Shown here piece by piece: positions 1 to 64,000 of a stretch of DNA of 64,000 nt; positions within the stretch are counted from its first letter, which is position 1; every line of letters begins with the position of its first letter. The translations under genes were made by a program, and so were the position numbers. Below the pieces are notes generated by a model, which worked only from the letters and a program-made list of their open reading frames with translations, ran no database searches and was not told the origin of the DNA. Source of the stretch: Owenia fusiformis (taxonomy: Eukaryota; Annelida; Polychaeta; Sabellida; Oweniidae); assembly GCA_903813345.2 (NCBI GenBank), contig CAIIXF020000004.1:20866477-20930476 (forward strand), read 5' to 3'.

Positions 1-1868
1 ATATTTTGCAAATGCGTGGAAAAAGTGATATCTGTGGAATACGGAAAATATTTCACAGATATCACCTTTTGGCAGGGATTTGAAAACTACCACCAATATG
101 ATGTGTTTTGTTACATAGTGATTTCATGACATCACGGGGATGAATGAATGAATGGATGTTGTTTTGATATGCTTTGTTTAGTTTTAGAGGTGAACTATGG
201 GAAAAATAGAACATCCTATGAATTTTCGTGATATTGTGTTAATCCAACTCATTGATACCAATATCTGCGCTAATTCGCTATGCTAACTTGGCAATATATT
301 GATATCAACTCGGAGATAAAGATAAAATCATTTAAAATCATATGATATCCTATACATATCCTTTACTGTGCCACAACTTTCTCATATGTTATATAATTGG
401 CACAGGCCATCATTTATTTTCCTTGAATTCATGCTTTTGTTCCTCGTTTTAGAAATGAGAGGAAATCTTTGATTTTCCTTGTATTTAAGTTGCTTAAATA
501 TTGCCCTGTGATGTTGATAAAAGTCAATAGTAATCCATTACAGTCACAGTAGAAATGTACCCATTGCTAGCCCAGAACCTACCAAAATAGCATTTGCATT
601 TTGTCAATATTGCCCTATGTGCTTTCCATGAAAATAATTTTAATTGTATCTTTTCTTCAGTATTTCATATATTACATTTTAATATATTTAAATTGGTTAA
701 TATTTACATACTATTGACTTAGACAACAATAAATAAAGAATTTTTTGTAAAAACACCAAAAATGGTATATGATCTTTAAATGACTGTTGTGTGAACATCA
801 AAGGTCAAAATTTGCTGAAATTGTATTTTTATAAAGCACAAATGATTTTTCTTCAATATGATATGCATTATTATCAGATATCTTTGGGGGCTAAAAAGGG
901 CTCTTAATGACACCCGTCCTTTCAAAATTGCAAAATTGTGAAAGATAACAGCATCAAATATTAGTGGCAGTACAGTATTTGCATGTGAAATAATTATGAT
1001 ATATTAATATAATAATATAATAATTGATGAAACAATTGCAATGAACTGTTTTGATTAGCCAAGGCCAGAGCATTGGAATTTGAACTGAAGTTGAGTATAA
1101 TGTTATTGTATAAATTAAAAAAATAATTATAGAGACTTCTTACAAAGTTGATCTTCATTTCAAATAGCTGAGAATATTTCCCAAAATAGATTGACTAGGC
1201 CTTCAGATTTTTTTTAATTTCAGTATTACTATTACTCATACAGTAAAACCTGTCTAATCCAAATGCCACCGTGCAGTTAAAAACATTCAGATTGGGAGGT
1301 GTTCGTTATCACAATAGATTATAATTATATCATTGATAATTTAGAGTTTATTCAAAGATGGCAGCAGCATTCTCAGAACAAAACAATCAGAATCTCATTA
1401 ATCTTTTGTTCACGTTAGTTATTTAAACTTTATATTCATATATAGATGGCAGGTCTTAAATATATGATAGACACCAATAATTCATCCTCCGATCACAGGG
1501 CTTCAAAATCCAGAATATCTTCTTTCTTTTTACCCCCTGCTATAACCAAGTTGGACGCGCCCGATTGAAACTGAATCACGTGATCTTATTATGCGCCGAT
1601 GACGTATACATGATTTCTGTCGCAGTGTTGCGACAGCCAATCAAATTGCGAGTTCTTAATCGGGGAAATGCTAACTGCTTATAGCAGGGGGAAGGAGGTA
1701 CGGATTCTGGACACCTGCTTAGGAGGGTGCCAATAATTCAACATCATAATTTAACCTTTTCCATTAAATATACCCTGTATCAAGCACAGAAACGTATTTA
1801 CACCCTTTACTAAAATGGCAACCCCTGTATCACGCACTTGTATTATATGTAAATATTTTCCCTTGCAG
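1..1868. other. Intron of the MINDY4B-like gene, no exon recognised
   Basis: AT-rich sequence without a convincing exon. It holds a small hairpin at 22-70 (arms aaagtgatatctgtg and cacagatatcacctttt), a pogo-like element start at about 1242 (acagtaaaacctgtct), and the short element at 1533-1691. Confidence 0.5.
1533..1691. mobile_element. Short inverted-terminal-repeat element (about 160 bp)
   Basis: The ends ccccctgctataa and ttatagcaggggg are exact inverse complements. There is no coding capacity, so it is a non-autonomous DNA element. Its GC-richer interior (cgcgcccgat, atgcgccgatgacg) differs from the flanks. Confidence 0.6.
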
Positions 1869-1954
1869 CTAACACAGTTTCCAATGTTACCGTGACAACA
1901 ACCAGAAACAACACGGTGGAAGATGGAACACCCATCACCATAGAAACAGCAATT
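1869..1954 (+). CDS. MINDY4B: MINDY4B-like exon (first in window)
   Basis: The exon is bounded by ttcccttgcag and gtaagt. It starts after the first base of a codon and ends in phase 0. The 28 full codons end in DGTPITIETAI, which runs into ALRKVVYGSS of the next exon, as expected just before the MINDY catalytic domain. The Ser/Thr/Asn-rich first half is probably linker. Confidence 0.72.
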
Positions 1955-4900
1955 GTAAGTACACTCAATGAATATTGAATATTATAAAAAGATTAAACAT
2001 TCCACTCAGTATTTCTGTATATGCTGTGTAAAACAAATTCTTTCATGAATCAAACTAAAATATGTCATTTTATCAAACTAAAATATGTCATTGTATCAAA
2101 CTAAAATAACTCATTGTGTCAAACTAAAGTATGGCATTGTATCAAACTAAAATATGACATTGTATCAAACTAAAATATGTCATTGTTGAAACCTGATAGC
2201 CAAATTATCCAGTTAGTTAAAGCCATGCATCTTCACAATTCTAATGATTTTTAGAAGGGAATTTATTTTTAATGTTCATTGGTTCTTACTTACATATTGG
2301 AGGAATTCAGTCTGAAAGGTATTAAGACATCAAAACGTTACCTGGTCCATTGGTTTTTCTTATGTTTTCTAATGAAATTGTTTTATTCAAACTCAAAGGA
2401 AGATGGTGTGTTGTAGAAATATCTTTCAGGCTTCAAGGAAGGTGGTGTGTTTAGTAAATGTAAAATCATCTTTCAGGCTTTGGTATGTTAAAATATCCTT
2501 CAGGTTATTTTCGGTTTTTAAGCAAGGTGGTGTGATTTATAACTGTGAAATCATCTTTAAGGCTTTAAGGAAGGGGGTTTTATAAATGTGAAATCATTTC
2601 CAGGCTATAAGGAAGGTGGTGAGATTTATAAATGGGAAATCATCTTTCAGGCGTTAAGGAAGGGGGTGTGTTTTATAAATGCAAAATCATTTCCAGGGTT
2701 TAAGGAAGGTGGTGAGATTTTTAAATGGGAAATAATCATTAAGGCGTTAAGGAAGGCGGTGTGTTTTATAAATGTGAAACCATTTTTCAGGCTTTAAGGA
2801 AGGTGGTGAGATTTATAAATGTGAAATCATCTCTCAGGCTTTAAAGGAAGGCGGTGTGTTTTATAAATGTGAAATCATTTTTCAGGCTTTAAGGAAGGTG
2901 GTGAGATTTATAAATGGGAAATCATCTTTCAGGCTTCAAGGAAGGTGGTTTGTTTTATAAAAATGAAATCATCTTTCAGGCTTTAAGGAAGGTGGTGAGA
3001 TTTATAAATGGGAAATCATCTTTCAGGCTTCAAGGAAGGTGGTTTGTTTTATAAAAATGAAATCATCTTTCAGGCTTTAAGGAAGGTGGTGAGATTTATA
3101 AATGTGAAATCATCTTTCAGGCTTTAAGGAAGGTGGTGAGATTTATAAATATGAAATCATCTTTCAGGCTTTAAGGAAGGCAGTGTGTTTTATAAATGTG
3201 AAATCATTTTCAGGCTTTAAGGAAGGTGTTGAGATTTATAAATGGGAAAATCATCTTTCAGGCTTCAAGGAAGGTGGTTTGTTATGTCCCCACCACATAG
3301 TGTGGGGCCATATTGTCGGCCTAGGCGCGTCTGTCCGTCTGTCCACCTATGCCCAGTCACAAGCCTGAAGAACCTGCTTTTATATCTAATGTGGATTTTT
3401 ATCTTACCAATCATGACTTAAATATTAATATGGGTATTTCCTATAATTAATATATACTGGATTTTAACTTACCAAATATGACTTCAATATTAATATGGGT
3501 TTAAACCTATAATAAATTAAATACTGGATATGACAAATAAATAAAATCAATTATAATCTACCTATATGATGTAGATATCCAAATGTCGGTCTGAATTTAT
3601 CTTTGTGGAAAGATTGTATGCTTCAGTTGCTCTTTAACAAAACATGTGGGACAGTGTATCTATATATTACAAGATGTCCGTCTGTCTGCCTGTCCATCTG
3701 TCCGGCAGTTTTCTCCAAAACCGCTACAGGTATCACCTTCAAATTTTCAGGGATAACTCATGAGTGCATATAGATGTGGATGAAAAAAAATTAGCTCGAT
3801 ACCTACTTCCTGTCGGCCATTTTGAAGTCAAATGCTAAAATCCTTGTCTGCAAACTTTAAGAAAAACGGCTTCACAGTTGCTTTTAAAACTTTAACATCT
3901 TGTTCAGCTCACTTCATTCTAGATCTGATTAGGTTTTGGACCTGTTAGCTCAGTCATGTCAGCCATTTTGAATGTTTAAAGAAAAGTTAGCGCGCTATAA
4001 TACTTTGTATCATATTGAATGGTGTTTTTCAGTTTTCATACTTTAACTATTTAGTAGCTTTAAAATAATTTCAGGTGTACTTTGTTTTAAAAGCCTATGT
4101 TATTGTTAATAGTAGTTATATGTGATAATTTTGTAGAAAGAAATCAGCAAAAACTCATAATCACTTTTTTATTGTCGGCCATTTTGGATTTTTCCGTCCT
4201 AAAATCTTGTCAGTAAAGTCTTGTCTACGCATTTTCAGGTGAACCGTTTGGTAGATCAATTTCAAATTTTCAGGAATGATTCTTAGTATGAAAATCTAGT
4301 ACAGATTAGTTTTTGGGCATTCTGGGTAAATGTCAAGGCAGCCATTTTGGATTTTCCGTCCTAAAATCTTGTCTGTAAAGTCTTGTCTACGTGTTTTCAG
4401 GTGAACCGTATGGTGGATCAATTTCAAATTTTCAGGGATGATTCTTAGTATGAAAATCTAGATCTGATTAGTTTTGGGGCATTTTAGGTAAATGTCAAGG
4501 CAGCCATTTTGGATTTTCCGTCCTAAAATCTTCTCTGTAAAGTCTTGTCTACGCATTTCCAGGTGAACCGTTTGGTAGATCAATTTCAAATTTTCAGGGA
4601 TGATTCTTAGTATGAAAATCTAGTACAGATTAGTTTTTGGGCATTCTGGGTAATTTTTAAGGTGGCCATTTTGAATTTTCCATCCTCAAATTGTGTCGGT
4701 AAAGTCTTGTCTACTCATTTATAGGATAACCATTTGACGGGATCACCCATAGGTGGGGACATTTTGTACACATTTGTGTTCTTGTTTTATAAAAATGAAA
4801 TCATCTTTCAGACTTTAAGGAAGGTGGTGAGATTTATAAATGTGAAATAATCTTTCAGGCTTTAAGGAAGGTGGTGAATTTTATAAATGTGAAATCATTT

Positions 4901-7900
4901 TCAGGCTTTACGAAAGGTGATGTATTTTATAAATGTGAAATCATTTTCAGGCTTTACGAAAGGTGGTGTATTTTATAAATGTGAAATCATTTTCAGGCTT
5001 TACGAAAGGTGGTGTATGGGTCAAGTATTCATTCATTTGGCAGTAGTTGGAAAAGCATGGGATTTGTCTTCCAAGATATCAGTGGTCCATTTAGTTATGG
5101 ACTCAAATCAGAAAGAGTAAGTGCCTTGATGATTTATCAAAGTTATAAAATTAATAATATATGTCTCATTAACTTTACCAAGCATTGACATAGCAAGAAT
5201 GATACACATGGACTTGCAAAACTTTCTTAACTCATAAGTCATCCCATTAGGCTCTTTAGTTAATTACAATTTCCCCTTCAATATAATACTATTCTATATA
5301 AGTACAACTACATCAGTTACCAGGACTGAATGTTGCTACATAATGGTTTGAAAAGCATATCTCCGTAGCCACCAACACTGTTCATAGCAACAAACAGTGT
5401 TTCCTTGGCAACAGACAAAAGTTGTGAAATAATGATGGCCTTGATGTAAATTATCTTTTTGTAAATTGCTGGTACAGTCCAATACGTGTAGTTTTATTTT
5501 CTAGATTTACAATGTATAAGACATCATTCTTTTCTCTTGCAATAATTATATAATTTTGATATTTGTTTCAGAATGGCAGCAGGGGACTTTTAATGGCTGT
5601 TCAGGGACATATTATTAGAAACCTGCTGCACAGACATTCTCAAGGAGATAAACCGCAGAAATTGTAAGCAATAACTGTATGGGATACAAAATCATGAAAA
5701 AAGCAGGCCTGTAGCCAGGGGGGGGGGGGTTCGCAGGGCGAATTTAAGAAATCTTGACCTAAAATAACACATAAACCTAAAGTAACGTGTAATTTTAGCA
5801 GGGCGAACCCCCCCCCCCCTCCCTCCTGGCCAAAAATTCTTTCAAAATCATGGCCTGAAAAGTGCTCCATTGTTGTACCTTAGCTTATAGCAACGTAACA
5901 TTGCAGCAATCCAAAAATGAAAAATGTCATTTTAGTGTGTGTTTGTGTTACTTTAGGTTTATGTGTTATTTTAGGTCAAGATTTCTTAAATTTGTCAGCC
6001 CTGCTATTGCATTTTGCACATTTTAATGAATTCAAGTCAGAGTGAGTTTTGTAATTCATTGTTTTGTGTATTACATTCATTCATTTAGAATTCATTGTAA
6101 AATAAGAAAAAATAATGAGATGTGACATGTAATTGAAGGAGCATATCTATAGTCATGTAGTAGATCTATATCTGTATCTCAAACCACCATACATGTAACA
6201 GATTTATCCCATGCCTACTGATTTTCTAGGTACATTTTACCTTCTTAGGTTTCAAAACTTAAAAAAATAAATTTTATCAAATTATTAAAGATAGTATGGA
6301 GTGGGACCAGGATGGATACAGCTGTATGTGCTGAACATCAGGATAGTGGGATAGATACAGAAATATCCATCCTGTCTCAGGCATACACTCTATATTCCGG
6401 CATAGTATATACCTAGAATCTCAGTAGGTAATTGGATATAAATTTCAAGAATGGAGTTCTGAATTTAGGTCATCTCATCAAAACAATTCTTATTTTAGGT
6501 CTAGTCTTAAACCAACTAATTTTGAAAGGAGACGAGCTCTGATTGAAAGTTTGTGTCAAATGTTATGGAGAGCAGGAGAAAACAATGGTTGCCAAGTATG
6601 TCTCCATGGCAACCAACCATGTTTCCCTAACAACAATATGTACAGAGATGATAATATCACAGAAAGGGTAATTATTTCTTGAAAATTGTATCTTCATTAT
6701 CATTAAATAATTTTTATGATTACATTGTTTTTTTAATTTTAATTTGTGTCTGATATTTTGGCAAAATTGCCAATTTTTGGTAAGTACCTGTTCTACAAAA
6801 TTGGCAGTTTTGAACTCCCAAAGCTCCTTAATATTTTGAAACGTTTAAACCTTAGCCTTTTGAGAGCATGATTAATGATTACATGTCTTGATATTTTAAT
6901 GTTTTTTTTTAATGTATACACATTACTCTGTTTTTCACATATTTCAGTTTTCACATTTTTAATGTTCACATTTTTATCACTGTCACATTTCCCCACATAT
7001 TGTTTTCAGCTTCACCTTTTTGCCTTCAAGAAGTATCAAGATCTAGAAATGTTTATGAAAAGATACATTCACTTTGTAAGTACCAGTCCTTGTTGTTTTG
7101 TAATTATACTCCTCAAAAAAAGTTAAGGACCTCATAGGTTTACATGTTAATCCCCATATTTGTTTAACGACTGTTTTCTAAGCAGGGAACAAAAGAAATC
7201 CCAATAAAGAAAATAAATCTGTATCTTGATTCTATTCACTATAAAGTCCGCAACGTTTCAATGTTATATTATCTCCATTACATTGGGTCAAAAGGAAGAG
7301 GCTCGATAGAGAGAGCTTTTTAGATGGGTATAAGTTTTTTATTATTTCGATGATCAATATAAAATTGTAACACAATTTAGGAGATGAGGTGAATTTTCAT
7401 ATTCTAAAATATTATTTCTGAATCATCAAAATGGATTTTTCTACAACCTTTTTGGCGAATCGATGAACTCGTTTTTCAGGTTTAACCCTTTCTTTGTGGT
7501 TAAATATAATGCCCTTTATATAATTATAGAAACAAAATATTTTGTTTCTAGGTCTTTAATTATCTAAAGTCTTACATAATGTGGACACATATTTGTTTAA
7601 CTGATCAGAAATATTTTTTTTCCCCATTCATCAATTTTTCCATGTTAAAGTATAGGGGGGCTGAGATCCCCGGGAATTCCTGAGGTTTGACCCATTATGT
7701 TATGGTTTTGAACCGATGATAAGTTTATAGAGGGAAATGCTGTTCCATCGAATTATTTGATTTTGACTGAAATTAACGCATTACGTTATTCACACTGGGA
7801 GCTACAAAATATTGGGTTACGGATTTATTAAAACGTACCTTTATCTCGCATTCTCGGTTTACCTGCGTATCATGATTTATGATCATGATTTATCGTTTAT

Positions 7901-10900
7901 GCTTTGCTCACATAAGTTCAGATTCACCTTATGGGTGCCTACCGATTACGGTATTTTTCAACTGCCAACCGATCACCGGCAGACGTTGCGCCGGGAGAAT
8001 TTTCACAATCAAAATGTAAATTACATTATAAAATATGTATCAAATGAAGAAAAGGATGTCCAGATGGGTGCTGTTCGGCAACTGTAAGATTATAGTGTTG
8101 CTTGTAATATCATAAGTTGAAGAAAATTGGGTTCTTGGAATACATGTTCGTTAACGTTTTGATTTTGATTGTATATATTTATAATTCATATGTAATATAC
8201 GATTGACTGTACTTTGAAGAGAAAACAAGTATTTTACCAATTAATAGAAGAATTCAAAAGCTCTAGCGAAGTAACCTCTTTAGTTTATATTCGCCAAAAC
8301 GTAAAACGATAGAAAATCATATATTTTTGAAACATCGCTTATTGGAACCATTTAACTTGTCGACTAACTTGCGGTAAGTTAGTTGTACATGAACTGGGCA
8401 GGTCGTAATATCCCTATTTACCAGTTAAAGACATTCGACATGTTATGACCGAAATAATCAGTTACGATCCGTAGTATAATTAACAAATCCAGTGCCACGG
8501 AATAAATAACTTGAAAGTGGTGATAAGCCATTCAGGACTACTTAGATTATTCATTTATTTTATTTTTCTAGTTTATTGACGGCCATTTATGTTTGTTAAA
8601 CATTTTCATCATATAAATATGTATCAAAATGTTTTGGTCTGCAATATTTCTTATTTAATAAATCTTTTTCAAGCAAATGGAAATTGTTATCATAATTCCA
8701 TCTGAAACAATGGAACAATCATATAAATATGAAATACAGGCATTTTACAGATAAAGTATAGTTAGCGTTGCTGCAGAAATAGGATTAAAATTCCAAGCGG
8801 GGCTATTATAATACATATTATTGAAAAGGGAAATCTTAGACTGGCTGAAACTTATGGCCAAAAGATATATGAAGAATTGCCCCTAATTGAAATTGCAGCA
8901 TTTTAAGAACTTACCAGGGTTTATCTATTCAAAACTAGCTACAGTTCATAAGATGCGAGGCATTTATAAAATAGTGAATCAATATTAACAACGAAAGCAT
9001 ATCTATACAAGGATGGATAAAAACATTAATGCCTGGTGTAAACGGGTAGGAGGTTCTATCAATTATGGTCCTACTCTCCATTGATTTATATGGTGACCTA
9101 AACTCTTTCCCTCATTATCTTATACGCAATCTGGGCCAATAAGGGCCGTTAAGAAAGGGGACCATAATCCCTGGGGGATCATTTCTTTTCACACCTGGTC
9201 ACATTTGCTCAGATTTATCGGCCGGCGTCCGGCCGATTGAGTATCCTGCTGACAATTGCATTCAGTTTTGAACAGAATATTTAATCTGTCGGCCGCCGAG
9301 CAATGAATCGGAGCAAATGTGCGATAACCAATTAACGAATATCTACAGACTGCTCATCTCTTGTATAATGGTACTGTATATGTCTATGAATTCCGTCTAA
9401 AAGAAGACGTTCTCTAAAACTTTCTAATGGAATACATGTATAGGACTAGAAACACAATGCAAATTCACGTTTATGCAATATAATTTCTTTTCTATTAAAT
9501 TCAATCTTACAACACTTTATGGAGCTGTTACGTTAGACCACGTGGGCTCACCGTTCGCTACAGTATGGATACGTTTTGCAGATGGCAGGACTAGACATGG
9601 ACATACGGTTGGCTAATCAAATAGTTTTAAAGCAGGATATTCCGAACGGTGAGACCACATGGCCTAGTGCAATACAATAGCCACTCATTACATTTCGATA
9701 CTCATAACATCCTTCTGTTTCAACCGAAACTTGCTTTGATTTTATTAGGCATATTCTGTGATCTGAACACATCAGATGGGATGTGTTATAACTGTCAATA
9801 AGTGTGATAGTTATCATATACCTTAATGTCAATCCATTACATAATAGGCATTGTATTCAACCACATATAAATTAACAAAGGCACAGATGCACAGTTTTAG
9901 GACTGGAGAAGAAATAAGATGTCATGATTTATCAGGACTCATTAGCTATTTAACATACTCTATATGTTAACATTATTATTGTATTTTGTTTCAATTCAAA
10001 AATTGAATTCAATTAATTTTAGTTGTACAATGATCACTGGTGATCCGCTCGATTACGCTGGTTACCGAAACGGTTCGTTTTTGGTAACAATATGTCGGAC
10101 ATCGAAGGTACGATTTTTCTTTTTCCTTATTTCACGCGTTGTAGGCAGAATTCCGACGACGTTTTTTGTCACAAACGTGTATCAGCATCATATGTTTTAG
10201 AAAATGTACATGTTTGCGAAAAAATAGCTCAGAAGACAACAGAATCGTCGATTTAATTCCTCACTTAAGTGCAGATCTTAACTGTTTTTCGAAAAACCGT
10301 TTATGTAACTTAAGTGAGAAATTAAATCGACGATTCTGTTGTCTTCTGAACTATTTGTTCGCAAATATGTACATTTTCTTAAACATATGATACTGATACA
10401 CGTTTGTGTTAAAAATGTCGTCGGAATTCTGCCTACAACGTGTGAAATAAGGAAAAAAGTAAAATCGTACCTTCGATGTTCCGACATTTTGTTACCAAAA
10501 CGAAAGGAATCGTTTTGGTAACCAGCGTAATCGAGTGGATCACCAGTGATGATTATCCCCGAACAATAACTCAACTGAGTATACATTCAGCGCTTTATCG
10601 TATTCTATATGTGTTATTTTTAGTACCATCGTAAGTACATCTGTGAAGCCCCGTTGTGTAGCCTAACGTAGCTACTTGTACAATGGTAACTTTGTGAGTG
10701 TCTGTAAATGCCATGATGCAATATAAAACACTGTAAAAATCTGATAATTATTTTTGATTACTATGACAAGTAAAAGATTTATAACACTAACCTAATGCAT
10801 AGTTTTACACATCTACATGCACACATTCTACTCGAATGTTACTATTTGAGATAATTCTTTTCGAAGCGATCGTACAGTCTTCATACATTGGAAGAATCAC

Positions 10901-13900
10901 AACTGAGCATTGTTTTTTATGACTATAATAAATATAAATATGATAAGGTTAATGACATATCAAAATTCTTGTTGGAGTGGTCAAAATCATATACTCTCGA
11001 TAAACTTTGATAAACGATTTTTATTCATTATCCATGGAAGACAAAATATGGCATATCTACACCCTGATGTGGTGTTAAATTCATGTAGGCATATTATGTA
11101 CATCTATATTTATGTTGATGTGAAAGTTATGATATTGGTCAACATGCAAAAAATGAACAAAAAATATTATTCGAAGCGTATTTCGAAAGTTTTGAGGACG
11201 ACATTTTGTTTTTCGATTTTGACCAATCAGAAACATATGTCACCTCAATAGGGGTTTACATGTTCATGTTCTCTACCTGGGAATGTGAGCCCATAATTCA
11301 ATTTTTGAACTAGTCTGAAGAGACCTACATGCAAAGTTCATAGAAAAAAGAAAAATCACAAATATGAATACAGTTTGATTATAAGTCTATTGGAATTTTC
11401 ATCGTGTTGATTTTAAAGTCTATTACAAAAGTTACTGTTATGTTTACCACACTGGTACCAGTTAGTGGTATGTTGAATGGTATGAGTTGTTGAGTTTCAC
11501 CTTCACCCAGATCATGCAGAATATCAACACGGCGTTCCTTGTAGAAAGTAGTTCTTGGTTTGTCTTACATATGATAGATAGTAAGATATGATAGGCAATA
11601 TTCTCCTTTGACAAGATGTGACTGACACAGTTTTGTGTTGGAGTGTAGCAATATGCGGTGCAATCATGCCATATCTAACATCACATAACATGCTCATCCC
11701 CGTGCTCATCACAGAAAGATGTCAACACGTATGCCTCTCCATTAAATAATTCTTTTTTATATGCAGTATCTCGACCCGATCCTATCTGAAATATAAGAAA
11801 TATATATAATCAAGTTACTTGTTGTATTTCCCATAACTTATATAAACATCAATGACCAATATTCCCATTCTATTGATATTGTTATCGGCTCGGGGTACCA
11901 TAAATCGAAACAAGTAAATCCAAAATCGCAAGAAAAGATAAAGCTTGAAACAGGAACTACATGTTTCAAGACAGCTTGCAAATCCTATGGTTTTTCACAT
12001 GATGAAATGGAAGAGCTAAAACTTATTCAAACATACTAGTTAATTAGTTCTAGTAATTCATCTAGTTTGTTATTATTTATTACATTAAATATGTCTAAAG
12101 CATCGAAAAGTAATGTTTTCACCGCATGAAAGTAAAGTTGATCGATTTGTCGTACATGTAGATCGAGAGAATTGTGTGAAATCAACCGGGCTTTCTTGTG
12201 TCATCTGGGCTTTGTTCAGAATTAGTGAAACTTGAAACATAGAAGCAAGAAAAGAAATGTACGGTTTCTGTTATTTTGCTAAAATATAGGTTTCATCGCT
12301 CTTATTTGAGGCAATTCCATGCCACATGGCAGTTGTTAATCTTATTCTTTCTTTCTTTCAATAACAAGCCACTTAAATGTCATGTCAAACTCTGTTTATT
12401 TCGTATTATCTTCAGTAATTGTTTAACCACTCTTCATGTTTCTTAAGCTAATTCCACTCATATTGTCATGCCAAACACTGTTTATTTTATTTATCTACAA
12501 GTTGTCTATCGCATTGTTTCAAAAGCTAATCAAACAATTGTCATACCAAACTCTGTTTATTTCGTATTATATACATGTTTTCAATCGCTTCTTTATGTTT
12601 TACAAGCTAGCTCTACTCAATTGTCATGCCAAACTCAGTTTATTTCGTAATTTTCATATGCTAATTCCACTCAATTGTCATGCCAAACTCTGTTTATTTC
12701 ATTTATCTACAAGTTGACAATCGCCTCTTCGTGTTTCACAAGCTAATTCCTGCCAAATGTCATGTCAAAATCAGTTTATTTCGTATTATCTACATTTTTT
12801 CAATCGCTTCTTTATTTTTTACAAGCTAGATCCACTCAATTGTCATGCCCAACTCGGTTTATTTCATTTTAAGATACAGTTGTCAACCGCCCCTCGGGTC
12901 TCATAAGCGACAATCAATTGTCATGCCGAACTCAGTTTATTTCGTAATTTTCATATGCTAATTCCACTCAATTGTCATGCCAAACTCTGTTTATTTCATT
13001 TATCTACAAGTTGACAATCGCCTCTTCGTGTTTCACAAGCTAATTCCTGCCAATTGTCATGTCAAACTCCCGGGGGGTTCACTATATATAAACCTTGACG
13101 GGGATCCTCGGCGCATGTGGGGTACCTTTTTCAATGTTTGGTATGGCAATGGACCCATATTTTAGGATTTGGTATGGGAATGCCCGGAAATTTCTGACTT
13201 CTGAGGTATGGCAATGGTCAGACTTTTGCTCTTCTGGTATGAGAATGGTCGTTGTAAATACGTTACCTAACATTCGTGGTATGGCATTGGTCCAGTAGTT
13301 GCATTTGAAGTTGTTTTGAATCGTTTCCCGAAGTATCTTCTTTTCCAGGGCCTTCTTCAACTTTTGAATTTTAGCCCTTTTCACAGGGAAATGAGGACCA
13401 ATCATAGGCTTTGATGAAGTCTCGCGAGATTTTTCGTGATTTCAATACAAAACTTGAACATTTATGACCCCAACTACAGTATGGCATTTGTCCTTGATTT
13501 GAGGTATGGCGATTGGTCCTGTATTTGCACATTTGTATGACACTGATCCTATGTTTCATTTACTTTGAATTAAGGTATGGCATTGGTCCCATATTTGGAC
13601 ATTTGGTATGGCATTGGTCCTACATTTTGACATTTGGTATGGCATTGGTCCCATAATTGGACATTTGGTATGGCATTGGTCCTATATTTGACATTTGGTA
13701 TGGCATTGGTCCTATATTTGGACATTTGGTATGGCCTTTGGGCGTTATTTTGGTTGGTATGGGAACATATTGAAATTTGACAGATTGGTATGGGAACATA
13801 TTGATATTTGAGGCTTCAGCCTAGGACCCCCGTCAAGTTTTATATACAGTGAACCCCCCGGGGTCAAACTCTGTTCATTTCGTATTATCTACATGTTTTC

Positions 13901-16900
13901 AATCTCTTCTTTATCTTTTACAAGCTAGCTCCACTCAATTGTCATGCCAAACTCGGTTTATTTCGTTTAAAGATACAGTTGTCAACCGCCTCTCAAGTTT
14001 CATAAGCGAATTCCACTCAATTGTCATGCGAAACGTTTTATATTTCATTTATCTATAACAAGTTGTCAATCGCCTCTCCATGTTTCACAAGCTAATTCCA
14101 CTCAATTGTCAAACATAATTTATCTACAAGTTGTTAATCGCCTCTTCATGTTTCAAAAGCTAATTCCACTCAATTGTCAAGCATCATTTATCTACAAGTT
14201 GTTAATCGCCTCTTCATGTTTCACAAGCTAATTCCACTCAATTGTCAAACATAATTTATCTACAAGTTGTCAATCGCCTCTTCATGTTTCACAAGCTAAT
14301 TCCACCCAACAGTAATGTCAAACTCTGTTTATTTCGTATTATCTTCATGTTTTCAATCTCTTCTTTCTTTTTACAAGCTAGCTTCACTCAATTGCCATGC
14401 CAAACTCGGTTTGTTTCGTATTAAGATACAGTTGTCAACCGCCCTTCAGGTTTCAAAAGCGAATTCCACTCAACTGTCATGCCAAATTCCGTTTATTTTT
14501 TTCTCTACATGTTGTCAATCGCCTCTTCATGTTTCAAAAGCTAATTCCACACGATTGTCATGCCAAACCCTGTTTATTTTCTATTATCTACATGTTTTCA
14601 ACCTAACCTTCATGCCAAACTCAGTTTATTAATTATTATCTACAGTTGTTAGCTGCTCTTCATGTTTCATTAGTTAATTCCACTCAATTGTCGTGCCAAA
14701 CATGTTCCAGTGCTTTATAAGCTATAATTATCTTCATGATATAAAAGCATCTTTTCAAGACTAATTATTACTACGAACAAATGACATTCAATACCTCTTC
14801 CCAAATAATATCTTCTCATCATAAACAATATCAACATCTTTGTTGCCATTGTTACACTCGTTATATTGAACCTGAACCTGATACGACTTGGATACATTTA
14901 CCGAAGAGTACATAGAAAGACAAATATTTTTATCAACCCTAGAGATACATATATCGAAAGATATACAGGACTCTCTAGGATGTAACCAATGTGAACGTTC
15001 AAGATAAGTTTCACTTTCATAAATATATTGAAATACATACAAGAGCAATGAATCTGAGTTAGCCTGAGTCAATTGTCAGAGATAAAAGATTGCTTCAAGG
15101 ACAACGTATTTCCAAAAATTAGTTTCTGAGTTCACACTTCGTATTATAATCCTAATATCATTAGATCGTTTTGAGTATAGACATCACTTCAACACAAACA
15201 ATCACAATGTTTAGATATGCCTCAAGCTACAAATCATATTAACGTCGTCATCATCATGAGCACTATCAGTCATCGTTGTCGCCAGAGTTATCGTCGTCAT
15301 CTTGCACCTGAAAGTACAGTAATACATGTATGGGTGCACACCATCTTCTCTTCAACTTGCATGCATTACAGACAACATTTGCATAATTTCAAACAGGCCT
15401 CGGTTCTGCTAAAAACTCCTGCCAAAGAACCCTACCTATTCTAACGAATTGGACTTATACATGTTAATACGTATAGCCTGTAAAATAATATAACTCGTTA
15501 AAACTCAATCAACCAATGTTCTTTTGAGATAATGAGGATGGTGTCGAAGAAAAAAAATAATAAAAAAAAAAAAAATATCGGACACAGATAAGACACAAAT
15601 AAAATCATCGATAATCAAACTGAAGAGGTTTTACAGGGCGTTCAATAAGTACTGATAAAAATGCTGTAACTTTTTATTTTTTCAGATATCTAACTAATTA
15701 TTTTAGTGTGGATCGTTGAGTAATATACAGTGTGTCTAAAAAAATATGTTACACTTACAAAAAGTTCAATATTTTTCATAATTTTGATTTTTCCCTAAAA
15801 CATACTTTGGATATCAAAAGACAAATCTTTCTCGAATAATTTGACACCATTGAATTCAAAATCATCAAAATGAAAATTGTTCCTCAGTCAATTGTTTGCG
15901 CACAAACTTGTCACAAATCAATGTCATTTCTAAATCATTATGAATAAAATGATGCGTGCAAACAAAATTTGAATTAGTCATGTCTGCAATTTTTCTGATA
16001 GGAATTCATTCAATAAGTATATTGCATCAATCTGACTATGGGAAGTTACTTTTGGTCACTCCTGTCTGGGTTCATCTTCAACTGACTTTCTCCCTATTTG
16101 AAATAGCAGAACCAATGATATATGCCAGGGATAGATATAGTCTCCTCCCCAAAACCTTCATTAATGTCCTTTGTTGCATCCTATTTTGATTAACTTATGG
16201 TTGCATGTATATACAACTTGACGCTGCTTCTAATTTGATGAATATCATTGATATATTCTGTTCAGCAGCCATGTTAAGTGATGCCAAGGTATCTTAGTAC
16301 CAGTGTGTATTACCCAACTGTCAAAATCGATTCAAAATAAATTTATTAATGACTTTTCACATTTGAAGTGGTTCTTATGAAAAGATTTTCGTGCAGATCT
16401 AAACCACGGCGAACCATCTTAGGCTCCATCCAGTACCACCTTCCTGTTAGAGTGCACTTCCTTGATGCCAAGGTATCTTAGTATTATATTATGAAAATGT
16501 TCACATTTGAAGTGGTTCTTTTGAAAAGATTTTCGTGTATATCTAAACTACAGCGAACCATCTTAGGCTCCATCCAGTACCACCTTCCTGCTAGAGTGCA
16601 TTCTTGTAATTCTCACAGCACAATACTCAACAACGTTCAGTAGAAAAGTTAGTCAGAAATATAAAAAAAATTCAGCAATTTTATCAGTATTTATTGAACG
16701 CCCTGTATATAGCTCTGATATGCAATATTTAGGCCTCTTGGATATAATCGCCTTTTTAAAAATCGCTTAAAATACTTCCTTGCTGACGTCCTTACTTTCG
16801 AAGACGAACACTAATCCAAATTGTTATAATAAGGGTTCCTAAATACGTAGGAGTTTTTACATGATTTATAACGATTTTGGTTACATCTAGATAAGTATAT

Positions 16901-19900
16901 TAAGCCTATACCGAGTTATATATTAATATTATAATTCGATAACCAGAGCCACTACAATATTATGTTTTAGATATGAAATGTCAAAATAAATTCTATGAAT
17001 AAAAAATGATGATCATCTTTGTGTTTGTGAAATACCATGAACCACAAAATACCATAGACGCGGATATTTGATTAGTTTTGCGCTTAGATACATATTGAAT
17101 TGAATAAAAATACTCAATCGGCCGGGCGTCGTAGTAAATATCGGAGCAATGTGACCACGGTATTACCAGGCCTGTTCTAGGGGTATAAGTGCTAGTTTAG
17201 AAGGCATTTATTTAAGGAATAAAGACCGATATTTTATAATTTATGGCGCAATGTATGACCAAAAATTATATTCTACTCATTGTTAAAAGACCGAAATCGC
17301 GTAGCAATTGCCAGAATAAAATCTGAGGTCATATATTTGACATTAATCATGAAATCAATTCTAATATGATAGACAGACAAGAAAAACAATTATTACCACC
17401 TTATCGGTCCTATTCTAGGGTTATGAGTGCTAGTTTAATAGAAGGCATTTATTTTACTATATCAACATGAGCAGTTACGTCATATTTGCGGGCCATATTG
17501 CCGGTCAATAAATAAGGGTTATGTACTTGGAGGTTTTGGGTATGGGGTTTATCCAGAGGGAGATATGCATATCTACCTGAGGGACCGTAGGGACTGATGG
17601 TAGATGTGCATATCTCACGAGGAATGAACCCAATATCCAAACCGACCGTACATAACTGCTTTATCCTATACCAAGTAGAGTTTTCAGGAGCATATGGCCA
17701 TTTCAATAGTACAAGGTGTGAAAATAAACAAATCATTCATATGCAAAGTCATTTTATTGCATTACCGGAAGCGGGAAGATATGCACCGGAAGCGGGAAGA
17801 TATGCACCGGAAGCGGGAAGATATGCACCGGAAGCGGGAAGATATGCACCGGAAGCGGGAAGATATGCACCGAAGCGGGAGATATGGCGGGAGATTTGGA
17901 GGTTCTGGATATGGAAACCTCAAAATCAGGATACGGGATATATATTACCAACTTATCTCCCTAAAACTCTACTTGGTATAGGATAATGCATTTTTCAATC
18001 GGCAATTTTCCCCGAGAAATTAGATATCGTTCAGCGCGTAAGGTTTTCTTGCTATTTCAGCTCTGGACATTAACGGTGGTAATATTCGTAGTAACGTCAT
18101 TTCTGCGAGCAATATAGAAGAATATTGGACCTTGGGCCTTCGGCGCTCAATCCAATATTTCAGTATATTGCCCTTCGAAATGACGTTATTGTACTACTCT
18201 TTGTATTTATGAATTTTGGCGGCCATACATATTCCAATAAAGACCATTAATTCAATTGTTGTAGCTATTGTGACTTCACGTATCGTATTAGAATTTACTA
18301 TATCGACTTGACCAGTATGTGGAAATAAGATGAAATGACGTTATTAGTACTATTCAACTTAGTTTAGCAGAAATCGGTAGTTTTCGAAAACGAAAGAATG
18401 TCGGCAACTATCTTGAATGAAGCTACAGTCAAAACAGAAATGTTTGGGAGAACTTTGAATTTAAAACTAAGCAATCAAATGACCATATTGAAACAGTTTA
18501 TGTAAAAATCCTATACAGACCAGTTTAAGGTACAGCTGGAAAGTAACATTTTGGTAAAAAATTGCTAGTATATACCTGCACATGTTATTTTCTGGTACAA
18601 AATTAAGTACAAAGTCATGTGTGTATTTCCTTGCTTTTTTCAGGAAAGGATCATTACACTGTCTATTTTTAGTAAACCTGGAAACAGGTCAATGATAGTT
18701 CCTGTGTTGTCTGAAAACTTTGAAAGAAAAATAGAAAGTGTGGAATATCGGAATGTCCTGGAGTTCCCATTGAACTCCTACCAGATACTCTAAAAGAAGA
18801 CAATGTAATGATACTTTCCTTAAAAAAGCAAGGAAATTGACACATGCCTTCATACTTTATTTTGTACCAGAAAATAACATGTGCAGGTATAGAAATGTTT
18901 TACCAAAATGTTACTTTCCAGCACCTTATGACGTTTTCATCTGGGGTTTTGTAGGGACTTATTCCGTCCCTATTAATAAATGGAGGGCATCAATGATAAC
19001 ACCTCTCAACCAAATGCTCCAATTTACTTGACCCACACAAAAGCAATATCCCAAAACAATTATGTATATCATGATATCATGAGAGGTACGAGTGGTCGCA
19101 CTTTATACGACCTTTCAAACGTTATTGGGGTGGGGGGGGGGCATACTCACTCTTGATTTGTGATGTGCCAGCTTTCAGAAGCATCATAGACAACTGTAGC
19201 CTTTCCCGTCTTGGGTCGGTCGCTTTTGCTTTTGGGTACGTTGCTGAGACTTATTAGACCTGACGCATTCGTTATAATATGTTTCTAAATTCAACTGTGC
19301 TTCAAGTACGAGGCTGAACACGGAAACCGATTCTGTACAAGTGTAAGTTCAATTCACTCCAGGGAGTGTATTCAGTTGTTATATGTTACGTACATATTCA
19401 TTGATGCGTGCTAAATGTTCGAGCTTGTTCGGTCAACCTGTCCTTGAATGTAATACATACTGTATAATCATTGTGAACATAAAAACTCTTTTAGTCTTTA
19501 GTGTCCTAAACATTGTACCCCTAATTAACAAAACATTCCAGATTCTATGAGCATGTATTTTTGAAGTTATTGATTATATCAATCATACGAGTGTACGAAA
19601 TAAACGTATCAAACAAAAAGCATCCATCGTTGACACACACATTCCGTGAACACTCAAATTAATCAATTTGATGCTTCAAGCAAGGTTGATATATAGAGAT
19701 TTTGTTGGGACCGCCCTCAGTGATGTTTCAATACTAATATTATCTAAACGATGTTCAATCAACAAAGACCATATCAATATGTTTCTTTTCTGGAATATAT
19801 TGATGGCAATTTCTTTCCCAATTTGTATATTACCTTGAAGTAAATTATGTCTGAAATCTGACAAAAAGTGCGAGGCGTATTTTTCATACGCTCTCTACAT

Positions 19901-22900
19901 CTTTCACATTTACACAAAGAGTACACTAAAGGTAACCAGAAAAGAGCGTAGTGAACGTTTTGGATATTTTTATATATATAAAAATTGGAAAATGAAGTAG
20001 CCGACTTATTTTTTATTTTTAAAAAGTAAGTCACTGGATTTTCTCGTTTTCATACATTTTATAAACGAAATATTGTCCACACTCTTTTCTCGCTACAATA
20101 GTGCAGTCTTTTATGCAAAACTGAAAGTTGTAGACAACATTGGAAAGAGGTCCATATTTGAAAGTAATGTGTGGCTTCGTTAAAATTAGACTGTATAAAA
20201 ATTCCCAAAAAACACATCTACCTTAAAGTTCTTGAGAGATTAAGAAAGTGTTTCCATGACTAACTTGGGGTCTGTTTTCAGAGAAAGTCCCTGAAATTAG
20301 AAATTCACAAAAATCGAGGGGATCACATTCTGCTCAATTTTGTTCATGACATTGCTAATGCGCATAAACATTACTAAGTACACCATGCAACACCGTTGTG
20401 TTACAATGTAGGTACATACAATTAATGTAGTTACGTGTACAATACATAATACAACTTAATATCTTTAACGAGCAGGTTAGACTCTTCCATACTTTTTTAA
20501 AAACTTTTCAAAAGCAGTACTAGTTTTAATATGTATTCAGTCATAAATCACGTCAACACAACCAACGTGCAATATTTTGACAGACGTTGTCACCCATTAA
20601 TGCCTAAACCTGTCATGAGCACGTACAATCAAAATATTTGTGCGTCAATCAAGCCGTGAAAATAAGCAACCAATATCAAAATATAAGAAAGCCCAAGATA
20701 CATTGTATTTGTAAAAAAGGGAACGTTACATAATGTCAGGTTCATATTTGCTGCGATTCATCGGTCGGCCCTCGGCCGATTGAGTATTTTGTTTCAAACA
20801 AATACAATTTTGAACAAAACACTCAATCGGCCAGACACCTATGTGACCCAGCCATAACGTGGGTTAATTGTCACGAAATGATTGTTCTAGCTAACTGTGA
20901 TATAAATGCTAATTGCATATATACTCCTCAAAAAAAGTTAAGGACCTCATAGGTTTACATGTTAACCCCCATATTTCTTTAACGACTGTTTTCTAAGCGG
21001 GGAACAAAAGAATTCCCAATAAAGAAAATAAATCTGTATCTTGATTCTTTTCACTATAAAGTCCAGAACGTTTCAATGTTATATCTCCATTACATTGGGT
21101 CAAAATTTGATGTTAAAATTGATGAATTTCATGAAATTTAACAAAAATGGCAGATCCCATGTTAAACAAATGGGGAATGGTTGGGTTGCCATAAGTCATA
21201 TGAGGAACGATCCATCCATCCGATTGCTCTCAAAATTGAGATTGTAAGAGATAATTAAATTTGCTAAATTGTCTACTCGACAAAAATATGATTTAATTGT
21301 CCAGGCTTTACAAAAGTTAATGGTTTCAAATTCAATAATCTTTTAATGAACCTCTTATTGAAATAACACAGGTGGTTCAGTGAGGTGGTCAAAATTACTT
21401 TAACGCTCCGTATCGCTAATTTTAACAACATAAGCGAGACATTTAGCATGTAAAATGTAAAGTCATTCCATTTTCTACTTAGAAAGTATTTTTAATAAAT
21501 GTTTTGCTGAATAGATATTCCAAAATCTGAGTTGCCCCTAAGCCACCATTCCCCATTTGTTTAACATAGGATCTGCCATTTTTGTTACATTTCATGAAAT
21601 TCATCAATTTTGACATCACATTTTGACCCAATGTAATGGAGATATAACACTGAAACGTTGCGGACTTTATAGGGAATAGAATCAAGATACAGATTTATTT
21701 TCTTTATTGGGATTTCTTTTGTTCCCCGCTTAGAAAACAGTCGTTAAACAAATATGGGGGTTAACATGTAAACCTATGAGGTCCTTAACTTTTTTTGAGG
21801 AGTATATTTTGTAATCTCTCAATTTATAACATGTTAGGCTATGTCAGATATGTGTGAGCGTAAAATATTAAATCGACTCCTGTATGATATATATAGGTCA
21901 CGTCTCACAAGGCTTATACCTTATCTCAAATCCAGCCTTAAAATTGAAACAACTTTTACAAATATTTCAGGGAAAATTCGGTATGCAGCTTTTACAACAT
22001 GTGCTCGACGCTTACTGCTGTACAAATTGAAGTGCGGTGTTTCTGCTTGCAATGGGTGTATGCCTACATGCATTAAAAACTGTTGTACATTGTAGGGAGA
22101 AGTGTTAGTTTAAACAAGTCAGTCAATGGAAGTACTAGTGCTGTAACTCGACTAAAAACTAGCCATCATAATTACAAATAAAATTCATCTATGGTCATTA
22201 CCCCATAACAAATCGTGGGAATACTAAAATAAATTGAAATGTATCAGGTCTTATCACTATACAAGAAATGTATTTTATTGCGTTTGGGTCACGTAGTACG
22301 AATTAGCAAGAAAATGATTTCTATTTGGTCGTTTAACGTTATGAAAATAGAACGGTAATTGTAAATGCAGTATTACTGAGTGAACGGTGTATGTATTAGT
22401 GAATAAGATCACTTAGGCTCTAAGCGGCGAGATAAACTAAGTCTATGTCTTTAAAATGTTTATGAAAAATTTTCGGACAAACCTTTTTCCTTATAACCTC
22501 AATTGTTGAGGATTTCAAAGATTTTTAGCATCATGTTCTCAACAGAATAATAATGGGCATTAATGAATTTGTGATGCTAAAGATAGAAAAGGTTTTACAG
22601 GTGGTCGGAAAGTTTTTAATTTTGAAATGGGATTTGTTATTACTACATTATCGAGAAAGCTTATCAATTGTCCATTATAAACATTTTTTTTTGTATATTG
22701 TCCAGCGGCGACACAGCCGCAGAGCCACATTTTGGCAACCAGCATGTATATACGATAACATTATTGTATGTAAATAATACACTCGGTTTTTCTGCAGCAG
22801 CCGCAGAGCCACATCCTAGTTAATGTTATGTTTCTTAAGTGAAGGTCAGAATAGAAATCTCAATACTTAACTTGAAAGGCGACTACGTCAACCGCAGATC

Positions 22901-25900
22901 AATTTACTCCCCAGTCACATTTGTCGCACAGTGGCCGTAAGTAGACCGCAGATCAATTATATCAGTGAAGGGAAGCCGTAGATTTTATAACTCGGAGTTA
23001 CAATATTTGTTAATTTCTGCGGTCCCCGTAGAAATCAACAGGCCGTACGTAGCCAGACCGCATAAAGGTCATTTCATTGCAATCCGTTCAAATCGTTTAG
23101 CTACAAAAAATTGATTGACTAAACGTATGATACATAAATGAGAGCTAAGAAAAAAGCGCAAGAAAAAACAGTGAAATGTACTTGAAGTGGCGATTGTGTT
23201 TTCTGCTTACCAGTTACCCAGCTCTAATAGTGCGATATAAGGTGACTTGATTATGCAGATGAGAAGACCCCATTGGTTTCCCGGTCAAACAATCAAAACA
23301 GACGGGGACAAGCTTTGTTTGAACTGTTACTATCAGACTATATCTAGTATTTCTTTGTTTCGTGACCAGAAATCCACTTAACTATAGGGAATATATTCCG
23401 TTATAAAGATAGATTGTTTTCACTTACCAATCATTCACTAACATGTGCTGTCATATTCAGCTCTGGCCTTCATGTCAAAAGGGGGAAGGTTTAACTAGAC
23501 TCTGCACGCAGGGTAATAATATTTTAGAATATAAAAATTCATCACACCTCCGATATTGTCTGAAAATTCCATAATGATCGTGTAGAAAATAAAAAAGTTG
23601 TACTCATCTAAAAAGCTCTCTCTATCGAGCCTCTTCTTTTGATGTCAAAATTGATGAATTTCATGAAATTTATGGGGAATGGTTGGGTTGCCATAAGTCA
23701 TATGAGGAACGATCCATCCATCCGATTGCTCTCAAAATTGAGATTGTAAGAGATAATTAAATTTGCTAAATTGTCTACTCGACAAAAATATGATTTAATT
23801 GTCCAGGCTTTACAAAAGTTAATGGTTTCAAATTCAATAATTTTTAATGAACCTCTTATTGAAATAACACAGGTGGTTCAGTGAGGTGGTCAAAATTACT
23901 TTAACGCTCCGTATCGCTAATTTTAACAACATAAGCGAGACATTTAGCGTGTAAAATGTAAAATCATTCAATTTTCTACTTAGAAAGTATTTTTAATAAA
24001 TGTTTTGCTGAATAGATATTCCAAAATCTGAGTTGCCCCTAAACCACCATTCCCCATTTGTTTAACATGGGATCTGCCATTTTTGTTACATTTCATGAAA
24101 TTCATCAATTTTGACATCAAATTTTGACAGAATGTAATGGAGATATAACATTGAAATGTTGCGGACTTTATAGGGAATAGAATCAAGATACAGATTTATT
24201 TACTTTATTGGGATTTCTTTTGTTCCCCGCTTAGAAAACAGTCGCTAAACAAATATGGGGATTAACATGTAAACCTATGAGGTCCTTAACTTTTTTTGAG
24301 GAGTATATTAGTATAAACGTTTTAAAATTGAATGTTTCTCACATATGACTTCTCAGTAGAGTTGGCACAGTCTTACACAATATCTCACCAACTAAACCTT
24401 CTGAAATTTCTTTACATCTTGCTCAACAAGGATTTAATTTGTAGTAGCATATTGAAGATGATTTACCTTATGAGAATATCAATGTTTTTATTTACAGTTT
24501 GAAGCTCCAACAGGATGTATCTTATACCTCTATAGTATGGCTTTATCCAGAACAGTGCCAAAGTAGGTTTCGTATTACTTTAGGGTATTTTTCCAGAAAA
24601 TGTTGTATAAGTTCACAATTCTTGAAGATATGGAAAATCATATTTTTTGAATAGATATGGTAGATCATATTTCTGAAGGTATGGTGGAACATATTTCTTG
24701 AAGATATGGCATATCATAATTCTTGAAGATATTGTAGATACATATTGGTTAGGAATTAGAGCTGTAAGTTTCTGGACTCCAGAGTATGTTATCATCGCAA
24801 AAGTGGTATAAAAATAATTAGATGATTTCACCAAATACATTCTACACCAACATCATAACAATTTTAGAAGAATTGGTAACAGTCTTTGAGAAAAACATGA
24901 AAAATGCAAGCCAGAAACATGTAATAATTAGAGGTTATGTCATTATGATGTGAAATGCCTGAGTTCTCCCAATGTAGGCCGACCTTGGGAGGCTCTACAT
25001 TTGGGCAAGAAAGAAGGCATATTTCACGTCATAGTGACATAGCTGATGTATTACATACTTTTATTCCCATGGTTACTTTGTACCGATGACATCACACATC
25101 TCTGTGCGAGTAGAATTTGATTGAAATCAGACATGATGTCGTGATTTTGTCATGGTTATCAAAGAAATCTAATATCAAAACGAGGTACGGGGGCTATATT
25201 GGGGTAACCGCTCAAAATCTGTGAATATAGCCAACTAATTTTCCCATTGACTTGCATACAAATGCATCACTAGGTATGTAATATAAGAGTTGAAAAAATG
25301 TTTTATTCTCGTCATCTCCATCCCACATTGTACAGGGTGGGCAAATAAAAATGGGACACTCACATCTAAAAGAACAGCTTTGTTCATTCTTGCCCAAATA
25401 TAGAGCCTCCCAAGGTTGGGAGATTTGTTAAGATTAAAATCTTGCCTGGGGTCAAAAAATCATATCCAAAAATACAGCCTTAGTAATCATAATATAAGCA
25501 GCTGATAAAAATATGAATTGATTATTCAGTTTTTCTCCCATTTCAGAATAATTGAAGATCTTGAAGATGCTATACCTCAACTCCTAACTGACAATGAAGA
25601 TGTGTCAGGGGCACTAGTCAATCTTTTATTGACTGGCCGGGCTACTAGACATCTTCACAATGGCAAGATAGACTACAGTGAAGATGGAGAAGCTTTGGTG
25701 AGGAAATTATGACTGGGGCACTAATTTTCTTTAACTGGGATTCTAGACAAAATGGCTTCAGATACACTGTAATTTGGAGAGATTTTCTATGATAAATCGT
25801 TAAATGAGAGCTAATGGCAGGCACCACATTAGTCTTGTCATCAAACGTCCAAGAAAACTCTACTTGTTCAACTTTAGATTTTTACTGATGTGAAAACAGA

Positions 25901-28900
25901 CAAATTCTAAGATCTAGTTGGGTTTTGTGCATGCTGAGTAAATTATTTGATGGCCATTTTGAATTTTTGAAAAAATATGCAATATTGATCATTGTGTATC
26001 TTGTCACTTGACATGTAATTATTTGGTGAAAATGTCATTTAGATCAGTATATTCTGATGATAGTATTCTCATTTTGTTTGATCTTTCTACAATTTCATTA
26101 CAGAATCAACCAATGGTTGGAATTCTAGAGCGAAGTGAGATTGGCTTTCTGTACTGGCACAAAGATGAAGCAAATGATAATAGAACACAGGTGTGTTACA
26201 ATATGTTTTATAAGGCTACTACAGGGTAAATGTCTTTTTAGTGGACAAAGTGTCCTGGATTTCTTATTTTATTTATTTCCTTCAAATGGTTAAGTAAAAG
26301 GATTTTGCAGCAATGTTTTGAAACCCAAAAACCAGACAATAATTTGTGACATGCCTTTGTAAATACACTTAGTATAGGATGGGTTATATAGCTTTTAAGA
26401 ATATGCATAGACATAAGAACAAACCCAGGAACTCGCACAACCTGCAAGCTCTAGACTATGAAACATGCTCCTTCTTTGAATGTCAGGGCTCTAGTAGATA
26501 CACATACAATTTGAATACAGTACTAAACACTCCCTAAAAGCCAGTTGTATTGCTCTCACCATGAAGTATCAAATCATTTCAGGTAGGGAGTATGTTAAAG
26601 ACTCCCAGATGTCCTGTATGGATCACTAAAGTGAATGGACAGTTTGGTTGTCTATTCTCCCTCACATTAGATCTCTTAACTGACTGGAGGAGCGAGCACA
26701 AGTTCAATGTATATTACTACACGGGTCTACCAATACACACAAGTGAGCTGGTTCTTTTAGTAGGTAAGTATATCACTACACGGGTCTACCAATACACACA
26801 AGTGAGCTGGTTCTTTTAGTAGGTAAGTATATTACTACACTGGTCTACCAATACACACAAGCGAGCTGGTTCTTTTAGTAGGTAAGTATATTACTACACT
26901 GGTCTACCAATACACACAAGTGAGCTGGTTCTTTTAGTAGGTAAGTATATTACTACACTGGTCTACCAATACACACAAGCGAGCTGGTTCTTTTAGTAGG
27001 TAAGTATATTACTACACTGGTCTACCAATACACACAAGCGAGCTGGTTCTTTTAGTAGGTAAGTATATTACTACACTGGTCTACCAATACACACAAGTGA
27101 GCTGGTTCTTTTAGTAGGTAAGTATATTACTACACAGGTCTACCAATACACACAAGTGAGCTGGTTCTTTTAGTAGGTAAGTATATCACTACACTGGTCT
27201 ACCAATACACACAAGTGAGCTGGTTCTTTTAGCAGGTAAGTATATTACTACACGGGTCTACCAATACACACAAGCGAGCTGGTTCTTTTAGTAGGTAAGT
27301 ATATTACTACACTGGTCTACCAATACACACAAGCGAGCTGGTTCTTTTAGTAGTTAAGTATATTACTACACTGGTCTACCAATACACACAAGCGAGCTGG
27401 TTCTTTTAGTAGGTAAGTATATTACTACACTGGTCTACCAATACACACAAGCGAGCTGGTTCTTTTAGTAGGTAAGTATATTACTACACTGGTCTACCAA
27501 TACACACAAGCGAGCTGGTTCTTTTAGTAGGTAAGTATATTACTACACTGGTCTACCAATACACACAAGCGAGCTGGTTCTTTTAGTAGGTAAGTATATC
27601 ACTACACTGGTCTACCAATACACACAAGCGAGCTGGTTCTTTTAGTAGGTAAGTATATTACTACACTGGTCTACCAATACACACAAGTGAGCTGGTTCTT
27701 TTAGTAGGTAAGTATATTACTACACAGGTCTACCAATACACACAAGTGAGTTGGTTCTTTTAGTAGGTAAGTATATCACTACACTGGTCTACCAATACAC
27801 ACAAGTGAGCTGGTTCTTTTAGCAGGTAAGTATATTACTACACGGGTCTACCAATACACACAAGCGAGCTGGTTCTTTTAGTAGGTAAGTATATTACTAC
27901 AGTGGTCTGCCAATACACACAAGTGAGCTGGTTCTTTTAGTAGGTAAGAATATTACTACATGGGTCTACCAATACACACAAGCGAGCTGGTTCTTTTAGT
28001 AGGTAAGTATATCACTACACTGTTCTACTAATACACACAAGCGAGCTGGTTCTTTTAGTAGGTAAGTATATTACTACACTGGTCTGCCAATACACACAAG
28101 TGAGCTGGTTCTTTTAGTAGGTAAGTATATTACTTCACTGGTCTACCAATACACACAAGTGAGCTGGTTCTTTTAGTAGGTAAGTAAATTACTACACTGG
28201 TCATCCAATACACACAAGTGAGCTAGGTAAGTATATTGCTACACTGGTCTGCCAATACACACAAGTGAGCTGGTTCTTTTAGTAGGTAAGTAAATTACTA
28301 CACTGGTCATCCAATACACACAAGTGAGCTAGGTAAGTAAATTACTACACTGGTCATCCAATACACACAAGTGAGCTAGGTAAGTATATTGCTACACTGG
28401 TCTACCAATACACACAAGTGAGCTGGTTCTTTTAGTAGGTAAGTATATTACTTCACTGGTCTATCAATACACACAAGTGAGCTGGTTCTTTTAGTAGGTA
28501 AGTATATTACTTCACTGGTCTATCAATACACACAAGTGAGCTGGTTCTTTTAGTAGGTAAGTATATTACTTCACTGGTCTATCGATACACCCAAGTGAGC
28601 TGGTTCTTTTGATAGGTAAGTATATTTCTACACTGGTCTACCAATACACACAAGCGAGCTGGTTCTTTTAGTAGGTAAGTATTTGAGTGTCTTTATACAG
28701 TTGAAAGGAGTCAGGCCCTCAGCCAGTTTTTGCCAAGGGTAGTTCACTTTTTAAAAAAACTCCAGGGGTGTTCATATTTGAGAACTTTTGCCCAAAATGG
28801 CCAAATCCAATTGAAAAGTTGCCAGAATGGTGAAATTGCATGATTTTGAAAGAAAGGGGTTCCGGGGACTCAAACCACAATTCACCTCTTAATGAAAAAG

Positions 28901-29463
28901 TTGAATGTTGCCAATTGTAATATAGGTGATTTATGGGAGGAATCGAAAATAATATACCAGTACATTGAATGAAATATTTATGTATTATTTATTGCATTAT
29001 AGACACAAGATTTGGTAGAAAATTGCAGTCCAAGACTACAATAGGACGTAAAGAAGAAGAAAAGAAAATCCCTGCATTAGATCAACTTATAATGACTAAG
29101 TAAGTCTAACTTGTTGTGTGGTTGAGAACATGAAAATAAAATACTGTAGAGTTGGAAAAACATGGAATAATAACTTCATATAGTCACAATGCTCTACAAT
29201 GTTTAAGAGAAATCTTTCTTATGATTCTTTTTGTTCCCATTTTGATGTCACCATCACAAGTTATTGTCTTCTCTTTTGTGGACTGTGCTCGTTAGTTGGT
29301 GTTTAGTGGTACATGCTTGGCATTTGGTGTCTGTAACAAATGGTAGGTGGTGACATTTTGCATGTTAATGCCTTGTTGTAATCATCTATTCATTATGTTT
29401 CCTTTATTCTTCAGATGGTATGGCGCAGAGGTAGACTGGAATGGTGTAGCACCATCTTATTGA
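1869..29463 (+). CDS. MINDY4B: MINDY4B-like (inactive MINDY deubiquitinase family), spliced gene, 5' end outside window
   Basis: Eleven coding exons can be joined with unbroken phase: 1869-1954, 4997-5116, 5572-5663, 6499-6667, 7010-7075, 24498-24562, 25547-25697, 26104-26190, 26583-26763, 29003-29099 and 29415-29463 (stop TGA). They give about 385 residues. Known of the family: MINDY proteins are cysteine proteases that trim K48-linked ubiquitin chains; MINDY4B is described as inactive. Seen here: the fold landmarks WKSMGFVFQD, LLMAVQGHIIRNLL, LVNLLLTG, CLFSLTLDLLTDWRSE and the terminal VDWNG. The stretch that should carry the catalytic Cys (family GGPCG) reads NGSRG, and the stretch that should carry the catalytic His reads NGQFGCLF, so both catalytic residues are missing. 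Inference: a pseudoenzyme, possibly ubiquitin-binding. Upstream exons lie left of the window. I rate MINDY4B above MINDY4 because of the lost Cys and the MAVQG motif; a phylogeny would settle it. Confidence 0.85.
2049..2190. repeat. AT-rich minisatellite, unit about 25 bp
   Basis: About six degenerate copies of tatcaaactaaaatatgtcat. It is separate from, and lies upstream of, the 47-bp acceptor array. Confidence 0.75.
2395..4996 (+). repeat. 47-bp minisatellite made of the exon acceptor junction
   Basis: The unit is gtgaaatcatctttcag followed by gctttaaggaaggtggtg and agatttataaat. About 19 copies occupy 2395-3284; after an inserted element four more run from 4780 to 4949 and the fifth is the authentic exon start at 4997. 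Each unit contains the intron end, the AG, and the first 21 or so bases of the exon. Copies next to the exon share its exact gctttacgaaaggtggtgta; distant ones read tttaaggaagg. A few distal copies have lost the AG context (for example tttaagg near 2547 and attaagg near 2737). Confidence 0.9.
3285..4780 (+). mobile_element. Non-autonomous element with internal tandem repeats, inserted in the acceptor array
   Basis: It begins atgtccccaccac and ends with ggtggggacattttg and a short tail ttcttg. The left flank (aaggtggtttgtt) and right flank (ttttataaaaatgaaatc) rejoin to an intact 47-bp unit, so insertion was clean and between T residues. Inside are Cys/Thr-type gtccgtctgtcc repeats and, from about 4190, a tandem core of about 166 bp containing gccattttggattttccgtc. 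The T-T target and tandem core recall Helentron-associated or 'pearl'-type elements; that label is inference. Confidence 0.65.
4997..5116 (+). CDS. MINDY4B: MINDY4B-like exon with amplified acceptor
   Basis: 40 codons, phase 0 to 0, between ttttcag and gtaagt. It encodes ALRKVVYGSSIHSFGSSWKS followed by MGFVFQDISGPFSYGLKSER, the start of the MINDY catalytic fold. The first 21 bases, together with the preceding acceptor, are the source of the 47-bp tandem array lying directly upstream. Confidence 0.85.
5572..5663 (+). CDS. MINDY4B: MINDY4B-like exon covering the lost catalytic Cys
   Basis: The exon starts after tttgtttcag and ends TT|gtaagc in phase 2. It begins NGSRGLLMAVQGHIIRNLLH. Active MINDY enzymes have GGPCG at the first five positions; here Arg stands where the nucleophilic Cys should be, while the following helix (AVQ and hydrophobics) is kept. 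Confidence 0.88.
5704..5857. mobile_element. GGCCxGTAGCCAGG-type short element, copy 1
   Basis: It starts caggcctgtagccagg followed by a G-run and ends with a C-run, cctggcc and catggcctga. It is one of five related short elements in this window with G/C homopolymers just inside ends of the form caggcccgtagccag. Confidence 0.5.
6499..6667 (+). CDS. MINDY4B: MINDY4B-like exon
   Basis: The acceptor is attttag and the donor gtaatt; the first base completes a Leu codon and the exon ends in phase 0. It encodes an SSLKPTNFERRRALIESLCQ helix and a Cys/Asn-rich loop ending DDNITER. In frame with both neighbours. Confidence 0.82.
7010..7075 (+). CDS. MINDY4B: MINDY4B-like short exon
   Basis: 22 codons, phase 0 to 0, between tgttttcag and gtaagt. 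It encodes LHLFAFKKYQDLEMFMKRYI then HF, matching the family strand-helix segment before the central Cys/Gly strand. The intron that follows is about 17.4 kb because of the 16.3-kb insertion. Confidence 0.82.
7105..7293 (+). mobile_element. Left fragment of a split fold-back element (tactcctc family)
   Basis: It begins TA|tactcctcaaaaaaagttaa and breaks off after cattgggtcaaaa. The remaining part is found 16.3 kb away at 23637-24307 with the expected next bases. TA flanks suggest a Tc1/mariner-type parent. Confidence 0.8.
9195..9330. mobile_element. Short element with CGGCCGATTGAGTAT core, copy 1
   Basis: Ends cacatttgctcagatttat and atgaatcggagcaaatgtg are inverted. The core holds cggccgattgagtat. 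Related pieces lie at about 17100-17160 and 20735-20855. Confidence 0.5.
9680..9845. repeat. Dispersed repeat shared with 30346-30530
   Basis: Long near-matches such as ggcatattctgtgatctga and cattacataataggcattgt occur in the same order in both places. The second copy sits inside another transposon, so this is a mobile unit; its class is unknown. Confidence 0.6.
10030..10553. mobile_element. Fold-back element, arms about 250 bp
   Basis: The ends atgatcactggtgatccg and ggatcaccagtgatgat are inverted, and the inversion continues through gattacgctggttacc, aattccgacgacgtttt and gacaacagaatcgtcgattt up to a short centre near 10275-10300. No coding capacity; the transcript would fold into a long hairpin. 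Confidence 0.85.
12365..14720. repeat. Minisatellite, unit about 82 bp, interrupted by an element
   Basis: The unit contains ccactcaattgtcatgcc, aaactctgtttatttcgt and aatcgcctcttcatgtttca. About 19 degenerate copies lie in 12365-13068 and 13863-14720. The open frames over it are products of the repeat. Confidence 0.85.
13069..13862. mobile_element. hAT-like non-autonomous element with 8-bp target duplication
   Basis: The terminal repeats cccggggggttcact and agtgaaccccccggg are exact inverses and extend with tatataaa and cgtcaag. The direct repeat GTCAAACT lies at 13061-13068 and 13863-13870. Inside, tggacatttggtatggcatt is repeated about six times from 13575. The 8-bp duplication is the hAT signature; no transposase is present. 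Confidence 0.82.
15632..16707. mobile_element. Tc1/mariner-like element with TACAGGGCGTTCAATAAGTA ends
   Basis: The left end is tacagggcgttcaataagta and the right end tatttattgaacgccctgta, with TA at the border. The interior has a partial duplication (aaccatcttaggctccatcc occurs twice, near 16413 and 16557). No transposase frame was recognised. Confidence 0.68.
17100..17160. mobile_element. CGGCCGATTGAGTAT family, fragment 2
   Basis: It contains aatactcaatcggccgg and a cggagcaatgtgacc end, the inverse of the copy at 9195-9330. It appears to be one end only. Confidence 0.4.
17662..17985. repeat. 24-bp inverted repeat enclosing a 21-bp GC-rich minisatellite
   Basis: The arms are ttatcctataccaagtagag plus tttt (17662) and its inverse complement (17962-17985). 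Between them, ccggaagcgggaagatatgc is repeated about five times (17765-17880) with a 21-base period, giving an open PEAGRYA reading. Nothing shows that it is translated. Confidence 0.75.
18536..18929. mobile_element. Fold-back element, arms about 120 bp
   Basis: Ends taaggtacagctggaaagta and tactttccagcacctta pair, and internal tgcacatgttattttctggt pairs with accagaaaataacatgtgca. No coding capacity. Confidence 0.8.
20735..20855. mobile_element. CGGCCGATTGAGTAT family, copy 3
   Basis: It contains cggccgattgagtattttg and, inverted, caaaacactcaatcggcc within 70 bases, with catatttgctgcgattcat and a ctatgtgacc end. Same family as 9195-9330. Confidence 0.5.
20922..21806. mobile_element. Intact tactcctc-family fold-back element
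   Basis: It begins tactcctcaaaaaaagttaa and ends ttaactttttttgaggagta, with TA on both sides and arms of about 270 bp. It is a close relative of the element split at 7293/23637, and lies within the insertion that split that copy. Confidence 0.85.
22705..23055. repeat. Cluster of short CCGCAGA repeats
   Basis: agccgcagagccacat occurs at about 22713 and 22801, accgcagatcaattta and accgcagatcaattat at about 22899 and 22951, then cgtagattt and gtccccgtagaaatc. The order suggests decayed copies of a short unit. Function unknown. Confidence 0.4.
23637..24307 (+). mobile_element. Right part of the split tactcctc-family element
   Basis: It resumes ttttgatgtcaaaattgatg exactly where 7293 stops and ends ttgaggagta|TA. 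It lacks about 30 bases (acaaaaatggcagatccc region) found in the intact copy. Confidence 0.82.
24498..24562 (+). CDS. MINDY4B: MINDY4B-like exon, recovered by phase
   Basis: 65 bases between tatttacag and gtaggt. The exon reads FEAPTGCILYLYSMALSRTV then P and the first two bases of a Lys codon. It is too short for an ordinary open-frame listing. It was found because the exon at 25547 cannot follow 7075 in phase; with it the join is exact and the LYSMALSRT family motif appears. Confidence 0.85.
24622..24742. repeat. Short minisatellite, unit about 32 bp
   Basis: About four degenerate copies of ttcttgaagatatggtagat lie in the intron just after the 24498-24562 exon. Confidence 0.6.
24966..25424. 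mobile_element. Fold-back element
   Basis: accttgggaggctctacat followed by ttgggcaagaa at the left pairs with ttcttgcccaaa and tagagcctcccaaggt at the right. It lies in the intron between 24562 and 25547; no coding capacity. Confidence 0.7.
25547..25697 (+). CDS. MINDY4B: MINDY4B-like exon
   Basis: Acceptor ccatttcag, donor gtgagg. The first base completes Lys, then 50 codons beginning IIEDLEDAIPQLL. It carries the conserved ALVNLLLTGRAT helix found in MINDY4-group proteins, followed by an acidic loop. Confidence 0.88.
26104..26190 (+). CDS. MINDY4B: MINDY4B-like exon
   Basis: 29 codons in phase 0 between cattacag and gtgtgt. It encodes NQPMVGILERSEIGFLYWHK then an Asn/Asp-rich tail. The ERSEIGFLYW segment corresponds to the family strand ahead of the catalytic His region. 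Confidence 0.85.
26583..26763 (+). CDS. MINDY4B: MINDY4B-like exon covering the lost catalytic His; donor amplified
   Basis: Acceptor atttcag, donor TAG|gtaagt, 60 codons plus one base. It encodes VGSMLKTPRCPVWITKVNGQ, FGCLFSLTLDLLTDWRSEHK and the YYYTGLP motif. Active MINDY4 relatives have His before the aromatic of the F-x-x-LF strand; here it is Gln. The last 50 or so bases plus the donor are the template for the 59-bp tandem array that follows. Confidence 0.9.
26705..28684 (+). repeat. 59-bp minisatellite made of the exon end and its 5' splice site
   Basis: The first unit is the real exon end at 26705-26763 plus donor gtaagtatat. About 33 further units follow, each with taccaatacacacaagtgag, ctggttcttttagtag and gtaagtat. 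One copy near 27354 has lost the donor (gttaag); around 28217-28380 some copies have a 19-base deletion (gagctaggtaag). A block near 27125-27290 (acaggtctacc, then atcactacac, then tagcaggtaag) recurs near 27715-27880, 590 bases later, i.e. ten units, showing that expansion also occurs in multi-unit blocks. Confidence 0.93.
28711..28880. mobile_element. GTAGCCAGG-type short element, copy 2 (degenerate)
   Basis: Resembles the element at 39071-39265: it has gttcactttttaaaaaaact, gccagaatggtgaaa and tgcatgattttgaaagaaa in the same order. The ends are worn. Confidence 0.5.
29003..29099 (+). CDS. MINDY4B: MINDY4B-like exon
   Basis: Acceptor gcattatag, donor gtaagt after ACT AA. It encodes DTRFGRKLQSKTTIGRKEEE and KKIPALDQLIMT. 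The Lys-rich insert is followed by the short hydrophobic helix that precedes the family C-terminus. Confidence 0.8.
29229..29385 (+). mobile_element. Short copy of the TGTCACCACC family in the last MINDY4B-like intron
   Basis: It starts gatgtcaccatcac and ends ggtggtgacattttgcatgt then taatgccttgtt. The same ends border the 1.7-kb element at 30937-32670, so this looks like an internally deleted relative. Confidence 0.6.
29415..29463 (+). CDS. MINDY4B: MINDY4B-like last coding exon
   Basis: Acceptor ttcttcag; the first base completes Lys. It encodes WYGAEVDWNGVAPSY and TGA. The VDWNG ending matches the MINDY4-group C-terminus, so the protein ends at its normal place. Confidence 0.85.
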
Positions 29464-30331
29464 AGCACCCCTCGAAAGAAACTTTGACTCGATCATTGTC
29501 AGTCAGTTTCACAAAATGGACTAGTCCAATTAAGAAGTAAATAATACATATGTTGAAAATGTGACTGTTGGAGCACTAACACAAATGTACAAGTTTGGTA
29601 GAGACATTCCATTACATTTATAAATTGCCCTTTAATAGAAACTTGCACTAGCCCATTATCCAAATTAGAAGTAAATAATACATATGTTGAAAATGTGACT
29701 GTTGATCATGAGCACTAAAACAAATGTACAAGTTTGGTAGAGACATTCAATTACATATTACTGAAAGAAGAAAGATGATACATCGGCACAGGCTGGTATC
29801 GAAAGATTTGTCCGCTGTGACGGAGCATGCTATTTTTCGTAAAAACACTAAAAATGCTTCACACTTTATTTTTTAACTCATATGTTTCGTTACATCAAGG
29901 AAAATTACTTGCTCCATGCAATGGGTATATCATTTGCGGGTAACCTTCACTTCTGTTTGAAGTCCAATACCGCTAGGAGTAAAAGCTATTGAAAACGGCG
30001 CCAGAGTATCAAACTCTAAAATGTACCATTTCTTTTTAAACTTTTTAATGGCATGATATAGTGACACGATAATATTAAAATATGTTTTCAGCATAACTGT
30101 AAAGGTATTAATGAGATATTAACGCATTACGTCTTTTTAATTTTTTTATAAAAAATAATACGAATATTTTTTGTCCGCTGTGACGGAGCATTTTCACAGT
30201 TTACATTTGCAACTGCTCCGTCACAGCGGACAAAAAAATTAAACATTATTTTTTATAAAAGAATTAAAAAGACCAAATACATCAACATCTCATTTATACC
30301 TTTATAGTAATGCTGAAACCATGTGTAAATA

Positions 30332-30715
30332 ATATCGTTTCGCTATATCGCATTCTGATACTCATAGCACCTTTCTGTTTCACCTGAAACATGCTCTGAT
30401 ATTATGAGGCATATTCTGTGATCTGAGCACATCCGATGGGAAGAGTTATAACTGTCAATAAGTGTGATTGTTATCATGTAATCGTCTACCTTAATGTCAA
30501 TACATTACATAATAGGCATTGTATTTAACAGCAGATGTTACAACAGGCACAGTTACACAAGTTTAATGACCCCAATTAGATGAAATATGAGCTGGGATGA
30601 AAGATCTCAAAAATCCTCAATTTTGGGCTCTCCTGGATCGCCAAATCAAGCTCATATCATGGCATCTCAGGGCTGAGAAGATTTGAGATGGCATGGTTTA
30701 TCATGATGCTATATC
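30332..30715. mobile_element. Unclassified dispersed repeat nested in the fold-back element
   Basis: It interrupts the arm of the host element between aatatcg and cgtgcctttagaaag. It contains the block also found at 9680-9845, and a palindrome-like stretch with atgagctgggatg and caagctcatatcat. Confidence 0.6.
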
Positions 30716-30936
30716 GTGCCTTTAGAAAGTTAAACAAGAAATGGTACATTTTGAAGTATGATACTTCGGCGCCATTTTCAATAGCTTTTCATCCCAGCGT
30801 AATTGGACTTCAAACAGAAGTGAAAGTTACCAGCAAATGATATATCCATTGCATGGAGTAAGTAATTTCCTTTGGTATAATGAAACATATAAGTTAAAAA
30901 ATAAATCGTGAAGTATTCTTAGTGTTTTTATGTCAC

Positions 30937-32680
30937 CACCAAAAGTGGTGACATATTGTTATGGTCTCCGTTTTTTTTGTGACGGCGGTTGGTGGTTGGC
31001 GGTTGGTGGTTGGCGGTTGGTGGTTGGAGGTTGGCGTCCGGCGTCCGGCGTCTGTAACAATTTCTTACAACTTCCTATAACTTAACAAATACTGTTTAGA
31101 CTGACTTCAATTTTTTTCTAAATCATCTACATGTTCTCAGAAGTTCAAATCTGACTTTAGATTTGACATTTGACCTTCAATGACCTTCTCAAGGTCAAAA
31201 AGGTCTTTTTTCAACTTGCTTCACATTGACTAAATTTTTTTTCAAAATCATCTACATGTTCTCAGAAATTCAAATCTGACTTTAGATTTGACATTTGACC
31301 CTCAAATCTGACTTTAGATTTGACATTTGACCTTTAATGACCTTCTCAAGGTCAAAAAGGTCTGTTTTCAACTTGCTTCAAATCAACTAAATTTTTTTTT
31401 CAAAATCATCTACGTGTTCTCAGAAATTCAAATCTGACTTAAGATTTGACATTTGACCTTCTCAAGGTCAAAAAAGGTCAAAAAGGCCTGTTTTCAACTT
31501 GCTTCAAATTGACTAAAAAAAATTTTCAAAATCATCTACGTGTTCTCAGAAATTCAAATCTGACTTTAGATTTGACTTAAGATTTGACATTTGACCTTCA
31601 ATGACCTTCTCAAAGTCAAAAAAGGTCAAAAAGGCCTGTTTTCAACTTGCTTCAAATTGACTAAATTTTTTTTTCAAAATCATCTACATGTTCTCAGAAA
31701 TTCAAATCTGACTTTAGATTTGACATTTGACCTTCAATGACCTTCTCAAAGTCAAAAAAGGTCAAAAAGGTCTTTTTTCAACTTGCTTCAAATTGACTAA
31801 ATTTTTTTTTCAAAATCATCTACATGTTCTCAGAAATTCAAATCTGACTTTAGATTTGACATTTGACCTTCAATGACTTTCTCAATGTCAAAAAGGGTCA
31901 AAAAGGTATTTTTTCATCTTGCTTCAAATTGACTAAATTTTTTTTTCAAAATCATCTACATGTTCTCAGAAATTCAAATATGACTTTAGATTTGACATTT
32001 GACCTTCAATGACCTTCTCAAAGTCAAAAAAGGTCAAAAAGGTCTTTTTTCAACTTGCTTCAAATTGACTAAATTTTTTTTTCAAAATCATCTACATGTT
32101 CTCAGAAATTCAAATCTGACTTTAGATTTGACATTTGACCTTCAATGACTTTCTCAATGTCAAAAAGGGTCAAAAAGGTATTTTTTCATCTTGCTTCAAA
32201 TTGACTAAATTTTTTTTTCAAAATCATCTACATGTTCTCAGAAATTCAAATATGACTTTAGATTTGACATTTGACCTTCAATGACCTTCTCAAGGTCAAA
32301 AAAGGTCAAAAAGGTCTTTTTCAACTTGCTTCAAATTGACTAATTTTTTTTTTCAAAATCATCTACATGTTCTCAGAAATTCGAATCTGACTTTAGATTT
32401 GACATTTGACCTTTAATGACCTTCTCAAGTCAAAAAGGTCTGTTTTCAACTTGCTTCAAATTGACCAAATTTTTTTTTCAAGATCATCTACATCTTTTCA
32501 AAAGTTCAAATTTGACTTTACAAGTTCTCAGAAGTTCAAATCTGGCTTTAGATTTGACCTTTGACCTTCAATGACCTTCTCAAGGTCAAAAGGTATTTTC
32601 CAACTTGCTTTAAATTGACCAAATTGTTTTAGGTGGTGACATTTTGTCATGTTAATGCCTTGTTACTTCTTGTTATGAGA
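30937..32680 (+). mobile_element. TGTCACCACC-family element with about eleven 138-bp internal repeats
   Basis: It begins atgtcaccaccaaaagtggt, continues with ggcggttggtggttgg runs and gtccggcgtctgtaac, and ends ggtggtgacattttgtcatg with gccttgttacttcttg. The core, about 31080-32640, repeats caaaatcatctacatgttct, tgactttagatttgacattt and ccttctcaaagtcaaaaaag; tcaaatctgactttagattt is itself nearly palindromic. It splits the host element between T residues. Probably non-autonomous and Helentron-like, by structure only. Confidence 0.72.
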
Positions 32681-33919
32681 AATAGCATGCTCCGTCACAG
32701 CGGACAAATATTTCGATACCAGCCTGTGATCGGGGGACACTGTATCATGAAAACATGACTGTTGAGCAGTTACAAAAACATGTGTACATGTATTATAGTG
32801 AAAACATCATTCCTTTACATCTTTTGAAATTGAAAGTGAAAACTTGAACTAGTCAATTTTTGTCATTTACACAATATGCATTAGTCCACAAGGTGCTTGT
32901 GAATGGGCAGTACAGTAAAACATGTATTAACATCTGTACGTAGTACCAGGGACGTACAGTGAAACCTGTAAAGTGGAACCTCTAGAATCTGAGCACCTCT
33001 GTTAGCAGAACACTTCAGAGCCCCAAGACCCACCGACTTAATGTTATTGAACCTCTTATAAGTGGAACACCTCCCAAGTGGAACATTTTCTAGAGTTACC
33101 AAAGCCATTCCACTTTTTATAATTTAGATGGATGAAAAAGATTGCAGCACGTGTGTTTGTAGAGCCACATCTCTCTAGGCTCAACTGAGAATGAGAACTT
33201 CATTGCACAATAAGAATTTGATGTGGTGAAAATCCCAACTGGACGTATTAATTATGTGAAATATGACCGAAATAAAGAAAAATAAAATGACCCAAAACTT
33301 AAAATTTGACTTGTAGATTTCAAGCAAAGTAAACTGGGTTTAATGAAAATTCAAAAATAGATATGTGAGAAAATTCCAAATGCCTGAATTCGAGTATATG
33401 CCATTTTGCTAAAAGTGTCACATTCATTTTTCTAGCAACACTCATTGAATTCAACTACTACAATAGTATCTCAGGTTGTTACAAAAGTTTCTAAAGATAT
33501 CAATTAGTTTTTTTTCCTCTAGAGAAATGGATTCTCTGTCCACCATATTGGTAGGGCGATGTGTTACTTTTTGACATCTAACTCACTGGTAACGCGCCGG
33601 ACATAGAACTAGTGCAATAAACCCGTGCCCTCTTGTAATCTGAGACCATCGGCCATGTTTTTCAGATTTGACATGGCAGAGAAGCATAAAAATACTGTAC
33701 TCCAACTAATATTTGCAATTGACGGTGTTATATTTTTGATATTTTGTGGCTAATAAGTTTCGCTAATTTTCAGGTTTTTGAAATTTTGCGGGTATTAATT
33801 TTTGCAGATTTGTGACTTCTCAAATTCTTCCAGCTTCTTTTTCCAATTTCTTTGATTAAATTGGTTTACCCGATATAATTTAAGAAAACAGTATCCTATT
33901 CCTACATACCTTTTATCGC

Positions 33920-34520
33920 TTAGTTCTGGATGAAAATATCATCAACATTGAGTCAAACCATAAGGAAACGGACAGCTTCTCACTTTTCAAAAAACAACTA
34001 AACGATCACCTCACGAAAAACATTGAACCTACAATTTCAACCTCCTACTTATAGAACTTTGATAGTAAAGAAGAAACACTACTAAATAAGATAAGAGTAA
34101 ATCGATATTTTAAATCCGATCTTTTTTACCATTATTTCGCGTTCATTAACAACGATCCATATTGTGACTGTGGAGTTCGAGAGACAGCACAACATAAACG
34201 CTTGTCCTGCCCTCTGAGAGAATCAAATTGCGCTAGCTGTGGTAAAACGTGAACTAAACTTAGATGTAACTAAATATAAAACATTAAAAATCAAGACAAA
34301 TTTCCTACTTTTTGCGACAAGGATCTGACAAATGAAAACAACACCCAAATTTTTAAGACAGTTTTAAATTTCATTAAACACAATCAAACATGCGATAACA
34401 ATATAATTAAAATTCAGGACAGCAAAGGAGGTACAGACAGACAGAAAAACAGATTGTATTTAAACTATATTATTTTTATACTAACTATGACTAAATGTAA
34501 TTCTATATTGTAATTAAAAT
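33920..34520 (+). pseudogene. 5'-truncated LINE, end of ORF2
   Basis: With frameshifts and stops it reads KIRVNRYFKSDLFYHYFAFI, NNDPYCDCGVRETAQHKRLS and CPLRESN. The CxCG-x-x-ET-x-H-x-x-x-CP pattern is the C-terminal Cys/His segment of non-LTR retrotransposon reverse transcriptase proteins. No reverse transcriptase core remains. Confidence 0.65.
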
Positions 34521-34578
34521 TCACTTAAAGCGGCAGTAGAAATGCCCTTTCTGGGCGATTACGCCGTGATTAAGATGT

Positions 34579-35278
34579 AAAGGAGGAGGGAAATTAGCGC
34601 AATAGACTTTGGACAGTCATATGTTGGATTTTGGCCATTTTCTGAGGATTTAAACAACTGCATATGTTAGGCCAATGCATTACCTCCAGGAAAATCACTT
34701 CTAGAGATGATAAAATAATTTCTACTTTGAGACAGGGTAGATGCAAACAACCCACCAACATGTTTTTTCTGAAATGTTTTCCTAATTTTCGACCCCTTCC
34801 ATCCCTGCTTTTTTATTTAATTTTTCTTGCATCAATATGTTGCATTTTGACACATAGTTAACCCCTTTAAAGAAATAAGTGATTCCATCAGGGGTTTTAA
34901 AGATACCCACTATGGGTGACCAAACTTAGCTGAAAGCAATGATTTTTCCTATGGGAAAATAACATGGGAAATATTGTTTTCCACTTTATCTAAAAGGAAT
35001 CATTTATTCCTTTTAAGGGATTAACTGTGTGTCAAAACGCAACATTTTGATGCAAGAAAAATTAAAAAAGCAAGGATGGAAGGGGTTGAAAATCAGGAAA
35101 ACATTTCAGAAAAAACATGTTGGTGGGTTGTTTGCATCTACCCTGTCTCAAAGTCAAAATTGTTTTATCATCTCTAGAAGAGATTTTCCTGGGGGTAATG
35201 CATCCACCTAACATATGCACCTTTTTAAATCCCCAGGAAATGGCCAAAATCTGTTGCGCTAACTTCCCTCCTCCTTTA
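34579..35278. mobile_element. Fold-back element, arms about 290 bp
   Basis: aaaggaggagggaaattagc at the left pairs with gctaacttccctcctccttt at the right, and tgttggtgggttgtttgcat with its inverse near 34740. Length about 700 bp, no coding capacity. Confidence 0.85.
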
Positions 35279-36091
35279 TTTATGATTTTTATGAAATAAA
35301 GAGTACTAAGTATGATTAAAAAAATTGAGTCAAACAAAATTCCCTGGAATTTTGCGACTATTATATTTCGCAAATTAGAACTATAGGAATTTCGAGGCAA
35401 CTTTATTTCGCGAATATTTTGAAAAACTCGCAAAAACGTTAAATATTAGCAGCAAGCAAAAACTTACCAAGAGCACAGTATAATGACTTTACGAGCCAAT
35501 TCACAAGAAATCCGGGATACACAAATGTCAGTCATGGGCAAATATGTTTTTCCATATTTAGATTTCTTTTTTTAGGTTCAACTGGCTATTATGTAGTTAA
35601 CAGACTGTACAGTTGTAGCTGTTTTGAACAGGGTTTCCACAACGATAAATATATCAAATAAAGTCTAAACTGCATTGTACACGTATAAAATGGTAGTATG
35701 TGTGGATATGCTTACATATGAAGGAAAAATTAACAACTTGGGTAGTGATTACCCAAAGATCAGGTCTTGCCCGTAACGTTGGATCAACTTTATAAAGGGA
35801 GCCTTAGTCAAGATGGAGCTTTTTGACAGTTTTAGCTAAAAAATCATCCGAAAAGTATTCAGGTGACCCCCACCACTATCCGTGTGATTTAACAGTCACC
35901 GTTTTTCATTTTAGAAAATTGTTCTATCCATTGCTGGTATATCAAACGTACGGGGAGCTTGAATTAAGGTGTTGGGCTGCTCATTTTTTCTGAAAAGGGT
36001 TGTAATTTGCTTCCATTTTTCTTTTTCATTTTAATATATTAGCTACGACGAACTAGAAACATTATTAAACAAATACTGACCCATGGAATAA

Positions 36092-37071
36092 AGGGTGTCT
36101 CAAAAAATATACCCGAAAGTATATATCAACAGCAAAGATATAATCAATATTTTCAGATATTTTTGCATGGTCATTTAGGGAAAGAATGTAAATGTTCTCC
36201 CCAATACTGAATTTTTAGTTTGTCTTGCCTTTTTAATGCTTTATACCCTTATTATACCGGGTTCAATTTAACCTCCCAATATTTCGATGACAGCCTGCAT
36301 CGATATCCTTACTGCTACATTGTCAAACAAATTTGATAATATTTCTAGAGGAATGTTTTAAATTTCTCATCAGATGATGGCCTTATTAAAGTTAAGTTGT
36401 TTTAGATCTCTTAGTTTGGGATTAGCACAATAATGGTTCTTCAAGTTACCCCAGAGAAAAAGTCTGAGGTGTCAAATCTGTTGAATGGGGAGCTCTCATA
36501 ATGTCTTTATACGGAGAGATCAGACGTTGGAGAACCTTCTTTCATGGGAATCCTTGTGTGGCCCTTGCTGTACGTTGAGGGGTTCAATCTTTTGAGACCA
36601 TAGTGTTCTTATTTGGATATCAATCAGTCTCCACTACTCTGGAAGGTGGTACTCCATTATCAACTGCTAAATCATTTGATGATAATTCAATTAAAATGAC
36701 CTGGTTCTCTGTGATTGTTCTGTCATCTTCATTCTTGAACTTCTTTCTCTGTCGGTTATTTGAAGGAACATTTTTCAGCCAAAAGACCTAGAACAACATA
36801 AGGCCAACATCCAAAGAGAAGTTCAAAACATTCCACCAGAGGCATTATTAAATGTGATGAACAATTGCAATGTACCATTTAAGGATGCAGGCAGTCATGG
36901 AAATATGAAACAAAAAGTAAAGGGTTAAAATATCAAAAAAGGCAAGACTGAATTAAAAACTGTTAATTGGTGAGAAAACGTACGTACTTCATGTATGCAA
37001 AATGTATTAAAATATCGATTGGCTTATCTGTGCTGTTGATATATTTTTGGGTACATTTTTTGAGACACCCT
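36092..37071 (+). mobile_element. Tc1/mariner-type element, degenerate
   Basis: The ends agggtgtctcaaaaaatata and acattttttgagacaccct are inverted. It contains the end of a transposase (next entry) and otherwise stops and frameshifts. It lies just upstream of the NEK gene. Confidence 0.72.
36776..36928 (+). pseudogene. Transposase C-terminal fragment
   Basis: The frame reads QPKDLEQHKANIQREVQNIP then PEALLNVMNNCNVPF and ends with TAA. The pattern L-x-x-x-K-x-x-I-x-x-E-x-x-x-IP-x-x-x-L-x-x-V-M is the usual C-terminus of Tc1/IS630-class transposases in animals. Confidence 0.65.
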
Positions 37072-37249
37072 GTGACTTATATATACGCCCTTTGGTGTGT
37101 CTTTTCATGTTGTATGAACTATTGTAAGATGGAATTTTGAGCAAATAAATTGAGATTGAATTGAAAAAAACATATCTCATGTATTTATCATTCACTTGAT
37201 TTTATCATTATGGGAAAAACTTATCCTGGGATTAAAAAATTATAGGTGG

Positions 37250-37279
37250 CAGCACTCTCTACGTCACACCTGATCAAAG
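37250..37279 (+). promoter_or_regulatory. CRE-like half site just before the NEK start codon
   Basis: ctacgtcacacc lies about 12-20 bases before the ATG; TACGTCA is the inverse of TGACGTA, a CREB/ATF-type site. No TATA box is evident. The start of transcription is unknown, so the site may be promoter or 5' leader. Confidence 0.3.
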
Positions 37280-37538
37280 ATGGCGAGCGATTTTGAAAAG
37301 TTGAGAGTTATTGGTACTGGAACATTTGGGCGTGCCTGGCTTGTGAAATCCAATAAAAACAAAAGGAAGTATGTCATTAAAGAGATCCAAGTGTTAGGAT
37401 CGAGTGAGAAGGAGAGGGAGCAAAGTCTTACGGAGGTTGCGGCTCTAGGACGATGTAAAAACATCAACGTTATTCGATATAAAAATGCATTCGTGCAAAA
37501 CGGGATGCTGAACATCGTAATGGAATTCGCTGATTCAG
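37280..37538 (+). CDS. NEK kinase exon 1 with start codon
   Basis: The start is the ATG at 37280 in the context caaagATGG, with A at -3 and G at +4. The kinase N-lobe begins at residue 4, as is usual for NEKs, so no upstream coding sequence is needed. It covers the Gly-loop, the catalytic Lys34 and the alpha-C helix ([14 protein letters not shown]), and ends EFADS plus one base at gtaggt. Confidence 0.9.
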
Positions 37539-40500
37539 GTAGGTTGTTAGCTACTGCAGCACATTTGTCATGTTATATAGATACGTATCTTATTCTCAAA
37601 TTGGTTGGTTGGTTCAAATTTGGAAATGAAGGAATTCAAGTCCATGTTTCAAGCAGAATGTTGTAAGAATCCAGAAACCTCAAATCACTAAAAGGACAAG
37701 TACTGCTTTGGTTAAAATTTTGTCCAAATAAATGTATGATTGGTTGATTCAGACAAGCCTCTTTAAATCCTATGCTTATTGAAGCATTTAGGACGCATCA
37801 TTTGAGAAATAAAAATTGGAACAGTGCATACAATTTATCCTGTTCCCGGACTTTGGTCCTGTACGGAGCCCATACATTTGCCTGTACGATTACAACTTGG
37901 GAGAATTATCTACGCCCCTTCCACTTAAGAAACCTACCTCAATGCATTCTAGAACTCAAAATGTAACTTCTCATATATTGGAACCGCCGATTGTCTGGGT
38001 TAGTTGGCAGAACGAGGTCTTTTTGTTTCTTATGGCTCTTTTGGTCGAAGTTCGATTAAGATGGCGGTTATAACGGAATTTCCCGAACTCTTCCGTAATA
38101 GCACGAACTTGGTTTTTCGTAACATCACTTTCGTGTAAAATGGATTTGTTTCCGGTAAGAAACATTGTTTAACCATTCGGTATACAGTTAAGAGCATAGG
38201 ATGTCGACATGGCAGTAAATATTGAAAATATTGTCCGAAATTTTCGAAATTCCCTCTTACCGGTGACAAATCCATTTTACACGGAAGTGACGTAACGAAA
38301 AACCAAGTTCGTGCTATTACGGAAGAGTTCGGGAAATTCCGTTATAACCGCCATCTTAATCGAACTTCGACCAAAAGAGCCATAAGAAACAAAAAGACCT
38401 CGTTCTGCCAACTAACCCAGACAATCGGCGGTTCCAATATATTAGAAGTTACATTTTGAGTTCTAGAATGCATTGAGGTAGGTTTCTTAAGTGGAAGGGG
38501 CGTAGATAATTCTCCCAAGTTGTAATCGTACAGGCAAATGTATGGGCTCTGTACAGGACTATAGTCCTGGAACGGGATAACATACAATCATTCATCCATG
38601 TGATGAAAACACATGTATATAAATATATCATTCTTGTATTTCAAGGTGATCTTCAAGGGAGAATAGATAGGCAGAATGGTGAACATTTTGAGCAACATGT
38701 TATCCTGGATTGGTTCATACAGTTGTGCTTTGGACTTAGATATATTCACTCAATGAAGATTTTACACAGAGGTGAGTGTACCTTCAGCAATGGGTTAACT
38801 TTCAAAGGCGTAGCCAGCATTATTGTCAAATGGGGTGCGATTTTTGAGGTTTGCATCACTATGAGCAAAGCAAGGCCCGATAAGGGAGTAGGGAATTTTT
38901 TTTACATTTTATACGGTGCATTATAATATAAGCATTTCAATTAAAGCACAAATTTGCTTTTTTCTTTTTTTTGGGGGGGGTTGTGATCATAACCCCCCCC
39001 CCCCCCCCCCCTCCTGGCTATGCCCATGACTTTGTCTACTTATTTGAATTAGTTCCATTTAGTATACCCACAGGCCCGTAGCCAGAATTTTCGAAGGGGG
39101 GGTTCACTTTTCCAAAAAAATCTAGGGGGGTTCACTTTGGTAAATTTGGCCAAAAATCCCTCAAAAAATAGTCAGAATGGTGAAAAACTGCATGATTTTG
39201 AAAGAAATTTTGGCCAGGGGGGGGGTTCGCCCGAACCCCCCGAACCCCCCCTGGCTACGGGCCTGACCCATATCAAGTATATTGCAATCCCATGTCTAAC
39301 CTCCTCTTATTTTCTTGAGGCAAATTAATGTTTCCAGAAACATCTTGTCCAGGAAGCTACTATGAGAAAATCACAAATATATAATCTGTCCATACCTTTT
39401 CTCTTATACCAGTATAAAAGATCATGGTTGCTACATCTGAGGTCATTATCAGCATCAAAAGCTAAATAACTTTAATTGGGAAGGAACTCTATATGCACAT
39501 CATATGTCTATTTCAATTTAACCCCTTTATATTTATATTGATTATTAACCTCTTGACTTCCCAGAGTGACAAGATTTCTTGTCACTTGGAAATTATCATG
39601 AAACCTTGAGTGAAGAGATAATCTGTCACAAAATGGCTCTAATTTGGATCATTTTCATCTAGTTTACACAAAAAATGTCTTAAAATGTGTGGAAATGATC
39701 TCTGTCGACTAATTTCACTATATAAGTTGAGCTGTTGTATCAAGTCACCTGTTGTATCAAAAGCTGGCAAAAATGAAAAATCTGACAACTATATATATAT
39801 ATTATTTAAGAGCCGCTTTATGTTTCATTTCAGATCTAAAAACACAGAACATATTCCTGACTAGGCATAATATTGTGAAAATTGGAGATTTTGGAATCGC
39901 ACGTATATTAAAAGAGACACATGGCTGTGCCAATACAACAATAGGAACTCCGTATTATCTGAGCCCAGAGATATGCCAGAAACAGCCGTATCCTTTGGTT
40001 GAAGCATTATGCCTTAAGCTATTCCCCTTGTCATAATAGCACAACTTAAGCTACTCAGAGGGTAGACAATAGACATGATGATGATGGGAATTCACAGTAG
40101 AAAAAGTATTCACACATGTTAGACGAGGTGTGTCTGATTCCAGCCAATCCGAACTAAGTATTTCATATAACTGCAGTGCATTATATCATCCAAGGTCCCT
40201 TGGTAAACAGTTGCCAAGGTGACAACTTGACTCCAGATTGAAATTGATACTTTGCCAACTTGACCCTTGCAAAAAGTTTAATTGAAAATATGTTCCTTTA
40301 CTGATATTGTGATTTTGTAGAAAATATTTTGTAATGTGTGAAAAGAATTTAAGCCCAAGACTCAATGCATTGTGGCTGCTTCATTCCACTCAGGCGTTGT
40401 TTCCAAAACGTCACATTCACACTGCACTATCATGCAAAGATTTGGAAACAACACCTTCAGTGGAATGATTCAGCACACACAATGCACCGAGCCAGTGGCT

Positions 40501-43500
40501 TAAATCCTTAAATATAGAACCAGCAAATAAATTTCCATGCCATGGCCTTATTGTGTTACAGGGCCGTAGGGGGATGGGGTGTTAAGGGGAGCGAGTGAAC
40601 CCCTCTGCCCCTGGCAAAAAATTGAATCCCCCTTCTTGGAAAAAACTGGCTACGGGCCTGTGGTGACATCAAGAACTGAGTTTGATGGGACTTAAATTTC
40701 TACTTAAAATAAATTAATATACAAATGTATATTCACCTTGACTCTCCCCAGATATGATAGTAAGAGTGATATGTGGGCCTTGGGTTGTGTTCTTTACCAG
40801 ATGACTTGCTTAAAACCACCGTTTGATGCTCCAGGATTTGGCCCTCTAGTGGTAAAAATTATGGATGGCAGATATGCTCCTATACCTCAGTAAGTATTCC
40901 TTATTTGACAAATTATAGTAAGTGATCTTTAAAGCAACAGTTAGCTAGGGTTTCATGTCCTGTTAAAAGTTAAAAAATACACAGTGGCCCTCCCAGGATG
41001 TTTTCTGAACATGGTGCAAGATCCCAATTTTACCTAATTATGCCAATATTTCAACATTTTTTTCTAAGGGCGAACAGATCGCTTTTTAACAAAGGATTGA
41101 TATCGATATGGAGAACTGAATTCAACAATGTTTTTCTCTTAAACCAATCATTGAAAACATTCTGTAAAAAAACACGGTATTTTATGTAATGTTGACTGAT
41201 GGACAACAATTTAAAGCGAAAGTTATTTAGAAATATTTTCTATAACTGTTTTTGTTAACATTTTTTTTTTTTAGTGCAATTGTTTTTGCTCCTTTCTACC
41301 AATTCTTGAGAATGAAATAAAATGTCTTTCCGAACCTTGTTGGAACAAAATAGCATATACAACATGTTTTAGACCTCTCAATATTATAGTTATACAAAGG
41401 AATTAAAAATTAAAACAAAATCCCCCCAAAATAGATAAAAAACCAAGATAAACCTTTTATTTCATTAACAAGATACTTTTTTAAAATCAACCAAAATTTC
41501 CTTTGTACAATTACAATATTGAGGTTCGGAAAGATGTTTCATTTCACTTTGGAAACATGATACCAAGAACAAAACAAGTGTTTGATGTGTTTTCTAAAAC
41601 AATATAGATGAAATTATATATATATTTTTCAAATTATATTGTTTCCATTTAAAAGATGACCATTAAATTGACACTGTCTAAAATTTTCAGAATTTTTTGA
41701 TGACTGGTTTAAGAGAAACGTGTGTTCAAAAAGTTCGCCATATCGATACCCATCCTTTCCATTTTGCACCCCGTTGAAATATTTTTGCACCCAGTAGACC
41801 CGGCTGAAATATTTTTGCACCCTGTTGAGAACTGGATAAATCATGAAAATGTATTTCATACACAGACACCAAAGAACATTACTTTATTTATGTTTAAACT
41901 GACTAATACATTTGATTTTTTTTTGTTCATTAATCTGATTCATTCATTTTATTTCCAGACATTATGGAGCAATACTAGAAGATCTGATCAATGTTCTACT
42001 TAAACAAGATCCTTTAAAACGGCCCTCTGCTGAAGAAATTCTATTTATCCCATCGCTACAGGCCACCATTGATACGTACATCGCCAGGCAACGAGAGCTA
42101 TTCAAAAAGCGGAGCTCAGCGAGAGATGGGAGCCCTGCAGTAGAGTCATCTGGTGGTGAAAGTGAGAAAGAAAACGTATGTTCACAATTTTTTGATAACA
42201 TGCTTACCAATGCTGGTGAATCTTTGCTTGATTCTGATTCTTTCCTGATTCATTGCTTGTTCCATTCTCATTCCTTTCTGATTCATTGCTTGCTCTGCTT
42301 ATTCAATTCTTATTCCTTGCTTGTTCCTTCTTGGTGTATTGCTTGTTCTATTCTTATTCCTTTCTTCTTCCTTCCTGATTCATTGCTTGCTCTACTTGTT
42401 TCATTCTAATTCATTGCGACCTTCCTGATACAAATTACTTGTTGCTTGTTCCATTATTATTCCTTGCCTGCTCCTTCCTGATGCATTGCTTGCTCTCCTT
42501 GTTCTATTCCTTTCTTCTTCCTTCCTAGCTCATTGTTTAATCCCTTCATAATGCTTGCTTGTTCCTTCCTGGTGCATTGCTTGTTCCAATCTTACTCCTT
42601 GCTTGTTCCTTCCTGATGCATTGCTTGTTCCATTCTTATTCAATGCTTGTTCCTCCTGATGCAAATTGCTTGTTCTATTCCTTGCATGTTCCTTCCTGAT
42701 TCATTGCTTGCTACGCTTATTCAATTATTATTCCTTGCTTTTTCCTTCCTGATCCATTTCTCGCTCTGCTTGTTTCCATTATTATTTCTCCCTTGTTCCT
42801 TCCTGATGCATATGCTTGTTCAATTCTTATTCATTGCTTATTCCTTCCTGATGTAGATTGATTGTTCTATTCTTATTCCTTCCAACCTACCTGATGAGTT
42901 GCTTGTTCCATTCTTATTCATTGCTTGTTCCTTCCTGATGCATTGCTTGTTCCATTCTTATTCCTTGCTTATTCCTTCCTGGTGTAGATTGCTTGTTCTA
43001 TTCTTATTCCTTGTGACCTTCCAGATGAGTTGCTTGTTCCATTCTTATTCATTGCTTGTTCCTTCCTGATGTATTGCCTGTTCCATTCTTATTTCTTGCT
43101 TGTTCCTTCATGATGCATTGCTTGTTCCATTCTTATTCATTGCTTATTCCTTCCTGGTGTAGATTGCTTGTTCTATTCTTATTCCTTGCGACCTTCCTGA
43201 TGAGTTGCTTGCTCCATTCTTATTCATTGCTTGTTCCTTTCTGATGCATTGCTTGTTCCATTCCCTAATTCTTGCTTGTTCCTTCCTGATGCATTTCTTG
43301 TTCCATTCTTATTCATTGCTTATTCCTTCCTGATGTAGATTGCTTGTTCTATTCTTATTCATCATTGCGAACTTCCTGATGCAAATTGCTTGTTTCATTC
43401 TTATTCCTTGCTTCTTCCTTCCTGATTCATTTCTTGCTCTGCTTGTTTCCATTCTTATTTCTCGCTTGTTCCTTCCTGGTGCATTGCTTGTTACATTCTT

Positions 43501-46500
43501 ATTCCTTGGACCTTCCTGGTTCATTTCTTACTCTGCTTGTTTCCATTCTTATTTCTCGCTTGTTCCTTCCTGGTACATTGCTTGTTCCATTCTTATTCCT
43601 TGCTTATTCCTGATTTATTTCTTGCTCTGCTTGTTTCCATTCTAATTCCTTGTTTGTTTCTTCCTGGTGCATCGCTTGTTCTATTCTTATTCCTTTCTTC
43701 TTCCTTCCTGATTCATTGCTTGCTCTACTTGTTCCATTCTTATTCATTGCAACCTTTCTGGTGAGTTGCTTGTTCCATTCTTATTCATTGCTTGTTCCTT
43801 CCTGATTCATTTCTTGCTCTGCTTGTTCCATTTTTATTCATTGCGACCTTCCTAATGAGTTGCTTGTTCCATTCTTATTCCTTCTTTGTTCCTTCCTGGT
43901 GCATTGCTTATTCCATTCTTATTAATTGCTTGTTCCTTCCTGATGCATTGCTCGTTCCTTCCTGATTCATTGCTTGCTCTACTTGTTCCATTCTAATTCC
44001 CTGCTTCTTCCTTACTGATTCGTTGCTAGCTCTGTTTGTTCCAACTTTATTCATTGCTTGTTTCTTCCTTATTCCTTGCTTACTGTTTGATAATCCCTGT
44101 TTAAATTTATGATAATACTTGCCTGCCCCTTCCTAATTCATAATCATTATTAACCAAACCATATTACCACGTACCATACTACTACCATTTTTTAAGTGCC
44201 ATACTTCTACCATTTTTAAGTGCTATTTTTATTGTCACTTTTTGTGTTGAATAGCAGGTGTGCTACCATACAGCACAACAAAGGGAGAAAACATTTCATT
44301 TGTTCAATTTGGTTTATTTACAGATGCAAACGTAGACTGATACTAAGATCTGATTAAGACTTCAGTTTGGTGGGACAGGGATTACAAGGCAGTCATTTTC
44401 CTCTTCATGTATGATAATTATCACTGTGTGCTTTGATTTCCTTTTTGCTTCTTATTTAGTCTATTACCAGATGGCTGCATGTCCTGTAAATTCTTTTTTA
44501 ATTATTTTGTGTCTTAACAAACATCTAATAGATTAAAACAATGATATGTATTAGTAACTGTATGGTATCTTTTGCTGTTTTAGTTTCATCCACAACTGAA
44601 AAGACTGGAGATACTACAGCTACAAAGGAGCCCAACTAGACCCAGAAAACTCTCACTTCAGACACCAAAGAATGTGCCAGTGGTTGACAAGCGAGTGGTA
44701 CAGTCAACAGATGGAAATAAACCGCTTCCCAAACCTAAAACAAATGAGGTTTGTACTAGTGCAAATATTTCATATTTATAATTATATTCATCATGGTATA
44801 TACAATTCTTATTGTTGTTTACTAATTCATAAGGAAAACTTAAGTTTATGTTATTGTACAATTTTTTAGCTTGTATAGGATGGTCCCTTGTTTCTTGAAT
44901 TAAACCCATATTATATATATCTCAGTAAATAACCTTGATATACATTCAGAGAGTAAACCAGGGCTGCAGTTAACAGTTAGCAAAAAGTCCCACCTCTTAA
45001 ATTGAATAAACCCCATATTAAATCTCTCTCAGTAAATAACCTTAATATTTATTTATTTTCAGAAAGCAATTTAGGGCAACAGTTAAGGCTATATGGAAAA
45101 TTTCCACATGGAATATCATATTGTCTCTTGAATGAAACTCATATTAAGTCCCTCAGTAAATAATCTCTATATATTTTCAGAAACAACTCATGCATGGAAT
45201 ATGTATTATACAGTGCATTGAAATAGATCCTGTGTTGCGTCCTTCTTGGTAAACAACATTATAATATATTTTCAGAAGGTGACAGGTCCACAGATAAGCC
45301 TGTACAAAGAAGTGTTATCAAGACAAAGAAAGCAGAACATCCGAATGAAAGAACTCATGAATGACAGACCAACTTCTGATCAAACTGACTCATCCAATCC
45401 TGAAGACTCTGATAGCACTGACCCTAAAAAGCCTCTAAAGTCAAAACGCAAAAACGTCTCTCAAGAACCAAAGGACTTCAGAAGAGATATTATTGAATCT
45501 GATAAATCTTGTGTTGATTCAAAACAAAGGTCAAGTGATTCTAAAGCAAAGATTTTGTGTCCTTACAAAATTGCATTTGTTGATTCTGATCATCAGTCAA
45601 GTGAGGATGAGGCTAGAAAATCTCAAAGTGAGGTTAAAACATCTCAGAGTGAGGCTAGAAAATCTCAAAGCGAGGATAATACATCTCGGAGTGAGGCCAG
45701 AAAAGCTCAAAGTGAGGATAGAAATTCCCAAAGAAAATGGCAAAGCCCAAATATTGAAATAAACACCAATGCAGGAAAAGTTGATACTAAATGTGGAGAA
45801 TATACAGGGGAAGAAGTTGATAAACTTGTTGGGAAAAGGATGTCAAAAATAGAAACCAACAAAAAAGGAGGGCTTGGATACAAAATCAAAAGAAAAAGCA
45901 TTGAATCTAAAAGACCAGTGAAATATGGATCCCCATACCCCCTTTATGAAGATAATCCAGACAGAAAGGAGTGTAATGAAAATGTAAAAGATGATAAGGG
46001 TAAAAGAAAGTATAAAAGGAGTGAACAGGCAATACACTATGCTCTCATGGTTGACGATAGTGATGCAAGTGGGTTTTCACCTAATGTAGGGAGAAATGTG
46101 AAACAGCAAATTGTGAAACGTGAGCGTATGAAGCAACAACAAAATGTGAATCAGCAAAATTTGTTTCAGGAAAATGAAAATCAAGGAATTAAATTGTTTA
46201 AAAATATTGACAAGAAGGAGAAACAACCAATCAGCAAACCCAAAAGAGCATGGATCCAAAAATCACGGAATCAGTCGAAACCTGAAGCTCTTTATGAAAA
46301 TGTAGGTCAACATGTGAATCAAGAAATGCGTGATTGCAACCAGGCTCAATTGGACAATGAAATCCAAGAAACACATGTTGATAATGTTGAAAAACAAAAG
46401 TTTGAATGTCAAAATACAGAAAGTTTTGGCAAGTCCAAACAGATCCCATTTAAGAGACAAGATTCAGATAGTTTGTTCAATATCTCAATTGTCAAAGGTC

Positions 46501-48638
46501 ATGGTTCAACATACAAGGTTTTCAAGGAGCCTTCCATGAAAGGGACCCCTTATAAGGAGCTAGACAATATTCAGTCAGATGTTGATGTACCTTTAAATAA
46601 ATGCCCACGTCCTAGTTGTGCACGGTGCACAAAAGATAAATATAAAGTTCTGTCCCAAGCCAATTCTGAAGTCAAAGATCAAGTGGAGCTATTGTCATAT
46701 AAATCCATACCGACTACTCCAAAACAAGTACATGAATCTCAAACACATATCACTGAATCTCTGAAACAACCCATAGAAGTTCCAAAACATCAATTTGAAC
46801 ATCTGAAACAACATTCTGATCCCTCAAAACAGCCTGTCAAGAAGCATCCTATTCAATCTAATGATCGACCAATTGAATCAAGCATGAGTGAAACTACAAA
46901 GGCTGCTATTGCTTCACCACCAAAACTACAAAGAAAACATTTTCTACAAGCAAGTCCTGGATACAGTACTTCTGCCATGCAGGTCGCATATGATGAAGAT
47001 TCAATCAAACTACACGATAGATATGGACTTTGTGAGGGAACGGAAATGATCCAGAAACCAATATCAGCTAAGACTTTTACCACTAAAAAGTCTAAGTATG
47101 TGGATCATGTACCATTTTCTATTGTTGACACAACTCCCAGGGATGCCTCTATAGCAACAGATGTAACCACTGCAAATGCTGTCAAAACTGCAAATATTGA
47201 TTCTTGTTGTTTGGTTAACCAGGAAAGAGTCGCTATAGTTGTTACAGAAGCAGAAGAAAACAACCTGGCAAGCAATTATTCTATTGCCACCTCTGCTTAC
47301 ACAATGGCAACCAATGATGATGTCAAAGCAACACGTAGTAATGAACAATCTGATGCCATGGCAACAGAATGTCATAGCAATCAGACACCTGCTTCTCTAG
47401 ATTTACCACCTTTAGAGTCTGTGGATGATTTCATGGCCCGTTTCCTTTCTAAGGAGATTCCTAAAGAGCCAAACAAGCCAAGGGAAGACATTTCCACAAC
47501 CATGACTGATAAAAGCAAACTAAATATCGATGAAAAAGATGTGTTCACCATGGTGAGTGACATACCACATCACAAAGTTTCCTTCTCTGATGATGAAAAT
47601 GTTGATGGTTTTCTGAGTCGTTGCCTTGGTAACCAAGCTTCGGGAAAGGTAATTCCTAGTGAGGTATCTTCAAGAAGTGCTACTAAAGATGATGATAGTG
47701 GTATCCTTAGCAACAGCAACACATCAGGTTCATCAAGCAATCAGTCCCATGGCAACAATAATCATAGCGACCAAATCAAAAACCATGAAAACCGATCAGA
47801 CATGAACATTTTAAATGGACATGAAGCAGCTTCAAATAAAGGAATGTCAAGCTCAACGCCATCTATCCCAGAGTTATTAGAACGGCAGCCCATTACATTT
47901 AGAAAATCAAGTGCAGATATACAAAAGTTGAAATTTGGGATCAAGAGATCACTTGAATTCGAAACAAAACCATCTAAGCACATAAGGAGGTCCTCCAGTC
48001 CTGCACTACCATACGACCCAGAATCAAACATAATAACAAAGATGAAGAAAATGACTCGCGGATTTGGAATCAGTAATATACATTCAAGACGTCTGTCTAC
48101 TGACTACAGATATGAAGTGAAAGCTGACAATAAGGAAGCCAAAGACTACAAAGCCCTTTTTGGGGATGCTTTAACGAAAAAATATCCCACCCCAATAGTC
48201 GGCAATCCAAGTTTTCCGAAATCCCAAGAGGACGAGCAGATTACGAAACTGCAAGATCTTCAACAAAAAACGCAACAAGCTAAAATGCTGTTGCAAACTA
48301 TGAAGCGCCAGACATCGCTATCATCGCAAAAGTCTGAAAGCGAGCGGGAAAAACAAGAAATTAAACTTAAACAGCAAGAAGAAATATTACTAAATATTGC
48401 TGAGATTTTATACGAGACTTCCAGCCCTAATTTAACAGTGTCAGTTGCCATGGAAACCATCAAAAATTGCTTAGAGACCAATTTGGGCACAGCTCAGTAC
48501 TTAGACTTGTACAGCGATGTGAAAGTTGGATTGGCGTTAAATCATCCATTTTGTTACATTAAAGCTGGAATAGATACAGAAGCTTTGCCATATTTTCCCC
48601 TAGTCCTTCAGCTTTTCAAATTGGAGAAAATGGAATAG
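37280..48638 (+). CDS. NIMA-related (NEK) Ser/Thr kinase, complete spliced gene
   Basis: Seven coding exons, 37280-37538, 38646-38771, 39834-39987, 40752-40889, 41959-42175, 44584-44748 and 45276-48638, join in phase to 1473 residues. All kinase landmarks are present: Gly-loop GTGTFG (12-17), Lys34 in YVIKEI, HRD with Asp129, DFG at 147-149, and [11 protein letters not shown] at 164-174, followed by [19 protein letters not shown]. Wording such as [10 protein letters not shown] and [10 protein letters not shown] is typical of the NEK1/3/4/5 group; these kinases act at cilia, centrosomes and in DNA damage signalling. The tail (354-1473) is polar, Ser/Lys/Gln-rich and probably disordered, with a likely coiled coil near 1355-1420 and a more conserved-looking end. 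All catalytic residues are intact, so it should be active. I cannot assign the paralogue from the tail, so no symbol is given. Confidence 0.9.
37837..38578. mobile_element. Fold-back element in NEK intron 1, arms about 330 bp
   Basis: atcctgttcccggactttgg pairs with the right end (atagtcctggaacgggat), and long inner parts match inversely, for example ggttataacggaatttcccg with cgggaaattccgttataacc. It occupies most of the 1.1-kb intron and would form a large hairpin in the pre-mRNA. Confidence 0.88.
38646..38771 (+). CDS. NEK kinase exon 2
   Basis: Acceptor tgtatttcaag, donor gtgagt. GT completes Gly87, then [20 protein letters not shown] and [20 protein letters not shown], ending with R and the first base of the catalytic Asp codon. 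The phase-1 break inside HRD is completed by the next exon. Confidence 0.9.
38807..39025. mobile_element. GTAGCCAG-type short element, copy 3 (degenerate)
   Basis: Ends ggcgtagccagca and ctggctatgccc, with a G-run (38974) and a C-run of about 20 near the right end. Confidence 0.5.
39071..39265. mobile_element. GTAGCCAG-type short element, copy 4 (best preserved)
   Basis: The 15-base ends caggcccgtagccag and ctggctacgggcctg are exact inverses. Inside are ggggttcacttttcc and runs of G and C. It is next to copy 3 in NEK intron 2. Confidence 0.75.
39834..39987 (+). CDS. NEK kinase exon 3 (HRD Asp to activation loop)
   Basis: Acceptor cattcatttcag-type (tttcatttcag). It carries Asp129, [34 protein letters not shown] and the first two bases of Pro180. 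The donor is the U12-type gtatccttt, not the major-class consensus. If the intron is read through, translation stops at 40034-40036. Confidence 0.9.
39988..40751 (+). other. U12-type (minor spliceosome) GT-AG intron
   Basis: The 5' end is gtatccttt, the U12 donor consensus. Near the 3' end caccttgac resembles the U12 branch site, with the branch A at 40741, 10 bases from the AG; there is almost no polypyrimidine tract beyond it. Splicing here completes Pro180 and gives [12 protein letters not shown], the expected NEK sequence. No major-class donor near 39990 would do so. The other introns seen in the window have ordinary donors. Confidence 0.88.
40560..40660. mobile_element. GTAGCCAG-type short element, copy 5
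   Basis: It runs from agggccgtaggggga to aactggctacgggcctg inside the U12 intron, about 100 bases. The left end is shortened. Confidence 0.5.
40752..40889 (+). CDS. NEK kinase exon 4
   Basis: Acceptor ctccccag, donor gtaagt. The first base completes Pro180 and the exon reads [40 protein letters not shown] and YAPIP. This is kinase subdomains IX-X. Confidence 0.9.
41959..42175 (+). CDS. NEK kinase exon 5 (end of kinase domain)
   Basis: Acceptor atttccag, donor gtatgt. It encodes [20 protein letters not shown] and RPSAEEIL (subdomain XI with its Arg), then a basic helix [14 protein letters not shown] and an acidic SGGESEKEN linker. Confidence 0.9.
42220..44110 (+). repeat. Pyrimidine-rich minisatellite in a NEK intron, unit about 44 bp
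   Basis: Roughly 40 degenerate copies of cattgcttgttccattctta and ttccttgcttgttccttcct plus gatg. The plus (coding) strand is strongly C/T-biased, with few AG dinucleotides (mostly in gatgagttgc and gtgtagattgc variants). It starts about 45 bases after the donor at 42176 and does not copy exon sequence. Open frames over it are repeat products. Confidence 0.9.
44584..44748 (+). CDS. NEK exon 6 (linker)
   Basis: 55 codons, phase 0 to 0, acceptor ctgttttag and donor gtttgt. Basic, Pro-containing linker beginning [20 protein letters not shown]. There is no domain in it that I recognise; it is placed by phase and by the open reading frame across it. Confidence 0.75.
45276..48638 (+). CDS. NEK last exon, long disordered tail
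   Basis: Acceptor tattttcag; 1120 codons to TAG at 48636-48638. It starts [20 protein letters not shown], the kind of helix that follows the kinase domain in NEK1-like proteins. Degenerate copies of EARKSQSE occur around 45610-45720. The C-terminal part has heptad-like [20 protein letters not shown], then [20 protein letters not shown] and a hydrophobic end. The frame stays open for 3.4 kb, which is strong evidence of coding. Confidence 0.88.
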   Translation, partial: KVTGPQISLYKEVLSRQRKQNIRMKELMNDRPTSDQTDSSNPEDSDSTDPKKPLKSKRKNVSQEPKDFRRDIIESDKSCVDSKQRSSDSKAKILCPYKIAFVDSDHQSSEDEARKSQSEVKTSQSEARKSQSEDNTSRSEARKAQSEDRNSQRKWQSPNIEINTNAGKVDTKCGEYTGEEVDKLVGKRMSKIETNKKGGLGYKIKRKSIESKRPVKYGSPYPLYEDNPDRKECNENVKDDKGKRKYKRSEQAIHYALMVDDSDASGFSPNVGRNVKQQIVKRERMKQQQNVNQQNLFQENENQGIKLFKNIDKKEKQPISKPKRAWIQKSRNQSKPEALYENVGQHVNQEMRDCNQAQLDNEIQETHVDNVEKQKFECQNTESFGKSKQIPFKRQDSDSLFNISIVKGHGSTYKVFKEPSMKGTPYKELDNIQSDVDVPLNKCPRPSCARCTKDKYKVLSQANSEVKDQVELLSYKSIPTTPKQVHESQTHITESLKQPIEVPKHQFEHLKQHSDPSKQPVKKHPIQSNDRPIESSMSETTKAAIASPPKLQRKHFLQASPGYSTSAMQVAYDEDSIKLHDRYGLCEGTEMIQKPISAKTFTTKKSKYVDHVPFSIVDTTPRDASIATDVTTANAVKTANIDSCCLVNQERVAIVVTEAEENNLASNYSIATSAYTMATNDDVKATRSNEQSDAMATECHSNQTPASLDLPPLESVDDFMARFLSKEIPKEPNKPREDISTTMTDKSKLNIDEKDVFTMVSDIPHHKVSFSDDENVDGFLSRCLGNQASGKVIPSEVSSRSATKDDDSGILSNSNTSGSSSNQSHGNNNHSDQIKNHENRSDMNILNGHEAASNKGMSSSTPSIPELLERQPITFRKSSADIQKLKFGIKRSLEFETKPSKHIRRSSSPALPYDPESNIITKMKKMTRGFGISNIHSRRLSTDYRYEVKADNKEAKDYKALFGDALTKKYPTPIVGNPSFPKSQEDEQITKLQDLQQKTQQAKMLLQTMKRQTSLSSQKSESEREKQEIKLKQQEEILLNIAEILYETSSPNLTVSVAMETIKNCLETNLGTAQYLDLYSDVKVGLALNHPFCYIKAGIDTEALPYFPLVLQLFKLEKME

Positions 48639-48757
48639 ACTAGAGATTGAAAGTTAGAACAGAATGAAGTGAAGTAAATAATGTTGATAAATATAACATA
48701 CAAAATAAGAATTTATTTAAAAGTGAAATGGAAAATGAAGTTAGATAGATCTACCTC

Positions 48758-49589
48758 CACAGGCTGGTATCGAAATATTTGTCCGCTGTGACGGAGCATG
48801 CTATTTTTCATAAAAACACTAAGAATACTTCACGATTTATTTTTTAACTCATATGTTTTGTTATACCATACAAAATTACTTACTCCATGCAATGGATATA
48901 TCATTTGCGGGTAACTTTCACTTCTGTTTGAAGTCCAATTACGCTGGGAAGAAAAGCTATTGAAAATGGCGCCGGAGTATCATACTTCAAAATGTACCAT
49001 TTCTTGTTTAACTTTCTAATGGCACGATATAGTGACACAATAATATTTACACATGGTTTCAGCATAACTATGAAGGTATAAATGAAATGTTGATGTATTT
49101 GGACTTTTTAATTCTTTTATAAAAAATAATGTTTAATTTTTTTGTCCGCTGTGACGGAGCAGTTGCAAATGTAAACTGTGAAAATGCTCCGTCACAGCGG
49201 ACAAAAAATATTAATATTATTTTTTATCAAAAAAATTAAAAAGACCCAATGCATTAATATCTCATTAATACATTCAGAGTTATGTTGAAAACATATGTTA
49301 ATATTATCGTGTCACTATATCATGCCATTAAAAAGTTAAAAAAGAAATGGTACATTTTAGAGTTTGATACTCTGGCGCCGTTTTCAATAGATTTTACTCC
49401 TAGCGTTATTGGACTTCAAACAGAAGTGAAGGTTACACGCAAATGATATATCCATTGCATGGAGTAAGTAATTATCTTTGATATAACGAAACATATGAGT
49501 TAAAAAATAAGTCGTGAAGCATTCTTAGTGTTTTTATGAAAAAAAGCATGCTCCGTCACAGCGGACAAATCTTTCGATACCAGCCTGTG
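48758..49589. mobile_element. Fold-back element (CACAGGCTGGTATCGAAA family), copy 2, uninterrupted
   Basis: 832 bases from cacaggctggtatcgaaat to atttgtccgc-type right end ctttcgataccagcctgtg. A near-perfect 5-bp duplication (ACCTC / ACCTT) borders it. The arms are about 400 bp, with the inner tttgtccgctgtgacggagc palindrome at 49139-49203. It lies 120 bases after the NEK stop codon and would be in the 3' untranslated region if the signals at 50258 are used. Confidence 0.9.
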
Positions 49590-50257
49590 ACCTTGTCCCA
49601 ACTGCGGAACTAAAATAAAATAATGGAAACCAAATCTAAAAAAAAGTATTTTTTAAAGTATGTATTATTTAAAATGATCAATTGAAATCTATTGAAAAGG
49701 AGATACATCAAAGGGAAGCGCCAAATTTCTCTTTAAAGAAAAGCTCAAACACGTAATTGTTCATGTATTTACAGATTTCAAATTAATTTGTACAAAATGT
49801 CTTTAAATGCTGTTGTTTCTTCAGATATTAAAGAGATGTTCCCTAATATTTTCTATTTTTGTGAGTTTCATGCAGTTAAATGATAAAATAATCTGATAAT
49901 GAAATCAACATAAATCACAGAAAAGTTTTTAATATCAACTTTAAAAAGCAATATTTATGTCAATAATTTAGCATTTTCTCCTTTCTTCTCCAGCTTTTAA
50001 ATAGTTTCGGTGCCCGGCTGTGCACCTCATTTCCTTGGCAATGTTTAAAATTTATTACATATGAACAGAAAGAGAAATATGGATTGTACCTTTAAATCAC
50101 ATTTTTATACAAGGGTTCATGTAATTCTGCACCACTCATTTGCTTATGACATGTATATGTGTTTGTTATTTTGGTATTTAGAGTTTATTTTTGTGTTAAT
50201 TGTACTTTTATAAAATAATGCATGTATTTTTGATAAAAATTTTACACATTTTGAGTG

Positions 50258-50277
50258 AATAAAATTTTTGGAATAAA
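50258..50277 (+). terminator. Candidate NEK polyadenylation signals
   Basis: AATAAA occurs at 50258-50263 and 50272-50277, followed by gtttttttgtg, a U/GU-rich stretch. They are the most convincing pair after the NEK stop codon, implying a 3' untranslated region of about 1.6 kb. Confidence 0.5.
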
Positions 50278-50279
50278 TG

Positions 50280-52938
50280 TTTTTTTGTGAATTTAAATAT
50301 TTCTTTAGTAACAACCAAGAAAATCAAATACACTTTCCAAATTATGAAATAAAATTGTTTATTATTTAAAGGTAATGCCCATGTCAACTTGTCAAATTGC
50401 AATGTCATGCTAATCTTCAACACATTAGTCTCACCTTCCACCTTAAGATTGCTAAATCAAATTACATTATTGAAAAATCCAGGACTTGTTGATTAAAGGC
50501 AGAATCAGATCTTAGGGAGCGTCAAATTTGCAAGCAATATGTACAATTGATCAAACAATGTTTTCTTTACAATATCGCCCAAAAGATCTGTGGTATGTTA
50601 TCAGTTGGTAAAGTTATTTAAAGTTCAAAGTATAAAGATGGGGAGATGTTTAAATTCTCCCAAATAATAAGCATGTCAACCATTGATATAGCTAAATGGT
50701 TGCATTATTATACTTGGTGTCATTTTTGAAAATACACAAGAAATGACGAGTCCAAAATATTCTATAAACAGTTTTCGTCAAGATGAAGCACCAAAGTAAT
50801 TGCTAGATGTGATTCTGCCTTAAATTGCATCATGCATATTGATATATAACATATTTGCTGTGAACAATTATCAACAAAACTTTTACTCAAAATTTCAGTT
50901 TTCAACAGGATCTCATAGGTGAAGCAGATAGCAACCCTTTGGCTTACATTAAGAGAGAGTTTTAATCTGAGTTGGAGATAACAATTTGACCGGAATAGTG
51001 ATTTTAAGCTTTAGTAATGAATTTCAACAGAGACCATGACATGTACTCTTTTGGGCCATTTAGATCTTATCAGCATCATCTGTTTATTAATTCCTCCTAT
51101 TCTGAGGGTCTAATGAACAAGACTTTGATACTCAGGGGGTCATTTACAGAAACTTCGTAAAGTTACGAATTCTTAAATCAATTGCTGTAACCACGGATAT
51201 ATCGACGACACAGTAAGAGAACAATGGAATTCTTAACTTTACAAGTTTCTGTTAACACCCATCATATGCACATAAGGACCCACACGGAATTACTGTATTG
51301 AGGGTACTATTCCTGTATTCAGACTCCATTCTTCCATGAATTTGCTCCCTGGAGTAGACATCAGCTCAATGAGAGACCCCATCGACATAAATATGTACAA
51401 AAATGTATGTGCGAACCCTAGCACTATCACAAACAAGCTTATGGCACAATGGGTTGTAGTTAGGTGTTTTAGTACACCTAGTGACCTAGATCTATACTGT
51501 AGACTGTGAACAGTGGAATAACAATTTTGATGCTGATTATATTAAAGTGACCCCAAAAGTAGCTGTGTAAGGCCTTTACTAAGATTTCCTTTAAAGATGA
51601 GTCATTGAATTTTGATTGAGTAGCTGGATTTTTTCAACAGTATTCTTAGTATTCCTATTATTTAAGGCTGGATCAAGGATCATCAAAGAATGTAAATGAA
51701 GCTCTCTTTTAAAAAGCAAAATCAGACTTGGAAAGGGTAGTGTTTTAGTGGATGGAAGATACATTTGGGAATTTATTTGTGTGAGTGCTCTTTCTTTATA
51801 TTGAATTTTAAGCCATCTCTAGACATTCCATCCTTTGAAAACAAACAAATATGGAGAAATGTATTTAACATTTTTTTTTATTTGCATTTGAAGCTCACAT
51901 ATACTTAATTAATAATTACCCCCTCCTTGGTAAAAAGAGGAGATATTGCAAATACTGTACAATCAACAAACTAAACAGCAATAACCTCAATAATTAATAT
52001 CAATTAATCAAACAATTAAAGAGATTTGTCGTTGTATTTAACATACAAGTTAGAGGATTAAACAACATTACAAAGCATTAAAGGGTGACGCATATCGTTT
52101 AGCAAATCGAACGCTCGTTTCTGGTGTTGCTCACCGTTTAGTATAAAAGGCCCGATCCCGGAATAATACTCAAGGGTTCACAGGTTCGAGGTCGTTGTGT
52201 CAACACCTCTAACTGTTATATAGCATAAGTATATTATAGATCGTCACACATTTATAAAAGGGTGATTTTTATTTTGACAAATCAATTCCACATTTATGGG
52301 TGAAGTTTCAGGATCTTCTATTTGTGTACAATAAGGAAAAATTGGCATCTAAATTTCCCCATAACGTAATAGCACACAGCTTAGCATATGAAATATCCTA
52401 CAAATGAAACAAAGCAAGACAAACCGGTTTCTAATACAAGGATTTATATTGGCTGTTGTACATGTATTCTTTGAACGCAATCACTCTTTGGATAACGTTT
52501 TCAAAATCATTATAAACGGATTACTTTATCTCAAAGACAATTTCAATGAACTGGATTTCACAGAACTCCCCTTATTTCTTAAAAATGAACTGATCCAGTT
52601 TTTTCGCCTGGAGCCGCCATATTGTTTTTATACGGGATGCTAATCGGAACCCTTTAACATAAAAATGAAACAACCAATGAATTGTTACAGAAGTGTAACA
52701 GTTGTTACAGATGTCATCATCAAGCATCACTCACAAAAAAGGGGACTATAACATCTGTCATCATTTCTTGATGGTGACATATAAAATTCTGGTTTGTATT
52801 TAACAAAGAACACACTCGTTTAAACGCCTTTATAAGTTATGTAGTTAACAATTTTGCAAATTCATTCCTTCATAATATTAAAAAAGTGACCAATTACTGT
52901 TTTAAATTTTATAAATAGTTCTTAATGCTTTAAAATCA
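50280..52938. other. Intergenic or UPF3 3' untranslated sequence, no gene seen
   Basis: AT-rich, with no recognisable exon in either strand. A 79-codon frame at 52404-52643 has no features or splice context. A worn TGTCACC-type fragment lies near 52690-52790 (acatctgtcatcatttc, gatggtgacat). A UPF3 polyadenylation signal was not found with confidence. Confidence 0.45.
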
Positions 52939-53112
52939 TCAACTTTCATTTTTATTTGGAGCATCATCTGGGTGCTTTTTGTCTCTTGTTTGACCTTTAT
53001 TGTCACCTTGACCTTTTGGGTCAGCACGACCTTTAGAGTCACCGTGACCTTCAGTCTTTTCTTTTTGTCTCCGTAATGCACCTGGCACATAGACAGCCCT
53101 CTCAGGCCTATC
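52939..53112 (-). CDS. UPF3: UPF3 last coding exon with EJC-binding motif
   Basis: Acceptor caatttccag, then DRPERAVYVPGALRRQKEKT, a Gly/Lys/Asp-rich tail and TGA at 52941-52939. In UPF3B this region contacts the eIF4A3-MAGOH-Y14 core. The core residues (RP, Y, PGA, R) are kept, which argues for EJC-dependent decay in this animal. Confidence 0.93.
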   Translation of the reverse strand, partial: DRPERAVYVPGALRRQKEKTEGHGDSKGRADPKGQGDNKGQTRDKKHPDDAPNKNES

Positions 53113-56100
53113 CTGGAAATTGACAAACAGACCAGTTACTGTATTTGTTAATAATTTGGGCAAAGCCCGACTGAATTTTCATCAAAATCCCTAGGAATAA
53201 AAGCACATGCCAGTTATACCCAGATATAATACGATACATATTTCATCAGAGCAACAGTATTTTTAGTTTTGGGTTCTCTGTTATGATGCTTATTATCTAT
53301 AGTAGATTTTTAGTTCATTATTTCAGTTAAACTAAAATATGCTTAATTAAATGGGAGCCAATATAGAGGCAATGTCTAAAATAAAAATAGAGCCAAATTT
53401 TCAATAATAAATACAAATTATCATTAGACAGTCTAGGAATTACACTTAATTCTCCAAAGGTCACGGATTGTTTAAACTGTGAACTGTAAATTAATAAGTT
53501 GAAAATTCTCATAGTACTGATTTTAAAATATTATGCATTAACATAATATTTTACCTTATAACGTGTTTTTCTTGAGTGGGTTCCATCATCCTTTGCACTA
53601 TCTGCATCCCGTTTGGCCTCTCTTTCAGATCCTGATAGCGACGAATTATTTGATTTAATCGATTCAGTGTCTGACTGTACTGTTGACTTTTTATCAGATG
53701 ACTGGAAATAAAATGTTCCGATGAAATAAAAATGAGCATTTTAGATTTATGGGATATTTTTTCTTGGAAAATGAGAAAATAACATCATAATGTAATATTC
53801 TATTTCCAATTTCCAGTTTTCCTACATCAAAAATATTTTCTATGTGGTCGGGTAGATATAAACAAGGCACAGACGTGAACAATATCGTACCTAAAACACA
53901 GCAGTGTGACAGTGAAGAATTTAAGACGGAAAATCCAAAATGGCCACCTTAAAATTTACCCAGAATGCCCAAAAACTAATCAGTTGTTAACTTCGATATG
54001 TAGAAACATCCCTGTAAATTTCAAATGAATCCGTCAAATGGTTTGGCTGGAAACCTGTAGACAAGTCTTGAAAGTGAAGATTTTAGGACGGAAAATCCAA
54101 AATGGCCACCTTAAATTTTACCCAGAATGCCCAAAAACTAATCAGTTCTTAACTTTGATATGTAGAAACATCCCTGTAAATTTCAAATGAATCCGTCAAA
54201 TGGTTTGGCTGGAAACCTGTAGACAGTCTTGAAAGTGAAGATTATAGGACGGAAAATCCAAAATGGCCACCTTAAATTTTACCCAGAATGCCAAAAAACT
54301 AATCAGTTCTTAACTTTGATACGTAGAAACATCCCTGAAAATTTCAGATGAATCCGTCAAATGGTTTGGCTGGAAACCTGTAGACAAGTCTTGAAAGTGA
54401 AGATTTTAGGACGGAAAATCTAAAATGGCCACCTTAAAATTTACCCAGAATGCCCAAAAACTAATCAGTTCTTAACCTTGATACTTAGAAACATTCCTGA
54501 AAATTTCAGATGAATCCGTCAAATGGTTTGGCTGGAAACCTGTAGACAAGTCTTGAAAATGAAGATTTTAGGACGGAAAATCCAAAATGGCCACCTTAAA
54601 ATTTACCCAGAATGCCCAAAAACTAATCAGTTCTTGACGTTGATATGTAGAAACATCCCTGAAAATTTCAGATGAATCCGTCAAATGGTTTGGCTGGAAA
54701 CCTGTAGACAAGTCTTGAAAGTGAAGATTTTAGGACGGAAAATCCAAAATGGCCACCTTAAAATTTACCCAGAATGCTCAAAAACTAATCAGTTCTTAAC
54801 TTTGATACGTAGAAACATTCCTGAAAATTTCAGATGAATCCGTCAAATGGTTTGGCTGGAAACCTGTAGACAAGTCTTGAAAGTGAAAATTTTAGGACGG
54901 AAAATCCAAAATGGCCACCTTAAAATTTACCCAGAATGCCCAAAAACTAATCAGTTCTTAACTTTGATATGTAGAAACATTCCTGAAAATTTCAGATGAA
55001 TCTGTCAAATGGTTTGGCTGAAAACCTGTAGACAAGCTGAAAAGTGAGACGCCGTCCGCCCGCCCGCCGCCCGCCCGTCAAGCTGACGACAATATCGTAC
55101 CTTTATTAGGTACGATAAAAAAGTTACCAAACCCTCCCTAGCTCTTTGTGTAAAACATTCATGAGATGAGATAAAAGGATTACCTCAGATTTGCTTGTGT
55201 CTTTGCTTGCTCTGCTTATTCCCTCCAATTTACTGCTATTCTTTTCACCTCCCTCTGATTTAACAGCTCTCTTTTCACCACCCTCTGATTTTGTTGCGTC
55301 TTTTTTACTGTCCTTATCATAGCCCCTATCTTTGCCTTGAGACTCTTTGCCATATGTATCCCTATTTTTGTCATTTCCCCTATCTCTGTCGGCATCTTTT
55401 GCACCTTTCCCACTGTCAAATTTTGTATCTTTTTGATTTTGAGATTTTCTGTCACGTCTGTCTCTATCTCTCTGTGCAGAATATCTCCTGTCTTCTTTCT
55501 CACCTTGCTTGACCCTTGTGTTTCTTTTATCAGACTGTTTATCATCATTTTCCATTTCTCTTTTATCACGTTCAGTATTACCACTACCGCCTCTGTCTCG
55601 TTCATTTCTCTCCTTTCTCTCTTTGTCGAGTCGATCCCGCTTATCACGTTCATTTCGGTCATAATCCCTATCACGTCGATCTCGATCATTTCTGTTTCGA
55701 TCAGACCTTTCCTCTCTGTCTTTATTTCGATCAACTCTGTCAGACTTTTCTCTTTTGTCCCTTTCAGGTCTTTCTCCTCTGTCATTTCTTGATCTATCAT
55801 TTCGTTCCCCTTTATCCCTGTCACTCCTCATACTTTTCTTGTCTCCTTGATCCCTATCTGTTCGATCCCTGTCTGTTCGATCCCTATCACTTCTACCTCC
55901 TCGATCCCTATCCTGATCACTTCTACCACTACGATCCCTATCACTTCTACCACTACGGTCCCTGTCTCGATCATTTCTATCCCCACGATCCCTATCTCGA
56001 TCACTTTTACCCCAACGATCCCTATCATTTCTATCCCGATCTCGGTCACCTCTGTCTCCGCGATCTCTCTCTTTTCTTTCTGCTCTCTCTTTCTCCCTGA

Positions 56101-59100
56101 AAATAAACACATTATATGATCATTTGATATATGGAGAACAAGAAATGTGTTTATCAACAGTTCTATGAATACATTTAGATGTACAAGAGAGGTGTGAACA
56201 GTTTCTCTTATTTTTGGTAACTTTTGGTAATTGAATCATCTCTAAAAGAAAGCAAAAGTAGTCTAACACAAGGCATTAACATGCAAAATATCACCACCTG
56301 CCATTTGTTGCAGACACTGACCACCGAACAACAACCACCAAACACCTTCCACAAAAAAGTTGGAAACTATAACAATGTGTCACTAGTTCTGGTACATGGT
56401 GGGGACATAAAATCAAGAGTATTGTTTTTTCTCTATATTTTTCAAGCATGTTACCTATTCTCCTTGGAAAACCTTAAGCTAGTATCTTTAGATGGGGACC
56501 TATCATCTTTCCTAGAGCCCTCTTTCACCATCAGTTTCGACTTGTCATCTTTACCAGATTCTTGCACCTTTGAGTTTTCAACTTTATTGTCTTTCGAATC
56601 ACTTTTAACTGACTTATCTTTATCCTGGTCACGTTTCTGTAGAAGCTGGAAACAAAAAACAAGGCATTCTAGAACATAACAAAATATCATTACCTTCTAT
56701 TTAGCTAAAGGATTATTCAACTATACATATTTAACTTAATATAAGCCAATTGGACATTTGTGACCTATACCTTAACTGGTGCCTCATCTCCACTTTTCTC
56801 ACTTTCCCTGTCCCTATCTCTATTTCTCTGCCTATCCCGGTCTCTTTTCTTATCCTTGTCTCTATCGCTATCTCGATCTCTCCTTGTGTCTCTATCACTA
56901 TCCCGATCTCTGCCCTTTTCTCTATCACTATCTCTGTCCCAATCCCGGTCTCTTTCGCGGTCTCTGTCTCTCCGTCTCTTGCGCTCATCTTCCTTCTGTT
57001 TTTTCCTCTCAAGTTCCTTCTTGCGCTTTTCCTCTCTTATTCTCTGTAAATTAGGAAGAAATTTATGCAACTGTTGTGTTCCTGTATGTAACAATGCTGA
57101 ACAAGGAGGATTGACTCCCAGGGACACTACTTGATATTTTCCAACAATGAGAATGTCATTATCTTCTGACATTATAACTGACTATAAATTCATAATCAAC
57201 AATTCAAAAGAATATTTGTTTGAAAATAACACCAAAACTTGCGAGTCGTGATTCAAGTTTTGAAGTGAAAAACATGGTGACTATTAAAATTCGAATTTTG
57301 TAAACACAACATGTATGGTAGAATATCGAGTTGGAACCCTGGGAGCCAATCCTCCTTGAGTGCTGAACATATTGTATCAACCTGACAAAATGTCACCACT
57401 GGAGTTATTGCAAATTGTGACGAAGGTGGAACAATTTGTCACAGATGCCGAATTCTAGTCAAAAATGGTGAAAATTGAGATCTAACATACATACTTTAGC
57501 AATACTAACAAAGAATTAACCCTGCAAAATGTCACTACCTGAGCAAGTGTAACAATATGTTACAGATGCCAACTACTGACCACCAAATTGAGGAATCACA
57601 ACAATGTTTTCCAACTGGTGGTGACATAAAAATGATAGACTCATTCAAAAATATGTTATATTTACAAAATGTTATACTTACAAAATTGCCTCCAAAAAGG
57701 ATTGAAAGAAAAGTCCATGCAATATGGACCTTTTGAAGGTTCATAATAGATGTAGCTATTTGCTATGATCAACTTCATTCTATCGCTACTACTTTTCAAT
57801 TATATTACATATTTTACTGCATATTTGCTTCCATATATTCGAATAGAGTGGGACAATTGTTTTGTTTAACATAATTCAGATTTAGATCAGAACACGAGCC
57901 CCTTTATATTTCAAGTTTATACCTGCATTGTAGCTCGTCTATCTTCTCTCTTCTTCTTGATGTATTCCAGTAGAGGGGTACTTTCAACAATTCTGCCCTT
58001 GTTAGCTGGAAAATAAATCAATCAAACATTCAGATTCAATTCAATTTATTTCACAATTTCTTATGTATTATACACTATAAAATTATGTGACTAGATGACC
58101 ATGGGCTTATGTTTTGGCATATATGGGCATATGTTACATCCCTTTTCCATAAAATTTTTCGTCAACTAGAAGCAACATTAAAATTTCTCCAATTTTAATA
58201 AAGAATGCCCAACAAAGAGAAAATGATCTGGAGAGAGATTTTCTGGATAGTGAAAAGCACAAAATTGAAGATGACAGAAAATTATCAGGTTTTAGAGTTG
58301 ATTTGAGATAACTACTTGGTGTTACTGCCTGTGTTTTTACAATATTGCTCATTGTGCTAAACATTTATCAATCAACCATTGTGAATAACAAGAACTGGCA
58401 TCTCCCTATTGTCTACTGAGTAGTACCGCAAGTTTGTTAAAATCACATGTTTTTGAAAGATAGCAATCCACAGGTGAAGATCAGTGAAATGGTCCAGACT
58501 GTACAGTTAGGTTCCTCAGTTCAAAACAACATCTTCTTAATATCTGTACCTTTTAATTCCTTGTCCCTTGCCTCAATTTCCTCAAGGGATTCTTCAATGG
58601 TTGTTCCCATGTCTGGAGATGGGTTTTCATAAGCCTCAAGGAACTGTTTGTAGTCTGCATCTAAAATAAATCAGTTATTTTTACAAATTAGTGTACAAGT
58701 TTTTTTAAAAAGATTTTCTGAACAATTTCATCATTTTAAATTCACAAACCTTGAGATTTTTATCTGGTATAGTATTCAATGATCAATGTGTGAATTTTAG
58801 GGCAAATATATACAAATATTGAATTCTACTGTCTATTCCAGTGATGCTCCAAGATGAAATTCACCAAAATCAGAATATAATCTAAATTGATGTCACAATA
58901 TCTAGAACAATTGATTTACAGATCTACAGGGTGGGCCAAAAAAACCACCCCCCTAGCCATTACTCCTGATAAATATTTATTTTCTAACATGTACACCAAC
59001 AATGATATATCATGTTAAAGATAATTTAATTTGCAACAAAATGATATATAATAGAACAATTTTCAACAACCCTGGCTCGAGATATAACCATTTATGTGAC

Positions 59101-61418
59101 ATGGGGGTCGAAAAACACCTTTTCAATTTTCATCGATTTTGCGAACAATAGCCTATTTCTACCAAATTTTACTGTTCAGTTAGAAATTGCAACATTGTCA
59201 TGAGTCTTTCATAATTGGATATTATATATTATTTTCATTCATTTTTTGAACCATTCGTGCTCAATAAACATGTGTATGCTTATAAAACAAATTAATTTCT
59301 TCTTCAGTCCGTCCAAATATGGCTCAATAGACCCACCCCCGGACCCATCCTCTGATCGGATTATTCTCTAAAGACGCGAAAGCCATTGGACCAATTGATG
59401 AACCTCTGCGGAAGTACCATCGAACTCGTAATTATTCATTCTTTCAGTCTGTCTACATCCCTGATAGGGCTAGTGATCTTCATAGACCAACTGTTCTAAA
59501 TGCCTCAAGTACTACATGTAATCAACAGGATAGACTCTATATACCAGTAAGAAAGAATAGGGACATTTGCAATAAAAGGCTACTCAAATCGAGATGACTT
59601 TTTTCTGAAAGGGAAGTGGTGTCCACTCGGTGTTTCCCAAAAAAGAAAGACTGTACAGGCCCTTTTTTGTTGAACCAGGAGCAAAAATATACTCTGAATG
59701 TTAATGACATGAGGTGTTAAAAAGGACTCCTCAAGGATATAAAAAACATGTGAAAAAAATTCATTTTCTGATGGGAAAGTGCTTCATCACACAGGTCCAA
59801 TGCTACCCTGGAGTTTTTGGAGATTCGAAATGACACCATCTCTAGCCCGGACAAATGGCTTACAGACAGTCCAGATGCCAATAATGTTGATTACCAAACC
59901 TGGGGACATCTAGAACATTTGGTATTTAAAGATACCCAGCCTATCAGGGATGTAGAGGAACTAAAAGAAAGAATAACTAGCAGTTGAATGGTACTTCCGC
60001 ATACATCCATCAATTATGCCATCAACCAATGGCTTCCGCGTCTTAAGCGAATAATCTGATCAGAGGATGGGTTCGGGGGTGGGTCTATTGAGCCATATTT
60101 GGACAGACTGAAGAAGAAATTAATTTGTTTTATAAGCATACTCATGTTTATTGAGCATGCATGGTTCAAAAACTGAATGAAAACAATATATAATATCCAA
60201 TTATGAAAGACTCATGACAATGTTGCAATTTTAATTGAACAGTAAAATTTGGTAGAAATAGGCTTTTGTTCGCAAAATCGATAAAAATTGAAAAGGTGTT
60301 TTTTTACCCCCATGTCACATAATTGGTTATATTTCTGTATAGGGTTGTTGAAAATGGTGCTAGTATATATCATTTTGTTGCAAATTAAATTATCTTTAAA
60401 ATGTTATATCATTGTTGGTGTACATGTTAAAAAATAGATATTTATCAGTAGTAATGGCTAGGGGGGTGGGTTTTTTTGGCCCACCCTGTATATTAGGGTA
60501 TGTATGACCTGTACATTTTCATTAGATTTCACGTTGGCTATTGCCAAAGACCTCAATCGCTACATGATTTTGAATAAAATCTTCAGTCATATATTCCACC
60601 ATAAATTATAGAATATCAGTCTTTATTATATCATTGATTGTATGTTTCTCGCTTTCACATTCGCGCTGCGGGAAATATACTGAGGGAAAGATGAACATGT
60701 ATTCACCTCAATAGAATGGAATATTTGGTATTTATTCTATTCCTTAATTATATAACATGAAAGTTGAACCCTTGGAGTGAAACATTATCATAACATACCT
60801 TCTGTTATTGTTCCTTTCTTAGAGTCAGGTTTCTTTGGCACTTTGTGTTTTGGCAGCTTTTGAAATGGCGCAAACTCCACAATTGCAGGGTATTCATTAC
60901 CTAAATAAACAATATAAAAGAGTAAATTGGAGGAAATATAACGGAATTTATCAAATGTAGATATAACATGAAGGGGAATCAACCAAAAGTAATGTATTTT
61001 AACTGGACCATCGCATATATCGAGAAAATATAGCTTGAATAAGGAAGCAGTTATAGATTCTGTCTGGTAGTTCGAAAATATATATTGAATCATTGATCCA
61101 AGTTAATATTTCTTTATCAAGCAAAATATTACTATTATTTTACATGTACATTCATAAACCAGGTTTTTTCACAGGAGGTTAAATCCAAGGTTTACCGGGT
61201 TTGGTTAAAATATCCTTCAAAATAGACTTACAACAGGGTTGCTCTATATTTTCAAATCATCTGACTGTTCTAACTTTATATATATATATGCCATTATACA
61301 CAATAACAAACCTTTTGCATCTACAAACACATAGCCATCAAACTTTTCTCTGAATATGATGATGTCCTCTGGTTTGGTAATGTTAATGTATGCTCTGCAG
61401 AAAGCATTGGTCCCAAGG
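52939..61418 (-). CDS. UPF3: UPF3 (regulator of nonsense transcripts 3), 3' nine exons; 5' end beyond window
   Basis: Exons in transcript order: 61418-61312, 60900-60799, 58660-58550, 58005-57923, 57043-56771, 56645-56455, 56096-55184, 53701-53555, 53112-52939. All join in phase to about 699 residues. Known role: UPF3 links UPF2 to exon junction complexes in nonsense-mediated mRNA decay. Seen: the second half of the RNA-recognition-like domain (FREKFDGYVFVDAKGNEYPA then IVEFAPFQKLPK), the conserved DADYKQFLEAYE and TPLLEYIKKKRE stretches, a very long Arg/Asp/Lys-rich charged region, and the exon-junction-complex binding motif KDRPERAVYVPGALRRQKEK near the C-terminus. The first part of the RNA-recognition-like domain is upstream (above 61418) and was not found before the window ends. 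An animal with a single UPF3 is assumed; if paralogues exist, the strong C-terminal motif resembles UPF3B. Confidence 0.93.
53555..53701 (-). CDS. UPF3: UPF3 penultimate exon
   Basis: 49 codons in phase 0, acceptor tatttccag, donor gtaaaa. Ser-rich, ending SRKTRYK, which joins to DRPERAVYVPG to rebuild the exon-junction-complex binding motif across the splice. Confidence 0.87.
53884..55113 (-). mobile_element. Element with seven tandem core repeats in a UPF3 intron
   Basis: Ends atatcgtacctaa and ttaggtacgata; near 55095-55113 tatcgtacc, a short loop and ggtacgata form a terminal hairpin. The core repeats ggacggaaaatccaaaatgg and ccaccttaaaatttacccag seven times at about 160-165 bp. In the minus orientation it starts with ggcgggcggacggcg-type sequence and its core matches that of the element at 3285-4780 (gccattttggattttccgtc), so both belong to one family in opposite orientations. 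Confidence 0.78.
55184..56096 (-). CDS. UPF3: UPF3 large exon, Arg/Asp repeat region
   Basis: 913 bases, acceptor tttattttcag, donor gtaatc; about 304 codons with no stop. Nearly all residues are R, D, E, K, S, N or G, in irregular repeats such as DRDRSGRSDRDR and DRTDRDRTDRD. Long open frames in the other orientation here are by-products of the skewed composition. Confidence 0.88.
56275..56415 (-). mobile_element. Short TGTCACCACC-family copy in a UPF3 intron
   Basis: On the plus strand acaaggcattaacatgcaaa and atatcaccacct lie at the left and ggtggggacataaaatc at the right, the inverse of the family ends. Confidence 0.6.
56455..56645 (-). CDS. UPF3: UPF3 exon
   Basis: Acceptor gtttccag, donor gtaaca, ending in phase 2. 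It encodes LLQKRDQDKDKSVKSDSKDN and a Lys/Ser/Asp-rich stretch ending FSKEN. No domain; placed by phase on both sides. Confidence 0.82.
56771..57043 (-). CDS. UPF3: UPF3 exon, charged coiled region
   Basis: 91 codons, phase 0 to 0, acceptor taatttacag and donor gtatag. It begins RIREEKRKKELERKKQKEDE and passes into Arg-Asp dipeptide repeats. Vertebrate UPF3 has a similar basic/acidic region at this place. Confidence 0.9.
57380..57632 (-). mobile_element. TGTCACCACC-family copy or copies in a UPF3 intron
   Basis: cctgacaaaatgtcaccact, then ctgcaaaatgtcactacctg and finally aactggtggtgacataaaaa give two left ends and one right end; perhaps one element inserted next to another. Confidence 0.5.
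57923..58005 (-). CDS. UPF3: UPF3 exon
   Basis: Acceptor attttccag, donor gtataa. It reads (A)NKGRIVESTPLLEYIKKKR then EDRRATMQ; TPLLEYIK is a conserved UPF3 motif. Confidence 0.93.
58550..58660 (-). CDS. UPF3: UPF3 exon
   Basis: Acceptor tttattttag, donor gtacag. It reads DADYKQFLEAYENPSPDMGT then TIEESLEEIEARDKELK, the conserved helix after the RNA-recognition-like domain. Confidence 0.93.
58925..60490. mobile_element. Fold-back element (TACAGGGTGGGCCAAAAAAA family) in a UPF3 intron
   Basis: Ends tacagggtgggccaaaaaaa and tttttttggcccaccctgta are inverted, with TA-type borders; the arms are about 490 bp. The unique centre (about 59420-59990) is not part of the arms and contains a short open stretch read as SVYIPDRASDLHRPTVLNAS preceded by an acceptor-like cattctttcag. 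No transposase is seen. Confidence 0.85.
60799..60900 (-). CDS. UPF3: UPF3 exon, end of RRM-like domain
   Basis: Acceptor tgtttatttag, donor gtatgt. It reads (G)NEYPAIVEFAPFQKLPKHK then VPKKPDSKKGTITE. EYPAIVEFAPFQK is nearly invariant in UPF3 proteins. Confidence 0.95.
61312..61418 (-). CDS. UPF3: UPF3 exon, middle of RRM-like domain
   Basis: Minus-strand acceptor aatttcag, donor gtttgt. One base, then LGTNAFCRAYINITKPEDII and IFREKFDGYVFVDAK plus one base. RAYIN and RFDGYVF-like strings are hallmarks of the UPF3 RNA-recognition-like domain that binds UPF2. Confidence 0.93.
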
Positions 61419-64000
61419 CTGAAATTACATACATGAATTAGAGATAAACTACATTGTACAAAGTAAAAAATGTGAATGCCTTGACCTTTGGTATCACTGA
61501 AGTTCACAAAAAGTCAAGTGTGAAATATAATTGCTTTCCACGATTTTTTGTAAGTAAAATATTCTGCCCTTTACCAAGGGTAATATAAACACTGGGTGTC
61601 TGTGGTAATTTGTGTTTTGTTCAGCATTATTTATGAATACACATTGGTTATTCATGACAAAGTCAACTAGATAATGGCAACTCCGCGGAGTAGCAAATCC
61701 CAACGAACAAAATATCAATTACCGAAATTCCAATCAATTATACTCATTACTTTGGTTAAAATTGAAAAATTTAGATTTTAGAATTGCGAATTCCTGCAAA
61801 TTAGCCATTTTGAATTTTCTGAGGTACAAATCTGAAAAATAATACAGTGTATTGTGATCTACTCCAAAATTCCTTCAATTTAAGTAATATATAGCCATCC
61901 GTTGAAGGGATCGAAAAGTTATTGCGAAATTGTACATTAGACAGCCATTTTGAATTTTACGAGGCTCGAATCAGAAAAAAGATACAATATTTGCAATCTA
62001 CTCTTAATTGCCTTTCATTTGAGTATAATAAAGCTATACTTCAGAAAGATGTAAAAATTTCTGTTTTCCTGACCCCCCATACACGGGCCCCTGGGGGTCA
62101 GGATGAAAAACATGGAATATATGTGAAATACATAGATGTTGCGAATACAATACCAAAATTTCAAACAATAATATTAATTACTTTGGTTTAGAATGAAAAA
62201 TTTACGATTTTTGCGAAAAAGTCCCGTCATTTTTAAAGCGGCGGCCATCTTGAAAAAATCCATTTTGAATTTTCTGAGGTACAAATCTGACAAATAATAC
62301 CATAATTGTGATCTACTCCAAAATTCCTTCAATTTGAACCATTCGTGCTCAATAAACATGTGTATGCTTATAAAACAAATTAATTTCTTCTTCAGTCCGT
62401 CCAAATATGGCTCAATAGACCCACCCCCGGACCCATCCTCTGATCGGATTATTCTCTAAAGACGCGAAAGCCATTGGACCAATTGATGAACCTCTGCGGA
62501 AGTACCATCGAACTCGTAATTATTCATTCTTTCAGTCTGTCTACATCCCTGATAGGGCTAGTGATCTTCATAGACCAACTGTTCTAAATGCCTCAAGTAC
62601 TACATGTAATCAACAGGATAGACTCTATATACCAGTAAGAAAGAATAGGGACATTTGCAATAAAAGGCTACTCAAATCGAGATGACTTTTTTCTGAAAGG
62701 GAAGTGGTGTCCACTCGGTGTTTCCCAAAAAAGAAAGACTGTACAGGCCCTTTTTTGTTGAACCAGGAGCAAAAATATACTCTGAATGTTAATGACATGA
62801 GGTGTTAAAAAGGACTCCTCAAGGATATAAAAAACATGTGAAAAAAATTCATTTTCTGATGGGAAAGTGCTTCATCACACAGGTCCAATGCTACCCTGGA
62901 GTTTTTGGAGATTCGAAATGACACCATCTCTAGCCCGGACAAATGGCTTACAGACAGTCCAGATGCCAATAATGTTGATTACCAAACCTGGGGACATCTA
63001 GAACATTTGGTATTTAAAGATACCCAGCCTATCAGGGATGTAGAGGAACTAAAAGAAAGAATAACTAGCAGTTGAATGGTACTTCCGCATACATCCATCA
63101 ATTATGCCATCAACCAATGGCTTCCGCATCTTAAGCGAATAATCTGATCAGAGGATGGGTTCAAAATATCAATTACCGAAATTCCAATCAATTATACTCA
63201 TTACTTTGGTTAAAATTGAAAAATTTAGATTTTAGAATTGCGAATTCCTGCAAATTAGCCATTTTGAATTTTCTGAGGTACAAATCTGAAAAATAATACA
63301 GTGTATTGTGATCTACTCCAAAATTCCTTCAATTTAAGTAATATATAGCCATCCGTTGAAGGGATCGAAAAGTTATTGCGAAATTGTACATTAGACAGCC
63401 ATTTTGAATTTTACGAGGCTCGAATCAGAAAAAAGATACAATATTTGCAATCTACTCTTAATTGCCTTTCATTTGAGTATAATAAAGCTATACTTCAGAA
63501 AGATGTAAAAATTTCTGTTTTCCTGACCCCCCATACACGGGCCCCTGGGGGTCAGGATGAAAAACATGGAATATATGTGAAATACATAGATGTTGCGAAT
63601 ACAATACCAAAATTTCAAACAATAATATTAATTACTTTGGTTTAGAATGAAAAATTTACGATTTTTGCGAAAAAGTCCCGTCATTTTTAAAGCGGCGGCC
63701 ATCTTGAAAAAATCCATTTTGAATTTTCTGAGGTACAAATCTGACAAATAATACCATAATTGTGATCTACTCCAAAATTCCTTCAATTTGAGTATTATAT
63801 AGCCATACTTTGAAGGGATCGAAAAATTATTGCGAAATCGTACATTAGACGGCCATTTTGAATTTTACGAGGCTTGAATCAGAAAAAAGATACAATATTT
63901 GCAATCTACTCTTAATTGCCTTTCATTTGAGTATAATAAAGCTATACTATAAATTTGTTGTTTTCCTGACCCCCATACACGGCCCCTGGGGGTCAGGATG
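61419..64000. other. UPF3 upstream intron: tandem large duplication
   Basis: No UPF3 exon was found here. Segment 61710-62337 recurs at about 63164-63791 with an offset of 1454, including an identical 89-codon open frame (61922-62191 and 63376-63645). The intervening 62338-63163 is a copy of 59256-60077, the inner part of the fold-back element, with almost no changes (gcgtctt against gcatctt is one). Each segment also contains short repeats with gccattttgaatttt; a further partial copy runs into the window end. Confidence 0.8.

What the first reader, a model, noticed from the sequence alone, without database searches (positions are those of the whole stretch)
26705..28684. A 5' splice site amplified about 33 times directly downstream of its exon
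Each 59-bp unit carries the last 50 bases of the exon and an intact TAG|GTAAGTAT donor, one of the best possible U1 pairings. Using any donor after the first adds TTCTTTTAG, an in-frame stop six bases before the second donor, so only the first donor gives the full protein. The array is an unusually pure set of strong competing donors; either position decides splicing or the gene leaks into truncated products.
Basis: partly seen in the sequence, partly recalled or inferred. Interest (0 to 1): 0.87.

Follow-up and report, generated by a model that had tools for sequence, protein, structure and literature searches.

The report
Splice-junction minisatellite, one of many here
The end of one exon, with its splice signal, has been copied about 33 times in a row into the following intron; this is real, and it is one example of a genome-wide habit of this animal, already known from amphioxus as "mirage" repeats, that offers natural tests of how cells choose between many identical splice sites.

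Summary
A 59-bp minisatellite (26709-28682) repeats the last 55 bases of a coding exon plus GTAA of the intron: 34 donor positions, 33 with GT intact, 27 exactly TAG|GTAAGTAT (10 of 11 pairs with U1). Only the first donor (26764) gives the full protein; the later ones add the same in-frame stop. The gene is a catalytically dead MINDY-4B-like relative of deubiquitinases. Its paralogue has the same intron, same phase, with one donor, so the intron is older than the array.

The array is not a special device of this gene. A second array in the gene (2416-3283, 4785-5017) multiplies a 3' splice site. Of 20 tandem-donor arrays read in this genome, 17 start inside the 3' end of an apparent coding exon, 10 of these with a Pfam match. 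Distal donors are neither kept nor lost faster than control motifs, and periods show no frame preference. Best explanation: neutral "mirage" minisatellites, known from amphioxus, born by duplication across exon-intron junctions and tolerated because the exon-proximal site wins. No RNA data were available. New here: the scale, up to 60+ donors per junction, probably outside cephalochordates.

The parts
26583..26763 (+). coding exon of the MINDY-4B-like gene (181 bp) whose 3' end seeds the array; phase 1 end (GTA G|)
   Evidence: PF13898 match E 4.9e-38 over the joined exons; acceptor TTTCAG| before 26583; reading continues into the exon at 29003
26709..28682 (+). 59-bp minisatellite: exon copy plus 33 downstream units, each carrying the exon end and a 5' splice site; three units shortened to 47 bp
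   Evidence: TRF, unit table, unique in genome
26764..26771 (+). first, exon-proximal donor GTAAGTAT; the only one that yields the full protein
   Evidence: in-silico joining
26823..28682 (+). 33 further donor positions (32 with GT intact) at 59-bp steps with three 47-bp steps; last at 28675; dead copy at 27354
28675..29002 (+). ancestral intron from the last donor to the acceptor: 328 bp, like the three nearest introns (315, 392, 406 bp); GTAT at 28679 matches GTAT at 26709 (4-bp microhomology)
29003..29099 (+). next coding exon (acceptor TTATAG|)
   Evidence: PF13898 alignment and reading frame
29415..29464 (+). last coding exon, ends ...VAPSY then a stop
25547..25697 (+). upstream coding exon
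   Evidence: PF13898 positions 171-219
26104..26190 (+). upstream coding exon NQPMVGILERSEIGFLYWHKDEANDNRTQ
2416..3283 (+). 46-47-bp array of the 3' splice site (ATCATTTTCAG|GCTTTA...) of an upstream exon of the same gene, distal part, about 19 copies
   Evidence: TRF, sequence
4785..5017 (+). same acceptor array, exon-proximal part, 5 copies ending in the true exon; 20 further copies span the junction in all
4997..5116 (+). coding exon ALRKVVYGSSIHSFG... whose start seeds the acceptor array
   Evidence: PF13898 positions 1-44; translation
5572..5663 (+). exon carrying the degenerate active-site motif SERNGSRGLLMAVQ (paralogue: QKKGGPCGALAAIQ)

Best explanation
It is a mirage-type minisatellite: a tandem duplication that straddled an exon-intron junction, probably started by the 4-bp repeat GTAT in exon and intron, and then grew by unequal exchange or slippage to about 33 extra units, including one block copy of about ten units. 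The transcript carries 33 usable donors, and the spliceosome most likely uses the exon-proximal one because it is transcribed first and lies at normal exon length (181 nt) from the upstream acceptor; occasional use of donors 2 or 3 would give a stop-bearing mRNA that decay would remove. The array has no function of its own; it persists because proximal choice makes it harmless. Shown here: anatomy, age order (intron older than array), the same pattern at many junctions, no sign of selection on distal donors. Inferred: proximal donor use, decay of leaked mRNAs, the growth mechanism.
For: (1) The first unit is genuine exon, and a single ordinary 328-bp intron lies beyond the last donor; GTAT at both borders. 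(2) The paralogue MINDY-4 has an intron at the same position and phase with one donor. (3) 17 of 20 tandem-donor arrays (the window's plus 19 others) start inside the 3' end of an open exon; besides the window exon, nine of these match Pfam at E below 0.001: Muted/BLOC1S5, NIF phosphatase, Cys-loop receptor, UGDH, MRPL52, Caprin-1, B56, and below the curated cut-off kringle and protein kinase. (4) Acceptor arrays too: this gene, its paralogue, UGDH twice, P450, a PLP-like protein. (5) Donor letters mutate at 0.84 of the rate of the rest of the unit, control words in unrelated arrays at 0.90. (6) Periods divisible by 3 in 7 of 17, near chance; a stop lies in the first added unit in 12 of 17. 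(7) In amphioxus such arrays leave splicing intact by RT-PCR (PMC3087553, PMC3902484).
Against: No RNA evidence for this species. In the window array taken alone the donor letters are less mutated than the rest (ratio 0.13), although other arrays go the other way (up to 1.7). From general knowledge of duplicated 5' splice sites in vitro (not looked up here), two strong competing donors often favour the intron-proximal one, the opposite of what is proposed. The human IFI6 repeat does use several of its donors (PMC4526556).
Confidence: 0.75

Rival explanations
1. Leaky regulator: a measurable share of transcripts uses donors 2 or 3, giving a truncated or decayed mRNA, so that array length tunes the output of the gene, in the manner of the multi-donor repeat of human IFI6.
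For: Nearly all distal donors are as strong as the first. In human IFI6 downstream repeat units serve as donors and give three mRNA species (PMC4526556).
Against: No excess conservation of distal donors across arrays, no frame preference in periods; amphioxus mirages are reported not to disturb splicing.
Confidence: 0.15
2. Recursive or nested splicing: each unit ends in TTCTTTTAGTAG|GTAAGTAT, an acceptor-like stretch abutting a donor, so that one or more units can be spliced off first, each time regenerating the same exon end and donor; the mRNA would not change.
For: Pyrimidine-rich TTCTTTTAG directly before the donor in most units.
Against: Not a feature of the class: few of the other junctions are pyrimidine-rich before AG|GT; 59 nt is short for an intron; the stretch is simply the coding sequence of the exon end.
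Confidence: 0.05
3. Intron-gain intermediate: units are being recruited as new exons or introns, as proposed for amphioxus globins and for AGGT duplications.
For: Model published for mirages (PMC3087553) and for tandem duplication generally (PMC4974935).
Against: The intron here is ancestral, shared in position and phase with the paralogue; the added units carry a stop.
Confidence: 0.03
4. Assembly artefact: the array or its length was made by the assembler.
For: Copy number of long tandem arrays is error-prone in assemblies.
Against: Units differ by position-specific variants, arrays with different units stand on many chromosomes, and a transposon-like insert splits the sister array. Exact copy number may still be off.
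Confidence: 0.02

Closest known systems
Mirage minisatellites of amphioxus (Adh3, globins Gb6 and Gb9, TnC, PGBD5)
   Same: Tandem duplications of an exon-intron boundary, at 5' or 3' splice sites, units of 10-160 bp, authentic junction kept at the array edge, turnover typical of minisatellites (PMC3087553, PMC3902484).
   Different: There a few genes, with 3-6 copies in the globin Gb6 haplotypes; here many genes, about 4 to more than 60 copies; the host is probably not a cephalochordate (GC 35%, no GFP family match), which is an inference.
Human IFI6 (6-16) minisatellite providing multiple splice donors
   Same: A repeat at the exon end that offers a donor in successive units (Turri 1995, as cited in PMC4526556 and PMC3618361).
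   Different: In IFI6 two downstream repeat units are used as donors and give different isoforms; here the unit shifts the frame and adds a stop, and use in vivo is unknown. The 1995 paper itself was not held.
Intron gain by tandem duplication of AGGT segments (Rogers model; ATP2A1; potato RdRp; fission yeast)
   Same: Tandem duplication carrying splice signals (PMC4974935).
   Different: No new intron here: the intron existed before the array.
Recursive splice sites (ratchet points)
   Same: AG|GTAAGT with a pyrimidine run upstream in each unit.
   Different: Not general in the class and untested by RNA.

Membership tests
Mirage minisatellite | tandem repeat whose unit spans an exon-intron boundary | tested here: met
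   55 exon + 4 intron bases per unit
Mirage minisatellite | authentic exon retained at the array edge, coding frame intact with it | tested here: met
   donor 1 gives the full PF13898 reading
Mirage minisatellite | occurs at both 5' and 3' splice sites | tested here: met
   donor array 26709-28682 and acceptor array 2416-5017 in one gene
Mirage minisatellite | normal mRNA splicing despite the array | not testable with these tools
   no RNA data
Mirage minisatellite | length instability between haplotypes or cells | not testable with these tools
   only one haplotype; block duplication at a 10-unit lag is indirect support
Mirage minisatellite | cephalochordate host (context of the reported cases, not a definition) | tested here: inconclusive
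   GC 35%, no GFP family match; a missing match does not prove absence
IFI6-type multi-donor repeat | several donors used in mRNA | not testable with these tools
   no RNA data
IFI6-type multi-donor repeat | downstream donors give variant protein isoforms | tested here: not met
   donors 2, 3, 4 and 34 all give the same stop
Intron gain by tandem duplication | intron absent before the duplication | tested here: not met
   same intron and phase in the paralogue
Recursive splice site | pyrimidine tract plus AG|GT at a zero-length exon | tested here: inconclusive
   present in the window unit, rare in the class; use not testable

The most novel reading that the evidence does not exclude
In this animal lineage, outside cephalochordates, roughly one in ten splice junctions carries a tandem copy array, with up to dozens of equal strong sites per junction, and its spliceosome follows an exon-proximal rule strict enough to make such arrays neutral: a natural, many-fold replicated test of splice-site choice. 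The one-in-ten figure rests on 4 of 33 junctions that were not selected for arrays, a small and clustered sample.
Probability: 0.4. Interest if true: 0.75.

Novelty: new member of a known kind. Interest (0 to 1): 0.55.

Why it matters
How the spliceosome chooses among identical 5' splice sites is an old question studied mostly with engineered duplications of two sites. Here nature supplies many junctions with from three to more than sixty near-identical strong donors, and matching arrays of acceptors, in ordinary genes, with single-site paralogues as controls. Long-read cDNA of the species would show at once how steeply use falls from the first site. It would also show whether mirage repeats, reported in amphioxus, are a wider animal phenomenon and a source of splice variants or new introns.

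Tried and rejected
RNA structure hiding distal donors: five units fold less stably than shuffles (z +2.0), rejected. Selection to keep or purge distal donors: not seen when 20 donor arrays are compared with 9 control arrays. Frame-preserving periods: 7 of 17, near chance. Recursive splicing as the reason for the class: few units have a pyrimidine tract. Enrichment of arrays at junctions: in about 100 Mb (C1, C2, start of C3), 9 arrays carry AGGTAAGT and 7 the reversed control word, with single-site totals 19,150 and 33,930; too few to claim enrichment. Species: COX1 not found, GFP and molluscan haemocyanin families not matched, and a paper search for one candidate was uninformative, so no name is given. 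The earthworm metallothionein paper describes intronic minisatellites but not junction arrays. The original papers of 2002 (amphioxus Adh) and 1995 (human 6-16) are not held.

Full report
Observation. The array exists as described. TRF gives 26709-28682, period 59, 34.1 copies, 93% matches. Cutting it at the donors gives the exon copy and 33 downstream units, 30 of 59 bp and 3 of 47 bp. The unit is the last 55 exon bases plus GTAA. Of 34 donor positions 33 keep GT; 27 read TAG|GTAAGTAT, ten of the eleven positions of the U1 optimum, and two read CAG|GTAAGTAT, all eleven; no other site in the 64 kb reaches ten. The sequence was found nowhere else in the 498-Mb genome.

The gene. The joined exons match PF13898 (MINDY-3/4 conserved domain) at E 4.9e-38. 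The active-site motif is degenerate: SERNGSRGLLMAVQ here against QKKGGPCGALAAIQ in the paralogue on C7, so this looks like an inactive MINDY-4B-type protein; that name is an inference from family and motif.

Age and origin. The paralogue has an intron at the same position and phase (...EIRLTI|G) with one donor (L081:2053), so the intron is ancestral and the array later. Beyond the last donor the intron is 328 bp, like the three nearest introns of the gene (315, 392 and 406 bp). GTAT at 26709 in the exon and at 28679 in the intron is the likely microhomology of the first duplication. Units 7-9 and 17-19 share variants ten units apart, a block duplication.

A second array in the same gene. A 46-47-bp repeat at 2416-3283 and 4785-5017 multiplies the 3' splice site of the exon at 4997-5116; 20 further copies span the junction. 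It is split by an insert of about 1.5 kb with inverted ends TGTCCCCACC. The paralogue carries its own acceptor array, about 8.5 copies of 105 bp, before the exon VGTNLKVPKNPIW..., although that locus was picked only by homology.

Genome-wide. A pattern of three AGGTAAGT at 35-65 bp spacing gives 650 hits; the reversed word gives 314. I read the first nine arrays and ten more found with CAGGTAAGT. With the window, 17 of 20 begin inside the 3' end of an open reading frame that has an acceptor upstream or a long open stretch; three are unclear (L060, L070, L071). Pfam supports ten of the 17 exons at E below 0.001: the window exon, Muted/BLOC1S5, MRPL52, Neur_chan_LBD, UDPG_MGDP_dh_N, NIF, B56 and Caprin-1, plus kringle and protein kinase below their curated cut-offs. 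Acceptor arrays lie on exons of a P450, a PLP-like protein (two), UGDH (two) and, more weakly, a laminin-G-like exon. In UGDH one exon has arrays on both sides. Of 33 junctions that were not chosen for arrays (14 partner acceptors, 14 others in the window gene, 5 in the paralogue), 4 carry copies; this is a small and clustered sample.

Selection. If distal donors mattered, their letters should be kept or purged. Pooled over 20 arrays, donor letters mismatch at 3.5% and the rest at 4.2% (ratio 0.84); in nine control arrays carrying an unrelated word the ratio is 0.90. The window array alone has a low ratio (0.13), but others exceed 1, so I give this no weight. Periods are multiples of 3 in 7 of 17 cases, and a stop lies within the first added unit in 12 of 17. 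RNA folding gives no structure hiding the donors (z +2.0). These results fit neutrality; they assume that arrays chosen by exact words are comparable with controls chosen the same way.

How it most likely works. The first donor is transcribed first and gives a normal exon of 181 nt; I infer that it is used almost always and that rare leakage is destroyed. RT-PCR of amphioxus genes with such arrays showed normal splicing (PMC3087553, PMC3902484). Human IFI6 shows that downstream repeat donors can be used (PMC4526556). The case is open until RNA is examined.

Known kind. The class has a name, mirage minisatellites, from amphioxus. What is new is the number of genes, the copy number, and probably the host. 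The host could not be named: GC is 35% in the window and held loci, GFP and molluscan haemocyanin families gave no match and COX1 was not found. These do not prove absence; that the host is not an amphioxus is my inference, resting also on general knowledge that amphioxus genomes are richer in GC and carry many GFP genes.

Noticed in passing
window 2416-5017: Acceptor-site array of the same gene, 20 junction-spanning copies, split by a transposon-like insert.
   Followed up: yes
window 3284-4764: Insert of about 1.5 kb with inverted ends TGTCCCCACC and internal 162-bp repeats; a 162-bp repeat also stands at 53907-55047 in the opposite sense (consensus shares GGACGGAAAATCCAAAATGGC).
   Followed up: partly
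G000:C9:37986009-37994334 (minus strand): About twelve copies of a myosin-head segment (profile positions about 18-84) in 8 kb, which looks like a large cluster of alternative exons in a myosin heavy chain gene.
   Followed up: no
L063 (C2:33702200-33706500): UGDH exon with an acceptor array (130 bp x 7) before it and a donor array (45 bp x 12.7) after it; the next exon also has an acceptor array (91 bp x 4.4).
   Followed up: partly
window 5572-5663: The exon that should carry the catalytic cysteine reads NGSRG instead of GGPCG: a pseudo-deubiquitinase beside an intact paralogue on C7.
   Followed up: partly
window 6668-25546: An 18.9-kb gap between recognised exons of the gene; profile positions about 128-171 were not found, so at least one exon there is unrecognised.
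   Followed up: no
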